DNA from: Parafrankia irregularis
Lineage (GTDB): Bacteria; Actinomycetota; Actinomycetes; Frankiales; Frankiaceae
DNA: 64,000 nucleotides
Assembly: GCF_001536285.1 (NCBI RefSeq)
Contig: NZ_FAOZ01000006.1
Span: 124,001-188,000, forward strand
Direction: 5' to 3'
Shown: piece after piece, positions 1 to 64,000 of the stretch
Layout of the letters: every line of letters starts with the position of its first letter
How positions within the stretch are numbered: the stretch's first letter is position 1
The notes under the pieces: generated by a model
What the model saw: the letters and a program-made list of their open reading frames with translations, nothing else
Database searches by the model: none
Told to the model about the DNA's origin: nothing
Position numbers and translations under genes: made by a program

Positions 1-635
1 CGCTCCTCCCAGGCCATCAGGCTGTCATGCGCACCGATCTTGGTCAGCAGCGCGCCGATCGCGTCGCCGTCGCGGACCACCACCCGGTCGACTCCGCGCA
101 CGTCCCGGCTCTTCGCCTGCACGCCCATCCGCCGGGCCGCGCCGACCAGCGCCAGCGCCGCCTCCGGGCCGGGCGCGGTGACCTCCATCGAGCAGGACCG
201 CCCCGGCTCGGTGAGCGAGCCATGCGCGAGGAACGCGCCTCGCCAGGCCGCCGCCGCGTCGCAGGCAGACCCGGTGACCACCTGCGGCGGCAGGCCACGC
301 ACCGGGCGGCCGCGCTGGTCCAGCAGGCCCGTCGAGCGGGCGAGCTGCTCACCGTCGCGCTCCACGCGGACGATGTAGCGCACCGACCGCCGTAGCCCGC
401 CGGCGGCGAGCACGGCGACCGACGACGGGAAGCCGAAGACCTCGGCGATCTCACGCCGCAGTCGACGCGCGGTGGAGCCGGTGTCCAGCTCGGCCTCCAC
501 CACGATGCGCCCGCCGACGATGTGCAGGCCGCCGGCGAACCGCAGCAGCGCCGCCATCTCAGCCCGCCGACAGCAGGGCTTGGCCACTCGCAGCCTGCTC
601 AGTTCGTCCTTGACGGTGGCCGTCATCGCCGCCAC
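1..635 (-). CDS. whiA: WhiA sporulation regulator / DNA-binding protein (3' end outside window)
   Basis: Only about the first 211 residues are inside the window; the family is usually about 325 residues, so the C-terminal helix-turn-helix lies beyond base 1. The visible N-terminus ([11 protein letters not shown], then [18 protein letters not shown]) is the typical WhiA LAGLIDADG-like start. WhiA controls cell division and sporulation genes in actinobacteria. I chose GTG at 635 because AAGGAG at 644-649 lies 8 bases upstream; the in-frame ATG at 626 is the alternative. The ribosome site sits inside the end of yvcK, so the two genes are probably translationally linked. The order uvrC-rapZ-yvcK-whiA is conserved in Gram-positive bacteria. 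Confidence 0.93.
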
Positions 636-640
636 ACCGA

Positions 641-1849
641 TCACTCCTTGCATTCACCGGAGGGGATCCGATGGCCTCGGCCACCGGTCGTTGAGCACCC
701 GACGCCCGAGGGATCGACGCACGCCGCACCCCGGTCCCGCCAGGACCGTTCGTCCACGGGACGTGGGGGCACCGGCACCGCCGCCCGGCCCACATCGGCC
801 TGGCTGCCGGGTGCGAACACGGCACGGAACGCGGCCGCGAGACGCTCGGGATCGTGCAGGGCCGGCTCGTCGGCGGCCCGCACGGACGAAAGGTGAAGCC
901 TGCCGCCCAGATCCGCGGCCGCACGGGCCAGCGGTTCCGGATCATCGACCGCGGCGGGATCCGCGATCACGACGTCCAGGCGAAGACCGGGGACATGGGT
1001 GGCCAGCGCGTGCAGATGTGCCTCGGGCGTGTACCCGGCGGTCTCACCGGGCTGCGCCACGAGATTGAGGACCATGACGCGGCGGGCCCGGGAACCCGTG
1101 ATCGCCGCGCGCATGTCCGGCACGAGCAGGTGCGGAAGCACACTCGTGTAGAGCGAACCGGGCCCCAGGACGATCCAGTCCGCGGCCTCGGCGGCGGCCA
1201 GCGCCGCGCCGCACGCCGCAGGCGCCGCGGGCACCAGCCGAACGCCCTCGACCCGGCCCGGAGTCGTGGCGACCGCGGCCTGACCGCGGACCTCCACCGA
1301 CTTCCCCGGCTCCACCGAATCCACCGGCCGATCCGTGCCGGTGCCGGTGCCGGTCCCAGTCCCAGTGCCAGTGCCAGTGCCAGCACCGATATCGGCGATG
1401 GCGCCCGAGCCGGCGCCGAGGCCCGTCACATCCGCGACGATGTCGATACCGTCGCAGGACAGTGGGAGGACCCGGCCGTCGACGCCGAGCAGGGACGCAG
1501 CCAGGTCAAGCGCGGCGACCGGCGAACCCGCGCGTTCGGCCAGCGCGGTCAGGACGAGGTTCCCGACCGCGTGGCCGGCGAGCGGCCCGTCGCCCCCGAA
1601 GCGGTGCTGGAAGAGGTCGGTCCACGTGGTGGACCAGCCGTCGGTGCCGGCGAGCGCGGCCAGTGCCATCCGCAGATCGCCCATGGGCAACGCGCCGAGC
1701 TCGGCCCGCAGCCGACCGGACGATCCGCCGTCGTCACCCACGGTGACGACGGCGGTCAGGTGTGCGGTGATCCGCCGCAACGCCGACAGCGACGCCGCCA
1801 GCCCGTGCCCGCCACCGAACGCGGTGATCGCGAGAGCGTCGCCGGTCAC
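641..1849 (-). CDS. yvcK: YvcK/CofD-like gluconeogenesis factor
   Basis: A 402-residue protein of the CofD/YvcK (UPF0052) fold, which binds UDP-sugars and links central carbon flux to cell-wall synthesis. The glycine-rich nucleotide-binding start (ITAFGGGHG), [12 protein letters not shown] and the later [17 protein letters not shown] are family motifs. It is longer than the usual 320-340 residues for two reasons: a Thr-Gly run at about residues 156-172, coded by a hexanucleotide repeat, and about 60 extra residues after the normal C-terminus that run over the whiA ribosome site. The start is GTG and overlaps the rapZ stop in a GTGA tetranucleotide, which indicates coupled translation. Confidence 0.92.
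1336..1390. repeat. Hexanucleotide tandem repeat inside yvcK
   Basis: About nine copies of a GTGCCG/GTCCCA/GTGCCA-type hexamer. On the coding (minus) strand they encode alternating Thr and Gly. The length keeps the frame, so a change in copy number would lengthen or shorten a loop without breaking the gene. Confidence 0.85.
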
Positions 1850-2715
1850 TCGCGGCCCAGATCCCGGTGCACCACACGCACCCCGATGCCGTCGGCGGCG
1901 AGCCGTGCCCCCAGCTGCTCGGCCACGGCGACACTGCGGTGCTTGCCACCGGTGCAGCCCACCGCCAGCGTGAGGTAGCGCTTCCCCTCCCGCACGTAGC
2001 CCTCGCCGACCAGGTGCAACAGCGCCGTGTACTGGTCGACGAACTCCTCCGCACCCGGCTGGGCGAGCACGTAGTCGCGCACCTGCGGATCGCGCCCCGT
2101 GTAGGGGCGCAGTGCCTCGACCCAGTGCGGGTTCGGGAGGAAACGGCAGTCGGCGACGAAGTCGGCGTCGAGCGGAAGGCCGTACTTGTAGCCGAAGGAG
2201 ACCACCGTCGCGTTCAGCCGGTTGGCGCGTGGCTGGCCGAACGCCACATCAATCTTCGCCCGCAGCTCGTGCACGTTGAGATCGGTCGTGTCCAGCACGA
2301 GGTCGGCTTCGCCGCGCAGCTCGGCGAGCAGCGCCCGTTCCCGGCTGATCCCGTCGACGACCCGCTCGTCGCCCTGCAGCGGATGCGGGCGCCGGACGTG
2401 GTCGAACCGGCGGACCAGCGCGTCGTCGGAGGCCTCCAGGAACAACATCCGCGGATGCATGCCCCGCGAGTCCAACGCCTCGACCGCGGCCCGCAGGTCG
2501 GAGAAGAACGCCCGGCCTCGGACATCGACGACCACCGCGATCCGGCTCACCGCCCCGCCGGAACGATGGCCCAGCTCAGCCATGGTCGACAGCAGCGCCG
2601 GCGGCAGATTGTCGACGACGAACCAGCCCAGATCCTCCAGGCACTTCGCCGCCGTGCTGCGACCAGCACCGGACAACCCGGTGATGATCGCGAGGTCAAG
2701 AGTTGCGGTGGTCAT
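1846..2715 (-). CDS. rapZ: RapZ-type RNase adapter / nucleotide-binding protein
   Basis: 289 residues, the normal family length. The P-loop near the N-terminus ([10 protein letters not shown]) is followed by VDNLPPALL. The C-terminal domain carries [23 protein letters not shown] and [17 protein letters not shown], the RapZ signature region that binds RNA or metabolites. In E. coli RapZ directs small-RNA decay controlling GlmS; in actinobacteria the role is less clear, though it always sits with yvcK and whiA. It overlaps uvrC by 4 bases and yvcK by 4 bases, so the four genes probably share one transcript. Confidence 0.95.
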
Positions 2716-4988
2716 CCAGCCACCCCCCGGATAGTGCCCTGCGCGGCGGCGGGCTCGGCGTGCCCGGCCGACTCGTCGGCCGGGTTCGGCGCCGCCACCG
2801 GATCGGACATCGCCCCTGTGGTCTCGGTACCTGTGGTCTCGGTACCTGTGGTTCCGGTCCCTATGATCTCGCCGGTGAGCGGGTTGACGGCGGGCGGGGG
2901 CGCCTGGGCCTCTCCGGGAGCCGATCGGGCCAGCGCGGCCACGATCGCCTCGGCCGTCCGCGGCCCGATGCCCGGTACCTGGGCGATCTCCTCGACCGTC
3001 GCGGCGCGGACCTTCGTCACCGAGCCGAACTGTTGCAGCAGGGCCTTGCGCCGGGTCTCGCCCAGGCCCGGAACCCCGTCCAGCGCCGAGACGACCATCG
3101 AGGCCGACCGCTTCTGCCGGTGATAGGTGATCGCGAAGCGGTGGGCCTCATCGCGCACGCGCTGCAACAGGTAAAGCGCCTCGCTGGTGCGCGGCAGGAT
3201 GACCGGCTCGTCCTGGTCCGGCAGCCAGATCTCCTCCAGGCGTTTCGCCAGCCCGCACAGGGCCACGCCCCCCGGACCGGACTCGACACCGAGCTCGTCG
3301 AGGGCCCGCGCGGCGGCCGCGACCTGCGGCGGACCGCCGTCGACCACCACGAGGTTCGGGGGGTAGGCGAACCGGCGGGGCCGTCCGGTCTCCGGATCCC
3401 GCAGGGACGGCCCCCCCACGTCCTCGGCCACTGCGGCCATTGCGGCCGCTTCGGCCTCCCCACCGTCAGCGTCTTCGGCACCCGGGTAACCCGCGAGCTC
3501 TCCCGTCCGCGCGCGCTCGGCCAGGTAACGCGAGAACCTGCGGTGAATGGTCTCGTGCATGCTGGCGACGTCGTCCTGCCCGTCGACGCCACGGATCGCG
3601 AACCGCCGGTACTCCGACTTGCGCGGCAGCCCGTCCTCGAACACGACCATGCTCGCGACGACATTCGTGCCCTGCATGTTCGACACGTCGAAACACTCGA
3701 TGCGCAGCGGGGCGTCGGCCAGCTCCAGAGCCTCCTGCAGATCGGCCAGGGCGCGGCTGCGGGCGGTGAGATCACCGGCGCGCTTCGTCCGGTGGAGCGT
3801 GAACGCCTGTTTGGCGTTGCGTTCCACCGTCTCCATCAGGTTGCGCTTGTCGCCCCGACGCGGCACGCGCAGGTCGACCCGCGAACCGCGGGCCTGACTG
3901 AGCAGTTCGGTGACGGCCTCGGCGTCCGACGGCAGCTCGGGGACGAGGATCTCGCGTGGAATCTCACCGGCATACCCGGTGTCGGTGCCTGTGCCACCGG
4001 CACCCGGGTCGCTGGAACCCGTGTCGCTGGAACCGGCCGCCGACCCGCCGGCCCCGTCCAGGTACTCCTGGGTCAGGAACTTCTCGACGAGGTCTCCCGT
4101 GGTGACGTCGTCGAGCTTGTCCACGACCCAGCCACGCTGGCCACGGACCCGACCGGCCCGCACGTAGAAGATCTGGACCGCGGCCTCGAGCTCGTCCTGC
4201 GCGAAGGCGATCACGTCGGCGTCGGTCCCGTCGGGGAGCACGACAGCCTGCTTCTCGACCGCGCGACGCAGCGCGCCGATATCGTCCCGCAGCCGGGCGG
4301 CGCGTTCGTATTCCTGGGCGTCGGCGGCGGCCTGCATCTCGCGTTCGAGCCGGCGCAGGTAACGGCCCGTCTGCCCCGACATGAAGTCGCAGAAGTCCTC
4401 GACGATCTCCCGGTGGGTGGCCGCGTCGACCCGGCCCACGCACGGCGCGGAGCACCGGTCGATGTACCCGAGCAGGCAGGGACGCCCCACCTGGCCCGCT
4501 CGTTTGAAGACGCCTGAGCTGCAGGTCCGGGCCGGGAAGACACGCAGCAGCAGATCCAGCGTCTCCCTGATGGCCCACGCGTGCGCGTAGGGGCCGAAGT
4601 ACCGCACGCCGCGGCGCTTGGGCCCACGCATCACCTGCAGCCGCGGAAACTCCTCGTACAACGTCACGGCGAGACTCGGGTAGCTCTTGTCGTCGCGGTA
4701 GCGGACGTTGAAACGCGGATCGAACTCCTTGATCCAGGTGTACTCGAGCTGAAGCGCCTCGACCTCGGTGGACACGATGGTCCACTCCACGGAGCTCGCC
4801 GTGGTGACCATGTGCTGGGTACGCGGGTGCAGGGTATGCACGTCGGCGAAGTAGTTTGCGAGCCGGGCGCGCAGGTTCTTGGCCTTGCCCACGTAGATGA
4901 CCCGGCCATGCTCGTCACGGAAGCGGTACACGCCCGGGGTCTCGGGGATCGAGCGCGGCGGGGGCCGGTAGGTCGCCGGATCAGCCAT
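2712..4988 (-). CDS. uvrC: Excinuclease ABC subunit C (UvrC)
   Basis: 758 residues. It makes the two incisions of nucleotide excision repair with UvrA and UvrB. Domains in order: GIY-YIG nuclease at about 15-95 ([16 protein letters not shown]), UvrB-interacting UVR motif at about 213-248, RNase H-like endonuclease from about 428 ([10 protein letters not shown] with the catalytic Asp, VVVDGG, and [11 protein letters not shown]), and a helix-hairpin-helix pair near the end ([21 protein letters not shown]). Two low-complexity insertions are unusual: a Gly/Ser/Thr stretch at about 313-340, and a repetitive tail of roughly 65 residues coded partly by 15-base repeats at 2819-2866. Confidence 0.97.
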
Positions 4989-5562
4989 GAACCGAGCCTA
5001 CGGCCGTCATCCTCCGACCTGAACGGTGCCTGCACGTATCCATTTCATCACGCTCAGCTTCCATGTCGTCGAGGACCCCCGGAGCTCCCCGCGTCGAGCC
5101 GCGGCCGACCGGCCCGCGAGCACGCCCCCGGACGCCGGTCAACGGCCCGCGAAAAGCCACTCCCCGGGCCCGCGTCCACGAGCTGCCAGGCGGATGATCT
5201 CCCATCAGGCCTCGGCTGAGGCCGCATCGCCGTATGCTGTATGACGGTCGGCGGCTCGACGCCGACCGGCGCGGCAGCCGGCAGGCGGCCGTGGCTGGTC
5301 GACACGGCCGCTGACTGGCCGTCACAGCCGTTGATGCTCGGCTGGCCGACACCGCTGTTGACCAGTCGACACCGCAGGTCACACTGCAGGTGCCAGGCGG
5401 CCGAAGACGGTCGACTCTGCAGGAGACACTGTTGTAGACACAGCGGACGGTCGTCACGGCAGACGGGCGGCGCAGGCGCAGCAGACAGGCGAGACGCAGC
5501 CGTTCGACACGCAACGGTTCGACACGACGGAGCCGGCGGACTGGGACCAAGGGGGCCGACGG
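4989..5562. other. Intergenic region between divergent uvrC and the SsgA-like gene
   Basis: 574 bases with no supported gene. The part from about 5270 to 5520 is a degenerate series of short CTGGCCG, GTCGACAC and CGGCAGAC-like words. I see no tRNA, hairpin terminator or clear promoter. Promoters for uvrC (minus) and the SsgA-like gene (plus) must lie here. Confidence 0.5.
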
Positions 5563-5982
5563 GTGCAGGTGGATGACGTCACGACGGAGTTCGTCGTCGA
5601 CGACGCACCCGGGCGCGGAAGAATCACCGTTCTCCAGGTCACCTGGCGGAGCTGTGACCCTCTGGCCGTCGCCCTGGTACTCGTCTCCCGGCCGGACCAC
5701 CCCGCGCTTCCGCAGGGCCACTGGGTGACCCCACGGGACGCGCTGCGGGCCGGCCTCGACGGCCCGGCTCCGGTAGGCGACGGTGATGTTCGGATCACCC
5801 CCGAGCCGACCCGGGGCGGGATCCGCCTGGAACTGGCCGACGGCGATCGGCGGTCGGTGGTCGTCCTCGACGCGGCACCGGTCCGCCGTTTCCTGGACCG
5901 CACGGAGCGGGTCGTGCCCGCCGGCGAGGAACACCCCGAGGTCGCCCTGGACGCCGTCCTCGACGACCTTTTCCAGAGCTGA
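5563..5982 (+). CDS. SsgA-family sporulation/cell-division protein
   Basis: 139 residues, the normal size of SsgA-like proteins, which are confined to morphologically complex actinobacteria and help to place septa and remodel peptidoglycan. The pattern fits the family: CDPLAVALVL, then a GHWVTPRDALRAGL block, GDGDVRI, and a C-terminal PVRRFLDRTERVVPAGEE helix. GTG at 5563 has AAGGGGG at 5549-5555 with 7-base spacing. It stands alone between the excision-repair genes, and converges on uvrA across a GC-rich hairpin. Which SsgA subtype it is cannot be decided by eye. Confidence 0.8.
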   Translation: MQVDDVTTEFVVDDAPGRGRITVLQVTWRSCDPLAVALVLVSRPDHPALPQGHWVTPRDALRAGLDGPAPVGDGDVRITPEPTRGGIRLELADGDRRSVVVLDAAPVRRFLDRTERVVPAGEEHPEVALDAVLDDLFQS

Positions 5983-5983
5983 C

Positions 5984-6035
5984 AGCGGCGGGCCAGCCGT
6001 TCCAGGCAGCCCCGGGGCAGCCGGCCCCCGCCGCT
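5984..6035. terminator. GC-rich hairpin between convergent genes
   Basis: AGCGGCGGG (5984-5992) pairs with CCCGCCGCT (6027-6035), and shorter inner pairs follow. It begins 2 bases after the SsgA-like stop and lies 25 bases beyond the uvrA stop. There is no T-run on either strand, as is common for actinobacterial terminators. Confidence 0.4.
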
Positions 6036-6059
6036 CGCCGTCGCCAGGCCGCCAGGCTC

Positions 6060-9000
6060 TCAGCTGGTCACCGACGCGGTACCAGCCAACCGGTCACGGC
6101 CCTTGGACGCCCTCGCGTTCCTGACGCCGGCACCTTTCGCCGCCGGGCCCGCTCCATCAGGGGCGGCAGCACCCGCCTCCTGAGCCGCCGCCACCTGCTC
6201 TGCCACCACCTGACCGTCGGTCAGCGGGGCCGCGCCTGCGGTCGTGCCACGGCCACCCAGGATCTCGCGCAGGAATGCGCCCGTGTGGCTCACGGACACG
6301 GCGGCGATCGCCTCGGGGGTGCCCTCGGCGACGACCCGACCGCCGCCGGTGCCACCCTCCGGCCCCATGTCGATGATCCAGTCGGCGGTCTTGATGACGT
6401 CCAGGTTGTGCTCGATCACGATCACCGTGTTGCCCGCGTCGACCAGCCGCCCGAGGACACCCAGCAGCTTGCGGATGTCCTCGAAGTGCAGGCCGGTGGT
6501 CGGCTCGTCCAGCACGTAGACGGTGCGGCCGGTCGAGCGGCGCTGCAGCTCGGCCGCCAGCTTCACCCGCTGCGCCTCGCCACCGGAGAGGGTGGGCGCG
6601 GGCTGGCCGAGCCGGACGTACCCCAGCCCGACGTCGTTGAGGGTGCGCAGGTGGCGCGCGATCGCCGGGACGGCGGCGAAGAACTCCGCGCCCTCCTCGA
6701 TCGGCATGTCGAGAACCTCGGAGATGTTCTTCCCCTTGTAGTGCACCTCGAGGGTCTCGCGGTTGTACCGGGCGCCCCCGCAGACCTCACAGGGCACGTA
6801 GACATCCGGAAGGAAGTTCATCTCGATCTTGATCGTGCCGTCGCCGGAGCAGGCCTCACATCGGCCGCCCTTGACGTTGAACGAGAACCGGCCGGGCAGG
6901 TAGCCGCGGACCTTCGCCTCCGTCGTCTCCGCGAACAGCCGGCGGATGTGGTCGAACACGCCGGTGTAGGTCGCCGGGTTGGAACGCGGGGTCCGGCCGA
7001 TCGGTGACTGGTCGACCCGCACCGCCTTGTCGAGGTGGTCGAGCCCGCTCACCGTGCGGTGCCGGCCCGGTACCTCGCGGGCGCCGTTGAGGTGGTTGGC
7101 GAGCACGCAGGCGAGGATGTCGTTGACCAGCGTCGACTTGCCCGACCCGGAGACCCCGGTGACCGCCACGAAGCAGCTGAGCGGGAAGGACACCGTCACG
7201 TCGCGCAGGTTGTGCTGACGCGCGCCGTGCACGGTCAGCGCACGGCCCCTGGTCGGCGCCCGGCGGATCTCCGGTACGGGAATCTCCCGCCGGCCGGAGA
7301 GATACGCCCCGGTCGCCGACTCCGCGCTGCTCAACAGGTCGTCGACCGATCCGGAGACGACCACCCGACCACCGTGCTCCCCCGCGCCCGGGCCGATGTC
7401 GACCACCCAGTCCGCGGCGCGGATGGTGTCCTCGTCGTGTTCCACCACGATCAGGGTGTTGCCCAGATCCCGCAGCCGGACAAGGGTCTGGATGAGGCGG
7501 CGGTTGTCCCGCTGATGCAGGCCGATGGACGGCTCGTCGAGCACGTAGAGCACACCCACCAGCCCGGAGCCGATCTGGGTCGCCAGCCGGATGCGTTGCG
7601 CCTCGCCGCCGGCGAGCGTGCCCGCGGCGCGGTTCAGGGAGAGGTAGTCGAGGCCGACGTCCAGGAGAAAGACCAGCCGGGCGTCGATCTCCTTGAGAAC
7701 CTGCCCGGCGATGGCCTGTTCCCGCTCGCTGAGCTCGATGTGCCGCAGGAACTCCGCGCATTCCTGGATCGACATGGCGGACACCTCGGCGATGGAGCGC
7801 CCGGCGAGGGTGACCGCCAGTGACTCCGGCTTGAGTCGGGAGCCTCGGCAGGCCGCACAGGGCACGTCACGCATGTACCCCTCGTAGCGCTCGCGGCTGC
7901 TGTCCGACTCCGCGTCGGCGTGCCGGCGCCGCAGGAACGCCAGCACGCCCTCGAACGAGGTGTAGTACGAGCGCTTGCGCCCGTAACGGTTCGTGTAGCC
8001 GACGTGGATCTCGGTCTCGCCGCTGCCGTGCAGGATGGCCTTGCGGGCCCGCTCCGGCAGCCCCTCCCAGGGCGTGTCCATCCGGAAGCTCAGGTCCTCG
8101 GCCAGCGCCGTCAGCAACCGCTGGAAGTACTCCTTGCTGTGCCCGCCGGACCACGGCTGGATGGCGCCCTCGGCCAACGAGAGGGTCGGGTCGGGCACGA
8201 TCAGCTCGGGGTCCACCTCCTTGCGCGTGCCCAGCCCGGAGCACTCCTGGCAGGCACCGAACGGCGAGTTGAACGAGAAGGACCTCGGCTCCATCTCCTC
8301 GAACGACAGGTCGTCGTACATGCAGGCGAGGTGCTCGGAGTACATCCGCTCGCGGTCGGGGTCGGCCGGATCCCGGTCGACGAAGTCGAGCAGCACCAGA
8401 CCGTTGCCCAGCCGCAGGGCCGTCTCGATCGAGTCGGTGAGGCGGCGCTTGGCCGACTCCTTCGCCGCGAGCCGGTCGACCACGACCTCGATCGTGTGCT
8501 TGCGCTGCTTCTCCAGCTTGGGGCGCTCGGTCAGCGGCACGACGGTGCCGTCGACGCGCACCCGGGCGAACCCGGAGCTCTGCAGCTCGGCGAAAAGATC
8601 CGCGTACTCGCCCTTGCGCCCGCGCACGACCGGTGCGAGCACCTGGAAGCGGGTGCCCTCGGGCAGCTCCAGCAGCCGGTCGACGATCTGCTGCGGGGTC
8701 TGGCGCGCGATCGGGCGACCGCACCGGGGGCAGTGCGGATGGCCGACTCGTGCGTACAGCAGCCGCAGGTAGTCGTATACCTCGGTGATCGTGCCAACCG
8801 TCGATCGCGGGTTACGCGACGTCGACTTCTGGTCGATGGACACCGCCGGCGACAGCCCCTCGATGAAGTCGACATCGGGCTTGTCCATCTGGCCGAGGAA
8901 CTGGCGCGCGTAGGCGGACAGGGACTCGACGTACCGGCGCTGGCCCTCCGCGAAGATCGTGTCGAAGGCGAGGCTGGACTTGCCAGAGCCCGACAGGCCC

Positions 9001-9092
9001 GTGAAGACCACCAGAGCATCTCTGGGCAGGTCGAGATCGACATCACGAAGGTTGTGCTCGCGTGCTCCGCGCACGACAAGACGGTCGGCCAT
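6060..9092 (-). CDS. uvrA: Excinuclease ABC subunit A (UvrA)
   Basis: 1010 residues, a duplicated ABC ATPase that recognises damage and loads UvrB. The first Walker A is GLSGSGKSS and the second is GVSGSGKST; both signature regions are intact ([12 protein letters not shown] and [12 protein letters not shown]). The zinc-binding pairs [25 protein letters not shown] and CEVCGG are visible. The last ~50 residues are an Ala/Gly-rich tail beyond the conserved fold. The long divergent upstream region contains a near-perfect LexA/SOS operator, so damage induction is likely. It converges on the SsgA-like gene. Confidence 0.98.
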
Positions 9093-9532
9093 CGTCAGGT
9101 CCCTCGTCGTCCTCGATCGGTTGCTGGACTTCGCTGTCGGTGGTTGCGCTGTCGGTGCTGGTCGCGCTGTCGGTGCTGGTCACGCTGGCGCCGGCTGTGC
9201 CGCCGGTGCCGCCTGTCGGGGTCGCCCGAACCAGGCCGGCTACCGATCGCGACCAAACGCGCGTTCGAACACCGACGACGCTACACGCCCCGCCGAAGTT
9301 GCTCGCAACAGCACTGCCGCCCCGGACTGACGGCGACAACCAGGCCACAAGCCCACCGACGCCGGACCGACGGGCCACGCCCGACCGCCCCCCGGACGGA
9401 GACAGCCAGCAGACACACCGATGAGAATGAAGGGAACCCGCGAGTCATTCCCGGCCCAGCCCGTCGCGGCCGCGACGGTCCCCGGCCATGGTCTGCCGGC
9501 CTGGGGCCACGGAGAAGATCGAGGAGAACCGT
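9093..9532. other. Intergenic region between divergent uvrA and the MBL-fold gene
   Basis: 440 bases without a supported gene. It holds the LexA-type box at 9253-9268 and, at about 9135-9180, a short tandem repeat of GCTGTCGGTGCTGGTC-like units. No RNA gene is recognisable. Confidence 0.5.
9253..9268 (-). promoter_or_regulatory. LexA (SOS) box upstream of uvrA
   Basis: Read on the uvrA strand the site is TCGAACGCGCGTTTGG. The actinobacterial/Gram-positive LexA consensus is TCGAAC-N4-GTTCGA with variants such as GTTTGA; only the final base departs from that. It lies about 160 bases before the uvrA start, which allows a promoter plus leader. Mycobacterial uvrA is a known LexA target. Confidence 0.7.
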
Positions 9533-10201
9533 ATGAACATCGGCGCCGGCTACACGGGCGACGTCACCGTCGGCGGGCCCGCCGACGTGCGGGAGCTGCC
9601 GGACCTCACGATCACCAAGGTGGCCGTCGGCCCCTTCGACAACAACTGTTACCTGCTTCGCTGCGCCGCCACCGGCGAGCAGCTCCTCATCGACGCGGCG
9701 AACGAGACGGGCACCCTGCTGCGCCTCATCGGGGACACCGGGCTGAGCACCGTGGTGACGACCCACCGCCACGGTGACCACGTCCAGGCGCTGGTGGACG
9801 TCGTGGCCGCCACCGGCGCCCGGACCATCGCGCATCCGCTGGACGCGCCCGAGATCCCCGTCCCGACGACCGACCCGGTCTCCGACGGCGACGAGGTGCG
9901 GGTCGGTGAGGTCACCCTGCGGGTCGTGCACCTGGTCGGGCACACGCCCGGCTCGGTCGCGCTGCTCTACGACCAGGGCGACGGCGCTCCGCACCTGTTC
10001 ACCGGTGACTGCCTGTTCCCCGGCGGCCCCGGGAACACCTTCGGCGACGCGAAGGCCTTCAGCACGTTGATGGGCGACCTGGAAGCCAAGATCTTCCGCC
10101 CGCTCCCGGACACGACGTGGATCTATCCAGGTCACGGAAAGGACACGACGCTCGGTGTCGAGCGCCCGCACCTGGCCGAATGGCGCGCCCGCGGCTGGTG
10201 A
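9533..10201 (+). CDS. MBL-fold metallo-hydrolase (glyoxalase II-like)
   Basis: 222 residues. The metal site is complete: THRHGDHVQ (HxHxDH) at about 80, then GHTPGSVAL, FTGDCLFPGG and a late PGHG. These are the metal-binding positions of glyoxalase II/persulfide-dioxygenase-like hydrolases. A homologue beside uvrA is common in actinobacteria; its substrate is not known from sequence. ATG at 9533 is preferred over earlier in-frame starts because GAGGAG lies 6 bases upstream (9521-9526). The gene ends in Gly-Trp and runs into a short repeat shared with the next intergenic bases. Confidence 0.9.
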   Translation: MNIGAGYTGDVTVGGPADVRELPDLTITKVAVGPFDNNCYLLRCAATGEQLLIDAANETGTLLRLIGDTGLSTVVTTHRHGDHVQALVDVVAATGARTIAHPLDAPEIPVPTTDPVSDGDEVRVGEVTLRVVHLVGHTPGSVALLYDQGDGAPHLFTGDCLFPGGPGNTFGDAKAFSTLMGDLEAKIFRPLPDTTWIYPGHGKDTTLGVERPHLAEWRARGW

Positions 10202-10236
10202 CCGGACGCTGGTGACCGGACGCTGGTGGTGACCGG
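10195..10236. repeat. Short tandem repeat over the MBL gene stop
   Basis: Units of GCTGGTGACCGGAC (14 bases) occur twice, followed by a slightly longer third copy. The first copy contains the TGA stop of the MBL-fold gene, so the later copies look like a duplication of the gene's 3' edge. Confidence 0.6.
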
Positions 10237-10238
10237 AC

Positions 10239-11297
10239 TCAGTGGTCGGCTGTCACCCACGACGTGGGCGAGACGGCGGACCGGGGCCGGGGAAGCCTCA
10301 CCGCGGCGCCCGCCCCCAACGTCTCGGGGTCGATACGACCCAGCTCGCGACGTCGCGCCGACGGCACCGCGCGCCACCGGGACGTGGTGGCGGGCTCCCG
10401 GCCTGGTTGAGCGATGCCGACGGCGAGGCCGGCGAGGATCCGCATGGCGCGACGCGCGTCGTGCGTCCGGCCGGCGGCGAGCTTGCGCAGGGCGAGCACG
10501 ACAAGCTGCCCGACGTGCACCGCCAGCCAGCCGCGCCCCAGCGTCGCACGGTGCCGACGGGCGTAGATTGCGGCGGAACGGCCCAGTTCGGCATACAACA
10601 AACCGGCCCGGCCGACGGTCCCGCCGCCCACATGGGCCACCTGGCATCGGTCGTCGGCCCAGCCGACCCTGCCCCCCGCCGCGTGCAGCCGGGCGAACAG
10701 ATCCGTCTCCTCGTAGTACATCCAGTAGGACGGATCAAATCCTCCCAGCCGCAGGAAGGCACTGGTTCGGATCGCGAAGAACGCACCCACCGGGTAGCGG
10801 AGATCGGGCCAGCGGGCCACTGCCGCGGCCTCGCCCCGCACCGCGACGTACGCGTTCGTGCGGGTGTTCGGCAGGACTGCCGTCCCCCGGCCGGGGCCCC
10901 CGTTCTCGGCAAGCAGCGGAAATCCCAGGGCATCCGTCCCCACCGGTACCGATGCGAGCAGTTCGGGCAACTGCTCGCAGGTCCGGGCCGGAACGGTCAC
11001 ATCGCTGTTGACGACAAGAATCCACTCGGGCCGCTCGGGGGCGGGGCCGCCCGCCGGTCGGAGCGATCCGTCCACTGCCAGCGATCCCCGCACGGCGATG
11101 TTCACAGCCGTGCCATATCCGACATTCCCGTGCCCGTCGTATAGTTCGACGTCGGCCGGCAGGCCTTCGTGCTCCGTTCCGCCCCGGTTCTCCACCAGGG
11201 TTACCCGGCATCCCGCGACACCGGCCAGTGCCGACAGCAGGCAGTGCAGCTGCGGCGATCCACCATAGGAAACAACGACTGCCAGAAAGTTGTGCAT
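10239..11297 (-). CDS. Family 2 glycosyltransferase (rhamnosyltransferase-like)
   Basis: 352 residues from ATG 11297 (AAGG 6-9 bases upstream). It shows a GT-A fold: an N-terminal AVVVSYGG strand, the metal-binding VVNSDV, then VGAFFAIR, GGFDPSYWMYYEETDL with the acidic ED pair expected for the catalytic base, and a C-terminal helical region. Such enzymes add sugars, often rhamnose, to cell-surface polysaccharides; donor and acceptor cannot be read from the sequence. An upstream in-frame TTG at 11429 would add 44 residues without family similarity, so I did not use it. It converges on the MBL-fold gene. Confidence 0.85.
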   Translation of the reverse strand: MHNFLAVVVSYGGSPQLHCLLSALAGVAGCRVTLVENRGGTEHEGLPADVELYDGHGNVGYGTAVNIAVRGSLAVDGSLRPAGGPAPERPEWILVVNSDVTVPARTCEQLPELLASVPVGTDALGFPLLAENGGPGRGTAVLPNTRTNAYVAVRGEAAAVARWPDLRYPVGAFFAIRTSAFLRLGGFDPSYWMYYEETDLFARLHAAGGRVGWADDRCQVAHVGGGTVGRAGLLYAELGRSAAIYARRHRATLGRGWLAVHVGQLVVLALRKLAAGRTHDARRAMRILAGLAVGIAQPGREPATTSRWRAVPSARRRELGRIDPETLGAGAAVRLPRPRSAVSPTSWVTADH

Positions 11298-11498
11298 AGT
11301 CCGCCTTGGACGGGAGGGGACGGATTCAGGGCGCTCGGGCGATCCCTGCTGTGTCGAAACACTAACGTGAGCGTTGCCCGGGCGAGCACAGGACAATCGG
11401 CGCGTCACCCAGCCACTAATTCGTATCAATCATTTCCGGGCCTCCCGCCGGTCCGGGTGACAGCCTTGCCGACCGCCACCCGGACACACCCGGACAGG

Positions 11499-12590
11499 TC
11501 AACGGGCCTGTTCGCCGACCTGCGACGCGGCTCGCTTCGAGAGCCCGTCGGAGGCGGAGTCGGCCGCGTCCGACGAGGTCACCGCCGCGGGCCCGGATCC
11601 CGCCGCAACGCCGGCACCAGCATCGGCGCCAACAGCACCGGCACCAACAGCACCTCCGTCGGCTGCGTCGCCGTCCGCATCGGAGGGCGGGGCCGTCGCC
11701 AGCGACCAGGTGATCGAACCGGCGAGCACCACGGCGATGACCGTCAGCGACAGCCAGATCGGCATGTGCCAGACATCGGTGAGGAGCATCTTGACACCGA
11801 TGAACGCGAGAATGACGGCCAGACCGGTGGCAAGGTGGTGGAACTTCTCCATCAGGCCGGACAGCAGGAAGAAGAGCGACCGCAGACCGAGAATCGCCAG
11901 CGCGTTCGCCGTGTAGACGAGGAAGGTCTCGTTCGTGACGCCCAGCGCCGCCGGCACGGAGTCGAAGGCGAACAGGACGTCGGCCGTCTCGATGGCGACC
12001 AGGACCGCGAGCAGCGGGGTGGCGACAAGCTTTCCGGCCCTACGCAGCACGAAATGCTGGCCCTCGTAGGAATCCGTCACCGGCATCACCTTGCGCAGCA
12101 GCTTGACCGCTCTGCTCTGACCCGGGTCCATGTCCACACCGTCGTCACGCACCATCTTGAACGCGGTGAACAGGAGAAATGCACCGAAGATGTAGATGAC
12201 GAAACTGAAGTGCTCCAGCAGCGTGATGCCGGCTGCGATGAAGACGAAACGCAGCACGAGCGCGCCGAGCACACCGTAGAAAAGTACCCTGTGCTGGTAC
12301 TCACGAGGAACCTTGAAGTACGAGAAGATCAGCGCGAAGACAAACAGGTTGTCAACCGACAGGCTCTTCTCGAGCAGATACGCCGCCGTGTACTCGCCGG
12401 CGGCACCCGGCCCCTGCCACGCCCAGATGACGAAGGCGAAGGTGATTCCCAGGGACACCCATCCGACACTCCACCACGCGGCTTCACGGAAGCCGATGAC
12501 ATGTGCCTTCCGATGAGCCAGCAGGTCGATCGCCAGGAGCAGGAGCAGGCCGCCGACGAAGGCGGCCCAGGCCCAGACTGGTACGTGCAC
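11499..12590 (-). CDS. TerC/Alx-family integral membrane protein
   Basis: 363 residues with about nine hydrophobic segments. The two signature acidic motifs are present: LLEKSLSVDNLFVF near residue 72 and ETADVLFAFDSVPAALGV near 205. The family includes tellurite-resistance TerC and the Mn(II) exporter Alx; metal-ion efflux is the likely role. The last ~70 residues are an Ala/Gly/Asp-rich cytoplasmic tail outside the fold. GTG at 12590 has GGAGGA 7 bases upstream. A 9-bp dyad sits in the leader (separate entry). Confidence 0.9.
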   Translation of the reverse strand: MHVPVWAWAAFVGGLLLLLAIDLLAHRKAHVIGFREAAWWSVGWVSLGITFAFVIWAWQGPGAAGEYTAAYLLEKSLSVDNLFVFALIFSYFKVPREYQHRVLFYGVLGALVLRFVFIAAGITLLEHFSFVIYIFGAFLLFTAFKMVRDDGVDMDPGQSRAVKLLRKVMPVTDSYEGQHFVLRRAGKLVATPLLAVLVAIETADVLFAFDSVPAALGVTNETFLVYTANALAILGLRSLFFLLSGLMEKFHHLATGLAVILAFIGVKMLLTDVWHMPIWLSLTVIAVVLAGSITWSLATAPPSDADGDAADGGAVGAGAVGADAGAGVAAGSGPAAVTSSDAADSASDGLSKRAASQVGEQAR

Positions 12591-12649
12591 GGAAAATCCT
12601 CCGGAATGCTTTCTTGAGGTGCGGGTGGCTCGGGGACGTGGAGGTCATC

Positions 12650-12691
12650 GCTCTGGCCAGCCGGGCGCCATTGCCGGCAGCCGGCCAGAGC
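12650..12691 (-). promoter_or_regulatory. Dyad in the terC leader
   Basis: GCTCTGGCC (12650-12658) and GGCCAGAGC (12683-12691) form a perfect 9-bp inverted repeat with a GC-rich 24-base centre. It lies 60-101 bases before the terC start, so the transcript could fold here. TerC-family genes are often controlled by Mn-sensing leaders, but I do not recognise that motif in this sequence. Confidence 0.4.
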
Positions 12692-12865
12692 AGGTTCACC
12701 GCCGACGCGGTGCGGGACATCCACATGCGCCGGGTCGTAAGGAGCGCTGCAGGGGTGCGTCGAAGGTGCGGCAGCACTGGAGGGCTTCAAGAGTCCGAGA
12801 GCCCTTGGGGGTGTGAGCCGTTGAAGGCGTGATCCGTTGAGGGTGTGAGAGGCTTTGAGGTGGGG

Positions 12866-14092
12866 TCAGCGGCGGCGGCCGAAGCCCACAGGCGAGACCA
12901 CGCGACCGTGCAGCGGCGAGGCCTCCAGAGCCCTGGCGATCTCACCCGGCCCCACGGTTCCCACCATCTCCTGCCCGCCGTCGGCACCGGATTCCACGAC
13001 CACGATCACGCCCGCGGCGGGGCGTTGCGCCAGCCGCGAGGTGACGCTGGCCAGCGGCTCGTCCGGCCGGGCGACCGCGACCCGGTCCAGCGGGATCGCC
13101 ACCCGGGTTACCCGGGCCAGGCCACGATCATCCGCGGGAACGGCGGCCAGATCCCGCAGCAGTACCACTCCCAGCAGCGGACCCGCGAAGTCGCGCACCG
13201 CGAACACCGAACCGCCGGAGGGGATCACCGTCTCCTCCAGGGCACTGCCCACCGTCTTCCAGGCCTGAAGTGAAGGCGGCGCGGGCACCATCACATCCCG
13301 CACGAACACGCCGCTCAGCGCGGTCGTCGCCTTCTGCTGCGCCTGCGCGACCCGTGAGCTGCCGAGCGCCAGCCAGCCGAGCAGGACCGCCCACAGGCCG
13401 ACCAGCCCGATCAGCAGGACAGCCACGACACCGAGAGCGATCAGCGTCCACCCGGTGATGACGCCGGCGCGGGCCACCGCCGCCGCGGCGGCGGCCTTGT
13501 CACCGGTACGGCGAACGACGCGGGCCGCGAGGATGCGGCCTCCCGCGCTGCGCGGCGCGGGCAGCAGATCGACCACGGTGATCAGCAGTGCGAACGTTCC
13601 GACCCACAAGGCGACCTCGCCGAGCAGCTTCAGCGTGCCGGCGGGCGCGAGCGCCCCGGCTGCGACCAGGACGACTCCGACCAGCGCGGTGACGGTCAGG
13701 CCGGCCCGGGCAATGGCGGCGTCGGCGGCAGGGTCGTCGGTACCGGGCGTGAGTGGCTCGGAGGTACCGGGGCCGTTCGAGACCCCACTCCGTTGTGCCG
13801 GAGCGAGCACGAGACGGCTGCCGAAGGCACCGAGCGTGATGCCGACCACCTTGATCCCCGCACGGCGCGCGGCTGCGGCACGAGCGAGGTCGGCCGCCAG
13901 CAGCAGCACGACCAGCAGGCCCGCTCCGATCACGCCACCGCTGAAGTACGCGAATCCCGGCCGGTCCGGCGCGGTTGCCGGGAGGGTGAACGCGGCCAGC
14001 ACGACCGTCACGATCGTTACGGACACGAATAGACCCGGGCGCACCGCGATGGGGGTATGCGCGGTGTCACGTGGGCCGGTCTTCGCGAACAT
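12866..14092 (-). CDS. Site-2-protease-like CBS protein lacking catalytic residues
   Basis: 408 residues: membrane helices over the first ~230 residues and a pair of CBS-like segments at about 270-400. The layout matches actinobacterial M50/S2P-CBS proteins (Rv2625c type), but the zinc site is gone. Where active homologues have HELGH ahead of ALVARRxGI, this protein has AADLARAAAARRAGI, replacing His, Glu and His by Ala, Asp and Arg. Where they have NLLP...LDGGR, it has DLLPAPRSAGGR. A binding or scaffold role sensing a ligand through CBS domains is more likely than proteolysis. ATG 14092 follows an AAAGGGAAAGGA stretch; GTG 14128 would add 12 residues. Confidence 0.75.
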   Translation of the reverse strand: MFAKTGPRDTAHTPIAVRPGLFVSVTIVTVVLAAFTLPATAPDRPGFAYFSGGVIGAGLLVVLLLAADLARAAAARRAGIKVVGITLGAFGSRLVLAPAQRSGVSNGPGTSEPLTPGTDDPAADAAIARAGLTVTALVGVVLVAAGALAPAGTLKLLGEVALWVGTFALLITVVDLLPAPRSAGGRILAARVVRRTGDKAAAAAAVARAGVITGWTLIALGVVAVLLIGLVGLWAVLLGWLALGSSRVAQAQQKATTALSGVFVRDVMVPAPPSLQAWKTVGSALEETVIPSGGSVFAVRDFAGPLLGVVLLRDLAAVPADDRGLARVTRVAIPLDRVAVARPDEPLASVTSRLAQRPAAGVIVVVESGADGGQEMVGTVGPGEIARALEASPLHGRVVSPVGFGRRR

Positions 14093-14428
14093 GTCGCGGT
14101 CTGATCCTTTCCCTTTCACTTCTGTCACTTCCGTCCGGGCTGCTTACGCCTGCGAGGAGTCGGGCCGGGTGGCCTCCGGTCGAGCCGGTGGATGCCACCT
14201 GCCTGCGCCCGAGGAGCCGAGCAGCGGCACTGGTACCTCTGGCCCGCACAGCACCTGGCCCGCGCACCGCCGCGCCGAGGCCTCGCCGCGGCTCGTCCAA
14301 TGCCCGTCACCAGGCTCAACGCTCAGCCTGCCCTTCGACGTCCCGGCAGACACCGTCCGGACTCCGCGACTTTGTCTACGATTTCCTTGCCGACACTCGG
14401 CAGCCCGACGGGGGGAGACACGAGAGCT
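14093..14428. other. Intergenic region between divergent genes
   Basis: 336 bases between the S2P-like gene (minus) and the PucR-type regulator (plus). No RNA gene, repeat or convincing promoter was found. An open frame continues upstream of 14429 on the plus strand, but its residues show no family resemblance. Confidence 0.45.
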
Positions 14429-16255
14429 GTGGCAGACACCGACCAACGCCCTGGGTGGCCCATCGAGCACGAAGTGCAGGTCACGGGGCTGCCTGGCACG
14501 AGCCTCACCCGGCTGCCCCGGGCTGCCGTACTGGCTGCCGCCGATGCCCGCCTGCACGCCGGGCTGCTGGGCAACTACCTCGACGTTCTCGCCTCCACCG
14601 CGGACAGCGGGCGGAGGCTGACCCGGGCCGAGCTCGACACGTTCCGGGCCCTCGGCCAGGCCGCCGCCGAGTCCGGAGCCTCGCTGCCCGCGCTCGTCGA
14701 CCTCTACCTGTCGGCGACCTGGCGGGTCTGGCCGTCGCTGCCCACAGTCCGGCAGGCCGATCGCCTGGCCCGGTTTTCGGCGCACGGCCCGCAGCCGCGC
14801 GACGCGGCCGGCCGGCCCGCCGAGGCAACCGGAGGGTCCGACGAGGCAACCGGAAAGCCCACTGGCACAGGGCCTGCTGTCGGCGCCGTCTCACGTACCC
14901 GCGCGGCGGCCTCCGCCGTCCTGCGTGCCAGCGACGACGTGGTCGCGGCGGTGTGCGACGGCTATGAGCGCGCTCGGACGGCCCGCGCACGCTCGGAGGA
15001 GGCGCTGCGCCGCGAGCTGGTCGACGACCTGCTCACCGGCACCTCGGAGGTGGGGCTGCTGCTGGAGCGAGCCGCGGCGTTCGGGTTCCGGCTGGAGGCT
15101 CCCCATGTCCTGCTCGTGTCTGCCGGGAGCCGGCGTTTCCTGGACGGCCGCGCCGTGGTCCGCGAGATCGAGGAGACGCTGCGCCGGCAGTGCCCGACGG
15201 AGCCGCTGGTCGCGACGAAGGACGGCCTGCTCGTCTGCGTCGTTCCGCAGGAGTCCGAGCTGACCCTCCCGGTGGCACTGAGCTCGGCCGGCCTCCATGC
15301 GGACGCCGCCGGCACCGGCACCGGGATCGACGCCGATGACGGCTCTGGCACTGCCACCAGAGCTGAAGCCGGAAGCGACAGTGCCGACCAGGGCGACGCG
15401 CACCGCCAGGAACACGGGCACGAGCACGGCGGGATCCACGGTGACGGCCGCTCGGTCGGACCCGGTGGCGCCGGGCCCGGTGGCGCCGGCTCCGAAGGCG
15501 GCGTGGTCCGATCGGGCCAGGTCGTCGCCGCCCCGCCCCCCGGGCGCGGCCCCGCCGTCCACACCCGCGCGGACGGTGGTTCCGGCCACCCTCGGATCGA
15601 CCGTCCGACCGCCGCCGACCGGACGTCCCCGCGGACCACCGCGCCCCGCGGTCGGCGGCGGCTGGACCCGCCGGCAGCCGGGGATGTCGGCTTCGTCCCG
15701 ATGCCCGGCGTCGCGCCGGCCGAGGCCGCCCCGGCCGCCGCGATCCGGGCGATCACCCGGCGGCTGGCGGTCGAGCCGGAACTGGTCTGGCGGCTCGGGG
15801 TGAGCCGGGCCCGCAGCGGCGTGGCCGGGGTTCGGATCAGCTTCGAGGAGGCGCGCAACGCCGTCGAGCTCGCCGGGCGGATGCGGTTGGACGGCCAGGT
15901 CGTGCACACCGACGACCTGCTGATCTACAAGGTGCTCCTGCGGGACCGGGAACCGCTCGAGGAGCTCGTCGACACGGTGCTGAGCCCGCTGCGGTCGGCG
16001 CGGGGCGGGGCGGCACCGCTGATCGAGACCCTCGACGCCTATTTCGCGACCGGCGGGGTGGCGCTCGCGGCCGCCCGGCGGCTGCATCTGTCCGTCCGGG
16101 CGCTCACCTACCGGCTGGACCGCATCCACGCGCTGACGAAGCACGACCCGACCTCACCGACCGACCGCTACGTGCTGCAGACCGCGGTGATCGGCGCGCG
16201 CCTGATCGACTGGGAGGGCGCGTTCCGGCGGCAGTCGGGTGATCCGGGCAGCTGA
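14429..16255 (+). CDS. PucR/CdaR-type transcriptional regulator
   Basis: About 608 residues. The C-terminal ~70 residues are a PucR-type helix-turn-helix: [20 protein letters not shown] followed by [15 protein letters not shown]. Before it lies the GGDEF-like central region of this family ([13 protein letters not shown], then [11 protein letters not shown]). The N-terminal half ([30 protein letters not shown]-like) is the usual sensory part. A low-complexity Gly/His/Asp/Pro-rich insertion of about 130 residues at bases 15290-15690 splits the fold. GTG 14429 is chosen because upstream residues are unconserved and GGGGAG precedes it. Regulated genes are unknown; the upstream divergent S2P-like gene is one candidate. 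Confidence 0.75.
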
Positions 16256-16368
16256 TCGAGCCGGGCGACCGGCCGGGCGGTGGGGTCGGGCGGCCGGAAC
16301 GGCCTGATCGAGGCGGGCCCGGCGACGCGGTCGGGAAACTGTCGGTGGCGTGTGGTGTTCTGGGAATC

Positions 16369-18495
<2,127 letters not shown>

Positions 18496-18547
18496 GCCGC
18501 TGGCGAGTAGACCGGCGTCTCGTGGACCGGCGCGCAGTCGGCTCGGC

Positions 18548-19171
18548 CTACGCGGGGCCGGCTGCGCCGGCGGGGGTGGCGTCGCGGCGCCGGAGCAGCT
18601 CCTGCCAGACCTCCCGCACCCGCGCGCCCAGGTCGTCGATCGACCCGCTGTTGTCGATGAGGATGTCGGCGACGGCGCGTCGCTGCTCGTCGGTGGCCTG
18701 GGCCGCCATCCTGGCCTCGGCCTGGTCACGCGGAAGGCCGCGTCGGGCCAGTCGCTCCAGGCGGAGCTCCCGAGGCGCCTCGACCACGAGGACAAGGTCG
18801 TAGCCTCCATGCGAGCCACCCTCGACGAGCAGCGGCACATCATGGATCACGATCGCGTCCGCCGGGGCCGCGGCGATCCGCCGCTCCATCGTCGCCCGGA
18901 TCAGGGGATGGGTGATCGATTCCAGCCGCCGACGGCTCGCCTCGTCCGCGAACACCACCTGGCCCAGAGCCGCCCGGTCCAGCGCGCCGTCCGGCCCCAG
19001 CATGGCCGGGCCGAAGGCGGCGACGACCGCGGCCAGGCCCTCGCTGCCGGGCTCGACGACCTCCCGAGCGATGCGATCCGCGTCCACCAGGTAGGCGCCG
19101 TGGCCCACCAGGAGCTCCGACACGGCGCTCTTGCCCGACCCGATACCGCCCGTAAGGCCCACCATCAGCAC
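18548..19171 (-). CDS. coaE: Dephospho-CoA kinase (CoaE)
   Basis: 207 residues, standard length. It phosphorylates dephospho-CoA in the last step of coenzyme A synthesis. Shown by the P-loop GLTGGIGSGKS at the N-terminus, VDADRIAREVVEPG, ITHPLIRATMERR, VIHDVPLLVE and RRGLPRDQAEAR. GTG 19171 gives a start of the form V-L-x-V-G-L-T-G-G, as in actinobacterial homologues; ATG 19165 is the alternative. It converges on uvrB with about 50 bases between, the common actinobacterial arrangement. Confidence 0.95.
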   Translation of the reverse strand: MLMVGLTGGIGSGKSAVSELLVGHGAYLVDADRIAREVVEPGSEGLAAVVAAFGPAMLGPDGALDRAALGQVVFADEASRRRLESITHPLIRATMERRIAAAPADAIVIHDVPLLVEGGSHGGYDLVLVVEAPRELRLERLARRGLPRDQAEARMAAQATDEQRRAVADILIDNSGSIDDLGARVREVWQELLRRRDATPAGAAGPA

Positions 19172-19289
19172 GTAGGTGAGTGTGCCAGGCGGCGCACGGC
19201 GGCGGCGGTCCTGCAGGTCAGCCGAAGGCGGCGAGGACCACCAGAGGTGCGGACCGGAACAGGCCCGGACACCGGGTAAGACTGGACGA

Positions 19290-20141
19290 GTGGAGCCGCA
19301 CCCGACCGGCACGACACCGGACGACCTGACCAGCCGGCACGGCGTCACCAACCAGCGGCATGGCGCCACCGACTCGCACGGCGCCACCGACTCGCACGGC
19401 GCCACGGACCCGCACGGCGCCACGGACCCGCACGGCGTCACCGGCCACAACAGCCGCACCGGTCGGGACGGCGCCGCCGGCCGGCGCGGTCGGGTGCCTG
19501 CCCGGCTCCTCACCCGGCTTTGGCCGACGCTGCTGACCGGCGCGCTGCTGGGCGCCGGCGGGCTTGGCCTCGCGTTCCTGCCCACGTTGGCGAGCTCCGC
19601 CCCACTGCTGCTCATCGCGATGCGGCCGACGGTGTCGGTCCTGCTCCTCGTCGGCGGTCAGGTCGCGTTCGTCCCCGCGCTGCTGGTCGCGACGGTGTTC
19701 CGGGCCTCGCTGGACGTCGGGTACTTCGGCCTCGCCCGCCACAACGTGCAGTCGTTGTTGTTGCGCCGGGTCGGCACCAGTCGGCTGGTGGCCGCGCTCT
19801 CACGGCACGGGGCGCAGCGCGGCCTGCTGTGGTTCTGCCTCGTGAACACCAACCTCGCCGTCGACGCGGCGCTGGGCGCCGGGTCCGTGCCACTACGTCG
19901 CTTCCTGCGGTTCGTCGTCCCCGGGTCGGCCATCTCGGCCGCGCTCTACCTGTCAGCCGGCAGCGCGCTCGCGCCCTGGACGCAGGACCTCGTCCGCTGG
20001 TTGGACGACCATGCCGGGATGCTGATCCTCGGCGGGATCGCGGTGGCGACGGTCCACACCCTGGTACTACTGATCAACCGACGACTCCACAAGGGCGGCA
20101 CAAAAGGACACAACGATCAGTCTGGACATCAACCCGCGTAG
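19290..20141 (+). CDS. Multi-pass membrane protein, DedA-like
   Basis: About 283 residues. A soluble N-terminal ~70 residues contains a His-Gly-Ala-Thr-Asp repeat, followed by five or six hydrophobic segments from about residue 75. Features such as AMRPTVSVLLLVGGQVAFVP, VGYFGLARHN and SVPLRRFLRFVVPGSAIS recall the DedA/VTT membrane family (lipid carrier flipping, envelope maintenance), but the similarity is weak. GTG 19290 is a provisional start; a TAAGAC hexamer lies 7 bases before it. It diverges from coaE. Confidence 0.55.
   Translation: MEPHPTGTTPDDLTSRHGVTNQRHGATDSHGATDSHGATDPHGATDPHGVTGHNSRTGRDGAAGRRGRVPARLLTRLWPTLLTGALLGAGGLGLAFLPTLASSAPLLLIAMRPTVSVLLLVGGQVAFVPALLVATVFRASLDVGYFGLARHNVQSLLLRRVGTSRLVAALSRHGAQRGLLWFCLVNTNLAVDAALGAGSVPLRRFLRFVVPGSAISAALYLSAGSALAPWTQDLVRWLDDHAGMLILGGIAVATVHTLVLLINRRLHKGGTKGHNDQSGHQPA
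19359..19430. repeat. 18-base tandem repeat in the DedA-like gene
   Basis: Four exact-length units of the form CACGGCGCCACCGACTCG (first copy CATGGC...; third and fourth ...ACGGACCCG) and a partial fifth. Each codes His-Gly-Ala-Thr-Asp-Ser/Pro. Unit length is a multiple of three, so copy-number change keeps the frame. Confidence 0.85.
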
Positions 20142-20248
20142 CGACAAAGGTCGACTGCGACGGGTCATTCCATCCCGAACGACCCGGCGAGCACTGCCCA
20201 CTGCGACGGCATCCTCCGATGGAGCGTCGCCTGATGAGGAGTCTCCCG

Positions 20249-21322
20249 ATGAGCGTTCATCGTCGTTGCGCACCCTGTGCCGTGCCGCCGCACGTGTTGG
20301 AGCGCATCGCACGTAACGGAAACGACGAGCAGCGGTCCTGGGCCCTTTCCACCATGGCCCAGGACGCGTCCCATCGCACCGTGCGAGTGCACAACGCCTT
20401 CCTGCGCGCGGCGCAGCGCACGGCGGCACCGCCTCGCCTCACCCCGACCAGCGGCCCTACCAGCGGCCCGCGCCGCACCGTCGGCGACGCGAAGGAAGCC
20501 GAGGAGCTGCCCGGTGTGACGGTGCGCGCCGAGGGTGACAACCCGGTCGACGACACCGCCGTGAACGAGGCGTATGACGGGCTCGGTGCCACGTTCGAGT
20601 TCTTCCGAGCCACCTATGGCCGGGATTCCATCGACGACGACGGTATGGCCCTGCTCGCGACGGTCCACTACGGCAGCCATTACGACAATGCCTTCTGGAA
20701 TGGCCGCCAGATGGTGTTCGGTGACGGCGACGGCGAGCTGTTCAATCGTTTCACCGTCTCGCTGGACATCATCGGCCACGAGCTCGCCCACGGCGTCACC
20801 GAGGACGAGGCCCAGCTCATGTACCTGAACCAGTCGGGTGCGCTCAACGAGTCGATGAGCGACGTTTTCGGCTCCCTGGTGCGGCAGTTCCAGCGGGGCG
20901 AGACCGCCGAGCAGGCCGACTGGCTCATCGGCGCGAGCCTGCTCACCGATGCCGTGCAGGGCGTGGCGCTGCGCTCCCTGAAGGAGCCCGGAACGGCGTA
21001 TGACGACCCTGTGCTCGGCGACGACATCCAGCCGGCGCATATGGACGACTACGTGCGCACCAATGCTGACAACGGCGGGGTGCACATCAACTCTGGAATC
21101 CCGAACAAGGCCTTCTACAACGTGGCGATCGCGCTCGGCGGCCACGCGTGGGAGCGCGCGGGTCAGATCTGGTACGAGGCGTTGCGCTCCCCCCAGCTCC
21201 GCCCGAACGCCACGTTCCGCTCGTTCGCCACCGTGACGACGAGGCAGGCGCAGGTCCTGTTCGGCGCGGACGAGACGAAGAGCGTCCGGGAGGCCTGGGC
21301 TGCCGTGGGCATCTCGGTCTGA
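20249..21322 (+). CDS. Protealysin-like M4 metallopeptidase
   Basis: 357 residues. The thermolysin-fold zinc site is complete: GHELAHGVTE (HExxH) near residue 178, then the downstream Glu in GALNESMSD, and the acid-base His region NADNGGVHINSGIPN. The N-terminus has no signal peptide and instead shows a short Cys-rich segment with CAVPPHVLERIA. This resembles the PPL-type propeptide of protealysin-like proteases, which stay in the cytoplasm or are secreted without a Sec signal. ATG 20249 has GAGGAG 7 bases upstream and is preferred over ATGs at 20219 and 20234. Family members can cleave actin-like proteins; the substrate here is unknown. Confidence 0.9.
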   Translation: MSVHRRCAPCAVPPHVLERIARNGNDEQRSWALSTMAQDASHRTVRVHNAFLRAAQRTAAPPRLTPTSGPTSGPRRTVGDAKEAEELPGVTVRAEGDNPVDDTAVNEAYDGLGATFEFFRATYGRDSIDDDGMALLATVHYGSHYDNAFWNGRQMVFGDGDGELFNRFTVSLDIIGHELAHGVTEDEAQLMYLNQSGALNESMSDVFGSLVRQFQRGETAEQADWLIGASLLTDAVQGVALRSLKEPGTAYDDPVLGDDIQPAHMDDYVRTNADNGGVHINSGIPNKAFYNVAIALGGHAWERAGQIWYEALRSPQLRPNATFRSFATVTTRQAQVLFGADETKSVREAWAAVGISV

Positions 21323-21367
21323 ACTGTCCTACGCGGGCGGTCCTCCACCGGCCTTCGCGGGTGTCGG

Positions 21368-24300
21368 TCAGACACCCACGAAGGAGGCCGGAGCCGGGCG
21401 GTCGGCGGCTGCGGCCGAGTCGCGTGCCGCCGCCATCGCCAGGGCCTGGTTCTCGGCATCCACGAGCGCGCTGCTCAGCGGTACCTGGCTCCTGGTGACG
21501 GCGATCCCGACGGCGAGTGGAGCGGCCGACTCCCGCCGCCAGGCTCGGCGCAGCGCCGCGACGGCTGTTTCGGCACCTTCGCGGCCACCGGCCGGAACGG
21601 CCAGCACGAACTGCCGCTCCGCCCAGCGTGCGGAATGGACCGGGTCCTGCACCACGCCTCGTAGATCACGCGCGAAACGGGTGAGTCGCTGGTCCGGGCC
21701 AGTGCTCCGGGCCGTCGTCGGATGCCCGTTGCCGGCAGGCCCGCCGGCCTCTCCGGCCTCGCCGGCCTCTCCGCCGTTGACCTCTCCAGGCTCACCGGCC
21801 TCGCCGGGCACGTCGACGAGGCAGACCGCAGTGCCGGACGGGCAGTGACCGAGCTCGCTCAGAAAGGCCGACCTGGTGGCGAGACCGGTGGTGTTGTCAG
21901 TCCGGTGCCCGGGGCCGGGGCGCCCGGCGGTGAGCAGGCGACCGATCCCGTGGCCGGCCTGCCCCGTCAGCAGCCCGATCGCCTTGTCGAGCGCCGGGTC
22001 GATCACGGGATACGGGCTGGACCAGCGCAGGCACAACGCACCGACCACCCCGCCAGGGCCTGGCAGCGGAACGATGAGCACCGAGGAGATCTTCTCGGCT
22101 CGGGCTGTCTCGGCGTTGAATCCAGCGTAGGAGAGTGCATCGGGCACGAACAGCGGGCGGCGGGTCCGCAGCACGGTCCCGATGGCGGTCTGCTCCAGGC
22201 GACCGAACTTCTGCCCAGGTCGGATGATGGCCCTGACCCCCGGAGCCGTGGAGGAATCGACGGCGGTGAACCAGTCGGCGCCGGGCTGGTCCGCGACCAG
22301 CCCGGTCGCCGCGTCCGCGCCGGTCAGGTGACGCACCGCGTCGGCGAGCAGCCAGACCGCGGCAGGGACGTCTCCCCGGCAGTCAAGCTGCTCCAACGCC
22401 CGGGTGGTGTCGGTGACCGCCTCCAGCAGCGCGCACTCCCTTCGGGTGTCCATCATCGCGATGGTGTGCCGCGCGATGCTCTCCAGCGCCTCCCGCTGCC
22501 CCGGGCTGAGCCGCCGCGGGATGCGATCACTGATCGTGATGGCGGCGATCGCATGGCCGTCGGACGTCCGCACCGGCACGCCCGCGAGGAAGCGCACGAT
22601 CCGTGCCCGGAACGCACGGGTGCCGTGCGCGAACCGGGTGTCCAGCGTGGCGTCCGGGACCTCCATCATCTCGCCGGCCGCGACGGTGTGTGCGGCGATG
22701 CCGACCCTGGCCGGGACATCGGGCATCTCGTGGCCGAAACGGCCGACGTAGACCTCCGAGTCGGTGTCGACCATGATGACCGAGCCGACGTCACAGCCGG
22801 TCATCGCGGTCGCGAGCGCCGCGACGTCGTCCAGCGGGTAGGCCCGCTGCCGGAACACGATGTCGTAGCGGCGCACGGCGGCGATCCGGGCGGACTCCCG
22901 TTCGGTCAGCGGAGCCGGGACCCCGAACCTGCTCGCCTGCTCCGCCGTGAAGGTGACGTTCATGGTGCTCGGCACCGGGGGCTTACCCTGGTCGGGGCCC
23001 GATGGCAGATCGGGGCCCGGTGGCACATCGGGGCCCTGTCGCGCATCGGGGCCCTGTCGCGCATCGGGGCCCTGTCGCAGGTCGGCCCGCGACGCCCACC
23101 CGTCGCTGAGCACCTCGCCCACGTCGGTGGGTTCCTCACTCGCCTTCGCCGCCCGCTCGGCGAGCAGGCTCGCGAGCCCGTCGGGTGACCGAGGCCGGGA
23201 GATCGCGTCACCCTGCAGGATGTCGCAGCCGAGCTCGGTCATCAGGCGCAGGGTCCGCTCGTCCTCGACGCCCTCCCCGACGACCCGCAGGCCGAGGCGG
23301 TGGCCCAGATCGAGCACCGACCGGACGATCGCGGCGTCCTGCAGACTGCCGCGGACGTCCACCACGAAGCCTCTGTCGATCTTGACCTCGTCGAACGGCA
23401 GGGCCTTGAGCATCTCCATCGAGCTGTAGCCGGTGCCGAAGTCGTCCAGTGAGAGCTTCACGCCCTTGCTGCGCAGTTCGCGCAGCATCGCCGCGGCCCG
23501 GCCGGGCTGGGTGACCAGTGCGCTCTCGGTGATCTCCAGGGTCAGCAGGTCGGGCGGCAGCCGGTGACGAGCCAGAGCCGCGGTCACCAGGTCGGGAAGA
23601 TCGTCCAGAACGAGCATGCGGGGAGAGAGATTCACCGAGACCGGCACGTGCAGCCCCTGGCCGCGCCACACCGCACACTGACGCAGCGCCTCGTCGAGCA
23701 CCCACCGGGTCATCGCACCGATCAGCGCCGAGCGCTCCGCGATGGGCAGGAACGCGCCGGGCGGCAGCAGGCCACGGGTCGGATGGCGCCAGCGGACGAG
23801 CGCCTCGACCCCGACGATCCGCCCGGTCGCGACGGCCTGCGGCTGGTAGAAGACGATGAGCTCATCGTGGGCGATCGCCGTGCGCAGCTCGGTGTAGAGC
23901 GAGATCTCCCAGGAGCGCACCCCGGCGATGCCGACGTCCCACAGCCCGACCCGTTCGCCCTCCCGCTTCGCCCGGGACAGCGCGACGTCGGCGCACGGGA
24001 GCAGCGCGGCGGTCGTCTCCCCGTCCCGCGGCGCGACCGCGAGCCCCACGCTCGCCTCGACGCCGACGCTGGTGCCCCGCACGTCGAACGGACCCTCCAG
24101 CTGGCTCAGCACCGACATGGCGAGATCGCGCAGATTGCGGTCCCGGCGCTGCGTCGCCTGGGTCTGATCCCCCACCTGATCCCCCGCCGTGCCGGCAGGT
24201 TCCCCGGGGCCGGCCGAGTCAGCGCCGCCCGAGCCGGCGGCGGTGCCCGGTGCGCCCGGGCCACCGGGACCGGTGGGGCCGCCCGGCGGGCCGGTGATGA

Positions 24301-25171
24301 CCAGCGCGAACTCGTCACTGCCCAGACGGCCGATCAGCGACGGGCACGGCTTCACCCGGGCCAGCGCACGCGCGAACTGACGCAGCAGCTCGTCCCCGGC
24401 CTCATGCCCGAGTGCGTCGTTTACCTCCCGGAACCGGTTGATGTCGATCAGAAGGAAGGCGACCTCCTCACCCCGCTGACGCGCACCGGCGATCAGCGGG
24501 TCCGCGACGTGGGCCAGCCCGCTGCGGGCCACCAGCGATGTCAGCGGGTCGGAATGGGCCTGCCGGCGGCCCCACTGGAAGAGGCCGAACATGACCATGC
24601 AGCCGCCGAACGTACTGACCATCGCCGTGAGCAGCATCGCCGGTGGGTTGGCCAGGTCGGGATTGGCCCAGGCGGCGAGCAGCATCGAGCCGACCAGGGA
24701 CCCGGCCAGCGCCGCGGCCGACCGGAACCGGAGCAGCCCGGCGAAGCTGGCGATCCATGGGAACCACAGCAGAAACACCTCGCCCGCGTTGCGGGGATCG
24801 GCGTCCGCCGCCGCCAGGCCGAGCCCGACCGCCATCGACACGGCGGAGATCAGAGGAAGCCATTGCCGGTCGTCGCGTTCGTCGACCAGGTGCCGGATCA
24901 CGGTGAGGTTCGCCAGCGCGATGCCCAGCCCGGCGAGGGATCCGGGCCGGAGATAGCCCGGAGAGGCCGGCACGAAAACAATGATCAGGAAAAACCCGGC
25001 CATTCCGACCAGGAGAACTGCGAGCAGGCGGCGACCGTCAACCACGATCGGACTGCTGGGCACTCCTGGAGAATTCCCGCGCCCGACGCCCCCGACACCT
25101 CGCTGACCCGCGTCGGGCCTGCCACCGGACGTCCGACGTCCAGGCGCAGGGGCGTCAGCACCCAGCGGCAT
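21368..25171 (-). CDS. Membrane GGDEF-EAL-GAF-GAF-degenerate GGDEF protein
   Basis: 1267 residues. Order: about six membrane helices (45-175), a GGDEF domain (about 180-370) whose active motif reads GSDEF, a complete EAL domain (about 395-640), a Gly-Pro-Asp/Arg-Gln repeat linker, two GAF-like segments (about 735-890 and 905-1065), then a second GGDEF fold (TTGLATRSAFLSEL, ending near ALVDAENQALAM) with AERQF where GGDEF should be. EAL residues for catalysis are all present: EALVRW, NLSPRM, LEITES, LDDFGTGYSS, KIDRGF, GEGVED. So c-di-GMP hydrolysis is likely; synthesis is doubtful. The start is uncertain: there is no good ribosome site at ATG 25171. It converges on the M4 gene. Confidence 0.9.
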   Translation of the reverse strand: MPLGADAPAPGRRTSGGRPDAGQRGVGGVGRGNSPGVPSSPIVVDGRRLLAVLLVGMAGFFLIIVFVPASPGYLRPGSLAGLGIALANLTVIRHLVDERDDRQWLPLISAVSMAVGLGLAAADADPRNAGEVFLLWFPWIASFAGLLRFRSAAALAGSLVGSMLLAAWANPDLANPPAMLLTAMVSTFGGCMVMFGLFQWGRRQAHSDPLTSLVARSGLAHVADPLIAGARQRGEEVAFLLIDINRFREVNDALGHEAGDELLRQFARALARVKPCPSLIGRLGSDEFALVITGPPGGPTGPGGPGAPGTAAGSGGADSAGPGEPAGTAGDQVGDQTQATQRRDRNLRDLAMSVLSQLEGPFDVRGTSVGVEASVGLAVAPRDGETTAALLPCADVALSRAKREGERVGLWDVGIAGVRSWEISLYTELRTAIAHDELIVFYQPQAVATGRIVGVEALVRWRHPTRGLLPPGAFLPIAERSALIGAMTRWVLDEALRQCAVWRGQGLHVPVSVNLSPRMLVLDDLPDLVTAALARHRLPPDLLTLEITESALVTQPGRAAAMLRELRSKGVKLSLDDFGTGYSSMEMLKALPFDEVKIDRGFVVDVRGSLQDAAIVRSVLDLGHRLGLRVVGEGVEDERTLRLMTELGCDILQGDAISRPRSPDGLASLLAERAAKASEEPTDVGEVLSDGWASRADLRQGPDARQGPDARQGPDVPPGPDLPSGPDQGKPPVPSTMNVTFTAEQASRFGVPAPLTERESARIAAVRRYDIVFRQRAYPLDDVAALATAMTGCDVGSVIMVDTDSEVYVGRFGHEMPDVPARVGIAAHTVAAGEMMEVPDATLDTRFAHGTRAFRARIVRFLAGVPVRTSDGHAIAAITISDRIPRRLSPGQREALESIARHTIAMMDTRRECALLEAVTDTTRALEQLDCRGDVPAAVWLLADAVRHLTGADAATGLVADQPGADWFTAVDSSTAPGVRAIIRPGQKFGRLEQTAIGTVLRTRRPLFVPDALSYAGFNAETARAEKISSVLIVPLPGPGGVVGALCLRWSSPYPVIDPALDKAIGLLTGQAGHGIGRLLTAGRPGPGHRTDNTTGLATRSAFLSELGHCPSGTAVCLVDVPGEAGEPGEVNGGEAGEAGEAGGPAGNGHPTTARSTGPDQRLTRFARDLRGVVQDPVHSARWAERQFVLAVPAGGREGAETAVAALRRAWRRESAAPLAVGIAVTRSQVPLSSALVDAENQALAMAAARDSAAAADRPAPASFVGV
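23003..23083. repeat. 18-base tandem repeat in the linker of the GGDEF-EAL protein
   Basis: About four to five units resembling CGCGCATCGGGGCCCTGT, two of them identical. They code the repeated Gln-Gly-Pro-Asp-Ala-Arg linker between the EAL and first GAF domain. The unit length preserves frame. Confidence 0.8.
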
Positions 25172-25220
25172 CAGCGGCCCGCGGTGTCGGCGGCCAGCGG
25201 CCCGGAGTCAGTGGCCGGCG

Positions 25221-27941
25221 TCAGTGGCCGGCGTCATCCCAGGTGAGCCCGGAGCCGACACTCACCTCCAGCGGCACGGACATCTCGTAGGCGGCCCCCA
25301 TCTCGGCGCGGACCAGCGCCTCGACCTCCGACCGCTCGCCGGGCGCGATCTCCAGGACGAGCTCGTCGTGGACCTGCAGCAGCAGCCGTGAACGCAGGTC
25401 CCGCGAGCGCAGCGCCCGGTCGACACCCAACATCGCGATCTTGATGATGTCGGCGGCGGACCCCTGGATCGGGGCGTTCAGCGCCATCCGCTCGGCCATC
25501 TGCCGGCGCTGGGTGTTGTCGCTCGTCAGGTCGGGCAGGTAGCGCCGACGCCCCATGATGGTCTCGGTGTAGCCGTCGCGCCGGGCCTGGTCGACGACGC
25601 CGCGCAGGAAGTCCCGGACGCCGCCGAACCGGGCGAAGTAGGCGTCCATGTGCTCGCGGGCCTCGTCCGGAGCGATACCGAGCTGGCCGGCCAGCCCGAA
25701 CGCGGACAGACCGTAGGCCAGGCCGTACGACATCGCCTTGATGCGCCGCCGCAGCTCCGGGTCGACCTCCGAGACCGGCAGGTCGAAGGCCTGCGCGGCG
25801 ACGAAGGTGTGCAGGTCCTCCCCGGACGCGAACGCCTCGATGAGCCCCGCGTCGCCGGACAGGTGCGCCATCAGCCGCATCTCGATCTGCGAGTAGTCGG
25901 CCGTCAGCAGCGTCTCGTACCCCGGGCCGACGACGAACGCGCGGCGGATCTGGCGGCCCTGCGGGGTCCGGATCGGGATGTTCTGCAGGTTGGGATCGGT
26001 GGACGACAGCCGGCCGGTGGCGGCGATCATCTGGTTGAAGGTGGTGTGGATCCGGCCGGCGTCGTCGATCATCGGGATGAGCGAGTCGACGACCGTCTTG
26101 AGGCGGGCGACGTCCCGGTGGTGCAGCAGCACGGGGATCAGCGGGTGATCGGACTGGGTCGCCAGCCACGCCAGCGCGTCCGCGTCCGTGGTGTAGCCCG
26201 TCTTGATCTTCTTGGTCTTGGGCAGGGCCAGCTCGTCGAACAGGATCTGCTGGAGCTGCTTGGGCGAGCCGAGGTTGAACGACCGCCCGACGAGGCCGTG
26301 CGCCTGCCCGGCGACGTCCGCCACCTCGGCGCTGTAGTGCTTCTGCAGCTCGGTGAGGTGCTCCTCGTCGGCCGCGATGCCCGCGCGCTCCATCCGGGCG
26401 AGCACGTGCACCAGCGGAAGCTCCATCTCCCGCAGCAGCCGGGCCGCCGAACGGCGCTCCAGGTCACCGTCGAGCGCGGCGGCCAGCTCGAGCGCGGCGC
26501 GGGCGCGGATCGCGTCCGCCTCGGCCTCGTCCGCCTCGCCGGAACCGTCCAGGGTGAGCTGGCCGTTCGTCTCCGTGTCCGACTTGAGCTCGCGGTGCAG
26601 GTAGCGCAGTGTCAGATCGGCCAGGTCGAAGGAGCGCTGGCCGGGCAGGGCGAGGTAGGCCGCGAGCGCGGTGTCACTGGTGACACCGGCGAGAGCGAAA
26701 CCGGCCTCGGCGAGCGCCAGCATCGGGCCCTTGAGGTCGTGCCCGGCCTTGGCCCGGTCCGGGTCGGCGAGCCAGGCGCCCAGGGCCGCGGAGTCCGCCG
26801 CGGTCAGCGCGGTCGGGTCGATCCAGGCCGCGGCACCGTCGGCGGCGGCCAGCGCCAGCGCGGTGATCACACCCGTGCCACGGCCCCAGGAGCCACGCAG
26901 GTGCAGGCCTGTCCGGCCGGGGCCGGCGGCGTGCGCGGCGAGCCAGCCGGCGACCTCGTCCGGCCCGAGCATGGCCAGGTCGACCTCGAAGCCCTCGTCA
27001 GCGCTGGGGGGCGCCACCGCCAGCGCGGCGTACAGCCGCTCCCGCAGCACCCGGAACTGCAACGTGTCGAAGAGCTGGTGGACGGCCTCCCTGTCCCACG
27101 GGTGCAGGCGCAGGTCGGCCGGCCCGAGCTCCAGCGGCACCTCGCGCGCCAGCTCCGTCAACGACCGGTTGCGGATGACGTTCGCGAGGTTCGCCCGCAG
27201 CGAGGCCCCGGTCTTGCCGCCGATCTCGTCGGCCCGGTCGACCAGGTCGGCCAGCGAGCCGAACTGCTGGATCCACTTGGTGGCGGTCTTCTCCCCCACC
27301 CCCGGCACCGAGGGAAGGTTGTCGGACGGGTCGCCCCGCAGCGCCGCGAAGTCGGGGTACTGGATCGGGGACAGGCCGTACTTCGCCTGCACCTCGTCCG
27401 GCGTGAAGCGGGTCATGTCGCTGATGCCCTTGCGGGTCATCAGCACGGTCACGTGCTCGTTGACCAGCTGCAGCGCATCCCGGTCGCCGGTGACGATCAG
27501 GACGTCCATCCCCTCGCCCGACGCCTGGGTGGCCAGGGTGGCGATCACGTCGTCGGCCTCGTAGCCGGGGGCGCTCACCCCGGGCACGGCGAGAGCCTCG
27601 CAGACCTGGTGGATCAGCGCGACCTGGCCGACGAAGTCCGCCGGGGTCTCCGACCGGCCGGCCTTGTACTCGGCGTACTGGGTATGGCGGAACGTCGGCG
27701 TCGGCAGGTCCCACGCGACGGCGACGTGGGTGGGCTTCTCGTCCCGCAGGGCGTTGATCAGCATCGAGGTGAAGCCGTAGACGGCGTTGGTCGGCTGGCC
27801 GGTGCTCGTCGAGAAGTTCTCCACCGGCAGCGCGAAGAAGGCGCGGTAGGCCAGCGAATGCCCGTCCAACAGCAACAGCCGGGGACGATCCGCCACGGTA
27901 GCCGGGGACGCGGCGGACGGGGACGAAGTAGTCGCAGGCAC
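25221..27941 (-). CDS. polA: DNA polymerase I
   Basis: 906 residues. N-terminal 5' nuclease (LLLDGHSLAYRAFFALP, GYEADDVIATLA, TGDRDALQLV, DPSDNLPSVPGVGEKTA), a central 3'-5' exonuclease fold without the usual acidic residues, as in other actinobacteria, and the polymerase domain from about 480: motif A LTADYSQIEMRL, motif B RRRIKAMSYGLAYG, motif C LLQVHDELVLE. A Tyr occupies the position of Taq Phe667, as in mycobacterial PolA, which relaxes discrimination against dideoxynucleotides. The start is GTG with no ribosome site; TAGACT 6 bases upstream suggests a leaderless transcript. It diverges from the thioesterase gene. Confidence 0.98.
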   Translation of the reverse strand: MPATTSSPSAASPATVADRPRLLLLDGHSLAYRAFFALPVENFSTSTGQPTNAVYGFTSMLINALRDEKPTHVAVAWDLPTPTFRHTQYAEYKAGRSETPADFVGQVALIHQVCEALAVPGVSAPGYEADDVIATLATQASGEGMDVLIVTGDRDALQLVNEHVTVLMTRKGISDMTRFTPDEVQAKYGLSPIQYPDFAALRGDPSDNLPSVPGVGEKTATKWIQQFGSLADLVDRADEIGGKTGASLRANLANVIRNRSLTELAREVPLELGPADLRLHPWDREAVHQLFDTLQFRVLRERLYAALAVAPPSADEGFEVDLAMLGPDEVAGWLAAHAAGPGRTGLHLRGSWGRGTGVITALALAAADGAAAWIDPTALTAADSAALGAWLADPDRAKAGHDLKGPMLALAEAGFALAGVTSDTALAAYLALPGQRSFDLADLTLRYLHRELKSDTETNGQLTLDGSGEADEAEADAIRARAALELAAALDGDLERRSAARLLREMELPLVHVLARMERAGIAADEEHLTELQKHYSAEVADVAGQAHGLVGRSFNLGSPKQLQQILFDELALPKTKKIKTGYTTDADALAWLATQSDHPLIPVLLHHRDVARLKTVVDSLIPMIDDAGRIHTTFNQMIAATGRLSSTDPNLQNIPIRTPQGRQIRRAFVVGPGYETLLTADYSQIEMRLMAHLSGDAGLIEAFASGEDLHTFVAAQAFDLPVSEVDPELRRRIKAMSYGLAYGLSAFGLAGQLGIAPDEAREHMDAYFARFGGVRDFLRGVVDQARRDGYTETIMGRRRYLPDLTSDNTQRRQMAERMALNAPIQGSAADIIKIAMLGVDRALRSRDLRSRLLLQVHDELVLEIAPGERSEVEALVRAEMGAAYEMSVPLEVSVGSGLTWDDAGH

Positions 27942-27947
27942 GCGGCG

Positions 27948-27953
27948 AGTCTA
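27948..27953 (-). promoter_or_regulatory. -10 element for leaderless polA
   Basis: TAGACT (TANNNT) lies exactly 6 bases before the polA GTG. In actinobacteria this spacing marks transcripts starting at the first base of the start codon. No Shine-Dalgarno sequence is present. Confidence 0.55.
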
Positions 27954-28063
27954 GGACGTCGGTACGACAGGTCCGCGGACGTCCGGCAGGTGGCGAGTGC
28001 CGCGTCCGGCGAGGTTCGCCCGACTACGCCCGCCCGGCCTGCCCGCGGCCGCCGCCACGGCAC

Positions 28064-28069
28064 TAGGGT
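28064..28069 (+). promoter_or_regulatory. -10 element for leaderless thioesterase gene
   Basis: TAGGGT lies 7 bases before GTG 28077, the mirror arrangement of polA. The two -10 elements are about 110 bases apart on opposite strands. Confidence 0.5.
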
Positions 28070-28076
28070 TCAGGGC

Positions 28077-28523
28077 GTGCCCACACCGCCGACGAATCCT
28101 GACGAGCTGCTCAAGGCGTTCAACGAGCATCGGGGCGAGCTCGCCGAGCGCATGGGGATCGTGCTCACGGAGGTCAGCGCGCAGCGCGTGTCCGCCACGA
28201 TGCCGGTCGCCGGCAACCGCCAGCCCTACGGCCTGCTGCACGGGGGCGCCTCCGTGGTCCTCGCGGAGACGGTCGGCTCGGTCGCCTCGATGCTCTCCGC
28301 CCAGCCCGGCCGGATCGCCGTCGGCATCGAGATCAACGCGACGCATCACCGCGCGGCCACCGACGGGACGGTGACCGCGGTCGCCACCCGGATCCACGCG
28401 GGATCGACCCTGGCCACCTATGACATCCGGATCACCGACGAGGCCGGCCGGCCGGTGTGCACCTGCAGGCTGACCTGCATGCTCCGGGACCGCCCGCCCG
28501 GTTCCGGCTCGGTTCCCGGGTAG
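28077..28523 (+). CDS. Hotdog-fold thioesterase (PaaI family)
   Basis: 148 residues. The hotdog core is clear: YGLLHGGASVVLAETVGSVAS (catalytic region with His-Gly-Gly and the Glu on the long helix), VGIEINATHHRAAT, then a THIHAGSTLATYDIRITDE-like strand pair and VCTCRLTCML. Members hydrolyse aromatic or short acyl-CoA thioesters. The same kind of gene lies near polA and pdtaR in other actinobacteria. Start GTG 28077, probably leaderless. Confidence 0.88.
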   Translation: MPTPPTNPDELLKAFNEHRGELAERMGIVLTEVSAQRVSATMPVAGNRQPYGLLHGGASVVLAETVGSVASMLSAQPGRIAVGIEINATHHRAATDGTVTAVATRIHAGSTLATYDIRITDEAGRPVCTCRLTCMLRDRPPGSGSVPG

Positions 28524-28756
28524 CACCCGCCCGGTCCCCGGATGGCGCCCGCGCCGATCCCGGACAGTGCCCCGCTTCCCGGCGAGAACAGCTGCGTCAG
28601 AACACTCAGGCCACCTCGGCACACCCGCGGCGTTCCGCCCGCCCGGCCGTGCTGCTACTTTCGTCCCAGGTGGGAGCCCGGGGCGGCCGAGTAGAAAACG
28701 CCGGGCACGGGGAAGGTTCGGACGGCACCAAAGTCCTTCCCGGGCATCCGCCAGAG

Positions 28757-29815
28757 TCAGCCGGCTGACTCCTCCACATCCAGTTCCACCGCACCAGTCT
28801 CCGCCGCAAGTCGCTTCCCCACTTCTTCTTCCGGTGCCCCCTCCGGCACCGTCCGCTCCGGCACGGCCTGCTCCGCCTCGTGGCTGGCGCCCAGGTAGGC
28901 GTCACGCACCCGGGGATCACGCGCGAGATCCGCGGCGGTGCCCTCCAGCACCACGCTGCCGGTGTCGAGGACATAGCCCCGATGGGCTATCCGAAGCGCG
29001 GCCGCCGCGTTCTGCTCCACCAGCAGAACGGTCACACCGTCCGCGTTGATCTCCCTGATCACCGCGAAGATCGTCGCGACCAGCTTCGGAGCCAGGCCGA
29101 GCGACGGCTCGTCCAGCAGGATGAGACGAGGGCGCGCCATCAGCGCACGGCCGATCGCCAGCATCTGCTGCTCCCCACCGGAGAGGGTTCCCGCCGGCTG
29201 CCTGGACCGTTCCGCGAGCCGGGGAAACAGCGTGTGCACCCGCTCCAGCTCACGGCGCGTGCCCTCGCGCGAGCGGCGGGCATCGAGGAAGCTCCCCAGC
29301 GTCAGGTTCTCGGCGACCGACATGGCCGGAAAGATCCGCCGGCCCTCCGGGACGTGGCTGATACCGAGCGCCGCGACCCGATGCACCGGCAGGTTCGCCC
29401 CCGAGTCGCGCCCCGGGACCGGCTCGGCGGAGCTGGGGCGACCGCTGCCACGAGGCCTGGGGCGAGGTCTGCGGTGAAGGCCGGGACCGCGCCCGGGATC
29501 ACGGCTGGGGCCGGCGTTGGGGCCGGGGCCGGCGTTGGGGCCGGGGCTGGAGTTAGGGCCGCCGGCGAGCGGCGCGCCGTCGAACCAGACCGATCCGCGC
29601 ACAGGCGCCAGCAGCCCGGAGATCATCCGCAGGGTCGTGGTCTTCCCGGCGCCGTTCGCGCCCAGCAGGGCAACCACCTCGCCGGAGCGAACCCGCAGCG
29701 AGATCCCGCGAACGGCGGTGACCGCCCCGTAGGCGACCTCGACGTCCCGCACGTCGAGCAGCGGGACGTCATGGAGGCCGTCGGTGGTCCTGGCCGGAGT
29801 CGTCGCGGCGGTCAT
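28757..29815 (-). CDS. livF: Branched-chain amino acid ABC transporter ATPase LivF
   Basis: 352 residues; typical LivF has about 235. The ABC core is complete: Walker A GANGAGKTT, signature LSGGEQQMLAIGRALM, Walker B LILLDEPSLGLAP and the H-loop-like VEQN. The excess is a Pro/Gly/Arg/Asn-rich insertion of about 60 residues between the Walker A strand region and VAALGISHVPEGRRIFP, plus a C-terminal Glu-rich tail of ~45 residues. ATG 29815 overlaps the livG stop (ATGA). Works with LivG, LivM, LivH and LivJ to import branched-chain amino acids or amides. Confidence 0.93.
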   Translation of the reverse strand: MTAATTPARTTDGLHDVPLLDVRDVEVAYGAVTAVRGISLRVRSGEVVALLGANGAGKTTTLRMISGLLAPVRGSVWFDGAPLAGGPNSSPGPNAGPGPNAGPSRDPGRGPGLHRRPRPRPRGSGRPSSAEPVPGRDSGANLPVHRVAALGISHVPEGRRIFPAMSVAENLTLGSFLDARRSREGTRRELERVHTLFPRLAERSRQPAGTLSGGEQQMLAIGRALMARPRLILLDEPSLGLAPKLVATIFAVIREINADGVTVLLVEQNAAAALRIAHRGYVLDTGSVVLEGTAADLARDPRVRDAYLGASHEAEQAVPERTVPEGAPEEEVGKRLAAETGAVELDVEESAG

Positions 29816-30834
29816 CGTCGGCCCTCCCTGCCGTCGGCCCCATCGCCGGGCTGGCCAGCGGCCCGGTCTCCGGCCCGGTCATCGGCCCCGTCGTCGGCCC
29901 CGTCGTCGGAGTCGCCGAGGTAGGCCTCGATCACCGCGGGGTCGGACCTGATCTGCTCCGGCGACCCGGTGGCGATCACCCGGCCGAAGTTGAGCACGAC
30001 GATCGAGCGGGCCACGGCAGCCACCAGTCGGATGTCGTGCTCGATGAGCAACACGGAGACACCCTGGTCGACGATGGCGCGAATCAGCGCCACCAGGTCG
30101 CGCCGTTCCGACGCGGTGGCGCCGGCGGCTGGCTCGTCCAGCAGGAGCAGGGACGGGCTCGTGCCCAGCGCCCGGGCGATCTCCAGCCGCCGTTGCTCCC
30201 CGTAGGCCAGGCTGCCGGCCGGCCACCGCACCCGGTGCCGAAGCCCGACGAAGTCCAGCAGGAGATGGCTGCGCTCGAGGATCTCGCGTTCCTCCCGCCG
30301 CACGGCCCTGGTCGGCACCAGCCCGCGCAGCGCGCCCGCGCGGGCCCTGACCTCCACACCGACCTGCACGTTCTCGACCGCCGACATCTCGGGGAAGAGC
30401 CGGATGTTCTGGAACGTCCGCGCGATGCCGAGCCGCGCGACCCGGTGCGGGGACCGGCCGACGAGGTCGACCCCGCGCTCCCCCACACCCGCCAGGACCG
30501 AAGCGCCCGCCGGGCTTGCGGGGCTTGCCGGGGTTGCTGGGCTTGTCGGGCTTGCCGGGGCCGTCGGCCAGAACCGTGCGCTGCCCTGCTGCGGCCGGTA
30601 GGCACCGGTGAGACAGTTGAACAGGGATGTCTTGCCGGCCCCGTTCGGGCCGATGACAGCAAGGACGCTTCCCCGGCCGTGCCGCAGGGAGACCCCGTCG
30701 AGGCTGGTCAGCCCACCGAAGCGCAGGGTGACGTCCCGCACGTCGAGGATCGGGTCGGCCGCCGACGGCCGCGGCTGCGGAATCGTCCGCGAGATCGCCG
30801 CCGGAAGTGGCCGCGGAACCGTCGCGCCGCTCAA
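29812..30834 (-). CDS. livG: Branched-chain amino acid ABC transporter ATPase LivG
   Basis: 340 residues. Walker A GPNGAGKTS, signature LAYGEQRRLEIARAL, Walker B LLLLDEPAAGA and IEHDIRLV identify LivG. An Ala/Ser/Pro repeat of ~30 residues sits between Walker A and the RIARTFQNIRLFPEM-type region, and the last ~30 residues are Asp/Gly-rich repeats. The likely start is TTG at 30834: it overlaps the livM stop (TTGA) and has GGAGGT with 6-base spacing. No ATG or GTG in the frame gives the N-terminus ahead of ILDVRDVTLRFGG. Confidence 0.88.
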   Translation of the reverse strand: MSGATVPRPLPAAISRTIPQPRPSAADPILDVRDVTLRFGGLTSLDGVSLRHGRGSVLAVIGPNGAGKTSLFNCLTGAYRPQQGSARFWPTAPASPTSPATPASPASPAGASVLAGVGERGVDLVGRSPHRVARLGIARTFQNIRLFPEMSAVENVQVGVEVRARAGALRGLVPTRAVRREEREILERSHLLLDFVGLRHRVRWPAGSLAYGEQRRLEIARALGTSPSLLLLDEPAAGATASERRDLVALIRAIVDQGVSVLLIEHDIRLVAAVARSIVVLNFGRVIATGSPEQIRSDPAVIEAYLGDSDDGADDGADDRAGDRAAGQPGDGADGREGRR

Positions 30835-32276
30835 GAGACCACCTCCGGCGACGCCTGGTCGGCCGCGCCACGGGACGTCCCGGCAGCCCCGGCGGACTCG
30901 ACGGGCTCCTCGCGGGACAGCCCGGAGCCGCGGGCCCGATGCGCACGCGGTGGGAGCAGCCCCTCCGGCCGGAAGATCATCATCAGCACCACCACGGCGC
31001 CGAAGTAGATGAAGCGGTCGGCCGGCGGCACCGTGTCCCGCAGCAGGAAGGCGGTTCCCTGCAGGACCAGCGCGCCGAGCACCACCCCGAGCCGGGAGCC
31101 CATCCCCCCGAAGATCACGATGGTGAGCACGAGCAGCGAGGCCTGCAGGCCGAAGGACTGCGGGTTGAAGAACTGCTTGGTCGCGACCACCACGCCGGCG
31201 AAGCCCGACACGGACGCTCCCACGGCGAAGGCCAGCAGTTTCATCCGCATGGTCGCCACACCGGTCGCCTCGGCGGCGATCTCGTCCTGGCGGATCGCCG
31301 TCCAGGCCCGTCCCGTCCGTGAGCGTTCCCAACGCCCGAACACCACCATCACCAGCACGATCAGGGCGACCAGCAGGTAGTAGTACGGCAGCGGGTCCAG
31401 GCCCCAGGAGTAGCGGACCCCGGGCAGATCCACCGACAGCGGCGGCAGGCCGAAGACGCCCCGGGGCCCGCCGGTGACACCGTCGGCGTTGTTCGCCAGC
31501 AGCTGGACGATCTCCCCGAACCCCAGGGTCACGATGGCCAGGTAGTCCCCGCGCAGGCGCAGCGTCGGGCCGCCGAGGACGACCCCGGCGACCGCCGCCA
31601 CCAGCAGCGCGATGGGCAGCACGAAGAACGGGTTGAGCTGCCAGGGCGCGTGCCAGGGCATCGCGTCGGCCGAGGTCAGGTAGGCGGTCGTGTAGGCACC
31701 GATCGCGAAGAACGCGATGTAGCCGAGGTCGAGCAGCCCGGCGTAGCCGACGACGACGTTGAGGCCCAGCGCGAGCAGCGCGTAGATGCCGATCTCGCTC
31801 ACCAGGGCCTGCTGCGCGGCGGTCGGCAGCACCGGCGGAACCGCCAGGGCCACCGCGAGCAACGCGGCGTGGCCGAGCACCGCCCCGCGCCGCCCGGACA
31901 ACCAGGTCGCGCCGGACCGGACTGCGGCAACAGCACCACCGCCACCGCCATCGCCATCGCCATCGCCACCTTCGGCACCGGCACCGGCAGTGGCACCGGC
32001 AGTGGCACCAGCGAGACCTGCCAGCCGGCCGAGACCTGCCAGCCGGCCGAGGGCCGTCGCGCGCAGCGTGCGGGCCTGGGCGCGCAGCCGGTCGCGGCCC
32101 AGCAGTGCCGCCCACAGCACCAGCGCCGCGGCGGCGAAGAACAGCACCCGCGGGAACGCGAGGGACCCGCGGATCCCGGCGAGTGGATGGTCCGCGTCAC
32201 CCGTCGGCCCCGTCATCACCGCCGCCAGCGCGGCGAGCAGGGCGGCGGTCCGCAGGCTGCGCAGCCGACCGCTCAC
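30831..32276 (-). CDS. livM: Branched-chain amino acid ABC transporter permease LivM
   Basis: 481 residues from GTG 32276, which overlaps the livH stop (GTGA). Family length is nearer 320-360; the extra is a Gly/Asp-rich loop of about 50 residues around residue 85 and a soluble C-terminal tail. The permease core has about nine membrane helices, with NVVVGYAGLLDLGYIAFFAIGAY, LRLRGDYLAIVTLGFGEI and the cytoplasmic EAA-like loop RTGRAWTAIRQDEIAAEA that contacts the ATPases. Confidence 0.93.
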   Translation of the reverse strand: MSGRLRSLRTAALLAALAAVMTGPTGDADHPLAGIRGSLAFPRVLFFAAAALVLWAALLGRDRLRAQARTLRATALGRLAGLGRLAGLAGATAGATAGAGAEGGDGDGDGGGGGAVAAVRSGATWLSGRRGAVLGHAALLAVALAVPPVLPTAAQQALVSEIGIYALLALGLNVVVGYAGLLDLGYIAFFAIGAYTTAYLTSADAMPWHAPWQLNPFFVLPIALLVAAVAGVVLGGPTLRLRGDYLAIVTLGFGEIVQLLANNADGVTGGPRGVFGLPPLSVDLPGVRYSWGLDPLPYYYLLVALIVLVMVVFGRWERSRTGRAWTAIRQDEIAAEATGVATMRMKLLAFAVGASVSGFAGVVVATKQFFNPQSFGLQASLLVLTIVIFGGMGSRLGVVLGALVLQGTAFLLRDTVPPADRFIYFGAVVVLMMIFRPEGLLPPRAHRARGSGLSREEPVESAGAAGTSRGAADQASPEVVS

Positions 32277-33205
32277 GCGGGCCGGCCCAGGCGGGTCCCG
32301 AGCAGGCCGGACGGCCGCACCAGGAGCACGCCGACGAGCACGGTGAACGCGATGACGTTCTTGTAGGAGGCGTCGAACAGGTACCCGCCGAAGCTCTCGA
32401 CCAGGCCGAGCAGCAGCCCGCCGAGCACCGCGCCGCGCACGTTCCCGATACCGCCGAGCACCGCCGCGGTGAACGCCTTGATGCCGGGGACGAACCCCAT
32501 CGTGTACGAGGCGTTGAACGTCATCGCGTAGAGGAAGCCGCCGGCGCCCGCGAGCAGGCCGCCGAGCACGAACGTCACGACGATGACCCGCTGGACGTCC
32601 ACGCCCATCAGTCCGGCGCATTCGGCGTCCTGGGCCACGGCGCGGATGGACAGCCCGAGGCGGGTGCCGGCCACCAGGTGGTCGACCGCGAGCAGCATCA
32701 GCAGCGCCGTCGCGGCGATGACCAGCGACTGGGTCGAGATCTCCGCCCCGAGGACGGTCACCACCGTGCGGTTGGCGAACAGGTCGGGGACGGGCACGCT
32801 CTGCCGCCCGAACTCCTTGCCCGCCAGGTTGAACGCGAACAGGGACGCCCCGATCGCGCTGATCAAATAGGCCAGCCGCGGGGCTCCGCGCCGGCGCAGC
32901 GGGCGGTACGCGCACCGCTCCAGGGTGTACGCGGCCGCACCACCGGCGGCCGCACCCGCCACGAGCCCGACGAGGACGAGGCCGGCGGCGGCCAGACCGG
33001 CCGGGGTCGCACCGTCACCGGGCACCAGCGCCCGGCACGCGAACAGCCCGCCGAACGCCCCGAGCATGAAGACCTCGCTGTGCGCGAAGTTGATGAGCTG
33101 GAGGACTCCGTACACCAGCGTGTAGCCGAGGGCGATCACCGCGTAGAGCGCGCCGACCATCAGCCCGTCGACGGCCAGCTGGCTGATCTGCTCAGCCGAG
33201 CCCAC
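32273..33205 (-). CDS. livH: Branched-chain amino acid ABC transporter permease LivH
   Basis: 310 residues from GTG 33205 (AGGGGG just upstream). About eight membrane helices with GYTLVYGVLQLINFAHSEVF near the N-terminus, VRAVAQD-like GLSIRAVAQDAECAGLMGVD for ATPase contact, and TAAVLGGIGNVRGAVLGG. An earlier in-frame start at 33280 would place a 17-bp hairpin inside the coding sequence, so 33205 is preferred. It pairs with LivM to form the membrane channel. Confidence 0.93.
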   Translation of the reverse strand: MGSAEQISQLAVDGLMVGALYAVIALGYTLVYGVLQLINFAHSEVFMLGAFGGLFACRALVPGDGATPAGLAAAGLVLVGLVAGAAAGGAAAYTLERCAYRPLRRRGAPRLAYLISAIGASLFAFNLAGKEFGRQSVPVPDLFANRTVVTVLGAEISTQSLVIAATALLMLLAVDHLVAGTRLGLSIRAVAQDAECAGLMGVDVQRVIVVTFVLGGLLAGAGGFLYAMTFNASYTMGFVPGIKAFTAAVLGGIGNVRGAVLGGLLLGLVESFGGYLFDASYKNVIAFTVLVGVLLVRPSGLLGTRLGRPA

Positions 33206-33235
33206 GAGGCCCCCTGGAGCCCGGAAGCGGGCCGA

Positions 33236-33275
33236 AGCCCAGGTCCAGACCCGGAGCTGGGTCTGGACCTGGGCT
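33236..33275 (-). terminator. Long hairpin between livJ and livH
   Basis: A perfect 17-bp inverted repeat (33236-33252 with 33259-33275) with a 6-base loop. The inner 15 pairs are CCCAGGTCCAGACCC against its complement. It begins 15 bases after the livJ stop. Such hairpins between a binding-protein gene and its permease genes typically stabilise the upstream mRNA or partly terminate transcription, giving more binding protein than membrane subunits. Confidence 0.75.
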
Positions 33276-33289
33276 GGCATCGGGAAGGA

Positions 33290-34498
33290 TCACGGCTTGA
33301 TGAGCGAGCTGACCGGCCCGAGCACCGTCCGCTGGCCGTCCTTCACCTGGTAGACGTACACGGTCGAGCCCTGGACGTCACCGTTGCGCTCGAACTTGAT
33401 CCGCTTCGTGACGCCGGGCATGTCCACCGACCCGAACGCCGTCCGGACCGACTCACGGTTCGCGTCGGTGCCGAGCTTGCGCAGCACGGACGCGATCGCG
33501 TTGGTTGCGTCGTAGGCCTCACCCGAGTAGGTCCCCGGCTTCAGACCGCTGTTGACCTTCTTGTACTCGGCGACGAAGGCGGCGGCGGACGGGTCGGTGT
33601 TCGCGTCCGAGCACGGGCAGGTGATGAGTGCGCCCTCGGCGTTCGCCGTCCCGGCCTGGCGGATGAACTGGTCGTCGTTCGACCCGTCACCGCTGAGGAT
33701 CGCGCCGTCGTATCCCTTGCCGCGCAGCGCCTTCGTCAGCAGCGCGTACTCCGGGTAGTACCCCGAGTAGTAGACGGCGTCCGCACCGTCGGCCATGATC
33801 TTCGTGGCCTGCGAGGTGTAGTCCTTCGTCGGGTTGATCCCGTCATGGGTGAACGGGACGTCGGCCTGCTCCAGGCCACGCTCGATGGCGCCGGACAAGC
33901 CCGTACCGTACTCGCTGCGGTCGTCGAGGGAGTAGACCCGCTTGGCCTTGACGACCTTGGCCAGGAACTCGGCCGCGGCGGCACCCTGCACCGTGTCCGG
34001 GGCGATCACCCGGTAGAAGCTGGTGAAACCGAGATCGGTGAGGGCCGGATTCGTCGCCGACGGGCTCACCGACAGCAGTCCGGCCTGGCTGTAGAGCGGC
34101 TCGCTGGACTTCGTCGGACCGGAGAACACCGGGCCGACGACCGCCATCAGCTTGGGATTGTCGATCAGTTTCTGGGCGGCGGTCGGACCCTGCTCGGGCA
34201 GGCCCTGGTCGTCGGAGGCCACGATGCGCAGCGTGAAGGGAAGGCTCTTGTCCTGGTTCAGCTGCTCGACGGCGGTCAGGACGCCGTTGTAGGCGTTGAT
34301 GCCGAGCTGCTGGCTGTCACCTGACAGCGGGCCCTGGAATCCGATCAGGTATTCCTTCTTGCCGCCGTCGTCCGAGTCGCCGCCGCAGGCGGTCAGCGCC
34401 GCGCCGACCAGCGCGAATCCCGCGACCAGGGCGGCCATCGGACGCAGCGCCACCGTCCGTGCGGGTCTGGTTCGAAGAGGCCGTGGGGTGGCCGTCAT
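33290..34498 (-). CDS. livJ: Branched-chain amino acid ABC transporter binding lipoprotein LivJ
   Basis: 402 residues. An N-terminal signal with lipobox LTAC is followed by GGDSDDGG, so it is an exported, membrane-anchored lipoprotein. The periplasmic-binding-protein type I fold is shown by YLIGFQGPLSGDSQQLGINAYNG-type start (split by the lipobox spacer), VVGPVFSGPTKSSEPLY, YRVIAPDTVQG and GEAYDATNAIASVLRK. ATG 34498 has GGAAGG 6-7 bases upstream; an earlier ATG at 34522 would add 8 residues. First gene of the livJHMGF operon. Confidence 0.94.
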   Translation of the reverse strand: MTATPRPLRTRPARTVALRPMAALVAGFALVGAALTACGGDSDDGGKKEYLIGFQGPLSGDSQQLGINAYNGVLTAVEQLNQDKSLPFTLRIVASDDQGLPEQGPTAAQKLIDNPKLMAVVGPVFSGPTKSSEPLYSQAGLLSVSPSATNPALTDLGFTSFYRVIAPDTVQGAAAAEFLAKVVKAKRVYSLDDRSEYGTGLSGAIERGLEQADVPFTHDGINPTKDYTSQATKIMADGADAVYYSGYYPEYALLTKALRGKGYDGAILSGDGSNDDQFIRQAGTANAEGALITCPCSDANTDPSAAAFVAEYKKVNSGLKPGTYSGEAYDATNAIASVLRKLGTDANRESVRTAFGSVDMPGVTKRIKFERNGDVQGSTVYVYQVKDGQRTVLGPVSSLIKP

Positions 34499-34570
34499 GC
34501 AACGTCCTTCCGCTGCTTCCAACGGCGCGCGGGTGCGCTCCGCGGAGCGGAAACTAGTCGCTCACCCTCA

Positions 34571-34602
34571 GTCGCGAAAGCTCAAAGTGAGCGTGTCGCG
34601 AC
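34571..34602. promoter_or_regulatory. Inverted repeat in the livJ upstream region
   Basis: GTCGCGA (34571-34577) and TCGCGAC (34596-34602) form a perfect 7-bp dyad with an 18-base centre. It lies 73-104 bases before livJ, a suitable place for an operator or for folding of the leader. The cognate regulator is unknown. Confidence 0.35.
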
Positions 34603-34648
34603 TTCACGTGTTACCCACCTGCCCCACCAGACGTCCGACCTCGGACCG

Positions 34649-36484
34649 TCAACCACCAGCTTCAACCTGCAACGGGACGAACCTCTCCGCCAGGACCGAG
34701 TAGAGAGCCACCCGCGGACTACGCAGGTCACCCCGCGCGTCGAAGGCGATCCGACCGGTGACACCGGCGTACTCACCGGCCCCGACCGCGTCGACGACGG
34801 CCGCCCGGGCGGCCTTGCTCACCTCCGTGCGCCCCGGCAGCACCGCCGCCGCGGCCCGGATCAGCGCGCGGGCGGCGTCGTAGGCGTACGCCGCCACCGG
34901 CGGGATCGCGTCCGCGCGCAGCACCGCGAGCTCCGCGTCCCGCGAACGCTGTACCGCACGCTCCTGCTCGGACAGATCCGAGGAACCTGACGAATTCGCC
35001 GCCGCACCGGCGGCTCCGTCACCGCGCCGCTGGTTGGAACGGGTGTCGGCACTCGGCTGGACCCTGCCCTGGGGCGTCGCCGTCTCCGACCCGCCGGACA
35101 GTCCGCTCTGGCCGTTCTCGCTGCTCGGGCTGCTCTCGCTGCTCGGGCTGTTCTGGCCGGTCTGGCCGGTCTGGCCGGTCGAACCGGATTCCGACGCAGA
35201 GCCGGCGCTGCTGCCGTCGGGCAGCAGATTGTCCAGTCCCTCGGGCGCGCCGAACCGCTTCGTGTAGGCCGCCACGAAGGCACCGGCGGACGGCAGCCGC
35301 GACGCCGGAACCGACAGATCGGTGATCACATCACCATCAGCGAGCGACTGCGCGCGCTCGACGTAGTCGTGGCTGAGCAGCCCGTCGGCGCCCAGCACCT
35401 GCACCGACACACCCTCGTCGGCGAAGGCCTGCCGCAGCTCCCCCGCGAACGCGGCCCCCGTGGCCAGGTACACCAGGTCCGGAGCCTCGTCCCGGATGGC
35501 CCGCGCCGTCCGCTCGATCTCGTCGTCGTCGGTCGAACCGCCCTCCACCCGGTGCACCGCCGGCACCGTCGCCCCCGCCTCACGCGCGTCCCGGGCGAAC
35601 CGCTCCGCGAGGGTGATCATGCCGTAGTCGGGGCTGCCGTCGACCACACTGATCCTGGACCGGCCCAGCGTGTGGACCGCGTAGTCGGCCGCGACGGCGG
35701 AGAGCTGCTCATCCGTGCCACTCAGCCGAAAATAGGTCGGGTACGGGCGGTCGTCCGGAGCCTCCGGGCGCTCGGTCAGCGTCGGCTCCGCGTTCGACGG
35801 CGAGATCACCGGCAGGCCGGCCTCGCCCAGCCTGTCCAGCGACACCATCGCCACACTGGAACTCAGCGGCCCGACGACACCGATCATCCGCTTGTCGTCG
35901 GCGAAAAGGTCGGCGCCGGCCGCGCCACCATCAGGCCGGGACAGATCGTCGTGCGCGACGACCTCCAGCTTCCAGCCGGGAACGGTACGGTCCCGGTTGG
36001 CCTCCTCCACCGCCAGCGTGACGGCGTTACGCACGCTGCTCCCGGCATCCGCCGACGCCCCGGACAGCGGCGCCATCACCCCGATCGACGCGACCCGCTC
36101 CGGGGCCCCGCCGCCGTCATCCGCCGCCGACACCAGCAGAAACCCGATCACACTCGGGATGGCCAGCGCCACCGCCGTGACCGCCGCGAGCAGCACCCGG
36201 CCACGGCCGGTCCGCGCCGAGCGGCCAACCCAGTGCCGAACCGCGCGAACCGCCGTCATGACGGCACCGGCGATCAGCCGGGCACGCCCAACCGCCGGAG
36301 CATCCCGCTCACCCGACGCCTGGACGTCCTCCGACGCCTGATCTTCATCCGGCACCTGGACGTCGTCAGGGTCCCGGAGGTCACCAGGCACCTGAAGATC
36401 GTCAGATGCCTGGTCCTCGCTCTGCCGCGGCACCCGGGGACTGCCCGGGCTGGCGGCCACATCCTCGGGGTCGTCCCGGGTCAC
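34649..36484 (-). CDS. Membrane-anchored periplasmic-binding-like (AmiC/LivJ-type) sensor candidate
   Basis: 611 residues. Residues 1-90 are acidic, repetitive and presumably cytoplasmic. One membrane helix follows at about 97-120 (RVLLAAVTAVALAIPSVIGF). Outside is a type I periplasmic-binding fold (SIGVMAPLSGASADAG, GVVGPLSSSVAMVS, YPTYFRLSGTDEQ, VVDGSPDYGMITLAERF, PDLVYLATGAAFAGELRQAF), interrupted by a Ser/Gly/Gln/Thr-rich insertion at about 420-500. There is no lipobox. GTG 36484 overlaps the stop of the ANTAR regulator (GTGA), so the two are made together. That recalls AmiC/AmiR, but with the binding domain placed outside the membrane. Transport use with the next-door Liv system is the alternative. 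Confidence 0.75.
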   Translation of the reverse strand: MTRDDPEDVAASPGSPRVPRQSEDQASDDLQVPGDLRDPDDVQVPDEDQASEDVQASGERDAPAVGRARLIAGAVMTAVRAVRHWVGRSARTGRGRVLLAAVTAVALAIPSVIGFLLVSAADDGGGAPERVASIGVMAPLSGASADAGSSVRNAVTLAVEEANRDRTVPGWKLEVVAHDDLSRPDGGAAGADLFADDKRMIGVVGPLSSSVAMVSLDRLGEAGLPVISPSNAEPTLTERPEAPDDRPYPTYFRLSGTDEQLSAVAADYAVHTLGRSRISVVDGSPDYGMITLAERFARDAREAGATVPAVHRVEGGSTDDDEIERTARAIRDEAPDLVYLATGAAFAGELRQAFADEGVSVQVLGADGLLSHDYVERAQSLADGDVITDLSVPASRLPSAGAFVAAYTKRFGAPEGLDNLLPDGSSAGSASESGSTGQTGQTGQNSPSSESSPSSENGQSGLSGGSETATPQGRVQPSADTRSNQRRGDGAAGAAANSSGSSDLSEQERAVQRSRDAELAVLRADAIPPVAAYAYDAARALIRAAAAVLPGRTEVSKAARAAVVDAVGAGEYAGVTGRIAFDARGDLRSPRVALYSVLAERFVPLQVEAGG

Positions 36485-37080
36485 GAGCCCGGCAGCGCCT
36501 CACCCGACAGAACCGCCTCCGCGACGGCCCGCATCGTCCGGCGCTGGTTCATCGACGTCCGCTGGATCCAACGGAACGCGTCCGGCTCCGTCATCGAGTG
36601 CTCGGTCTGCAGCACACCCTTCGCCCGCTCGATGATCTTGCGAGCCTCCAGGCGGCCCTGCAGGTCCTCGACCTCGGCCTCCAGGCTGACGATCTCGGTG
36701 AACCGACTCATCGCCATCTCGATGGTCGGCAGCAGATCCTTCTTCTGGAACGGCTTCACCACATACGCCATGGCACCCGCCTCGCGGGCCCGTTCGACCA
36801 GCTCCCGCTGGCTGAACGCGGTGAGGATCACCACCGGGGCGATCCGATCCTTGGCGATCTTCGCGCCGGCGTCGATACCGTCCATCTTCGGCATCTTGAC
36901 GTCCAGGATCACCAGGTCAGGGCGCAGCTTGCCGGCGAGGGCAACCGCCGTCTCACCGTCGCCGGCCTCGCCGACGACCTCGTAGCCCTCCTCCTGGAGC
37001 ATCTCCCGGAGATCCAGCCGGATCAACGCTTCGTCCTCAGCGATCAAGACCCGACGCGGCGTCGAGGAAGGCTGGCTCAT
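36481..37080 (-). CDS. pdtaR: ANTAR-domain response regulator (PdtaR/AmiR type)
   Basis: 199 residues. Receiver domain: RVLIAEDEALIR, phospho-acceptor Asp near residue 60 in LVILDVKMPKMDG, LTAFSQ and VVKPFQKKDL. A short coiled region leads to a C-terminal ANTAR RNA-binding domain (ARKIIERAKGVLQTEHSMTE...AFRWIQRTSM). ANTAR regulators prevent transcription termination by binding paired hexaloop hairpins. Mycobacterial PdtaR (Rv1626) is the closest match I recognise, and it also lies near polA. Its kinase PdtaS is not in the window. ATG 37080 has AGGAG 9 bases upstream. Confidence 0.9.
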   Translation of the reverse strand: MSQPSSTPRRVLIAEDEALIRLDLREMLQEEGYEVVGEAGDGETAVALAGKLRPDLVILDVKMPKMDGIDAGAKIAKDRIAPVVILTAFSQRELVERAREAGAMAYVVKPFQKKDLLPTIEMAMSRFTEIVSLEAEVEDLQGRLEARKIIERAKGVLQTEHSMTEPDAFRWIQRTSMNQRRTMRAVAEAVLSGEALPGS

Positions 37081-37223
37081 CGAGTCGAACTCCTGGGTTC
37101 TACGGTGATCTGGCTCTGCAGTTGTCCGGCCACGATCACCACGAACAGGCGGCGAACGCGGGCCCCGACCCCTCCCGCCCGTAATCTGACCGGGTCGGGC
37201 GGTCGAATCGCACCCTACCCGGC

Positions 37224-37229
37224 TAGAGT
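37224..37229 (+). promoter_or_regulatory. Possible -10 element for the tRNA gene
   Basis: TAGAGT (TANNNT) lies about 50 bases before the tRNA. A convincing -35 hexamer is not visible (GTCGAA at 37202-37207 is the nearest). Confidence 0.3.
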
Positions 37230-37279
37230 CGTCCACGAGAGGTTCCGCTGCGCATCCCGCGTCGGAGACCTCCGTGCCG

Positions 37280-37352
37280 GCCCCGGTACTCCAACGGCAG
37301 AGAGACGGTGCTCAAACCACCGACAGTGTGGGTTCGAATCCCACCCGGGGTA
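37280..37352 (+). tRNA. tRNA with CAA anticodon (Leu-type anticodon, short variable arm)
   Basis: A 73-base cloverleaf: acceptor GCCCCGG/CCGGGGT (with a G-U first pair), D stem CTC/GAG, anticodon stem CGGTG/CACCG with loop CTCAAAC (anticodon CAA), variable loop ACAGT of only 5 bases, T arm GTGGG-TTCGAAT-CCCAC, discriminator A. CCA is not encoded. CAA reads the Leu codon TTG, yet bacterial tRNA-Leu normally has a long variable arm. It may be a divergent tRNA, one with another identity, or non-functional. Confidence 0.8.
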
Positions 37353-37675
37353 CGTACAGCATTCACGCGCCGTGGATGCTCAGTGGCTGCCGGGTGTGGC
37401 CCGGGGGCGGCGGCCGTCACTCCCGACAGATGGGCAACCTTGTCGAGGTCTGCCACCGGAATCTTGATCATCATGTGCACCTCCTGCCTTTCGTGATCGA
37501 GGTGGACGGTGAGCTGAGTGCTTTCGTAGCGGCGTCCCCAGCAACTCCTCTGGCGCCTGGCGGCCTCGCCGCGACCGGCCTTCCCGCACATCGGCTTCGA
37601 GGCCGGAACCGCCTCTGCCATTGGGGGGAGCGGCGTCTCGTTCTTTCGGTGGGTCTCCGACGCCTGGGCTGTCTC

Positions 37676-37681
37676 TAGGCT
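37676..37681 (+). promoter_or_regulatory. -10 element for leaderless histidine kinase gene
   Basis: TAGGCT lies 6 bases before GTG 37688, and no ribosome site is present. This is the same layout as in front of polA. Confidence 0.5.
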
Positions 37682-37687
37682 GGGTGG

Positions 37688-38830
37688 GTGTTCACTACCG
37701 GCCTGCGCTCGCTCTGGGCCGAGCCCCGCGCCGCGGACACGCCCGAACGGATGTGGCTCGACCGGGTGCTGGTCGGCGTGGTGATGGTGGCGGCGTTGCT
37801 CGAAGGAACCCTCCGAGAGGACGTCACCTGGCGGCCGGTTGTGACGGTCGTGACGGTCGGACTTGCGCCGGTGCTGCTATGGCGGCGTACTCGCCCGTTG
37901 GTCTGCGTCGTGGTGGGCTTCGGCGCCGGGATGGCGTTAGGACTGGCGAGCTGGCTGGGCGGCACCTCAGGCGTGGGCCTGAACACGATGATCTACATCC
38001 TGGTGCTCGTCTACTCACTGGTCCGCTGGGGCTCAGGGCGTCAGATCGTGATTGGGCTGCTGGTGGTTGCGGTCGCCGCGGGGTTCAGCATCACGACCGA
38101 CTACACCGGGCCAGCCGAGCTCTTCGGCGGGTTGGCGGTCCTGGCGGCGGCGGCAGCGATCGGAGCGGCGTTCCGCTACCGCGCCGAGAGTCGGCGCCGG
38201 GCGCTCGACCAGGTCCGCAGCCAGGAACGCGTCGGCCTCGCGCGCGAGCTGCACGACTCGGTCGCCCACCACGTCTCGGCGATCACTCTGCAAGCGCAGG
38301 CTGGCATGACGATGGCCGCGAAGCGACCTGAAGCGGCGCTCGAAGCGCTTGCGATCATCGTGGGGGAAGCGTCGCGAACGCTGGCGGAGATGCGAGCGAT
38401 GGTCCGGGTGCTGCGTGACGGAGCGCCGGCGGAGTACGGTCCCCAGCCCGGCGTCGCCGACCTGATGCTCCTCGCCCGCCGCGAACCGGACCCCGTCGTC
38501 GACGTGGAGTTGGCGGGTGATCTGGCCGGACTTCGGCCCCAGGTCGACGCCGCCGTGTACCGGATGGCGCAGGAGGCGCTGACCAACGCGCTGCGGCACG
38601 CCCGAAACGCCTCGCGTGTGGAGATCAGGGTCGTCGAGGGCGCAGGAAGGCTGCGGCTCCGCGTGACCGACGACGGCCAGATCGACCCGGCGCGGCCGGC
38701 GACCCACGGTTTCGGGCTGCTGGGGATGACCGAGCGCGTGCAGCTGCTCGGCGGCACGCTACGCGCTGGGCCAACGCCCGAGGGCGGGTGGGCGGTCGAC
38801 GCCGAGCTGCCGATGGAGTTGTACCTATGA
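37688..38830 (+). CDS. NarL-type two-component sensor histidine kinase
   Basis: 380 residues. Four to six membrane helices fill the first ~160 residues, with no large extracellular sensor domain. The dimerisation/phosphoacceptor segment is ERVGLARELHDSVAHHVSAI with His near 189 (HisKA_3 type). The ATPase part shows MAQEALTNALRHARNA (N box), VTDDGQ and HGFGLLGMTERVQLLGG. It lacks a long sensory domain and may sense the membrane or an accessory protein. The gene overlaps its response regulator by ATGA. Less extreme GC at third positions than the genes around suggests an acquired segment. Confidence 0.92.
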   Translation: MFTTGLRSLWAEPRAADTPERMWLDRVLVGVVMVAALLEGTLREDVTWRPVVTVVTVGLAPVLLWRRTRPLVCVVVGFGAGMALGLASWLGGTSGVGLNTMIYILVLVYSLVRWGSGRQIVIGLLVVAVAAGFSITTDYTGPAELFGGLAVLAAAAAIGAAFRYRAESRRRALDQVRSQERVGLARELHDSVAHHVSAITLQAQAGMTMAAKRPEAALEALAIIVGEASRTLAEMRAMVRVLRDGAPAEYGPQPGVADLMLLARREPDPVVDVELAGDLAGLRPQVDAAVYRMAQEALTNALRHARNASRVEIRVVEGAGRLRLRVTDDGQIDPARPATHGFGLLGMTERVQLLGGTLRAGPTPEGGWAVDAELPMELYL

Positions 38831-39483
38831 CGACGCGCGTGCTGGTGGCAGACGACCAAGATCTGGTGCGCACCGGCCTGTCGATGATCCTTGACGCCCA
38901 GCCCGACATCGAGGTCGTCGGCCAAGCCGCCGACGGCAAGGCCGCCGTCGAGCTGGCGCATCGGCTCCGCCCCGACGTGTGCCTGGTCGACATTCGGATG
39001 CCCGGGCTGGACGGCATCGAGGTGACCGAGCTCCTCGCAGGGCGGGGCGTCGTGGACCCCATCGCGGTGGTGGTGATCACGACGTTCGACCTGGACGAGT
39101 ACGTCCACGGCGCGCTTCGGGCCGGAGCCCGAGGATTTCTCCTCAAGGATGCCGGGCCGGAGTTGCTGGTGCAGGCTGTCCATGCCGCTGCCGTCGGCGA
39201 TGCCCTGATCGCGCCGAACATCACCCGCAGGCTGCTGGCGACCCTTGCCGCGGGGGCCTCATCGAAACGCCGTACCCAACCGATCGAGCCGCTCACCCAA
39301 CGCGAGGAGGAGGTGCTGAAACTGGTCGCTGTCGGCCGCACGAACGCGGAGATCGCCGCCGAGCTGTTCATCAGCTTGACGACCGCCAAGACCCACGTCG
39401 CGAACCTGCTGGCCAAGATCGGCGCCCGGAACAGGGTCGAGATCGCGATGTGGGCCTACGACACCGGCCGGGTGGGGCACTGA
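38827..39483 (+). CDS. NarL/FixJ-family response regulator
   Basis: 218 residues. Receiver: VLVADDQDLVRTGL, phospho-acceptor Asp 55 in VCLVDIRMPGLDG, VVITTFDLDEYV and LLKDAGPE. C-terminal LuxR-type helix-turn-helix: LTQREEEVLKLVAVGRTNAE then SLTTAKTHVANLLAKI. Pairs with the upstream kinase (4-base overlap). The genes immediately downstream, a small membrane protein and a remnant, are plausible targets. Confidence 0.93.
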   Translation: MTTRVLVADDQDLVRTGLSMILDAQPDIEVVGQAADGKAAVELAHRLRPDVCLVDIRMPGLDGIEVTELLAGRGVVDPIAVVVITTFDLDEYVHGALRAGARGFLLKDAGPELLVQAVHAAAVGDALIAPNITRRLLATLAAGASSKRRTQPIEPLTQREEEVLKLVAVGRTNAEIAAELFISLTTAKTHVANLLAKIGARNRVEIAMWAYDTGRVGH

Positions 39484-39726
39484 ACCGAACCTGACGTACA
39501 TGCACGACGACTGGTCCCGGCCGGGGCGACCGAGGCCCACGACGAGCGCAGCGCCTTCGTCACCATCTGTCCGGTGCAGGGACAGCGCGGCAGCGGCGGA
39601 TCAGCCGAAAGCACGAGAGAGAGACCATCTCATCGGCCAGGCGAACTCCGGCCTCCGGGCCGGTGTGCCCGCCACCGGGCTCAGCGATCGTGGACGTACC
39701 GATCCTCACCAACGGCGGAGCCCATG

Positions 39727-40206
39727 ATGAGAACGCGTCAACCCACCACCACACTGGAAGACCAGCCGATCCCGGTGAGAGCAAAGCTCGCCGCGGCGTG
39801 GACCAGCCTCATGTTCCTGTACGCCTACGTGGACATTCTCAACTTCTTCACGCCCGGCGTCGTCGAAGACATCCTCGACGGAAAGGTCTTCGAGTTCGAC
39901 CTCTCCCAGACCTTTTCGACCACGGCGCTGACTCTAATGGCCATCCCGATCCTCATGGTCGTGCTGTCGATGACGCTGCCCGCCCGGGCGACCCGCATCA
40001 CGAACCTCATCGTGGCCTCGCTCTACGTTCCCGTCACGGCATTCAACGCGGTGGGCGAGTCCTGGCTGTGCTTTTACGGCCTCGGCATCGTACTGGAACT
40101 GATCCTGCTCGCCTTCATCATGCGGTACGCCTGGACCTGGCCCCGCACCGCACCGTCGGCGACCAGCCCGGACCGTGAAACCGTTCGCGCCCAGCAGCAG
40201 GCGTGA
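39727..40206 (+). CDS. Small four-helix membrane protein (DUF6326-like)
   Basis: 159 residues with four hydrophobic segments. The beginning, IPVRAKLAAAWTSLMFLYAY followed by VDILNFF, matches my memory of the DUF6326 family, whose function is unknown. ATG 39727 has GGAG 6 bases upstream; ATG 39724 is three bases earlier. Codon use is less GC-biased than in core genes. A broken frame starts at its stop codon. Confidence 0.7.
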   Translation: MRTRQPTTTLEDQPIPVRAKLAAAWTSLMFLYAYVDILNFFTPGVVEDILDGKVFEFDLSQTFSTTALTLMAIPILMVVLSMTLPARATRITNLIVASLYVPVTAFNAVGESWLCFYGLGIVLELILLAFIMRYAWTWPRTAPSATSPDRETVRAQQQA

Positions 40207-40280
40207 ACCCAGGAACGGTCCCCGTCCTGTTCGGAGCCATCTACCTCGGTGCGGCGGTGTGGGCCTCTCGTGGCGGTGGG
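40203..40280 (+). pseudogene. Remnant of a membrane-protein gene coupled to the DUF6326-like gene
   Basis: GTG 40203 overlaps the preceding stop (GTGA) and reads MNPGTVPVLFGAIYLGAAVW, a convincing membrane-helix start. After about 25 codons the frame turns into Pro/Arg/Ser-rich nonsense and runs into the next gene. It looks like a gene cut off soon after its start. Confidence 0.35.
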
Positions 40281-40644
40281 ACACCAACTACCAGCACTGG
40301 GACGTTGCCCCCCCGTTGCCCCCCTCCGCCGGCGTTGCGCGGGGTGCCCTGGTTCGGAGGGTTCGGGAGTGCCGCGGCTTCGAGAACGCTCTCCGGGTGT
40401 TGTTCGCTGCCCGCGCCCGGGTTCGTGGGTGGGTCCCGTCCAGCGTCAGCCGGCACTGCCTTGCTTCCGCTCCACCGCCCAGCAGGTCCTGTCAGACGCG
40501 ATCACGATCAGTCCTGCCGCAGTCGCCAGGATGACGCGTCCGGCCACGGCGGGTGTACCTCTGACAGACTGGCGGCGCCGCGGGACCGGTCACGAGCTGG
40601 TCACGTAGACGGACCGTCAGGGCGTGTTCATCGGGGGGACAACC
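40281..40644. other. Non-coding stretch
   Basis: About 360 bases with no supported gene. It contains two CGTTGCCCCCC-type words near 40302-40322. No RNA structure was recognised. Confidence 0.4.
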
Positions 40645-41559
40645 ATGATCGACGCAGTGCAGGTGCTGTGGTCACCGGCCGGGCAGAACCTGCCCTCGCT
40701 GGGTGGTCGGGAACTGGTTGATGTGACCGACGGCGACACGCCGAACGTCCGCATGCCGATCCGCATGCTGTCGGTCGACACGCCGGAGGTGACCGCTCGT
40801 TCCGCGGAGCGGGCCCAGGCCATCGATCAGGAGTTCCTACAGCTCGCGGGATGGATCAAGGACGGCCACGCGCCGATCTCCCCGGGCCTGGCGGCCTTCC
40901 TGCTGCCGAAGCTGGAGACCGGCACCGCCGGCACCCTCCATTTCGCGCAGGGCAAGGAAGCCTCGGCCTTCGCGAAGCAGAACATCGAGAAGCGGCTGAC
41001 CAAGCCGAACGGCAGCAAGCGCAACCTGTTCATCCGCGCCGCGCAACCGCCCTTCGACACCAACAGCCGACTCCTGGCCTACGTCGCTCCCGACTACACC
41101 GAGGCCGAACGGCGCAACCTCACCCGCGAGCAGCGTGCCACCTTCAACCTGGACCTCATCGCGGCCGGATGGGCCGCCCCGTTCGTGATCTATCCGTCCA
41201 TCCCCGGCGAGCTCGATCTGCCACTGCTCCTGGAGGCAGCCACGGCGGCGGCCGACCCGCAGGCCCCCAAGGGCATCTGGGCCAACCCGCACACCCTGCT
41301 GGCCTACGAGTACCGAGCCGTCGAGAAGCTCCACCGCGTCACGAAGAAGAAGGTCGACGGCGAGTCGCTGCGCGCCGGTGAGGCGACCTCCTGGCGCGAA
41401 CGCTACTGCGCCGACATGCGCACTCGTCAGCTCCACGGGCCGGAGGACTACTTCACCATCCCGCCGCAGTACCGCCTGTGGTTCTGGCCGAACGACGTGA
41501 CCGAGGCCATCGGGCGGCTCAACCTGGTTCCAGCGCCGCGACTGGTCGGCGCGGGATGA
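40645..41559 (+). CDS. Staphylococcal-nuclease-like (thermonuclease) protein
   Basis: 304 residues. The N-terminal part shows the SNase pattern LVDVTDGDTPNVRMPIRMLS with VDTPEVT, and later SRLLAYVAPDYTE and NLDLIAAGWAAPFV, where nucleases have the second half of the OB fold. The fold is stretched by an insertion at about residues 65-130 compared with a 150-residue thermonuclease. The C-terminal ~110 residues are unrecognised. No signal peptide is visible, so it is probably cytoplasmic. ATG 40645 has GGGGGG 6 bases upstream. Activity is uncertain because the catalytic Arg/Glu residues cannot be aligned confidently. Confidence 0.6.
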   Translation: MIDAVQVLWSPAGQNLPSLGGRELVDVTDGDTPNVRMPIRMLSVDTPEVTARSAERAQAIDQEFLQLAGWIKDGHAPISPGLAAFLLPKLETGTAGTLHFAQGKEASAFAKQNIEKRLTKPNGSKRNLFIRAAQPPFDTNSRLLAYVAPDYTEAERRNLTREQRATFNLDLIAAGWAAPFVIYPSIPGELDLPLLLEAATAAADPQAPKGIWANPHTLLAYEYRAVEKLHRVTKKKVDGESLRAGEATSWRERYCADMRTRQLHGPEDYFTIPPQYRLWFWPNDVTEAIGRLNLVPAPRLVGAG

Positions 41560-41686
41560 AGCCCGCGGTTTCCACGCACCGCCCGCTTCGCCCCGGGCAG
41601 CGCCAGGAGGTTGTTCGTCGGCACACCGTCGGCGCGGTTTCCACCAAGAAGGGGCAAATACCGCGCAGAGTTACCTGACGGTCGAC

Positions 41687-41734
41687 AAGAGGTGAGGATT
41701 TCGGTTGTTCAAGCAGCCGAAATCCTCACCTCTT
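41687..41734. terminator. 18-bp perfect hairpin between convergent genes
   Basis: AAGAGGTGAGGATTTCGG (41687-41704) pairs exactly with 41717-41734; the loop is 12 bases. A short T-rich stretch (TCTTTCTC) ends the plus-strand side. It lies between the stops of the nuclease-like gene (plus) and nudC (minus) and could end both transcripts. Confidence 0.75.
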
Positions 41735-41816
41735 TCTCGGGAGCAGCGGCAGCGACGACCCGGAGCTCGGGATTCTGCGATGGGCTCCCCGACCCGATCC
41801 GGAACGACGAGCATCC

Positions 41817-42833
41817 TCAACTGTTCGAGTCGCGGGGGTGCGGCTGCGCCGGGACGCCGGAGGCCGTGCGGGCCAGAGCCCAGGCGTCGATCATGGTCCG
41901 GGCGATGGACAGGCGGCCGGGCAGGTGCAGCTGGCCGTCCGCGGTGGTGCCCACGGCGGGCCAGGCGGTGCGGGCCAGGGCCGGGCGCAGCTCATCCAGG
42001 GTGACCCACTGTGCTTCGACGATCTCGTCGTCGTCCAGGCGCAGCGGCGCCTCAGGGTCCGCGACGGCCTGGAACCCGATCATGAGGGATCGTGGGAAGG
42101 GCCAGGTCTGGCTGCCCAGGTAGCCGATGTCGCGGACGGCCACCCCGACCTCCTCGGCCATCTCGCGGGCGACGCAGGCCTCCAGTGACTCCCCGGCCTC
42201 GACGAAACCGGCCAGCACCGAGAAGCGGCCGACGGGCCAGACCCGCTGGCGGGCCAGCAGAACCCGGTCCGCGCCGTCGTGCACCAGGCAGATCACGGCC
42301 GGGTCTGTGCGCGGGTACTCCTCGTGTTGTTCTGCCTCGCACTTCCGGGCCCAGCCACCGTTGGTGGCGTGGGTGGGTGATCCGTCGCGGGCGCAGAAGC
42401 GGGCCCGGCCGTGCCAGTTCAGCAGGGCGGTCGCAGTGGCCGCCAGAGCTGCGTGCACCGCGGGGAAGTCTGCGCCCGCCGTGAACAGGTCCAGCCAGTG
42501 CACGGGGTCGTCGCCGCCGGAGTCGGCCGCGGACGGGGCTGAGGCTGAGGCTGAGGCTGGGGCCTGCATCCCCCAGTAGACGACGCCGTCGGCCTCCCCG
42601 AGCAGCAGTGCGTCCGGTGGTGGTGCGGCGGCGATCCCCGCCGCGGCGTAGGTGCGCAGCCGGGGCGGGCCGTCGGCCTGGTCGACCGGGAACCGGCCCC
42701 GGTCGTCGGTGACGACGACCTGCGCGGCGGCCCAGCTCGCCTCCCGCCGCGCCGAATCCAGCCGGAGCAGGCCGTCGCGCACGATCGGCGCGCCGGCCAG
42801 GACGGGTGATGCGACCAGTCCGAATCCACTCAC
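41817..42833 (-). CDS. nudC: NAD+ diphosphatase NudC (Nudix hydrolase)
   Basis: 338 residues. The Nudix box is complete (GFVEAGESLEACVAREMAEE, then VGV) and is followed by SQTWPFPRSLMIGF, the NudC family motif for NAD(H) binding. NudC cleaves NADH/NAD and removes NAD caps from RNA. The zinc ribbon is half lost: the two CxxC pairs read CARD and CEAE, leaving two of four Cys. A short Ala/Ser repeat lies near residue 95. GTG 42833 is the first codon consistent with the N-terminus; its ribosome site is weak. Confidence 0.9.
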   Translation of the reverse strand: MSGFGLVASPVLAGAPIVRDGLLRLDSARREASWAAAQVVVTDDRGRFPVDQADGPPRLRTYAAAGIAAAPPPDALLLGEADGVVYWGMQAPASASASAPSAADSGGDDPVHWLDLFTAGADFPAVHAALAATATALLNWHGRARFCARDGSPTHATNGGWARKCEAEQHEEYPRTDPAVICLVHDGADRVLLARQRVWPVGRFSVLAGFVEAGESLEACVAREMAEEVGVAVRDIGYLGSQTWPFPRSLMIGFQAVADPEAPLRLDDDEIVEAQWVTLDELRPALARTAWPAVGTTADGQLHLPGRLSIARTMIDAWALARTASGVPAQPHPRDSNS

Positions 42834-42959
42834 CGCACCATCTTGCTCCGTCCACCTTGCTCCGTCTGACCGGGACGACCGGCGCGCCAGCGGGCCGGCC
42901 CGCCGACCGGCGGGCGAGATGTGGCGAGGCGAGGCCGATACCCGGGGCGCTCAGGGGCT

Positions 42960-42990
42960 GCCGGGCGGGGGCGCTGCCGCCCCGCCCGGC
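42960..42990 (-). terminator. GC-rich hairpin after the GMC gene
   Basis: GCCGGGCGGGG (42960-42970) pairs perfectly with CCCCGCCCGGC (42980-42990) across a 9-base loop. It starts 19 bases beyond the stop of the GMC oxidoreductase gene, so it probably ends that transcript. Confidence 0.6.
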
Positions 42991-43009
42991 GTTTCGTGCC
43001 GCGGTGAGC

Positions 43010-44407
43010 TCAGAGCTCGATCAGGTCAGCGGCCCGGCGACCGATCATCATGGTGGCGAGGTTGGTGTTCGCCCGGGTGATCGCCGGCATCACCGACGCG
43101 TCGGCGACCATCAGACCGTCGACGCCACGCACCCGCAGGCGGCGGTCCACCACGGCGGTCGGGTCGTCATCGTCGCCGAGCCGGGCGGTGCCGACCGGGT
43201 GGTTGTAGGTCTCCGCCCGGGCGACGACCTGCTGCTCAAGGTCGTCCGCGCGCCACCACGGGTTGTCGGGGATCGTCACGATGCCGGTCGCGGCGACCCG
43301 GTCGAGCAGGTCCGCGGCGACGCGCACGCCTTCGGCGAGGCTCCGGCGGTCGATCTCCTCGGCGAGGTGGCCCAGGTCGATCGCGGTCCCTTCCGGTGTC
43401 ACCCGCAGGGAGCCGCGGCTGCGCGGGGCCATCAGCCCGACGGCGAACGACACCTCGCCCACCGGCCGGGACATGTCGTAGAGATGCGCGGAGAACGGGA
43501 AGATCTGGATCTCCTCGTGGGGGTCGCCACCGAGGCCGAGGCGCAGCAGCGAACCGCTGACCGGGCGCTCGGCGATCAGGTCCGGGTCGGCCAGGGCGTT
43601 CAGCATCACCCACGGATGGTCCTGCAGATGCTCGCCGACGCCGGGAAGGTCCACCCCGGAGGCGATGAGCAGCTCCGGTGTCCCGAACGCCCCGGCGGAC
43701 AGCACGACGACGTCCGCCGGAAGGACGCGGGTGCCGCTCTCCCCGGCTTCGGTGAGCTCCACGCCGCGCGCCCGCCCGTCGGTGATGACCACCCGGTGGG
43801 CGGTCGTCTCGGCGAGCAGGGTGACCCGCCCGCGCAGCCCCGGCATCACGCCGGCCAGGGTGCCCCAGCGACCTTCGTCGACCCGGTTCGTCGGCCAGGG
43901 GCCGATGCCGAGCGCGCCCGGGGCGTTGTGGTCCGGGGCCTCGGGGTGGCCCGCGGCGAGGCAGGCGGCGGTGAACGCGTCGTCGATCGGACCCGGCTTG
44001 AGCCGCGTCATCACGATCGGGCCGGAGTCGCCGTGGTGGTCGGCGTCGCCGAACTGGAGGTCCGTCTCGTTGGCCCGCAGTGCCGGCAGGCAGTCGGCCC
44101 AGGTCCACCCCTCGCCCCAGGGGTCGAAGTCCCACTGCTGGCCGCGCACCCCGGCACTGGAGTTGACCGAGGAGGAGCCGCCGACGACCTTGCCGCGCAG
44201 CAGCGGAACGCCTTTCGTCGACCGGTAGCCCCAGTCGAGGCTGGCCGGGAAGATGTAGTCGTAGAGCATCTGGCGCGGTGCCGGGCTGCCCGGGTCGATC
44301 CCGCCTTCCACGATTGTCACGTCGGCGCGGTCCGCTATTCCGTCGGCGAGCATTAGCCCGGCGGAACCCGCTCCGACGATGACGACCTTCGGGGTTTTTC
44401 CTGACAT
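43010..44407 (-). CDS. GMC-family FAD oxidoreductase
   Basis: 465 residues. N-terminal FAD-binding motif VVIVGAGSAGLMLADGIADR and VEGG; the second signature region GKVVGGSSSVNSSAGVRG; C-terminal NHPVGTARLG with the catalytic His, and the final ANTNLATMMIGRRAADLI. Members oxidise alcohols such as choline, polyols and aryl or aliphatic alcohols to aldehydes. An aldehyde dehydrogenase under a near-identical operator at 60.6 kb could take the product onward. The palindrome at 44453-44469 lies 46 bases upstream. The substrate is not deducible. Confidence 0.9.
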   Translation of the reverse strand: MSGKTPKVVIVGAGSAGLMLADGIADRADVTIVEGGIDPGSPAPRQMLYDYIFPASLDWGYRSTKGVPLLRGKVVGGSSSVNSSAGVRGQQWDFDPWGEGWTWADCLPALRANETDLQFGDADHHGDSGPIVMTRLKPGPIDDAFTAACLAAGHPEAPDHNAPGALGIGPWPTNRVDEGRWGTLAGVMPGLRGRVTLLAETTAHRVVITDGRARGVELTEAGESGTRVLPADVVVLSAGAFGTPELLIASGVDLPGVGEHLQDHPWVMLNALADPDLIAERPVSGSLLRLGLGGDPHEEIQIFPFSAHLYDMSRPVGEVSFAVGLMAPRSRGSLRVTPEGTAIDLGHLAEEIDRRSLAEGVRVAADLLDRVAATGIVTIPDNPWWRADDLEQQVVARAETYNHPVGTARLGDDDDPTAVVDRRLRVRGVDGLMVADASVMPAITRANTNLATMMIGRRAADLIEL

Positions 44408-44452
44408 GGCGAGCGGCCTTCCTCGGGTCCCGACCTGACGGAATCCTGAACA

Positions 44453-44469
44453 TGGGATATCAGATCTTA
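44453..44469. promoter_or_regulatory. Palindromic operator upstream of the GMC gene
   Basis: TGGGATATCAGATCTTA matches the reverse complement of the site at 60610-60626 (TGAGATATCAGATCTCA) at 15 of 17 positions. A possible -10 hexamer TAAGAT overlaps one end on the minus strand. Likely bound by the cluster's GntR/FCD regulator. Confidence 0.6.
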
Positions 44470-44662
44470 TTTACCCGGATTCCGCCACAGGCCCTCAGTT
44501 GGGACGTATACGGATGTGTGGCGGATCCGGTAAAGCGATGTCTCCCTCTGGTGCCAGGCCGATGAATCGCGGCCCGGGCGGTGATTTATCGACGCTCAGT
44601 ACACACTCGATCGTGCGACGGACGCACGCGGGGTGAGGTGAGGCGGGATGAAAGAACGGCGG

Positions 44663-45673
44663 TCAGTCCTGGACGAGGCCGAGCAGTCGGGCGGCGTTGT
44701 CGCCCATGATGCCGTCCAGCTTCTCCTGCGCGATCCTCGGCAGCCCGAGCCGGTCGGCCTGTTCGTTCACGCCGAGAACCTTGTCCTTCAGCTTGACCGG
44801 ATCGTAGAGAAATCCCGGGTAGTCGCTGCCGAAAAGCAGCTTCTCCAGCGGGACGAAGAACTGCTCACAATGGATGAGGAAACGGTAGAACTCCTCGTCC
44901 GTCACGGTGGCGATGTGGTACGAGATATCGGTGTGGAAGTTCGGGTGCTTCGTGAGCATGAACAGCGCCTCGTCGATCCACGGAATCCCACAGTGCGCGA
45001 TGATCACCCGCAGGTCGCGGAACTCCCGGCCGACGTCGTCGAGCATCGCCGGGCGGGCGTAGTCCATCCGCGCGTCGATACGGGTGGATCCCGCCTGGTG
45101 GACCATCACCGGAATGCCGAGGTCGGCGGCGGCGGCGAAGACCGGGAAGGCGATCTCCCGGTCCTGCGGTGACCAGTGCTGGTACATCGGGTAGAGCTTC
45201 ACCCCGGACAGCCCGAGCTCCTCGACCGATCGCCGCAGCTCGGCGACCGCCGCCCGGGGCCCCCGGTAGGCCGGGTTCACCGACGCGAAGCCGATGAAGC
45301 GCTCCGGGTCGGAACGGACCACCGCCGCGATGTAGTCGTTGCACTTCTCCGGGCTCGGCGGGCCGGGCACGTCGGTGATCCCGTAGGTGTCCACCGTCCC
45401 GATCAGCTCGCCGTCGAGGAACTGCGGCGAGACGCCGAGAACGATCATCTTGTCGAAGCCGGGGTGGTCCCGGACGCTCTCCGCCGGCCCGATCACCGGC
45501 CAGCCGGCCCGGGAGTACCCGCTGTCCTCCCACTCCTGCTCGGTCGGCATCCGGTGCGAGGGGACCTTGCCGAGGCTGCGGTAGATGCACAGCGAGCCCT
45601 CACGGCCGTAGTCCGTGTTGAACTCGTGGTCCTCGGCCAGGCTCAGGATGTGCGTGTGCGCGTCGATAATCAT
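44663..45673 (-). CDS. Amidohydrolase 2 family (ACMSD/resorcylate decarboxylase-like)
   Basis: 336 residues. Metal ligands are in place: HTHIL (HxH) at the N-terminus, VMVHQAGSTR, IIAHCGIPWIDEA and the final Asp in LLFGSDYPGF. This family includes aminocarboxymuconate-semialdehyde decarboxylase, gamma-resorcylate decarboxylase and several lactone or ring-opening hydrolases. ATG 45673 starts exactly at the conserved MIIDAHTH. An upstream extension in the same frame is low-complexity and unconserved. Gaps of 255 bases (to GMC) and 100 bases (to the next amidohydrolase) separate it from its same-strand neighbours. Confidence 0.85.
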   Translation of the reverse strand: MIIDAHTHILSLAEDHEFNTDYGREGSLCIYRSLGKVPSHRMPTEQEWEDSGYSRAGWPVIGPAESVRDHPGFDKMIVLGVSPQFLDGELIGTVDTYGITDVPGPPSPEKCNDYIAAVVRSDPERFIGFASVNPAYRGPRAAVAELRRSVEELGLSGVKLYPMYQHWSPQDREIAFPVFAAAADLGIPVMVHQAGSTRIDARMDYARPAMLDDVGREFRDLRVIIAHCGIPWIDEALFMLTKHPNFHTDISYHIATVTDEEFYRFLIHCEQFFVPLEKLLFGSDYPGFLYDPVKLKDKVLGVNEQADRLGLPRIAQEKLDGIMGDNAARLLGLVQD

Positions 45674-45773
45674 GTCGTTCGGTGTCCGTTCTGGGTGCTC
45701 GGCACCCGGTCCGGGGTGGTTCGGCGGCTGGAAGCGGCCCGCAGGCTGGAACGGCCTGGAGGCTGGAAGCGGC

Positions 45774-47333
45774 CTAGAGGCGGCGGGCGTTGTAGACCGA
45801 TGCCGGTTCGTGCCGCGTCTCGTACCAGGGCCGGTAGAAGTCCAGGACGTACGGCTCGACCTCGGCGCCCAGCGCCGCCCAGCGCCGCTCGTCCGCGGTC
45901 GGCCGGTACAGGCGCCGCTCACCCACCTCGGCGAGCCGGTCCGCGAGCGCGTCCTCGTCGACGACGGTGACCCGGCCGCCGGCCATGACGACCTTGCCGT
46001 GGATGAGCACGGTGTCGATGTCCGCGGCGCTCGCCCGGTCGACGAGGACGTCCAGCACCGGGGTGGAGTCGTACCGGCCGGGCGGGAACAGCATGCGCCG
46101 GGTGTCGACGACCAGCAGGTCCGCGAACGTCCCGGGCGCCAGCCGTCCGACCTTGCCCTCCATCCGCAGCGCCCGGGAGCCGTTCTCGCCGGCCGCGCGC
46201 AGCACGCCCGCCGAGTCGAGGCGGATCTCGTCGAACACCCGTGGGTCGCGCGCCAGCATGGTGGCCAGCCGCAGTTCGGCGAAGAAGTCCTCCCGGTCGG
46301 TGAACGAGATCCCGTCGGTGCCGAACGCGAGCCGCCCGCCGCTGGCGAGGATGTCGCGGGCTCGGCAGATACCGGACGACAGCCGCAGGTTCGAGCCGGG
46401 GTTGTTCGAGGCGACCGCGCCGGAGTCGGCGAAGATCCGCAGCTCGTCGTCGGTCACCCAGACGAAGTGCGCGCAGACCAGGTCCGGGCCGAGCACTCCG
46501 AGGTCGGCGAGCCGTTCCAGCGCGGGGCGGCCGTGCGTGCGGACGTTCCACAGCGCCTCGGAGCGGGTCTCCAGCACATGTGAGGTGATCCCGGTGCCGT
46601 AGTGGTCGGCGGCGGCGCGGCAGCGGCGGTAGAGCTCGTCCGAGCAGGCCGGCGTCCAGTCCGGCGCGAGCAGCACCCGGATCCGGTCGCCCCGGCCGTC
46701 CCAGCGGCGGACCAGCCGGTCGTAGCTGGCCATCACGTCGTCGACCGGCCAGGCGTAGCCCATGGGCGACTGGCGCACCCGGGTGGCGAGATCCGCCGGC
46801 AGCCGGGCGAGGAAGGCCTCGTCCGGTTCGTGGACGTAGGTGTTCTGGTCCCGGCTGACCAGGCCGAACGCGACCCGGAAGCCGATCTCGTCGTAGACGG
46901 AGAGCGCGACCTCGGCACCGAAGTCGGGCATGGCCGGGCGGCCGTAGAACATGTCGACGGCGCCGGTCTGCCCGCCTTTGATCGCCTGGACCAGCCCCCA
47001 GCGCAGGACGGTGGCCAGGTCCTCGGTGTCCATCGGGCCGTACGAGGAGTGGATGTGCACGTTGGCCCGCTCGAAGATCAGTTGGTACAGGCCGGGGCCG
47101 GCGGCGAGCTCCGAGTGGTAGTGGCAGTTGATGAAGCCGGGCATGACGAGGTGGTCACGGGAGCCGATGACCCGGTCGAACGGGCCGCGGGCGGCCAGCT
47201 GCTCCCGCGGGCCCACGGCGACGATGGTGGAGCCCTCGACGATGACGGCCCCGTCGGGGATCAGCGTCTGCTCGTCGAGCGCGACCACCGGGTCGCCGAC
47301 GACCAGGATCCGCTCAGCCGGCTGCGATGTCAT
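45774..47333 (-). CDS. Atz/Trz-family amidohydrolase (chlorohydrolase/deaminase-like)
   Basis: 519 residues. Ligand set of the subtype III amidohydrolases: MPGFINCHYHSE (HxH), ITSHVLETRSEA, VCAHFVWVTDDE and LAFGTDGISF (Asp). An N-terminal composite beta domain (ILVVGDPVVALDEQ) and a C-terminal return (GTFADLLVVDTRRM) complete the fold. Relatives deaminate or dechlorinate triazines, guanine, cytosine and S-adenosylhomocysteine. The C-terminus is about 60 residues longer than usual (VGERRLYRPTADERRWAALG onward). ATG 47333 has GGAAGGGG upstream and lies within the last 20 bases of the upstream gene. Confidence 0.87.
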   Translation of the reverse strand: MTSQPAERILVVGDPVVALDEQTLIPDGAVIVEGSTIVAVGPREQLAARGPFDRVIGSRDHLVMPGFINCHYHSELAAGPGLYQLIFERANVHIHSSYGPMDTEDLATVLRWGLVQAIKGGQTGAVDMFYGRPAMPDFGAEVALSVYDEIGFRVAFGLVSRDQNTYVHEPDEAFLARLPADLATRVRQSPMGYAWPVDDVMASYDRLVRRWDGRGDRIRVLLAPDWTPACSDELYRRCRAAADHYGTGITSHVLETRSEALWNVRTHGRPALERLADLGVLGPDLVCAHFVWVTDDELRIFADSGAVASNNPGSNLRLSSGICRARDILASGGRLAFGTDGISFTDREDFFAELRLATMLARDPRVFDEIRLDSAGVLRAAGENGSRALRMEGKVGRLAPGTFADLLVVDTRRMLFPPGRYDSTPVLDVLVDRASAADIDTVLIHGKVVMAGGRVTVVDEDALADRLAEVGERRLYRPTADERRWAALGAEVEPYVLDFYRPWYETRHEPASVYNARRL

Positions 47334-48381
47334 CGGCGAGCACCCCTTCCACCAGGACGGGACGTCCGTCGAGGTACAGCGTCGCGGCGCGCAGGACGCA
47401 GTCCAGGTGGGCCGCGGCGGCGACGGTCCCGCCGTACGCAATCGAGTTACCGAGGGCTATATGTGCTGTACCCAGCGTCGACTCGGTCTCCATCGCGACG
47501 CCGCACACCCGGCCGTTCGGGTTCAGCCCGACCGACACCTCCGCGAGGTTCGACATCCGCGGGTCGGCGACCCGGTCGATCATGTCGGTGAGCCGGCCGG
47601 CCTCCTCCCCCGCCACGTCGACCAGCTCGCCCGCGCGGAAGGTCAGCGCCACCGGGGACGGCAGCGGCCCGACGCCCATGAACAGCAGGTCGGCGTCGAT
47701 GACGACGACACCGTCGGTGCTGCCCTCGACCGGCGCGGTGCCGGCCTCCACATCCGGCGGCGCCATGTAGGCGCCCGGCTCGCGGGCGATGCCGTGCAGC
47801 GCCCGGCCACCGCGCCCCCGCACGGAGCCGGCGAGGTCGGTCCCGGCCGGGCTGGTGATCCGGTAGGTGTCGGCGCCCGCCCAGGCGGCGGCGAGCACCT
47901 CGACCGTGCGGCGCAGTTCGTCGAAATCGACGTCCAGCGGGCCACCGGCGCGGAACGTGCTGGCCCGCACGGCCGGCATCGCCAGGTAGCGGGTGCCGGC
48001 GCGAGAGGCCTCCTGGCGCGCCGTCGACGACCCGACGAAGGTCGACGTCAGCTCGATCGCCGCGGCGGCCTCGGCGAGCAGCGCCCCGACCGAGCTCGGC
48101 GGCTCGCTGCCCGGCACCTGGTAGCGCGGCACCCGCGCGATCACGCACACGGCGTCGCGTTCCTCGATGCCGGCGGCGAGCGCGGCGACCACCGCCGGGT
48201 CGGTCTCCGCGTCGGTGAGGAGCACGACCTCCTCGCCCCTGTCGACTGCCAGGCAGCGGTCCAGGACGTTCGCGACGGTGGCCGCCGGCACCACGGCCGC
48301 CGCTGCCGCAGCCGAAACGGCAGGCGCTGGCGAGGCGGTGGCCTGGACCGAGGCCGGGGCCGGGGCTGCGGCCGGGGTCAC
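47314..48381 (-). CDS. M29 aminopeptidase/NicX-like metalloenzyme
   Basis: 355 residues. The C-terminal signature VSVGLNPNGRV...LGTAHIALGNS...AHLDCVL carries the Glu, His and His-x-Asp ligands of the M29 family (AmpS, aminopeptidase T). The same scaffold is used by NicX, the Fe(II) 2,5-dihydroxypyridine 5,6-dioxygenase of nicotinate breakdown. Here it is flanked by two Atz/Trz-type amidohydrolases, so a ring-opening or amide-cleaving step fits better than peptide turnover, but this is inference. The first ~45 residues are Ala/Pro-rich. GTG 48381 overlaps the next upstream stop (GTGA). Confidence 0.72.
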   Translation of the reverse strand: MTPAAAPAPASVQATASPAPAVSAAAAAAVVPAATVANVLDRCLAVDRGEEVVLLTDAETDPAVVAALAAGIEERDAVCVIARVPRYQVPGSEPPSSVGALLAEAAAAIELTSTFVGSSTARQEASRAGTRYLAMPAVRASTFRAGGPLDVDFDELRRTVEVLAAAWAGADTYRITSPAGTDLAGSVRGRGGRALHGIAREPGAYMAPPDVEAGTAPVEGSTDGVVVIDADLLFMGVGPLPSPVALTFRAGELVDVAGEEAGRLTDMIDRVADPRMSNLAEVSVGLNPNGRVCGVAMETESTLGTAHIALGNSIAYGGTVAAAAHLDCVLRAATLYLDGRPVLVEGVLADDIAAG

Positions 48382-49775
48382 GCCGCCGCCGACGGGGTGG
48401 GCGGGATCGCGAGCTCGGTGCTGGCGTCCTCGACCCGGGCCAGCACCCGGGCGAACGCCTTGTTCGACTCGCGCAGGATCAGGTCCTCGTCGACCAGCGT
48501 CAGCTCACGGCCGGCCATCACCACCCGGCCGTCGATGATCGTCGTGTCGACGCACGAGCCGTTCGCCGAGTAGACCAGGTGGGAATACAGGTGGGCGACG
48601 TCGTTCGCCCTGCGTGGCGTGAACATCGTGTTGTTGAGGTCCACCAGGATGACGTCGGCCTTGTGCCCGGCGACCAGCTGCCCGGTCTGGTGCCCCAGCG
48701 CCGCCGCGCCGTTGCGGGTGGCCATCCGGACGACGTCCGGTGCCTGGCCGAGGCTGGAGTCGACCCGGCTCGCCCGGTGCATCAGCGAGGCGAACTTCAT
48801 CACCTCGAACATGTCCCGGCTGTTGTTGCACTCGGCCGCGTCGTGACCGAGGCCGACGTTCAGCCCGGCGGCGAGCATCTCCGGCAGCCGGGCGATGCCG
48901 TTGCCGAGCTTCGCGTTCGAGCTCGGGTTGTGCGAGATCTGCGTGTTCGTCTCCCGCATCAGCGCGATCTCGGTGTCCGACAGCCAGACGCAGTGCGCGG
49001 CGATCGTGTCGCGGCCGAGGATCCCCGTCTCGTAGGCGACCTCGGTCGGCCGCAGCCCGAAGCGGGACTTCGAGTTCTCCACCTCGGACAGCGACTCGTT
49101 GAGGTGGATGTGGATGCCGGTGCCCAGCTGGTCGGCGAGCGCCCGGGTGTCGCGCAGCAGCTCCCGGGAGGCGATCGGCAGCCACTCGATCCCGATGTAC
49201 ACCTCGACCCGGCCGTCGGCGGCGCCGTGGCAGGCGGTGTAGGCGCGGTGGTTGTCCTCGAGGGTGTCGAGGTTGTGCTCGGCGTCGGCCACGTCGTTCG
49301 ACAGCACCGCCCGGATGCCGATCTCGGAGGCGGCCTTCGACAGCGCCTCCAGCTGGCGGTACATGTCGTTGACGGTGGTCACCCCGCCCTTGATCGACTC
49401 CGTGTAGCTGGCCAGCGCGGCCCAGTACGCCGCCTCCGGGTCGAGCGCGCGGATGATCGGGTACCAGCAGGTGTCCAGGTACTCCCACAGCGGCAGGTGA
49501 TCGCTGTAGCCCTTCGCGATCGCCGTGTGGTAATGCAGGTCGACGAGGCCGGGCATGACCAGCTTGTCCGTCGCGTCCACTACGGTCACCGGAGCCTCGG
49601 CGCCGCCGCCACTCCCACCCCCGGCCCCACCGCCGGCGGCACCGTCGAACGATCCGGTCGGGCCGACCGCGACGATCCGGTCACCTTCGATGAGGACGTC
49701 GCCGCCGAAGTGGACCGTGTCGGCGTCGTCGAGGGTGAGCACCGTTCCGTTACGGATCAGGATGCGCTCGGACAT
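48378..49775 (-). CDS. Atz/Trz-family amidohydrolase, second copy
   Basis: 465 residues. Metal ligands: GLVDLHYHTA (HxH), TGIHIHLNES, IAAHCVWLSD and the Asp in VGLGHDAAECNN. A Gly/Ala loop interrupts the N-terminal domain near residue 55. It resembles hydroxydechloroatrazine or adenosine-type deaminases and is clearly distinct from the copy at 45.8 kb. ATG 49775 has AGGTGG 8 bases upstream. It overlaps the M29/NicX-like gene by 4 bases and starts 44 bases after the GntR gene, so it probably belongs to the same transcript. Confidence 0.88.
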   Translation of the reverse strand: MSERILIRNGTVLTLDDADTVHFGGDVLIEGDRIVAVGPTGSFDGAAGGGAGGGSGGGAEAPVTVVDATDKLVMPGLVDLHYHTAIAKGYSDHLPLWEYLDTCWYPIIRALDPEAAYWAALASYTESIKGGVTTVNDMYRQLEALSKAASEIGIRAVLSNDVADAEHNLDTLEDNHRAYTACHGAADGRVEVYIGIEWLPIASRELLRDTRALADQLGTGIHIHLNESLSEVENSKSRFGLRPTEVAYETGILGRDTIAAHCVWLSDTEIALMRETNTQISHNPSSNAKLGNGIARLPEMLAAGLNVGLGHDAAECNNSRDMFEVMKFASLMHRASRVDSSLGQAPDVVRMATRNGAAALGHQTGQLVAGHKADVILVDLNNTMFTPRRANDVAHLYSHLVYSANGSCVDTTIIDGRVVMAGRELTLVDEDLILRESNKAFARVLARVEDASTELAIPPTPSAAA

Positions 49776-49818
49776 CGGTTTGACCACCTGCTCCCTGCGT
49801 CGTGGAATCGATCAGCTG

Positions 49819-50541
49819 TCACGTGCCGGTTCGCGGGGCCGCCCGCGCGGTCCGCACGCCCGGGTCATCCGGGTCGAAGGCGGCGAGCTGGTCGGCCATC
49901 ACGCTGGTGACGTGCTCCCGCATGAGGCGCTCGGCGTCTCCCGGGTCACGGCGCACGATCGCCTCGTGGATCGCGCTGTGCTGGCGGACGGAGACCTCCA
50001 GCCGCCCGGGGATCGCCACGGTGAGGTTGCCGATCCGAACCAGATGATCACCGAGGTTCTCGATCATCTCGCGGATCCGCCGGTTGCGGGTCTGCCCGTA
50101 GATGACCCGGTCGAACGCCTCCAGCAGCTCGGGCAGCCCGTCCAGCTCACCCGCCGCCCAGGCCCGCTCACTGCCGCGGACCACCTTGGTCAGCTCGGCG
50201 AGGTCGGCGGCGCTGATGTGCACCGCGGCCTCCCTCGCGCAGGCGCCCTCCAGCAGCTCCCGCAGCTCGTAGATCTCCTTGAGGTCGTCCCGGTCGTAGC
50301 CGCAGACCACGGCGCCCTTGTAGGGCACGATCTCGACGAGCCGCTCCCGCTGCAGCCGCACCAGCGCCTCACGCAGCGGGGTCTTGCTCACCCCGAGCCG
50401 GCCGGCGAGCTCCGCCTCCCGCATCGGGTAGCCCGGCGGCAGCCGCAGGTCGACGATCTCCTGCTTCAGGCGCAGGTAGACGACGTCCTTGAGCTGCCGG
50501 TGCGGGGTCTCGTCGGCCGGCTGGGCCGAACGCTCAGCCAT
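49819..50541 (-). CDS. GntR-family regulator with FCD ligand domain
   Basis: 240 residues. N-terminal winged helix: YLRLKQEIVDLRLPPGYPM, LAGRLGVSKTPLREALVRLQ, LVEIVPYKGAVV. C-terminal FCD helical domain (YELRELLEGACAREAA, then the metal-ligand-like pattern EAFDRVIY, SVRQHSAIHEAIVRRD, LMREHV). FCD proteins bind carboxylates, often with a metal ion, and release DNA when the substrate appears. It sits in the middle of the catabolic cluster and is the best candidate to bind the palindromes at 44453, 60471 and 60610. Confidence 0.92.
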   Translation of the reverse strand: MAERSAQPADETPHRQLKDVVYLRLKQEIVDLRLPPGYPMREAELAGRLGVSKTPLREALVRLQRERLVEIVPYKGAVVCGYDRDDLKEIYELRELLEGACAREAAVHISAADLAELTKVVRGSERAWAAGELDGLPELLEAFDRVIYGQTRNRRIREMIENLGDHLVRIGNLTVAIPGRLEVSVRQHSAIHEAIVRRDPGDAERLMREHVTSVMADQLAAFDPDDPGVRTARAAPRTGT

Positions 50542-50710
50542 GACGCTCGCCTGCCCGGCGGCGCGGCCGCTGGCGCGCCGCCCGTTCCCTCTCTGACCTG
50601 GACAAAGACTTTCCTTCCACGACCGCACGATGGCGCGTGCGGTGACCGACCCGTACGACATCGGTCATGATGCCGTCACCGTCCTGGTACGCCGGTTTCG
50701 CTCGTCGTCA

Positions 50711-51724
50711 TCAACGCGCCAGCGCCTCCGCCCGGACGCCGAAGGCCGTGTCGAACGCCTCCCGGAACCGGGCGACGGTGCCCATCCGGTCGGCACCGAG
50801 CGGGAAGACGTTGACCGAGTCGACGCCGGCCGCGGCCAGCTCACGCAGCTGGGCGACGGTCCGTTCCTGGTTGCCGGACAGCGCCATCCGCCGGACGAAC
50901 TCGTCCGGCAGCAGTTCGGCCGCGGCGCCGGCCTCCTGGAACTCCCCGCCCGTGTAGCGCCGGCGGACCTCGTCGATCAGCGCCCGGTCCAGCCCGGCGA
51001 GCTCGCAGTACACCGGCGCCGTCTGCGGGAACCACGCGGCGATGCTGCGGGCGGCGGCGAGCGCCGCCTGCTCGTCCTCGTCGATCCGGCCGTAGGCGAA
51101 CACGGCCACGTGCGGACGCGCCGAGCGGCCCGCCGCCTCGACGCCGCGGTCGATGTGCTCCAGCGCGAACCGGATCCCGTCGGTGTGCAGGCCGGCGAGC
51201 AGGATCACCCCGTCGGCCACCCGGCCGGCCAGCTCCAGGGTCTTCGGCCCGCTCGCGGAGATGAACACCGGAATGTCGGACCGGGCCCCGAACCGCAGGT
51301 GGGCGTCGTGCAGCTCGAACCCCGCCGAGGTCTGGTCGACGTCCCCGCCGCGCAGCAGCGCGCGGATCGCGACGATCGAGTCCTCCAGGACGGCGAGCTT
51401 CGCGGGGCGCATCCCGAACGCCTCCAGCGGCCGGTCGCCGGCGCCGATGCCCAGGATGAAGCGCCCCTGCGCGATCTCGTCGACGGTCGCCGCCGCCACC
51501 GCGGTGATCCCCGGATGCCGGGTCAGCGGGTTCGTCACGGCCGTGCCGAGCAGCAGTTGGCTGCTCGCCCGCGCGGCCAGGGTGAGGTAGGCGTACGGGT
51601 TGCGGCTGTGCAGCGAGGAGTCCGTCAGCCACAGGTGGTCGAAACCGGAGCGCTCGACCTCGGCGACGTACGACTCGAAGACGGCAGGGGTGTCGACTCC
51701 CTGCAGCACCACTCCGCTACGCAT
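50711..51724 (-). CDS. Luciferase-like, probably F420-dependent oxidoreductase
   Basis: 337 residues with the LLM TIM-barrel pattern: GFDHLWLTDSSLHSRNPY, LLLGTAVTNPLTRHPGITA, GRFILGIGAGDRP, ALLRGG and PVFISASGPKTLELAGRVAD. The MER-like features (TDSSL-x-R-N-PY, GAGDRP) favour F420 over FMN as the cofactor; sequence alone does not prove this. ATG 51724 has AGGAG 8 bases upstream and overlaps the M20 gene by 8 bases. Likely reduces or oxidises a pathway intermediate. Confidence 0.88.
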   Translation of the reverse strand: MRSGVVLQGVDTPAVFESYVAEVERSGFDHLWLTDSSLHSRNPYAYLTLAARASSQLLLGTAVTNPLTRHPGITAVAAATVDEIAQGRFILGIGAGDRPLEAFGMRPAKLAVLEDSIVAIRALLRGGDVDQTSAGFELHDAHLRFGARSDIPVFISASGPKTLELAGRVADGVILLAGLHTDGIRFALEHIDRGVEAAGRSARPHVAVFAYGRIDEDEQAALAAARSIAAWFPQTAPVYCELAGLDRALIDEVRRRYTGGEFQEAGAAAELLPDEFVRRMALSGNQERTVAQLRELAAAGVDSVNVFPLGADRMGTVARFREAFDTAFGVRAEALAR

Positions 51725-53060
51725 CCCACTTGCTCCTGTCGGTCCGCGCGGCCTGCGCCGCGATGTCAGCCAGAGCGGCGGCTGGCGCCGCGGTGTCAGC
51801 CAGAGCGGCGGCCTGCGCCGCGGTGTCAGCCAGCGCGGCGAGGCCGTCCGCCACCTGTGCCAGGTCGATCCATTCGTCGATCGTGTGCTCGCGCTCGCCG
51901 TGGGTGATCCCGATGGTGATCGCCGGGATGCCGGCGGCGTAGGCGGCGTTCGCGTCGGTGCTGGCGGCATGTGTCCGGGCCGCCAGCCCGCGGCGGGCCA
52001 GCGCGGCGAAGGCGGCGGAGGCCAGCGGGTGTTCGGCCGGGATCCCGCCGGCCGGCCGGCGGCCGATCTCCCTGGCCTCGGCGGCCAGCTCCGCGCCCTG
52101 TTCCTCGATGACCAGCTCCTCGATGACCAGCCGGGCCTCCCGTTCCAGCCAGGCGAGTCCGGCGGCGGTGTCGGCGCGCAGGTCGACCTCGAAACGGCAG
52201 CTGGCCGCCCGGATGTTGATCGCCTCCCCGCCGGAGATCCGCCCGACGTTCACCGCGATCCGCCCAGCCACGCCGGCGCCTTCGGCGGCCTGCGGCGCGG
52301 CCAGGGCGGCGAGCCGGGAAACCATTCCCGCGGCCGCGTGCACGGCGCTCGGTGTCGCGGACCGCTCCCACGCGTGCCCGCCCGGTCCGGTCACCGTCAC
52401 CGCGAACCGGACCGAGCCGACTCCGGTCACGGTCACCCGGCCCAGATAGTTGCCCTCGACGGCGATCACCGCTCCGACCGGCACCGGCGGATCCGCGAGC
52501 GCCGCGGTGATGCCGGCCAGGTTGCCGACGCCCTCCTCCCCCACGGTCGCGAGCACCCACACCGGACGGGCCTGCCCGGCGCCCACCAGCTCGGCTTCGA
52601 GCAGCCGGGGCAGCTCGGCGAGCGCGGCGACGGCGATCGTGTCGTCACCGACACCGGGGCCGACCAGCCGCCCGTCGTGGCGGCGGGCACCGTGCTCGAC
52701 GTCCGGGCCGAACACCGTGTCCAGGTGGGCGGCGACCAGCACCGCCGGGCCCACGCCACGGCGGGCCAGCCCCCACACGTTGCCGGTCGGGTCGATGCGC
52801 ACCTCGGCGAGGCCGTCCGCCCGCCACCAGTCGGCGACGACCGCCGCCCGCGCGGCCTCGCCGAACGGCGGGGCCGGCAGCAGGCACAGCCGCTCCGTCC
52901 GCACGATCACCCGCTCGGCGGCACCGGCCAGCGGGCCGGGCGCACCCGCCGGCAGCTCGGGCACACCGGCGGGCTCCTCGCGCACACCGGCGGGCTGTTC
53001 CGTCGTGCCACCCCCGCCCCCGGGCCCGAGCGCGGCGGCTCCGATGCCATGGGCACTCAC
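51717..53060 (-). CDS. M20-family metallohydrolase
   Basis: 447 residues. Di-metal site complete: LVAAHLDTVFG (HxD), GVGDDTIAVAAL, TVGEEGVGNL (catalytic Glu-Glu), VEGNYLGRV and the late His in EREHTIDEWID. The inserted dimerisation domain follows FAVTVTGPGGHAWE. Relatives cut C-terminal amides, carbamoyl or acyl groups from amino acids. A Gly/Pro/Glu-rich N-terminal 50 residues and an Ala-Leu-Ala-Asp-Thr C-terminal repeat flank the fold. GTG 53060 overlaps the CoA-transferase stop (GTGA). Confidence 0.88.
   Translation of the reverse strand: MSAHGIGAAALGPGGGGGTTEQPAGVREEPAGVPELPAGAPGPLAGAAERVIVRTERLCLLPAPPFGEAARAAVVADWWRADGLAEVRIDPTGNVWGLARRGVGPAVLVAAHLDTVFGPDVEHGARRHDGRLVGPGVGDDTIAVAALAELPRLLEAELVGAGQARPVWVLATVGEEGVGNLAGITAALADPPVPVGAVIAVEGNYLGRVTVTGVGSVRFAVTVTGPGGHAWERSATPSAVHAAAGMVSRLAALAAPQAAEGAGVAGRIAVNVGRISGGEAINIRAASCRFEVDLRADTAAGLAWLEREARLVIEELVIEEQGAELAAEAREIGRRPAGGIPAEHPLASAAFAALARRGLAARTHAASTDANAAYAAGIPAITIGITHGEREHTIDEWIDLAQVADGLAALADTAAQAAALADTAAPAAALADIAAQAARTDRSKWDA
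51751..51840. repeat. Three 30-base tandem repeats at the 3' end of the M20 gene
   Basis: Three head-to-tail 30-base units starting at 51751, 51781 and 51811; the core CGCCGCG(A/G)TGTCAGCCAG is shared. They code the Ala/Leu/Asp/Thr-rich C-terminal repeat of the M20 protein. Confidence 0.9.
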
Positions 53061-54346
53061 CTGCCACCCCCGGCGGCGCTGGTCGTGCCGGTCGTCCCGG
53101 CCTGGATCGAGGCGTCGTGGATCGTGCCGGCGGCGTGCAGCTCGTCGATCTCGGGGTCGCTCAGCCCCGCCTCGCGCAGCACCGCGCGGGTGTGCTGGCC
53201 GAGGTCAGGCGCACCGGAGGGGAAGGGCAACGGCCCGGGGGCCCGCACCGGCACCGTCACCGCCCGGTAGGGCGAGCCGTCACCGGCACCGACCGTCGCC
53301 ACCGCGCCGATCGCCGCCGCCTGCGCCGAGGTCAGTGCCTCACCGACGTCGCGGACCAGGCCGGCCGGTACCCCGGCGGCCTCCAGCCGCGCCACCCAGG
53401 CGGGCGCGTCATCCGCGGCGAGCGCCTGCTCGATGCGGGCGGTGAGCGCGTCCCGGTTGCGGACCCGGTCGGCGTTGGTGGCGAACGCCGGATCGTCGAC
53501 GGCCTCGGGTACGCCGATCGTCGAGCACAGCCGCCGCCACAGCCCCTCGTTGCCCGCGCCGGCGAGGACCAGCTCGCCGGTACGGGCGCGGAACGCGCCG
53601 TAGGGTGCGAAGGCCGGCGAGTGGGTGCCCAGCCGGGAGGGGATCTCCCCCGCCGCGAAGAACGCCGAGGCCGGGGTGGTCAGGCCCGCGAGCGCGAACT
53701 CCAGCAGGGACGACGACACATGCCCGCCGAGGCCGGTCTCGGCCCGCCGCAGCAGGCCGGCCAGGATCCCGGTGACGCAGCAGATACCGGCGCCGACGTC
53801 GAGCAGCGGCGCGCCGACCTTCACCGGTCCCGATCCGGCCGTCCCGGTGACGCTCATCAGGCCGGCCTCGGCCTGCAGGATCAGGTCGAAGCCACCGCGG
53901 GCGGCGTCCGGGCCGGTCTGCCCGTAGCCGGACACCGATCCGTAGACGATCCGCGGGTGCCGGGCGAGCACCGCCGCGGCGTCCAGGCCGTACCGGGCGA
54001 GCGCGCCCGGCCGGGCGTTCTCGACGACCACGTCCGCGCCGGCGAGCAGCCGTTCCAGCGCCGCCTGCCCGGACGGCGCGCGCAGGTCGAGGGCGAGGCT
54101 GCGCTTGCCGTTGTTCAGGGAGAGGAAGAGCGCGGAGCGGTCGGCCACGGTGGCGGTCGCCTGGGCGCGGTAGGAGTCGCCACCGTCCGGTGGCTCGATC
54201 TTGACGACGTCCGCGCCGAGCGCGGCGAGCATCATCGTGGTGTAGGCGCCGGAGACGAACCGGGTGAGGTCGACGACCCGGACCCCGGCGAGCGGCGGCA
54301 CACCGCCGCCCAGCAGACCGCCATCCGGAACACCGCCGTTCACCAT
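53057..54346 (-). CDS. CaiB/BaiF class III CoA-transferase
   Basis: 429 residues. Recognised by VRVVDLTRFVSGAYTTMMLA, ALGADVVKIEPPDGGDSYR, SLNNGKRSLALDL, VENARPGALARYGLD and RGGFDLILQAEAGLM, which carries the Asp that forms the acyl-enzyme intermediate. The enzyme moves CoA from one carboxylic acid to another, here probably activating the substrate of the adjacent mutase. It overlaps the mutase large subunit by 7 bases. Residues 1-18 are a Gly-rich extension. Confidence 0.93.
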   Translation of the reverse strand: MVNGGVPDGGLLGGGVPPLAGVRVVDLTRFVSGAYTTMMLAALGADVVKIEPPDGGDSYRAQATATVADRSALFLSLNNGKRSLALDLRAPSGQAALERLLAGADVVVENARPGALARYGLDAAAVLARHPRIVYGSVSGYGQTGPDAARGGFDLILQAEAGLMSVTGTAGSGPVKVGAPLLDVGAGICCVTGILAGLLRRAETGLGGHVSSSLLEFALAGLTTPASAFFAAGEIPSRLGTHSPAFAPYGAFRARTGELVLAGAGNEGLWRRLCSTIGVPEAVDDPAFATNADRVRNRDALTARIEQALAADDAPAWVARLEAAGVPAGLVRDVGEALTSAQAAAIGAVATVGAGDGSPYRAVTVPVRAPGPLPFPSGAPDLGQHTRAVLREAGLSDPEIDELHAAGTIHDASIQAGTTGTTSAAGGGR

Positions 54347-55962
54347 GGCGCCGGCTCCCGGTACTCGCCGAACTCGGCCCGCATCAGGGCGTTGATCTCG
54401 CCGATCGTCGCGCCGGCCCGGGCGCAGTCCAGCAGCGCGGGCATCACGTTCGCGTCAGAGCTCAGCACCTTCGCCAGGTCCGCCAGGGCCGCCGCCGCGG
54501 CGGCGCCGTCGCGGGTGCGCAGGTGCTCGCGCAGCCGGTGGCGGGCGCGTTCCTGGGCGGACGGGTCCGGCTCGAACAGCCGCGGATCGGCGTCGGTGTC
54601 CGCGTCGTCGGTGTACCGGTTCACGCCGACCTTGACCCGGGTGCCGTCCACCAGCTCGCGTTCGGTGCGGTAGGCGGTCTTCGCGACCCAGCGCTGCGGG
54701 ATGCCCTCGGCCAGCATCGCCACCATGCCGCCGCCGGAGTCGATCCGCTCGATCAGGGCGAAGGCGCGCTCTTCGAGCTCGTCGGTGAGCGACTCGACGT
54801 AGTAGGAGCCGGCGAGTGGGTCGACGGTGCGGGTCACCCCGGACTCGTGCGCGACGATCTGCTGGGTGCGCAGGGCGAGGCGCACCGACTCCTCGCTGGG
54901 GATCTCCAGCGCCTCGTCCCAGCCCATCACGTGCACCGACTGTGCACCGCCGAGCACCGCCGCCAGGCAGGAGATCGTCGAGCGGACCACGTTGTTCAGC
55001 GGCTGCTGGGCGGTGAGGACCGTGCCGGAGCAGCCGGAGAAGAACCGCATCCGGGACGACTCGGGACGGGTCGCGCCGAACCGTTCGGTGGCGATCCGGT
55101 GCCACATCCGCCGCGCCGCCCGGACCTTCGCCACCTCCTCGAACAGGTCGAGGGTGGCGGAGAAGTGGAAGGACAGCCGCCCGGCGAAGCGGTCGAACGG
55201 CAGGCCGCGGCGGGTGATCTCCTCGGCGTAGGCGATCGCGGAGGCGAGCGCCAGGCCCAGCTCCTGCACCGCGTCGCTGCCGGCCTCCCGGACGTGGTAG
55301 CCGGTGATGGAGACCGGATTGAACCGGGGCAGATGCTCGGCGGCGAAGGCGACGACGTCACCGACGAGCCGCAGCGACGCCGCCGGCGGATAGATGTAGG
55401 TCTTGCGGGCGAGGAACTCCTTGAGCAGGTCGTTCTGCGTCGTGCCGGCGACCCGGTCGAACGCCACGCCCTGGCGTTCCGCCGCGACCAGGAAGAACGC
55501 GAGGATGACCGGGGCGGTCGCGTTGATCGTGTGGTTCACCGAGAGCTCGCCCAGCGGCAGCCCGTCGAACAGCCGCACCATGTCCTCGGCGGTGTCGATG
55601 GCGACCCCCACCCGGCCCACCTCGGCCTCGGCCATCGGGTCCGTCGAGTCGTAGCCGAGCTGGGTGGGCAGGTCGAAGGCGACCGACAGCGCGGTCTGGC
55701 CCTGGGAGAGCAGATAGCGGTAGCGGGCGTTGGCGTCCTCGGCCGACCCGAAGCCGGCGTACTGACGCATCGTCCACAGCTTTTCCCGGTACATCGTCGG
55801 GTACGGGCCGCGGGTGTACGGGGCGCCGCCGGGCGGGCCGAGCCGTTCGGCCAGGCCCGGGGCGAGGTCGTCCTGCCCGTAGACCAGGTGGACGGGAACG
55901 CCGGAGTCGGTGCGGGCGGGCAGCACTCCCGCCGGTTCGCGATCGGGCCGCGACGCGGTCAT
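54340..55962 (-). CDS. B12-dependent acyl-CoA mutase, large subunit
   Basis: 540 residues, the size of stand-alone large subunits (isobutyryl-CoA or 2-hydroxyacyl-CoA mutase type); there is no C-terminal B12 domain, unlike methylmalonyl-CoA mutase MutB. The substrate barrel is clear: RGPYPTMYREKLWTMRQYAG, LSVAFDLPTQLGYDST, NHTINATAPVILAFF, ITGYHVREAGSDAVQELG and RTQQIVAHESGVTRTVDPLA. Its carbon-skeleton substrate (methylmalonyl, isobutyryl, hydroxyisobutyryl) depends on a few barrel residues I cannot assign by eye. ATG 55962 overlaps the small-subunit stop (ATGA). Confidence 0.9.
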   Translation of the reverse strand: MTASRPDREPAGVLPARTDSGVPVHLVYGQDDLAPGLAERLGPPGGAPYTRGPYPTMYREKLWTMRQYAGFGSAEDANARYRYLLSQGQTALSVAFDLPTQLGYDSTDPMAEAEVGRVGVAIDTAEDMVRLFDGLPLGELSVNHTINATAPVILAFFLVAAERQGVAFDRVAGTTQNDLLKEFLARKTYIYPPAASLRLVGDVVAFAAEHLPRFNPVSITGYHVREAGSDAVQELGLALASAIAYAEEITRRGLPFDRFAGRLSFHFSATLDLFEEVAKVRAARRMWHRIATERFGATRPESSRMRFFSGCSGTVLTAQQPLNNVVRSTISCLAAVLGGAQSVHVMGWDEALEIPSEESVRLALRTQQIVAHESGVTRTVDPLAGSYYVESLTDELEERAFALIERIDSGGGMVAMLAEGIPQRWVAKTAYRTERELVDGTRVKVGVNRYTDDADTDADPRLFEPDPSAQERARHRLREHLRTRDGAAAAAALADLAKVLSSDANVMPALLDCARAGATIGEINALMRAEFGEYREPAPW

Positions 55963-56435
55963 CCGGCCACCGCCTCCCGGGTCGCCGCGGCGAGCTCCCC
56001 GGTCGTCGTGGCGAGCCCGAGGACCGTCGCCACAACCTCCGGCAGTGGGGTACCGACACCGTGGACCGCCGCGACGCCCAGCTCGCGCAGGGTCGCCGCG
56101 TCCGTCGCGCCGATGGTGCCGCCGACCGTCACGGGGATGTCGGTGAGCCCGGCGGCGTCCCGTTCGGCGAGCAGCGCCCGGGTCAGCGCGAGGTGCGCGC
56201 CGGAGAGCACCGAGATGCCGATGACGTCCACGTCCTCGTCCCGTGCCGCGGCGACGATCTCGGCGACGGAGCGGCGCAGCCCCAGGTAGATCACCTCGGC
56301 GCCGGCGTCGCGCAGCGCCATGCCGATCACCTTGATGCCCCGGTCGTGGCCGTCGAGGCCGGGCTTGGCGAGCAGTACCCGCGCCGGCCGGCCGCCGGGC
56401 ACCTTCCCGGCCGCGCTCACGCCGACTGCACTCAC
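55959..56435 (-). CDS. B12-binding small subunit of the acyl-CoA mutase
   Basis: 158 residues. The cobalamin site KPGLDGHDRGIKVIG contains the DxHxxG motif whose His replaces the lower ligand of B12; SVLSGAHL and VTVGGTIGA complete the binding loops. Separate small subunits of this size are typical of IcmB and HcmB. GTG 56435 overlaps the M20 stop by 4 bases. With the large subunit it should form the radical mutase. No MeaB-type G-protein chaperone gene is in the window. Confidence 0.93.
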   Translation of the reverse strand: MSAVGVSAAGKVPGGRPARVLLAKPGLDGHDRGIKVIGMALRDAGAEVIYLGLRRSVAEIVAAARDEDVDVIGISVLSGAHLALTRALLAERDAAGLTDIPVTVGGTIGATDAATLRELGVAAVHGVGTPLPEVVATVLGLATTTGELAAATREAVAG

Positions 56436-57649
56436 GCCGACTCTGACGCGAGCGCGAGCGCGACGAAGGTCGCGTAGGTGCGGGTCGCCTCGACGAGGTC
56501 GTCCACGCTGAGGTGCTCGTCGGGGCAGTACACCGGCTCGCCGCCCGGCCCGAAGATGACGGTGGGGACCTTGTGGCCGAAGCTCGCGGTGTCACCGAGC
56601 CAGCCGGCGGCGGAAAGTTTCGGCGTCACCCCGCCGCGCACGGCGCCGAGCGCGCTGCTCATCAGCGTCACCACCTCGTCGTCCGGACCGGCCAGGTAGC
56701 CGTTCTTGACGTCGGCGAGCACCACGTCGGCGGCGAAGCGCGGCTCACGGGCGAGTGCCCGGGCCAGGCAGCGGTCGATCTCGGCGCGGACCTCCTCGAC
56801 GCTAACTCCCGGCTGCGGGCGGCAGTCGACCCGGATCACGCACTCGTCCGGGATCGCCGACGGGCCGCCGGGTGGCAGCCCGCCGTAGATCCGTCCGGGC
56901 GCCATGTAGGTCTCCGGGCCGAACAGGTTGGCGACCCAGTCCTCGATCGACGGGATGAGCCGGGAGGCGTCCAGTTCCAGCACGGCGTGTGCGGCGAGCA
57001 TGTTCGCGTTGACTGCGAGCGGCTTGTGGCAGGTGTGCGCGGTTCGGCCGCGGGTCGTGATGTCGAAGTAGTACCGCCCCCGGTGGCCGAGGAAGATCTC
57101 GTTGTCGGACAGCTCGCCGAGCACGCACAGGTCGGCGGCGTACTCGTCGAAGTAGGCGATCGAGCCGAGCTGGTCGCCCATGTGGTCGGAGACGGCCGCC
57201 ATCGCTACCGTGCCGCTGACCGGCAGCCCGCTGGCCCGCACCGCCTGGATCGCGACGATCTGGCAGACCAGCGCCGCCTTCATGTCCATGATCCCGTGCC
57301 CGTAGACGTTGCCGTCAAGGAGCTCGCCGGAGAACGGGCTGGTCACCGTCCAGCCGTGGGCGACGGGCTTGGTGTCCAGGTGGCCGGTGAGCACCACACG
57401 CCGGCCCGGGCCGAAGTACACCTCGCCGACCGCGTTCGGCCGGTCCGGCAGCACCGCCTGCAGGTCGACCGCCGTGAAGTCGAGCTCCTTCATGGTCTGC
57501 GCGAGGAACCGGGCCAGCTCTCCCTCCTCGCCGAGCACGCTGGGAATGCGGCAGACCTGCTGGACGAGCTCGACGAGCTCGTCGGTGCGGATCTGCGCGG
57601 CGACCTTCTCCGCGAGGGCTGTTGCCGACGTTCCGGCGGGCGTGCTCAT
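56432..57649 (-). CDS. M20-family deacylase (ArgE/DapE/YlmB-like) with altered acid pair
   Basis: 405 residues. The fold and metal residues are largely kept: VVLTGHLDTKPV (HxD), GHGIMDMKAAL (bridging Asp), CVLGELSDNEIF, and PDEHLSVDDL with the last His. The usual catalytic Glu-Glu segment (DEE) reads SDHMGD, so the base is changed. The gene is the first of a 4-base-overlap chain running into the mutase genes. A YlmB-like enzyme removes a formyl or acyl group from an aminopyrimidine in thiamin salvage, and this gene lies next to a THI5-type importer. ATG 57649 has AAGGAG upstream. Confidence 0.85.
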   Translation of the reverse strand: MSTPAGTSATALAEKVAAQIRTDELVELVQQVCRIPSVLGEEGELARFLAQTMKELDFTAVDLQAVLPDRPNAVGEVYFGPGRRVVLTGHLDTKPVAHGWTVTSPFSGELLDGNVYGHGIMDMKAALVCQIVAIQAVRASGLPVSGTVAMAAVSDHMGDQLGSIAYFDEYAADLCVLGELSDNEIFLGHRGRYYFDITTRGRTAHTCHKPLAVNANMLAAHAVLELDASRLIPSIEDWVANLFGPETYMAPGRIYGGLPPGGPSAIPDECVIRVDCRPQPGVSVEEVRAEIDRCLARALAREPRFAADVVLADVKNGYLAGPDDEVVTLMSSALGAVRGGVTPKLSAAGWLGDTASFGHKVPTVIFGPGGEPVYCPDEHLSVDDLVEATRTYATFVALALASESA

Positions 57650-57721
57650 GGGGGTGGATCTCCTTCGATCGCGGGACGGACGAGGGTCACCGGCCGAGAC
57701 TGGGCGGGGGTCTGGGGTCGT

Positions 57722-57803
57722 CTGAGGTGGCGCAGCCTGGATCTGAGGTGGCGCGGCCTGGATCCGCTCGGTGCGGCCTGGATCCGCTCGGTGCGGCCTG
57801 GAT
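57722..57803. repeat. 20-21 base tandem repeat between importer and M20 genes
   Basis: Four units: two of CTGAGGTGGCGCAGCCTGG-AT type (21 bases) and two identical CCGCTCGGTGCGGCCTGGAT (20 bases). They lie in the 212-base gap after the binding-protein gene, and are non-coding. Confidence 0.8.
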
Positions 57804-57861
57804 CGGCGCGGATCGAGGTCGGACCGGCCGGCCCGGTCGACGGGCCGGCCCGTCCGCCGCC

Positions 57862-58881
57862 TCAGCTGCCCGAGCCGGCCGGCAGGTAGTCGTTCGTGAC
57901 GACGTCGGACGCGGTGACGGCCTTGTCGATGAGCCCCTCGGACTTCATCCAGTCGGCGAACGCCTGCCAGTCGGAGACGTCCTGCTGGCCGAATCCCTTG
58001 TCGTTCTTCAGCAGTGGCACGGTGGCGTCGATCATCTTCGGCACCTGCGCCTCGTCGTAGCCGTCGGCCTCGGCAGCGATGATCTTCGATGCGCTGGCCG
58101 GATCGGCGATCACGTCGGCGTTGCCCCTGGCGAGCCCCGACAGGAAGTCGCGGATGAGCTTCTGGTAGGCCGGGTCCGACTTCAGCCGGCTGGCCTGCGC
58201 GATGATGACCAGCTCGTCGTAGTCCGGCACGCCCGCGTCGGTGACCGGGATGATCGTGGGATTCAGGCCCTGGTCGGTCATCATGACGCCCTCGATGTTG
58301 CGGTAGGCGCCGAGCGTGGCGTCGACGTTGCCGGCGACCATCGCCGCCATCAGGTCCTGGCCGATGTTGACGGACTTCACCGACGCCGGGTCGATGTTGT
58401 TCCTGGCGAGGATCGTCGTCAGGAACGCGTCGTTGGTCTGCAGGCCGGGCGTGCCGATGGTGTGCCCGGCCAGGTCGGCGACGGACTTGACTGGCGAGTC
58501 CCCGTTCGCCATGACCGACAGCAGCGCCGTCGGGATCAGCGCGCCGACGGCCACGACGTCCAGGCCCTGTGAGCCGGAGATGATCGTCTCGGGCTCGTAG
58601 GAGATGCCGATGTCGATCTTCCCGGTGCTGACCAGCTTCGTCGGGTCCGAGGGGTCGGACGGCGGCTGGAAGGTCACGTCGAGGCCCGCGTCCTCGAAGT
58701 AGCCCGCCTCCTTGGCCGTGTACAGCGCCACATGGTCGGGGTTCGGGTCCCAGTCGAGCAGGACCGTCGTCTTCCGCAGTGCCTCGCCGTCGGAGGAGCT
58801 GTCATCGCTCCCGCAGGCGACGAGCGGGAGGGTGACGGCGAGCAGAGCCGCCACACCGCCGGTCAAACGCTTGGCTCTCAT
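57862..58881 (-). CDS. THI5/NMT1-type ABC transporter binding lipoprotein
   Basis: 339 residues. Signal peptide with lipobox LVAC, then GSDDSSSDG: an exported lipoprotein. The mature start TTVLLDWDPNPDHVALYTAK, GYFEDAGLDVTF, SDPSDPTKLVSTGKIDIGIS and the following YEPE are characteristic of ThiY/NMT1-like proteins that bind thiamin-pyrimidine precursors such as formylaminopyrimidine. Related SsuA/TauA proteins bind other small molecules, so the ligand is open. The gene follows the permease with ATGA overlap and is last in the importer operon. Confidence 0.9.
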   Translation of the reverse strand: MRAKRLTGGVAALLAVTLPLVACGSDDSSSDGEALRKTTVLLDWDPNPDHVALYTAKEAGYFEDAGLDVTFQPPSDPSDPTKLVSTGKIDIGISYEPETIISGSQGLDVVAVGALIPTALLSVMANGDSPVKSVADLAGHTIGTPGLQTNDAFLTTILARNNIDPASVKSVNIGQDLMAAMVAGNVDATLGAYRNIEGVMMTDQGLNPTIIPVTDAGVPDYDELVIIAQASRLKSDPAYQKLIRDFLSGLARGNADVIADPASASKIIAAEADGYDEAQVPKMIDATVPLLKNDKGFGQQDVSDWQAFADWMKSEGLIDKAVTASDVVTNDYLPAGSGS

Positions 58882-59654
58882 CTGTTCTTGCCTTCCTTGG
58901 CCCACGGGACCAGGACGTTTTCCAGGAGGGTGACGAGGACGAACAGGGCCACCGACATCGCGGTGAGCAGGGCGATCGCGGCGAAGACGAGGGCGCTCTG
59001 CAGCTGCGGGACGGCCTGGCGCATCACGTGGCCAAGCCCGTCCGTGGAGCCGGAGTACTCGCCGAACACCGCCGCTGTCGCCGCGTAGGCCGCGGACAGC
59101 CGCAGGCCGGTGAACATCGAGGGGAGCGCCGACGGGAACTCGACGCGCAGGAAGATCGACCAGCGGTTGCCGTACAGGGTGCGCATCATCCGGGTGAGCT
59201 GCGGGTCGACGGCCGCCAGCCCGTCCAGCGTGCCGACGACGATCGGGAAGAAGCACAGCAGCGCGACCAGGATGAGCTTCGGAGTGATCGAGTAGCCGAA
59301 GATGATCGCGAGAATCGGCGCGATCACCACGACCGGGATGGTCTGCGACCCGATCAACAGCGGGTAGATCGCGCGGCGGGCGATCGCCGAGAAGTGCAGC
59401 GCGCAGGCGATCAGCAACCCGGCGGCCACCGCGATGGCGAAGCCGACGACGACCTCCTTGAGCGTCACCCAGGTCGCGCTGGACAGGGTGCGGTCCCAGC
59501 GGTCGATCAGGGTGGTGATCACCTCGTCCGGCGCCGGCAGGATGTACTCCTCGACCCCGAAGACGGAGGTGGCCAGCTTCCACGCACCGAGCACGGCGAG
59601 CACGATCACGCCGGCCGGGCCGTACTGGCGCAGCGACTCCTTGAGGCGGGTCAC
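58878..59654 (-). CDS. ABC transporter permease (ThiX/SsuC type)
   Basis: 258 residues with six membrane helices. The cytoplasmic EAA loop for ATPase contact reads RTLYGNRWSIFLRVEFPSAL, then PSMFTGLRLSAAYAATAAVFGE. Other family marks are YILPAPDEVITTL and IGSQTIPVVVIAPILAIIFG. GTG 59654 has GGAGGG 5 bases upstream and begins one base after the ATPase stop. Works with the neighbouring binding protein and ATPase. Confidence 0.92.
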   Translation of the reverse strand: MTRLKESLRQYGPAGVIVLAVLGAWKLATSVFGVEEYILPAPDEVITTLIDRWDRTLSSATWVTLKEVVVGFAIAVAAGLLIACALHFSAIARRAIYPLLIGSQTIPVVVIAPILAIIFGYSITPKLILVALLCFFPIVVGTLDGLAAVDPQLTRMMRTLYGNRWSIFLRVEFPSALPSMFTGLRLSAAYAATAAVFGEYSGSTDGLGHVMRQAVPQLQSALVFAAIALLTAMSVALFVLVTLLENVLVPWAKEGKNR

Positions 59655-59655
59655 G

Positions 59656-60441
59656 TCAGCCCTCCAGGTGGGCCAGCAGGGCGTCCCGCAGCCGGACGAA
59701 CTCCGGCGTCGCGAGCAGCTCACGGCGGGAACCGGCGGGCGGCAGCTCGACGGGCAGCCGCGCGGCGACCCGGCCCGGGCGGCTGGACATCACCACCACC
59801 TCGTGGCTGAGCAGCAGCGCCTCCTCCACGTCGTGGGTGACCAGGACGACGGTGCGCGGCTCGGCGTCGAGGGTGTCGCGCAGCCAGTCCTGCACCCCGG
59901 CGCGGGTGATCGAGTCCAGCGCGCCGAACGGCTCGTCGAGCAGCAGCACGTCCTTGTCCGCGACGAGGGTGCGCAGGAAGGAAACCCGCTGGCGCATGCC
60001 GCCGGACAGCTCGTAGGGCCGGCGGTCCTCGAAGCCGGCCAGCCCGAAGCGGGCGAACAGCGGCCGCACCCGCTCCCGTGCCTCGCGCCGGGAGACGCCC
60101 CGGTTCTCCAGCGAGACGCAGGCGTTCGCGAGCACCGTGCGCCAGGGCAGGAGCAGATCCCGCTGCGGCATCCAGGCACACCGGGCGAGCCGGGCGGCCG
60201 GCGCGGTGTCACCGAGTACCTCGACGACGCCCTCGTCCGGGTTCTCCAGCCCGCTGACCATGCTCAGGACGGTCGACTTGCCGCAGCCGCTGGGGCCCAC
60301 GATGCCCAGCCGGGTGTGCCGCGGCACAGCCAGGTCAAGCCCCGCCACCGCGACGACGTCGCCGTAGCGACGGGTGACGCCGGACAGCCGGATGCCGTCG
60401 CCATGGACGGCCGCAGCCGTCTCACCGTGCCCCTGGGCCAT
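59656..60441 (-). CDS. ABC transporter ATPase (ThiZ/SsuB type)
   Basis: 261 residues. Walker A GPSGCGKST, Q-loop WMPQRDLLLPWRTV, signature LSGGMRQRVSFLRTLV, Walker B VLLLDEPFGALD, H-loop VTHDVEEALLLS. The Q-loop form and the D-loop are typical of SsuB/TauB/ThiZ importers. ATG 60441 has GGAGGAGGT 5 bases upstream. First gene of the importer operon; the operator at 60471-60485 lies 30 bases upstream. Confidence 0.94.
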   Translation of the reverse strand: MAQGHGETAAAVHGDGIRLSGVTRRYGDVVAVAGLDLAVPRHTRLGIVGPSGCGKSTVLSMVSGLENPDEGVVEVLGDTAPAARLARCAWMPQRDLLLPWRTVLANACVSLENRGVSRREARERVRPLFARFGLAGFEDRRPYELSGGMRQRVSFLRTLVADKDVLLLDEPFGALDSITRAGVQDWLRDTLDAEPRTVVLVTHDVEEALLLSHEVVVMSSRPGRVAARLPVELPPAGSRRELLATPEFVRLRDALLAHLEG

Positions 60442-60463
60442 GCCGCACCTCCTCCCGTGGCGA

Positions 60464-60485
60464 TGAGATCTGAGATCTGATCTCA
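60464..60485. promoter_or_regulatory. Operator in front of the importer operon
   Basis: TGAGATC-T-GATCTCA (60471-60485) is a perfect 7-bp palindrome; a further TGAGATC copy abuts it at 60464-60470. It shares TGAGATCTGAT with the site at 60610. On the minus strand TTGACC (60523-60528) lies upstream as a possible -35; the matching -10 (TTCTAT) is weak. Confidence 0.65.
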
Positions 60486-60576
60486 AAGGAACGACCAGAT
60501 AGAACCCGCTCCACGCGTTACGGGTCAAGGTTTCCAGATGTCGATGCTGTAACGTTTTCGCTGGTCAGATGCATAA

Positions 60577-60606
60577 TTGACCGCTTCTCGGCCGCCTGGT
60601 TACCCT
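60577..60606 (+). promoter_or_regulatory. Promoter of the aldehyde dehydrogenase operon
   Basis: TTGACC (60577-60582), an 18-base spacer and TACCCT (60601-60606, TANNNT) make a good actinobacterial housekeeping promoter. The expected start near 60613 falls within the operator at 60610-60626, an arrangement suited to repression. Confidence 0.6.
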
Positions 60607-60609
60607 CCC

Positions 60610-60626
60610 TGAGATCTGATATCTCA
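60610..60626. promoter_or_regulatory. Operator over the aldehyde dehydrogenase transcription start
   Basis: TGAGATCTGATATCTCA: TGAGAT and ATCTCA arms with a 5-base centre. It differs from the site at 60471 by a two-base insertion (AT) in the second half, and in reverse complement from the site at 44453 by two bases. It lies 17 bases before GTG 60643. Confidence 0.7.
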
Positions 60627-60642
60627 TCGTCGGGAGCCGCCC

Positions 60643-62136
60643 GTGAAGGCCGATCTGCTCGCATCCGTGCGCACCTTCGTCGCCACCGAGCACCAGCTCT
60701 TTGTCGACGGCGAGCCACGCCCGGCACACGGCGGCGCCCGGTTCGACGTCCAGGACCCGGCCAGCGGCGCGGTGCTGACGACGGCCGCGCGCGCCGGCGC
60801 CGCGGACGTCGACGACGCGGTCGCCGCCGCCCGGGCCGCCCTGCCCGGCTGGCGGCGGCTGCCCGCCGGCGAGCGCGGCCGCCTGCTGTGGGAGCTCGGC
60901 AACCGCATCGAGGCCCTCGCCGCGGAGTTCCTCCAGCTGGAGGCCCTCGACAACGGAAAGCCGACCGGCGAGGCGGCGGCCGTGGACGTGCCCCTGACGG
61001 CGAACGGCTTCCGCTACTTCGGCGGGCTCGCGACCAAGATCGAGGGCGCCACCATCCCGACGTACGGCGGCCTGCCGGTGCACGTCAGCACCCGCCGGGA
61101 GCCCGTCGGCGTCGTCGCGGCGATCATCCCGTGGAACTTCCCCCTGCTGAACTGCGCCTACAAGCTGGCGCCCGCGCTGGCCGCCGGCAACACCGTCGTG
61201 CTCAAGCCGGCCGAGCAGACCCCGCTCTCCGCGCTGCGGCTGGCCCAGCTCGCCGCCGAGGTCGGCTTTCCCCCCGGCGTCCTCAACGTGCTGACCGGCT
61301 TCGGGCCGGAGGCCGGAGCCCCACTGGCCGCCCACCCGGACGTCGACAAGATCACCTTCACCGGGGAGAACGCGACCGGCCGCAGCGTTCTGGCGGCGTC
61401 CGGCGGGACGATGAAGCGGGTGTCGCTGGAGCTCGGCGGCAAGTCACCGAGCCTCGTCTTCGCCGACGCCGACCTCGACGCCGCGGTCGAGGGCACCTTC
61501 GGCGCCGTCTACTTCAACCAGGGGCAGTGCTGCGTCGCCGGCGCGCGGATCTTCGTCCAGCGCCCCGTGTACGACGCGTTCGTCGAGGCGCTCGCGACCC
61601 GCGTCCACCAGGTGCGGCTCGGTTCCGGGCTCGACCCGGCGACGACCATGGGCCCGCTGGTCAGCGCGTCGCAGCGGGACCGCGTGCTCGGCCTGGTCCG
61701 GTCCGGCCTCGCCGCCGGGGCGAAGCCGGTCGTCGGCGGGGCCACCGACCCGGCCGAGGTCGACGGCTGCCCGGGCGGCTACTTCGTCGAACCGACCCTG
61801 TTCGTCGACGCGCCGCCGGACAGCGACATCATGCGCCGGGAGATCTTCGGGCCCGTCGGCATGGTCACCCCCTTCGACACCGAGCAGGAGGCGGTGGCGC
61901 TGGCCAACGACACGGAGTTCGGGCTGGCCGCGGGGGTGTGGACGCGCGACGTCGGCCGCGCCCACCGGGTGAGCGACGAGATCCGGGCCGGTGTGGTGTG
62001 GGTGAACATCTACGGCTGGTTCGACGTCGCCGTGCCGTTCGGCGGGTTCCGGGCCAGCGGCTACGGCAAGGAACACGGGATCGAGGCACTCGACGCCTAC
62101 CTGCAGACCAAGGCCGTCTGGATGGGCCTGTCTTGA
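60643..62136 (+). CDS. NAD(P)+-dependent aldehyde dehydrogenase
   Basis: 497 residues, the typical family length. Catalytic and cofactor motifs: IIPWNFPLLNC, LKPAEQTPLSALRLAQLA, FTGENATGRSV, the general base in ELGGKSPSLVF, the nucleophile Cys in NQGQCCVAGARIF, and PFGGFRASGYGKEHG near the end. The NAD-binding turn has ENAT where STxxG is usual. GTG 60643 has GGGAG 7 bases upstream. It could oxidise the aldehyde made by the GMC enzyme or by the Rieske/luciferase-like enzymes. First gene of the plus-strand operon. Confidence 0.95.
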   Translation: MKADLLASVRTFVATEHQLFVDGEPRPAHGGARFDVQDPASGAVLTTAARAGAADVDDAVAAARAALPGWRRLPAGERGRLLWELGNRIEALAAEFLQLEALDNGKPTGEAAAVDVPLTANGFRYFGGLATKIEGATIPTYGGLPVHVSTRREPVGVVAAIIPWNFPLLNCAYKLAPALAAGNTVVLKPAEQTPLSALRLAQLAAEVGFPPGVLNVLTGFGPEAGAPLAAHPDVDKITFTGENATGRSVLAASGGTMKRVSLELGGKSPSLVFADADLDAAVEGTFGAVYFNQGQCCVAGARIFVQRPVYDAFVEALATRVHQVRLGSGLDPATTMGPLVSASQRDRVLGLVRSGLAAGAKPVVGGATDPAEVDGCPGGYFVEPTLFVDAPPDSDIMRREIFGPVGMVTPFDTEQEAVALANDTEFGLAAGVWTRDVGRAHRVSDEIRAGVVWVNIYGWFDVAVPFGGFRASGYGKEHGIEALDAYLQTKAVWMGLS

Positions 62137-62879
62137 ACGGCTCACCACGGCTGCGGAACGAGCCTGACCTGCGGAACGAACTGGATCTGCGGGACCAGCC
62201 GGGCCTGCCGCTCGCCGAGTTCCTGCGCGGGCGGGCCGGCGCGGTATGGGCGACGCTGCTCGACCATCCGTTCCCCGCCGAGATGGCCGCCGGCACGCTC
62301 CCGCCGGCGAAGTTCCGCTTCTACATCGACCAGAACCTGCTCTACCTGCCGGAGTACGCCCGGGTGCTGGCCGCGGGCGCGACCGTCGCCCGGGACGACG
62401 CCGAGCTGCGTCGTTTCAGCTCGGCGCTGGTGAACATCACCGACACCGAGATCCCGCAGAACGAGCGGCTGCGCGCCGCGATCGCCCGGCTGGGCGCCGG
62501 CCCGTCAGCCCACCACGACGTGCTGGCGCCGGCCGCGCAGGCGTACGTCGCGTACCTGGCGATGGTCGCGGCCCGCTTCGGCCCGGCGGAGATCTTCGCC
62601 GCGATCCTCCCCTGTGCCTGGTCCTACGGCCAGATCGGGCGCCGGCTGAGCCCGTCGGCGGTCGACCACCCGGTCTACGCCGACTGGCTCCGCTTCTGGT
62701 CCACCGACGAGGCCACCGCCTACGAGGCCGAACTGATCGCGCACGCGAACACGCTGGACGACCGGCCCGACCAGCCCGACCGGGAGCGCCTGGCGACGAT
62801 CTTCCTGACCGCGGCCCGCTTCGAGCGCGCCTTCTGGGACATGGCCTACCACACCGAGCACTGGGCGGACCTGGCGTGA
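62133..62879 (+). CDS. TenA/THI-4 family protein
   Basis: 248 residues. The TenA helical fold is shown by HPFPAEMAAGTLPPAKFRFY followed by IDQNLLYLPEYARVLA, then AYVAYLAMVA, ILPCAWSYGQIG with the active-site Cys of TenA_C members, and FWDMAYHTEHW. TenA hydrolyses aminopyrimidine compounds in thiamin salvage; PqqC-like relatives act on other substrates. The likely start is TTG 62133 overlapping the aldehyde dehydrogenase stop (TTGA); no ATG or GTG precedes the fold. The first ~30 residues repeat Leu-Arg-Asn-Glu/Asp. Stop overlaps the next start (GTGA). Confidence 0.82.
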   Translation: MNGSPRLRNEPDLRNELDLRDQPGLPLAEFLRGRAGAVWATLLDHPFPAEMAAGTLPPAKFRFYIDQNLLYLPEYARVLAAGATVARDDAELRRFSSALVNITDTEIPQNERLRAAIARLGAGPSAHHDVLAPAAQAYVAYLAMVAARFGPAEIFAAILPCAWSYGQIGRRLSPSAVDHPVYADWLRFWSTDEATAYEAELIAHANTLDDRPDQPDRERLATIFLTAARFERAFWDMAYHTEHWADLA

Positions 62880-64000
62880 CGATCCTCAGCCCCACTCCGG
62901 CCGGCACCCCCACCCCGGCCGGCGGCGCGGCCCCAACCGGCGGCGCCGTCCTGAGCGGCGGCATCGTCCTGAGCGGCGGTCTCACCGAGGTGGCGGACGG
63001 GCGCGACCCGGACGCGGGCCTGCTGACCACCGCGCGGCGCGAGGAGTACGACGCGGCCTGGCTGGCCGCGGCCCGGCGCAGCTGGCATCCGGTGGCCCGT
63101 GGGCAGGACGTCCCGGTGGGCCGGCCGGTCCCGGTCACCCTGCTCGGGTCGGAACTGGTGCTGTGGCGCCGTGCGGACGGGCAGCTCGGCCTGCTGGCGG
63201 GGAGCTGCGTGCACCGCGGAACCCGGCTCGCCGACGGCTCGGTCACCGCCGCCGGGGACCTGCGCTGCCCCTACCACGGCTGGGAGTTCCGGGCCGACGG
63301 CTCCTGCGCGCTGGTCCCCCAGCTCGGCTCCGACCGGGTGCCGGCCCGGATCCGCCAGCCCGCGGCCCAGGTCGACGAGCACGCCGGCCTGGTCTGGGCC
63401 TGCCTGGCCCCGCCCGGCGAGGAGGCGACCGCGAGGCCGACGCTGCCCGAGGCGGACCTCCCCGCCTTCCGCCGGCACATCGGCGCACCGATCCACTGGC
63501 GGGCGCAGGCCAGCCGGCACATCGAGAACTTCTGCGACATCGCGCACTTCTCGATCCTGCACACGTCGTCGTTCGGCAACCCCGACGTGCTCGGGGTGGA
63601 CCGCTACGGCGTGCGGCGCACCGAGACGGGCCAGCTGCTGCTGCACTACGACTACCCAGGGCGCGACTACCTGGCCGGCACCGCCGGCCAGGTCGGGCCC
63701 GAGATGCTGATCACCCTGGACTACGAGGTCCAGCTGCCGTTCACGGTCACCCTGCGGGAGATCAACGGCCCGGGCACCCTGGTGTTCACCGCGCTGTGTC
63801 CGGTCGACGCCACCAGCTGCGTCGTGTTCTGGCTGTCGGCCCGCACGGACGGGGTGGAGCTGGACGGGCCGCGGGTGGAGCGGGCCGAGACCGAGATCCT
63901 GGAGGAGGACCGGCTGATCGTGGAGCGCCAGCGCCCGGCCCGGATGCCACTGGCCCGCGGCGGCGAGGCGCACCTGCGGTTCGACCGCTTCTCCGTCGCC
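62876..64000 (+). CDS. Rieske non-heme iron oxygenase, alpha subunit (3' end outside window)
   Basis: 375 codons are visible with no stop, so the gene runs past the window. After a Pro/Gly/Thr-rich 35 residues comes the Rieske [2Fe-2S] domain, CVHRG and CPYHGW, which supply Cys-x-His and Cys-x-x-His. The catalytic domain has the mononuclear iron site ENFCDIAHFSILH (Asn-x2-Asp-x2-His-x4-His). It resembles the vanillate/carnitine demethylase-like group of single-component alpha subunits. Hydroxylation or O/N-dealkylation of the pathway substrate is likely. GTG 62876 overlaps the tenA-like stop. The reductase partner is not in view. Confidence 0.9.
   Translation, partial: MTILSPTPAGTPTPAGGAAPTGGAVLSGGIVLSGGLTEVADGRDPDAGLLTTARREEYDAAWLAAARRSWHPVARGQDVPVGRPVPVTLLGSELVLWRRADGQLGLLAGSCVHRGTRLADGSVTAAGDLRCPYHGWEFRADGSCALVPQLGSDRVPARIRQPAAQVDEHAGLVWACLAPPGEEATARPTLPEADLPAFRRHIGAPIHWRAQASRHIENFCDIAHFSILHTSSFGNPDVLGVDRYGVRRTETGQLLLHYDYPGRDYLAGTAGQVGPEMLITLDYEVQLPFTVTLREINGPGTLVFTALCPVDATSCVVFWLSARTDGVELDGPRVERAETEILEEDRLIVERQRPARMPLARGGEAHLRFDRFSVA

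Follow-up and report, generated by a model that had tools for sequence, protein, structure and literature searches.

The window, that is, the whole 64,000-nucleotide stretch of DNA analysed from the soil actinobacterium Parafrankia irregularis, carries the following genes and operator sites:

43010..44407, minus strand: GMC oxidoreductase (PF00732/PF05199), a candidate for oxidising 5-hydroxymethyl to 5-formyl
44453..44469, minus strand: operator copy ahead of the GMC gene, differing from TGAGATCTGATATCTCA at 2 positions, 45 bases to the start codon
44663..45673, minus strand: AmH2 (Amidohydro_2, PF04909), candidate decarboxylase of a 5-carboxypyrimidine
45774..47333, minus strand: AmH1a (Amidohydro_1, PF01979), deaminase/hydrolase-like
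47314..48381, minus strand: M29-like metallohydrolase, distantly similar to NicX (7cn3, E 5e-9)
48378..49787, minus strand: AmH1b (Amidohydro_1, PF01979), candidate 4-aminopyrimidine deaminase
49819..50541, minus strand: GntR/FCD regulator (PF00392 and PF07729), presumed owner of the operators
50711..51724, minus strand: LLM-fold protein, F420-dependent-reductase-like (PF00296)
51717..53060, minus strand: M20 hydrolase b, M20b (PF01546, PF07687)
53057..54346, minus strand: class III CoA-transferase (PF02515)
54340..55962, minus strand: large subunit of a B12-dependent acyl-CoA mutase (PF01642)
55959..56435, minus strand: B12-binding small subunit of the mutase (PF02310, TIGR00640)
56432..57649, minus strand: M20 hydrolase a, M20a, candidate deformylase (PF01546, PF07687)
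57862..58881, minus strand: NMT1/THI5 (ThiY-type) substrate-binding protein (PF09084, 5e-60)
58878..59723, minus strand: ABC permease, ThiX-like (PF00528)
59656..60441, minus strand: ABC ATPase, ThiZ-like (PF00005)
60464..60487, no strand assigned: operator copies that overlap one another, ahead of the ATPase gene
60610..60626, no strand assigned: operator TGAGATCTGATATCTCA preceding the aldehyde dehydrogenase gene
60643..62136, plus strand: aldehyde dehydrogenase (PF00171)
62133..62879, plus strand: TenA of a gene-set-linked group, active-site Asp replaced by Asn, nucleophile Cys and Glu retained
62879 to beyond the window end (C6:188054, a further 54 bases), plus strand: Rieske oxygenase, VanA_C type (PF00355, PF19112)

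An earlier note on this DNA had placed an M20 enzyme, a binding protein, a permease, an ATPase, an aldehyde dehydrogenase and a TenA here, with a CoA-transferase, a mutase and a Rieske oxygenase alongside. The first six were found exactly where claimed, and the CoA-transferase (53057-54346), mutase (54340-56435) and Rieske (from 62879) genes are present as well. The cluster is not joined to thi genes, again as claimed; beyond the salvage-type parts, its neighbours are degradative-type enzymes.

A covariance search detected no TPP riboswitch across the whole window at the Rfam gathering score, and none between 44000 and 64000 even up to E = 10, in agreement with the earlier description of the cluster. 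A whole-genome search at E 0.001, in which 150 of 340 candidates were scored, returned two TPP riboswitches, each on a contig other than that of the window and each scoring below the gathering threshold; their neighbours, recognised from translations, are thiC and thiG/thiH, respectively. The window cluster lacks the riboswitch control that marks the salvage pathway. The locus might still encode ordinary thiamin pyrimidine salvage from which riboswitch control has merely been lost, given that the importer, M20 enzyme and TenA are salvage parts and that this TenA is the sole TENA_THI-4 match of the genome. We consider this very unlikely: the genome contains thiC and thiG/H, no riboswitch lies at the cluster, the degradative genes are linked to it and several of them recur together in other families, and the Asp that binds HMP is replaced by Asn.

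GntR-type operators had also been proposed and are borne out, with ownership by GntR presumed. Allowing up to 3 mismatches, the palindrome TGAGATCTGATATCTCA gave six match rows at three places, compared with a mean of 0.00 in 100 shuffles; the pattern was taken from the window itself, so that 60610 matches by design. The corresponding intergenic region in genomes G020 (Parafrankia EUN1f, where the cluster is spread over two contigs) and G021 carries similar operator copies. The ATPase and aldehyde dehydrogenase operons and the GMC gene all carry this one palindrome, and the importer is presumably part of the GntR regulon. Homologues of the regulator, 39-59% identical, occur in five of eight related gene sets found outside the genus.

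The importer comprises the ThiY/NMT1-type binding protein, permease and ATPase expected of formylaminopyrimidine salvage. When the binding protein was compared with the PDB, its best solved match was the formylaminopyrimidine-binding protein 3ix1 (1.4e-43), whereas a sulfonate binder reached 3e-05, placing the pyrimidine binder ahead by ~38 orders of magnitude. Some model names point the other way: the three NCBIfam matches of the binding protein include SsuA and TauA models (88.9 bits for TIGR01728), and those of the permease and ATPase include SsuC, TauC and TauB. These names would suggest uptake and degradation of a sulfonate or taurine, a reading that we regard as extremely improbable. The transporter matches listed all fall under cut-off, the PDB comparison favours the pyrimidine binder, and the LLM protein is nearest to F420-dependent reductases, not to sulfonate monooxygenases; we set sulfonate uptake aside because it rests on family names below cut-off.

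Orthologues of the binding protein, 56-61% identical, were found in 12 Frankia-type (g2) genomes. TenA adjoins the orthologue in all 12, and in 10 of them a TPP riboswitch precedes the binding-protein gene by 1.9-2.3 kb, in the same orientation on a shared contig. In the five g2 loci compared, the permease is 74-79% and the ATPase 57-69% identical to the window's. These sequence comparisons support a ThiY-like binding protein whose ligand would belong to the pyrimidine class. Binding proteins encoded in the gene sets of Nakamurella, Nocardioides and G254 are just 25-29% identical to that of the window, and that of G540 39%; because of this divergence, the importer was perhaps recruited separately.

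Altogether, eight genomes outside the genus hold gene sets with differing subsets of the window cluster's genes, and G311 has seven genes in conserved order. The recurring parts are TenA, alcohol- and aldehyde-oxidising enzymes, an F420-type reductase, deaminase-like and decarboxylase-like amidohydrolases, and M29-like and M20 hydrolases, and the shared set takes in the genes as far as GMC (43010). AmH2 was present in 6 of 393 genomes of the class, as was a TenA of the window type; five genomes, three of them Parafrankia, are common to both. G325 and G598, which contain AmH2 and AmH1a, gave no TenA match whatsoever; G276 has an Asn TenA, with AmH2 unmatched, and the Nakamurella locus as fetched gave no match to AmH1a, the M29-like protein, the F420-type LLM protein or M20b. 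The G254 gene set includes a RutA-like monooxygenase (232 bits, under the cut-off of 498.3). We dropped the idea of two kinds of lower pathway, hydrolytic and RutA-type, since the upstream part of the G254 set also holds LLM, M29-like and M20a genes. No new gene sets emerged from the family of G311 (2/17 genomes) or the order of G598 (2/27).

The window TenA passed the thiaminase II equivalog model TIGR04306 (134.4 bits, cut-off 130) and retains the equivalents of the catalytic residues Cys135 and Glu205. We aligned 62 TenAs and dropped seven duplicates of loci already included, leaving 55 distinct sequences, a non-random set that combines TenAs of the window's order, the class sequences scoring highest against TIGR04306, and the TenAs of the gene sets themselves. 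L015, L020 and L021 (partial matches) and five places without a locus were outside the alignment; L094 is without its N-terminus, yet the position of residue 44 is covered. Residue 44 is Asp in 47 of the 55 and Asn in eight (the window and seven others), and all eight Asn44 rows derive from related gene sets. The window TenA falls into a separate group of 10, eight of which carry Asn for the substrate-binding Asp; the Nocardioides gene-set TenA retains Asp, and G540 encodes two TenAs of the gene-set-linked group, one with Asn and one with Asp. PMC5623701 describes a thiaminase structure in which the equivalent Asp forms hydrogen bonds to the HMP-P amino groups, and reports that D44A significantly lowers the activity of Bacillus subtilis TenA. 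For thymidylate synthases, PMC8670742 and PMC6400193 pair Asn with a 4-oxo and Asp with a 4-amino pyrimidine. The window TenA may possibly act on a deaminated ring. The earlier suggestion that salvage enzymes are used catabolically agrees with the recurring catabolic sets, but TenA is not simply reused, belonging instead to a separate Asn group. Pairing of Asn with a 4-aminopyrimidine is also feasible, which counts against the Asn44 argument.

A distinct TenA group with an altered substrate-binding residue, divergence of the related sets' binding proteins to 25-39%, and the additional genes of Parafrankia for an oxygenase, a mutase and a CoA-transferase would all fit a regulon that degrades a different N-heterocycle, such as a pyridine, or a pyrimidine of plant or antibiotic origin, with an importer and TenA drawn from thiamin salvage families. 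We think this unlikely, as the binding protein is orthologous to the TPP-riboswitch-controlled g2 protein and closest in the PDB to the formylaminopyrimidine binder, and TenA retains its Cys135 and Glu205 equivalents.

Several of the remaining enzymes can be given candidate roles. AmH1b, whose best solved match is the deaminase 4f0r (8.4e-47), is 66-97% identical in eight other loci; the motif His, Glu and Asp are retained in the seven that cover all four motifs, the eighth being partial. For AmH1a, the best solved match is a 5-methylthioadenosine/S-adenosylhomocysteine deaminase, and the metal-motif His, Glu and Asp are retained in the homologues covering these positions. AmH2 recurs at 67-99% identity in nine other loci, of which seven lie beyond the genus, and H6, H8, H192, H227 and D284 are invariant; as a protein query against a plasmid collection at 1e-40 it gave no match. 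Of its solved matches, 12 out of 22 carry a decarboxylase name; 3irs, the best, is uncharacterised. Decarboxylases also lead the fold matches of an AmH2 model, a weak indication given that the model is partial (mean pLDDT 65.6; query TM 0.39-0.52 in the 50 rows listed, at about 14-22% identity). The decarboxylase label is insecure because the solved relatives also comprise hydratases, which are equally near, as well as hydrolases and oxygenases.

The protein encoded at 47314-48381 had no Pfam or NCBIfam match at 0.001. It aligns with NicX along most of its length with HxD retained, and carries Glu at the position of NicX His265, while His318 and Asp320 are retained; these three residues we take to be the Fe ligands of NicX. 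E/E/H/HxD, presumably the M29-like ligand set, is invariant in five aligned sequences. The Glu at the His265 position and the invariant E/E/H/HxD therefore make a hydrolase likelier than a dioxygenase. We rejected a NicX-type dioxygenase on the grounds that one iron ligand is absent and the M29-like ligand set is retained. The predicted structure of this protein was poor (mean pLDDT 53.9).

The best solved matches of the LLM protein are F420-dependent methylene-H4MPT reductases of the Mer type, and RutA is absent among the 25 of 26 families listed for it. M20a had been called YlmB-like; the M20 family assignment holds, with ArgE/DapE type as the most that can be said (TIGR01910, 154.6 against a cut-off of 217.6). 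A 75% homologue of M20a occurs in the G254 gene set, and M20b homologues (46-54%) occur in G311 and Nocardioides. Homologues of the aldehyde dehydrogenase (40-67%) are present in seven of the eight gene sets outside the genus, and those of the GMC protein, which scored 246.7 against the MftG model (cut-off 387.45), in the Nakamurella and G254 sets (52-53%).

Among the loci fetched, the mutase, CoA-transferase and Rieske genes occur only in Parafrankia. The mutase large subunit has 4r3u as its best solved match (503 bits; 441 bits for human methylmalonyl-CoA mutase), and its RQYAGF and SVAFDL segments show the pattern of the methylmalonyl-CoA mutase rows. HcmA specificity presumably depends on Ile90 and Asp117 in place of the Tyr and Ala of methylmalonyl-CoA mutase. 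We rejected 2-hydroxyisobutyryl-CoA mutase (HcmA), since the specificity residues are of the methylmalonyl-CoA mutase type despite the top score to 4r3u. The VanA_C-type Rieske gene, present directly behind TenA in the window genome and G020, raises the idea of antivitamin disposal, for example of bacimethrin (2-methoxy-HMP), in which the oxygenase would demethylate the methoxy group and the other enzymes degrade the ring. This is highly improbable in our judgement, the methoxy idea being drawn from the VanA family name; a Rieske gene was matched neither in the G021 locus nor in any locus fetched from beyond the genus, and antivitamin disposal is therefore not a shared function. The scheme proposed below gives no secure role to the mutase, the CoA-transferase or the Rieske protein.

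We favour, with moderate confidence, a GntR-controlled catabolic regulon for the thiamin pyrimidine, be it HMP, aminomethyl-HMP or an N-formyl form. Weighing against this reading are the gene sets with no TenA match (G325, G598) or no AmH2 match (G276), the Asp kept in the Nocardioides TenA and in one of the two G540 TenAs, the divergent binding proteins, the parts unmatched in Nakamurella, the insecure decarboxylase label and the mutase, CoA-transferase and Rieske genes that it leaves aside. The earlier proposal of uptake and degradation of a pyrimidine-like compound is supported by comparison with 3ix1, the g2 orthologues and the recurring degradative sets. The ThiXYZ-type importer, assigned by family and orthology, would bring in the pyrimidine, from which M20a may strip an N-formyl group. 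The deaminase-like AmH1b would convert the 4-amino to a 4-oxo group, and TenA, with its Asn44 substitution, would split off the 5-aminomethyl nitrogen as ammonia, with the deaminated ring as its probable substrate. The GMC enzyme or an alcohol dehydrogenase, together with the aldehyde dehydrogenase, would make a 5-carboxylate that AmH2 might then decarboxylate. The F420-type reductase would reduce the ring, and AmH1a, the M29-like enzyme and M20b would cut three C-N bonds, putatively one enzyme per bond, with acetate, ammonia and a beta-alanine-type C3 unit as likely end products. The substrate, step order and products are those that we infer from gene families. This fuller reading, in which oxidation, decarboxylation and F420-dependent reduction of the ring precede its hydrolysis to acetate, ammonia and a beta-alanine-type unit, is offered tentatively, as a possible course.

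Apart from salvage, little is known of what becomes of thiamin and its pyrimidine, both of them scarce shared metabolites. A search of titles and the starts of abstracts in open-licence PMC found no literature on a thiamin-pyrimidine catabolic gene cluster, which leaves such absence unproven. If the proposal is true, AmH2 and Asn-TenA together could mark a vitamin sink in soils and elsewhere, exchanging the single residue 44 would test how TenA tells 4-amino from 4-oxo pyrimidines, and caution would be warranted before every ThiXYZ-TenA set is labelled as salvage.

The nearest named systems to the 47314-48381 protein are the NicX 2,5-dihydroxypyridine 5,6-dioxygenase and the M29 aminopeptidases, and AmH2 shares its family with the Amidohydro_2 decarboxylases (ACMSD and the 2,3-dihydroxybenzoate and 5-carboxyvanillate enzymes), to which isoorotate decarboxylase also belongs. 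The Rut and reductive uracil/thymine routes oxygenate or reduce the ring and then hydrolyse C-N bonds, and the overall logic proposed here is alike. RutA is not among the families listed for the window's LLM protein, a RutA-like LLM protein being found only in the G254 gene set, and the ring here would bear 2-methyl, 4-amino and 5-hydroxymethyl groups. The Frankia-type ATPase-permease-ThiY-TenA operon behind a TPP riboswitch has a transporter orthologous to the window's; in contrast, its TenA is ~30% identical to the window TenA and retains Asp44, and no further gene of the window cluster was matched alongside in the five loci compared. With the formylaminopyrimidine salvage system of Bacillus (ThiXYZ, YlmB, TenA), the window cluster shares a ThiY-type importer, an M20 hydrolase and TenA Cys135 and Glu205. 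It differs in having no TPP riboswitch and no thi genes, and in having a GntR/FCD gene with palindromic operators, Asn in place of Asp44, and linked degradative enzymes.

The importer genes open a run of 14 minus-strand genes, from 60441 down to 44663, in the Parafrankia irregularis genome (9.54 Mb in 82 contigs). The window spans 124001-188000 of contig 6. Neighboring genes overlap at nine of its 13 junctions, and the remaining four gaps are about 31 to 212 bases by the gene coordinates. The genes and the palindromes around them are arranged as follows.

Divergent from the run: aldehyde dehydrogenase, TenA (62133-62879) and Rieske protein genes, the last (62879-64000) running on to end 54 bases beyond the window
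60610-60626: palindrome TGAGAT-N5-ATCTCA
60464-60487: overlapping relatives of this palindrome
60441 down to 44663, minus strand, first half: ATPase, permease, binding protein, M20a hydrolase, mutase small subunit, mutase large subunit (54340-55962), CoA-transferase
Same run, second half: M20b hydrolase, LLM protein, GntR/FCD regulator (49819-50541), AmH1b, M29-like protein, AmH1a, AmH2
44453-44469: third palindrome place, 45 bases ahead of the GMC start codon
43010-44407: GMC oxidoreductase, next after AmH2

Here AmH1a and AmH1b are Amidohydro_1 proteins and AmH2 is an Amidohydro_2 protein. The importer, M20 enzyme, TenA and partner genes named in the earlier note were all found. At the other end of the window (1-30000), the translations viewed by eye include apparent core genes: uvrC, uvrA, uvrB, polA and a yvcK/whiA group.

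The best solved-structure match of the binding protein was 3ix1, the N-formyl-4-amino-5-aminomethyl-2-methylpyrimidine binding protein (1.4e-43), followed by 4nmy and the THI5/THI13 enzymes, with a sulfonate binder at 3e-05. Matches at 1e-10 occurred in 29 of 35 genomes of the order, 24 of which, the window genome included, carried one clear orthologue (56-100% identity). In all 12 Frankia-type genomes bearing this orthologue it adjoined TenA, and in ten a TPP riboswitch lay 1.9-2.3 kb before the gene on the same contig and strand; the other two (G006 and G007) had no TPP riboswitch listed on the binding-protein contig. The eight genomes of another group (g7) had the importer, preceded by a TPP riboswitch in one (G034), with no TenA match at 1e-10 in any. 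In the single genome of a further group (G015), the riboswitch and TenA were on different contigs from the importer. The structure matches and these settings of the orthologues argue that the importer is of the thiamin pyrimidine kind and derives from a thiamin-pyrimidine setting. The window importer is free of riboswitch control, like most of that eight-genome group. In G034 (locus L068), the riboswitch (C66:1535-1658) stands directly before the ThiY gene (C66:1777-2781), and neither permease nor ATPase was matched on this short contig.

A covariance search detected no TPP riboswitch at gathering score across the window and none to E = 10 within 44000-64000, bearing out the riboswitch-free control proposed in the earlier note. 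The whole-genome search, which scored 150 of its 340 first-look candidates, yielded two (52.1 and 50.8 bits; gathering score 54.3), both on contigs other than that of the cluster: L002:1501-1622, before thiC, and L003:1501-1614, by thiG/thiH, these genes being recognized from translations. Both scores lie just below the Rfam threshold, and 12 of 27 relatives had sub-threshold matches only, so that default-threshold annotation would miss such TPP riboswitches, which are frequent in this family. The palindrome pattern was taken from 60610, where it matches by construction; the other matches are independent, and the number expected was a mean of 0.00 over 100 shuffles. Similar copies occupy the corresponding intergenic region in G020 and G021, and the pattern was not found in the scanned gene sets outside the genus. 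We infer from their position that the palindromes are bound by the GntR protein encoded at 49819-50541.

Within the genus, the gene set recurred in G020 (split over two contigs, with the GMC gene absent from the fetched stretches) and G021; G017-G019 gave neither a TenA match nor a close binding-protein orthologue. Related sets outside the genus, in gene subsets that vary from one to another, were present in Nakamurella leprariae (L073), Nocardioides caldifontis (L074) and genomes G254, G311, G276, G325, G598 and G540. G311 has AmH2, AmH1a, M29-like, AmH1b, GntR, LLM and M20b in the window's order (46-75% identity), with aldehyde dehydrogenase and two TenAs on a separate contig. The G254 set has two or more GntR genes along with aldehyde dehydrogenase and homologues of M20a (75%), the LLM protein (61%) and the M29-like protein (65%). 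It also holds an importer, two TenAs, AmH1b, GMC and AmH2, besides an amidase, an aminotransferase and several LLM monooxygenases, among them a RutA-like one (232 bits, below the cut-off of 498.3). Its amidase and class I/II aminotransferase (L081:792-3307, Pfam) adjoin the M29-like gene and might be extra pathway steps. In G325 the set is limited to AmH2 and AmH1a, which lie where a contig ends; in G276 it amounts to parts of the importer plus aldehyde dehydrogenase and TenA. GMC is present in Parafrankia, Nakamurella and G254; in Nocardioides and G276 a zinc alcohol dehydrogenase (Pfam) lies close to TenA or aldehyde dehydrogenase, as does one recognized by eye from translations in G540 and G598. 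In a class sample of 393 genomes, TenA was found in six at E values to 1e-30 and AmH2 in six at E values to 1e-60; five genomes had both, three of these being of the Parafrankia genus; a phylum sample of 396 had AmH2 in three, the window genome among them. Counting against a TenA-AmH2 linkage, G276 had no AmH2 match and G325 and G598 had no TenA match of any kind. The distribution is thin and patchy.

AmH1a and AmH1b are amidohydrolases of the deaminase/chlorohydrolase type; their best match among solved structures is the 5-methylthioadenosine/S-adenosylhomocysteine deaminase 4f0r, and metal motifs are conserved in those homologues that span them. AmH2 keeps five invariant metal-type residues in ten sequences; of 22 solved sequence matches, 12 bear a decarboxylase name, with hydratases also present and the best match uncharacterized, and decarboxylases top the fold matches of a partial model. 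The M29-like protein aligns with NicX (5e-9), with Glu at the His265 position, and retains an E, E, H, HxD set across five aligned sequences. F420-dependent methylene-H4MPT reductases are nearest to the LLM protein. The mutase large subunit scored highest against 2-hydroxyisobutyryl-CoA mutase (503 bits) and carries the methylmalonyl-CoA mutase pattern RQYAGF plus SVAFDL, residues that we take to be specificity positions of that type.

A route can be proposed that would employ every shared enzyme once, its step order being part of the proposal. M20a would deformylate the pyrimidine, AmH1b would remove the 4-amino group and TenA the 5-amino group; GMC or alcohol dehydrogenase, then aldehyde dehydrogenase, would give the 5-carboxylate, which AmH2 would decarboxylate. 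After ring reduction by the LLM protein, AmH1a, the M29-like protein and M20b would hydrolyze three C-N bonds, giving acetate, ammonia and a beta-alanine-type unit. No one gene set outside the genus has every route enzyme in the fetched stretches, and the Parafrankia mutase, CoA-transferase and Rieske genes do not fit the route. The Rieske gene, which lies behind TenA in the window genome and G020 and has no match in G021, looks like a late addition.

By alignment to solved TenAs and the literature, the window TenA retains residues equivalent to Cys135, Tyr47 and Glu205 of Bacillus subtilis TenA and has Asn at the Asp44 position. Among 55 distinct TenAs (62 less seven duplicates), eight have Asn and 47 Asp. 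The eight are from the window genome, G020, G021, Nakamurella, G276, G311, G254 and G540. In five sets (Nakamurella, Nocardioides, G276, G311 and G254) the second TenA has Asp. A maximum-likelihood tree, built with this column included, places the eight inside a group of ten (support 99/96) and requires two changes at the position, the other two members, the Nocardioides gene-set TenA and the second G540 TenA, both having Asp. According to extracts of PMC5623701, a thiaminase structure shows the carboxylate of the equivalent Asp43 in hydrogen bonds with the amino groups of HMP-P, the phosphate of the pyrimidine half of thiamin, and D44A significantly lowers B. subtilis TenA function. Asn to Asp shifts thymidylate synthases from dUMP to dCMP preference (extract of PMC8670742), and D179N in T4 dCMP hydroxymethylase lowers kcat by up to ~3600-fold (extract of PMC6400193). 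By analogy, the TenA Asn suggests a 4-oxo, i.e., deaminated, pyrimidine as substrate, although an amide is able to pair with a 4-aminopyrimidine as well.

Overall, the best reading of the cluster, which we consider rather probable from the sequences, is catabolism of the thiamin pyrimidine. The earlier idea of salvage-type parts used catabolically holds up, as the gene set recurs with degradative enzymes. Older biochemical studies of bacterial thiamine breakdown exist. Among titles and abstract starts in the open-licence PMC literature, we found no catabolic gene cluster for thiamin pyrimidine described. A salvage pathway of ThiXYZ, YlmB and TenA with TPP riboswitches has been described (extracts of PMC5627462 and PMC10470507), and weak YlmB hits are reported to have been generic M20 proteins (extract of PMC10470507). 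Three points are new: a gene set that recurs across genomes, an importer whose origin is linked to riboswitches, and a TenA lineage with Asp changed to Asn, which renders the catabolism idea testable with one enzyme assay.
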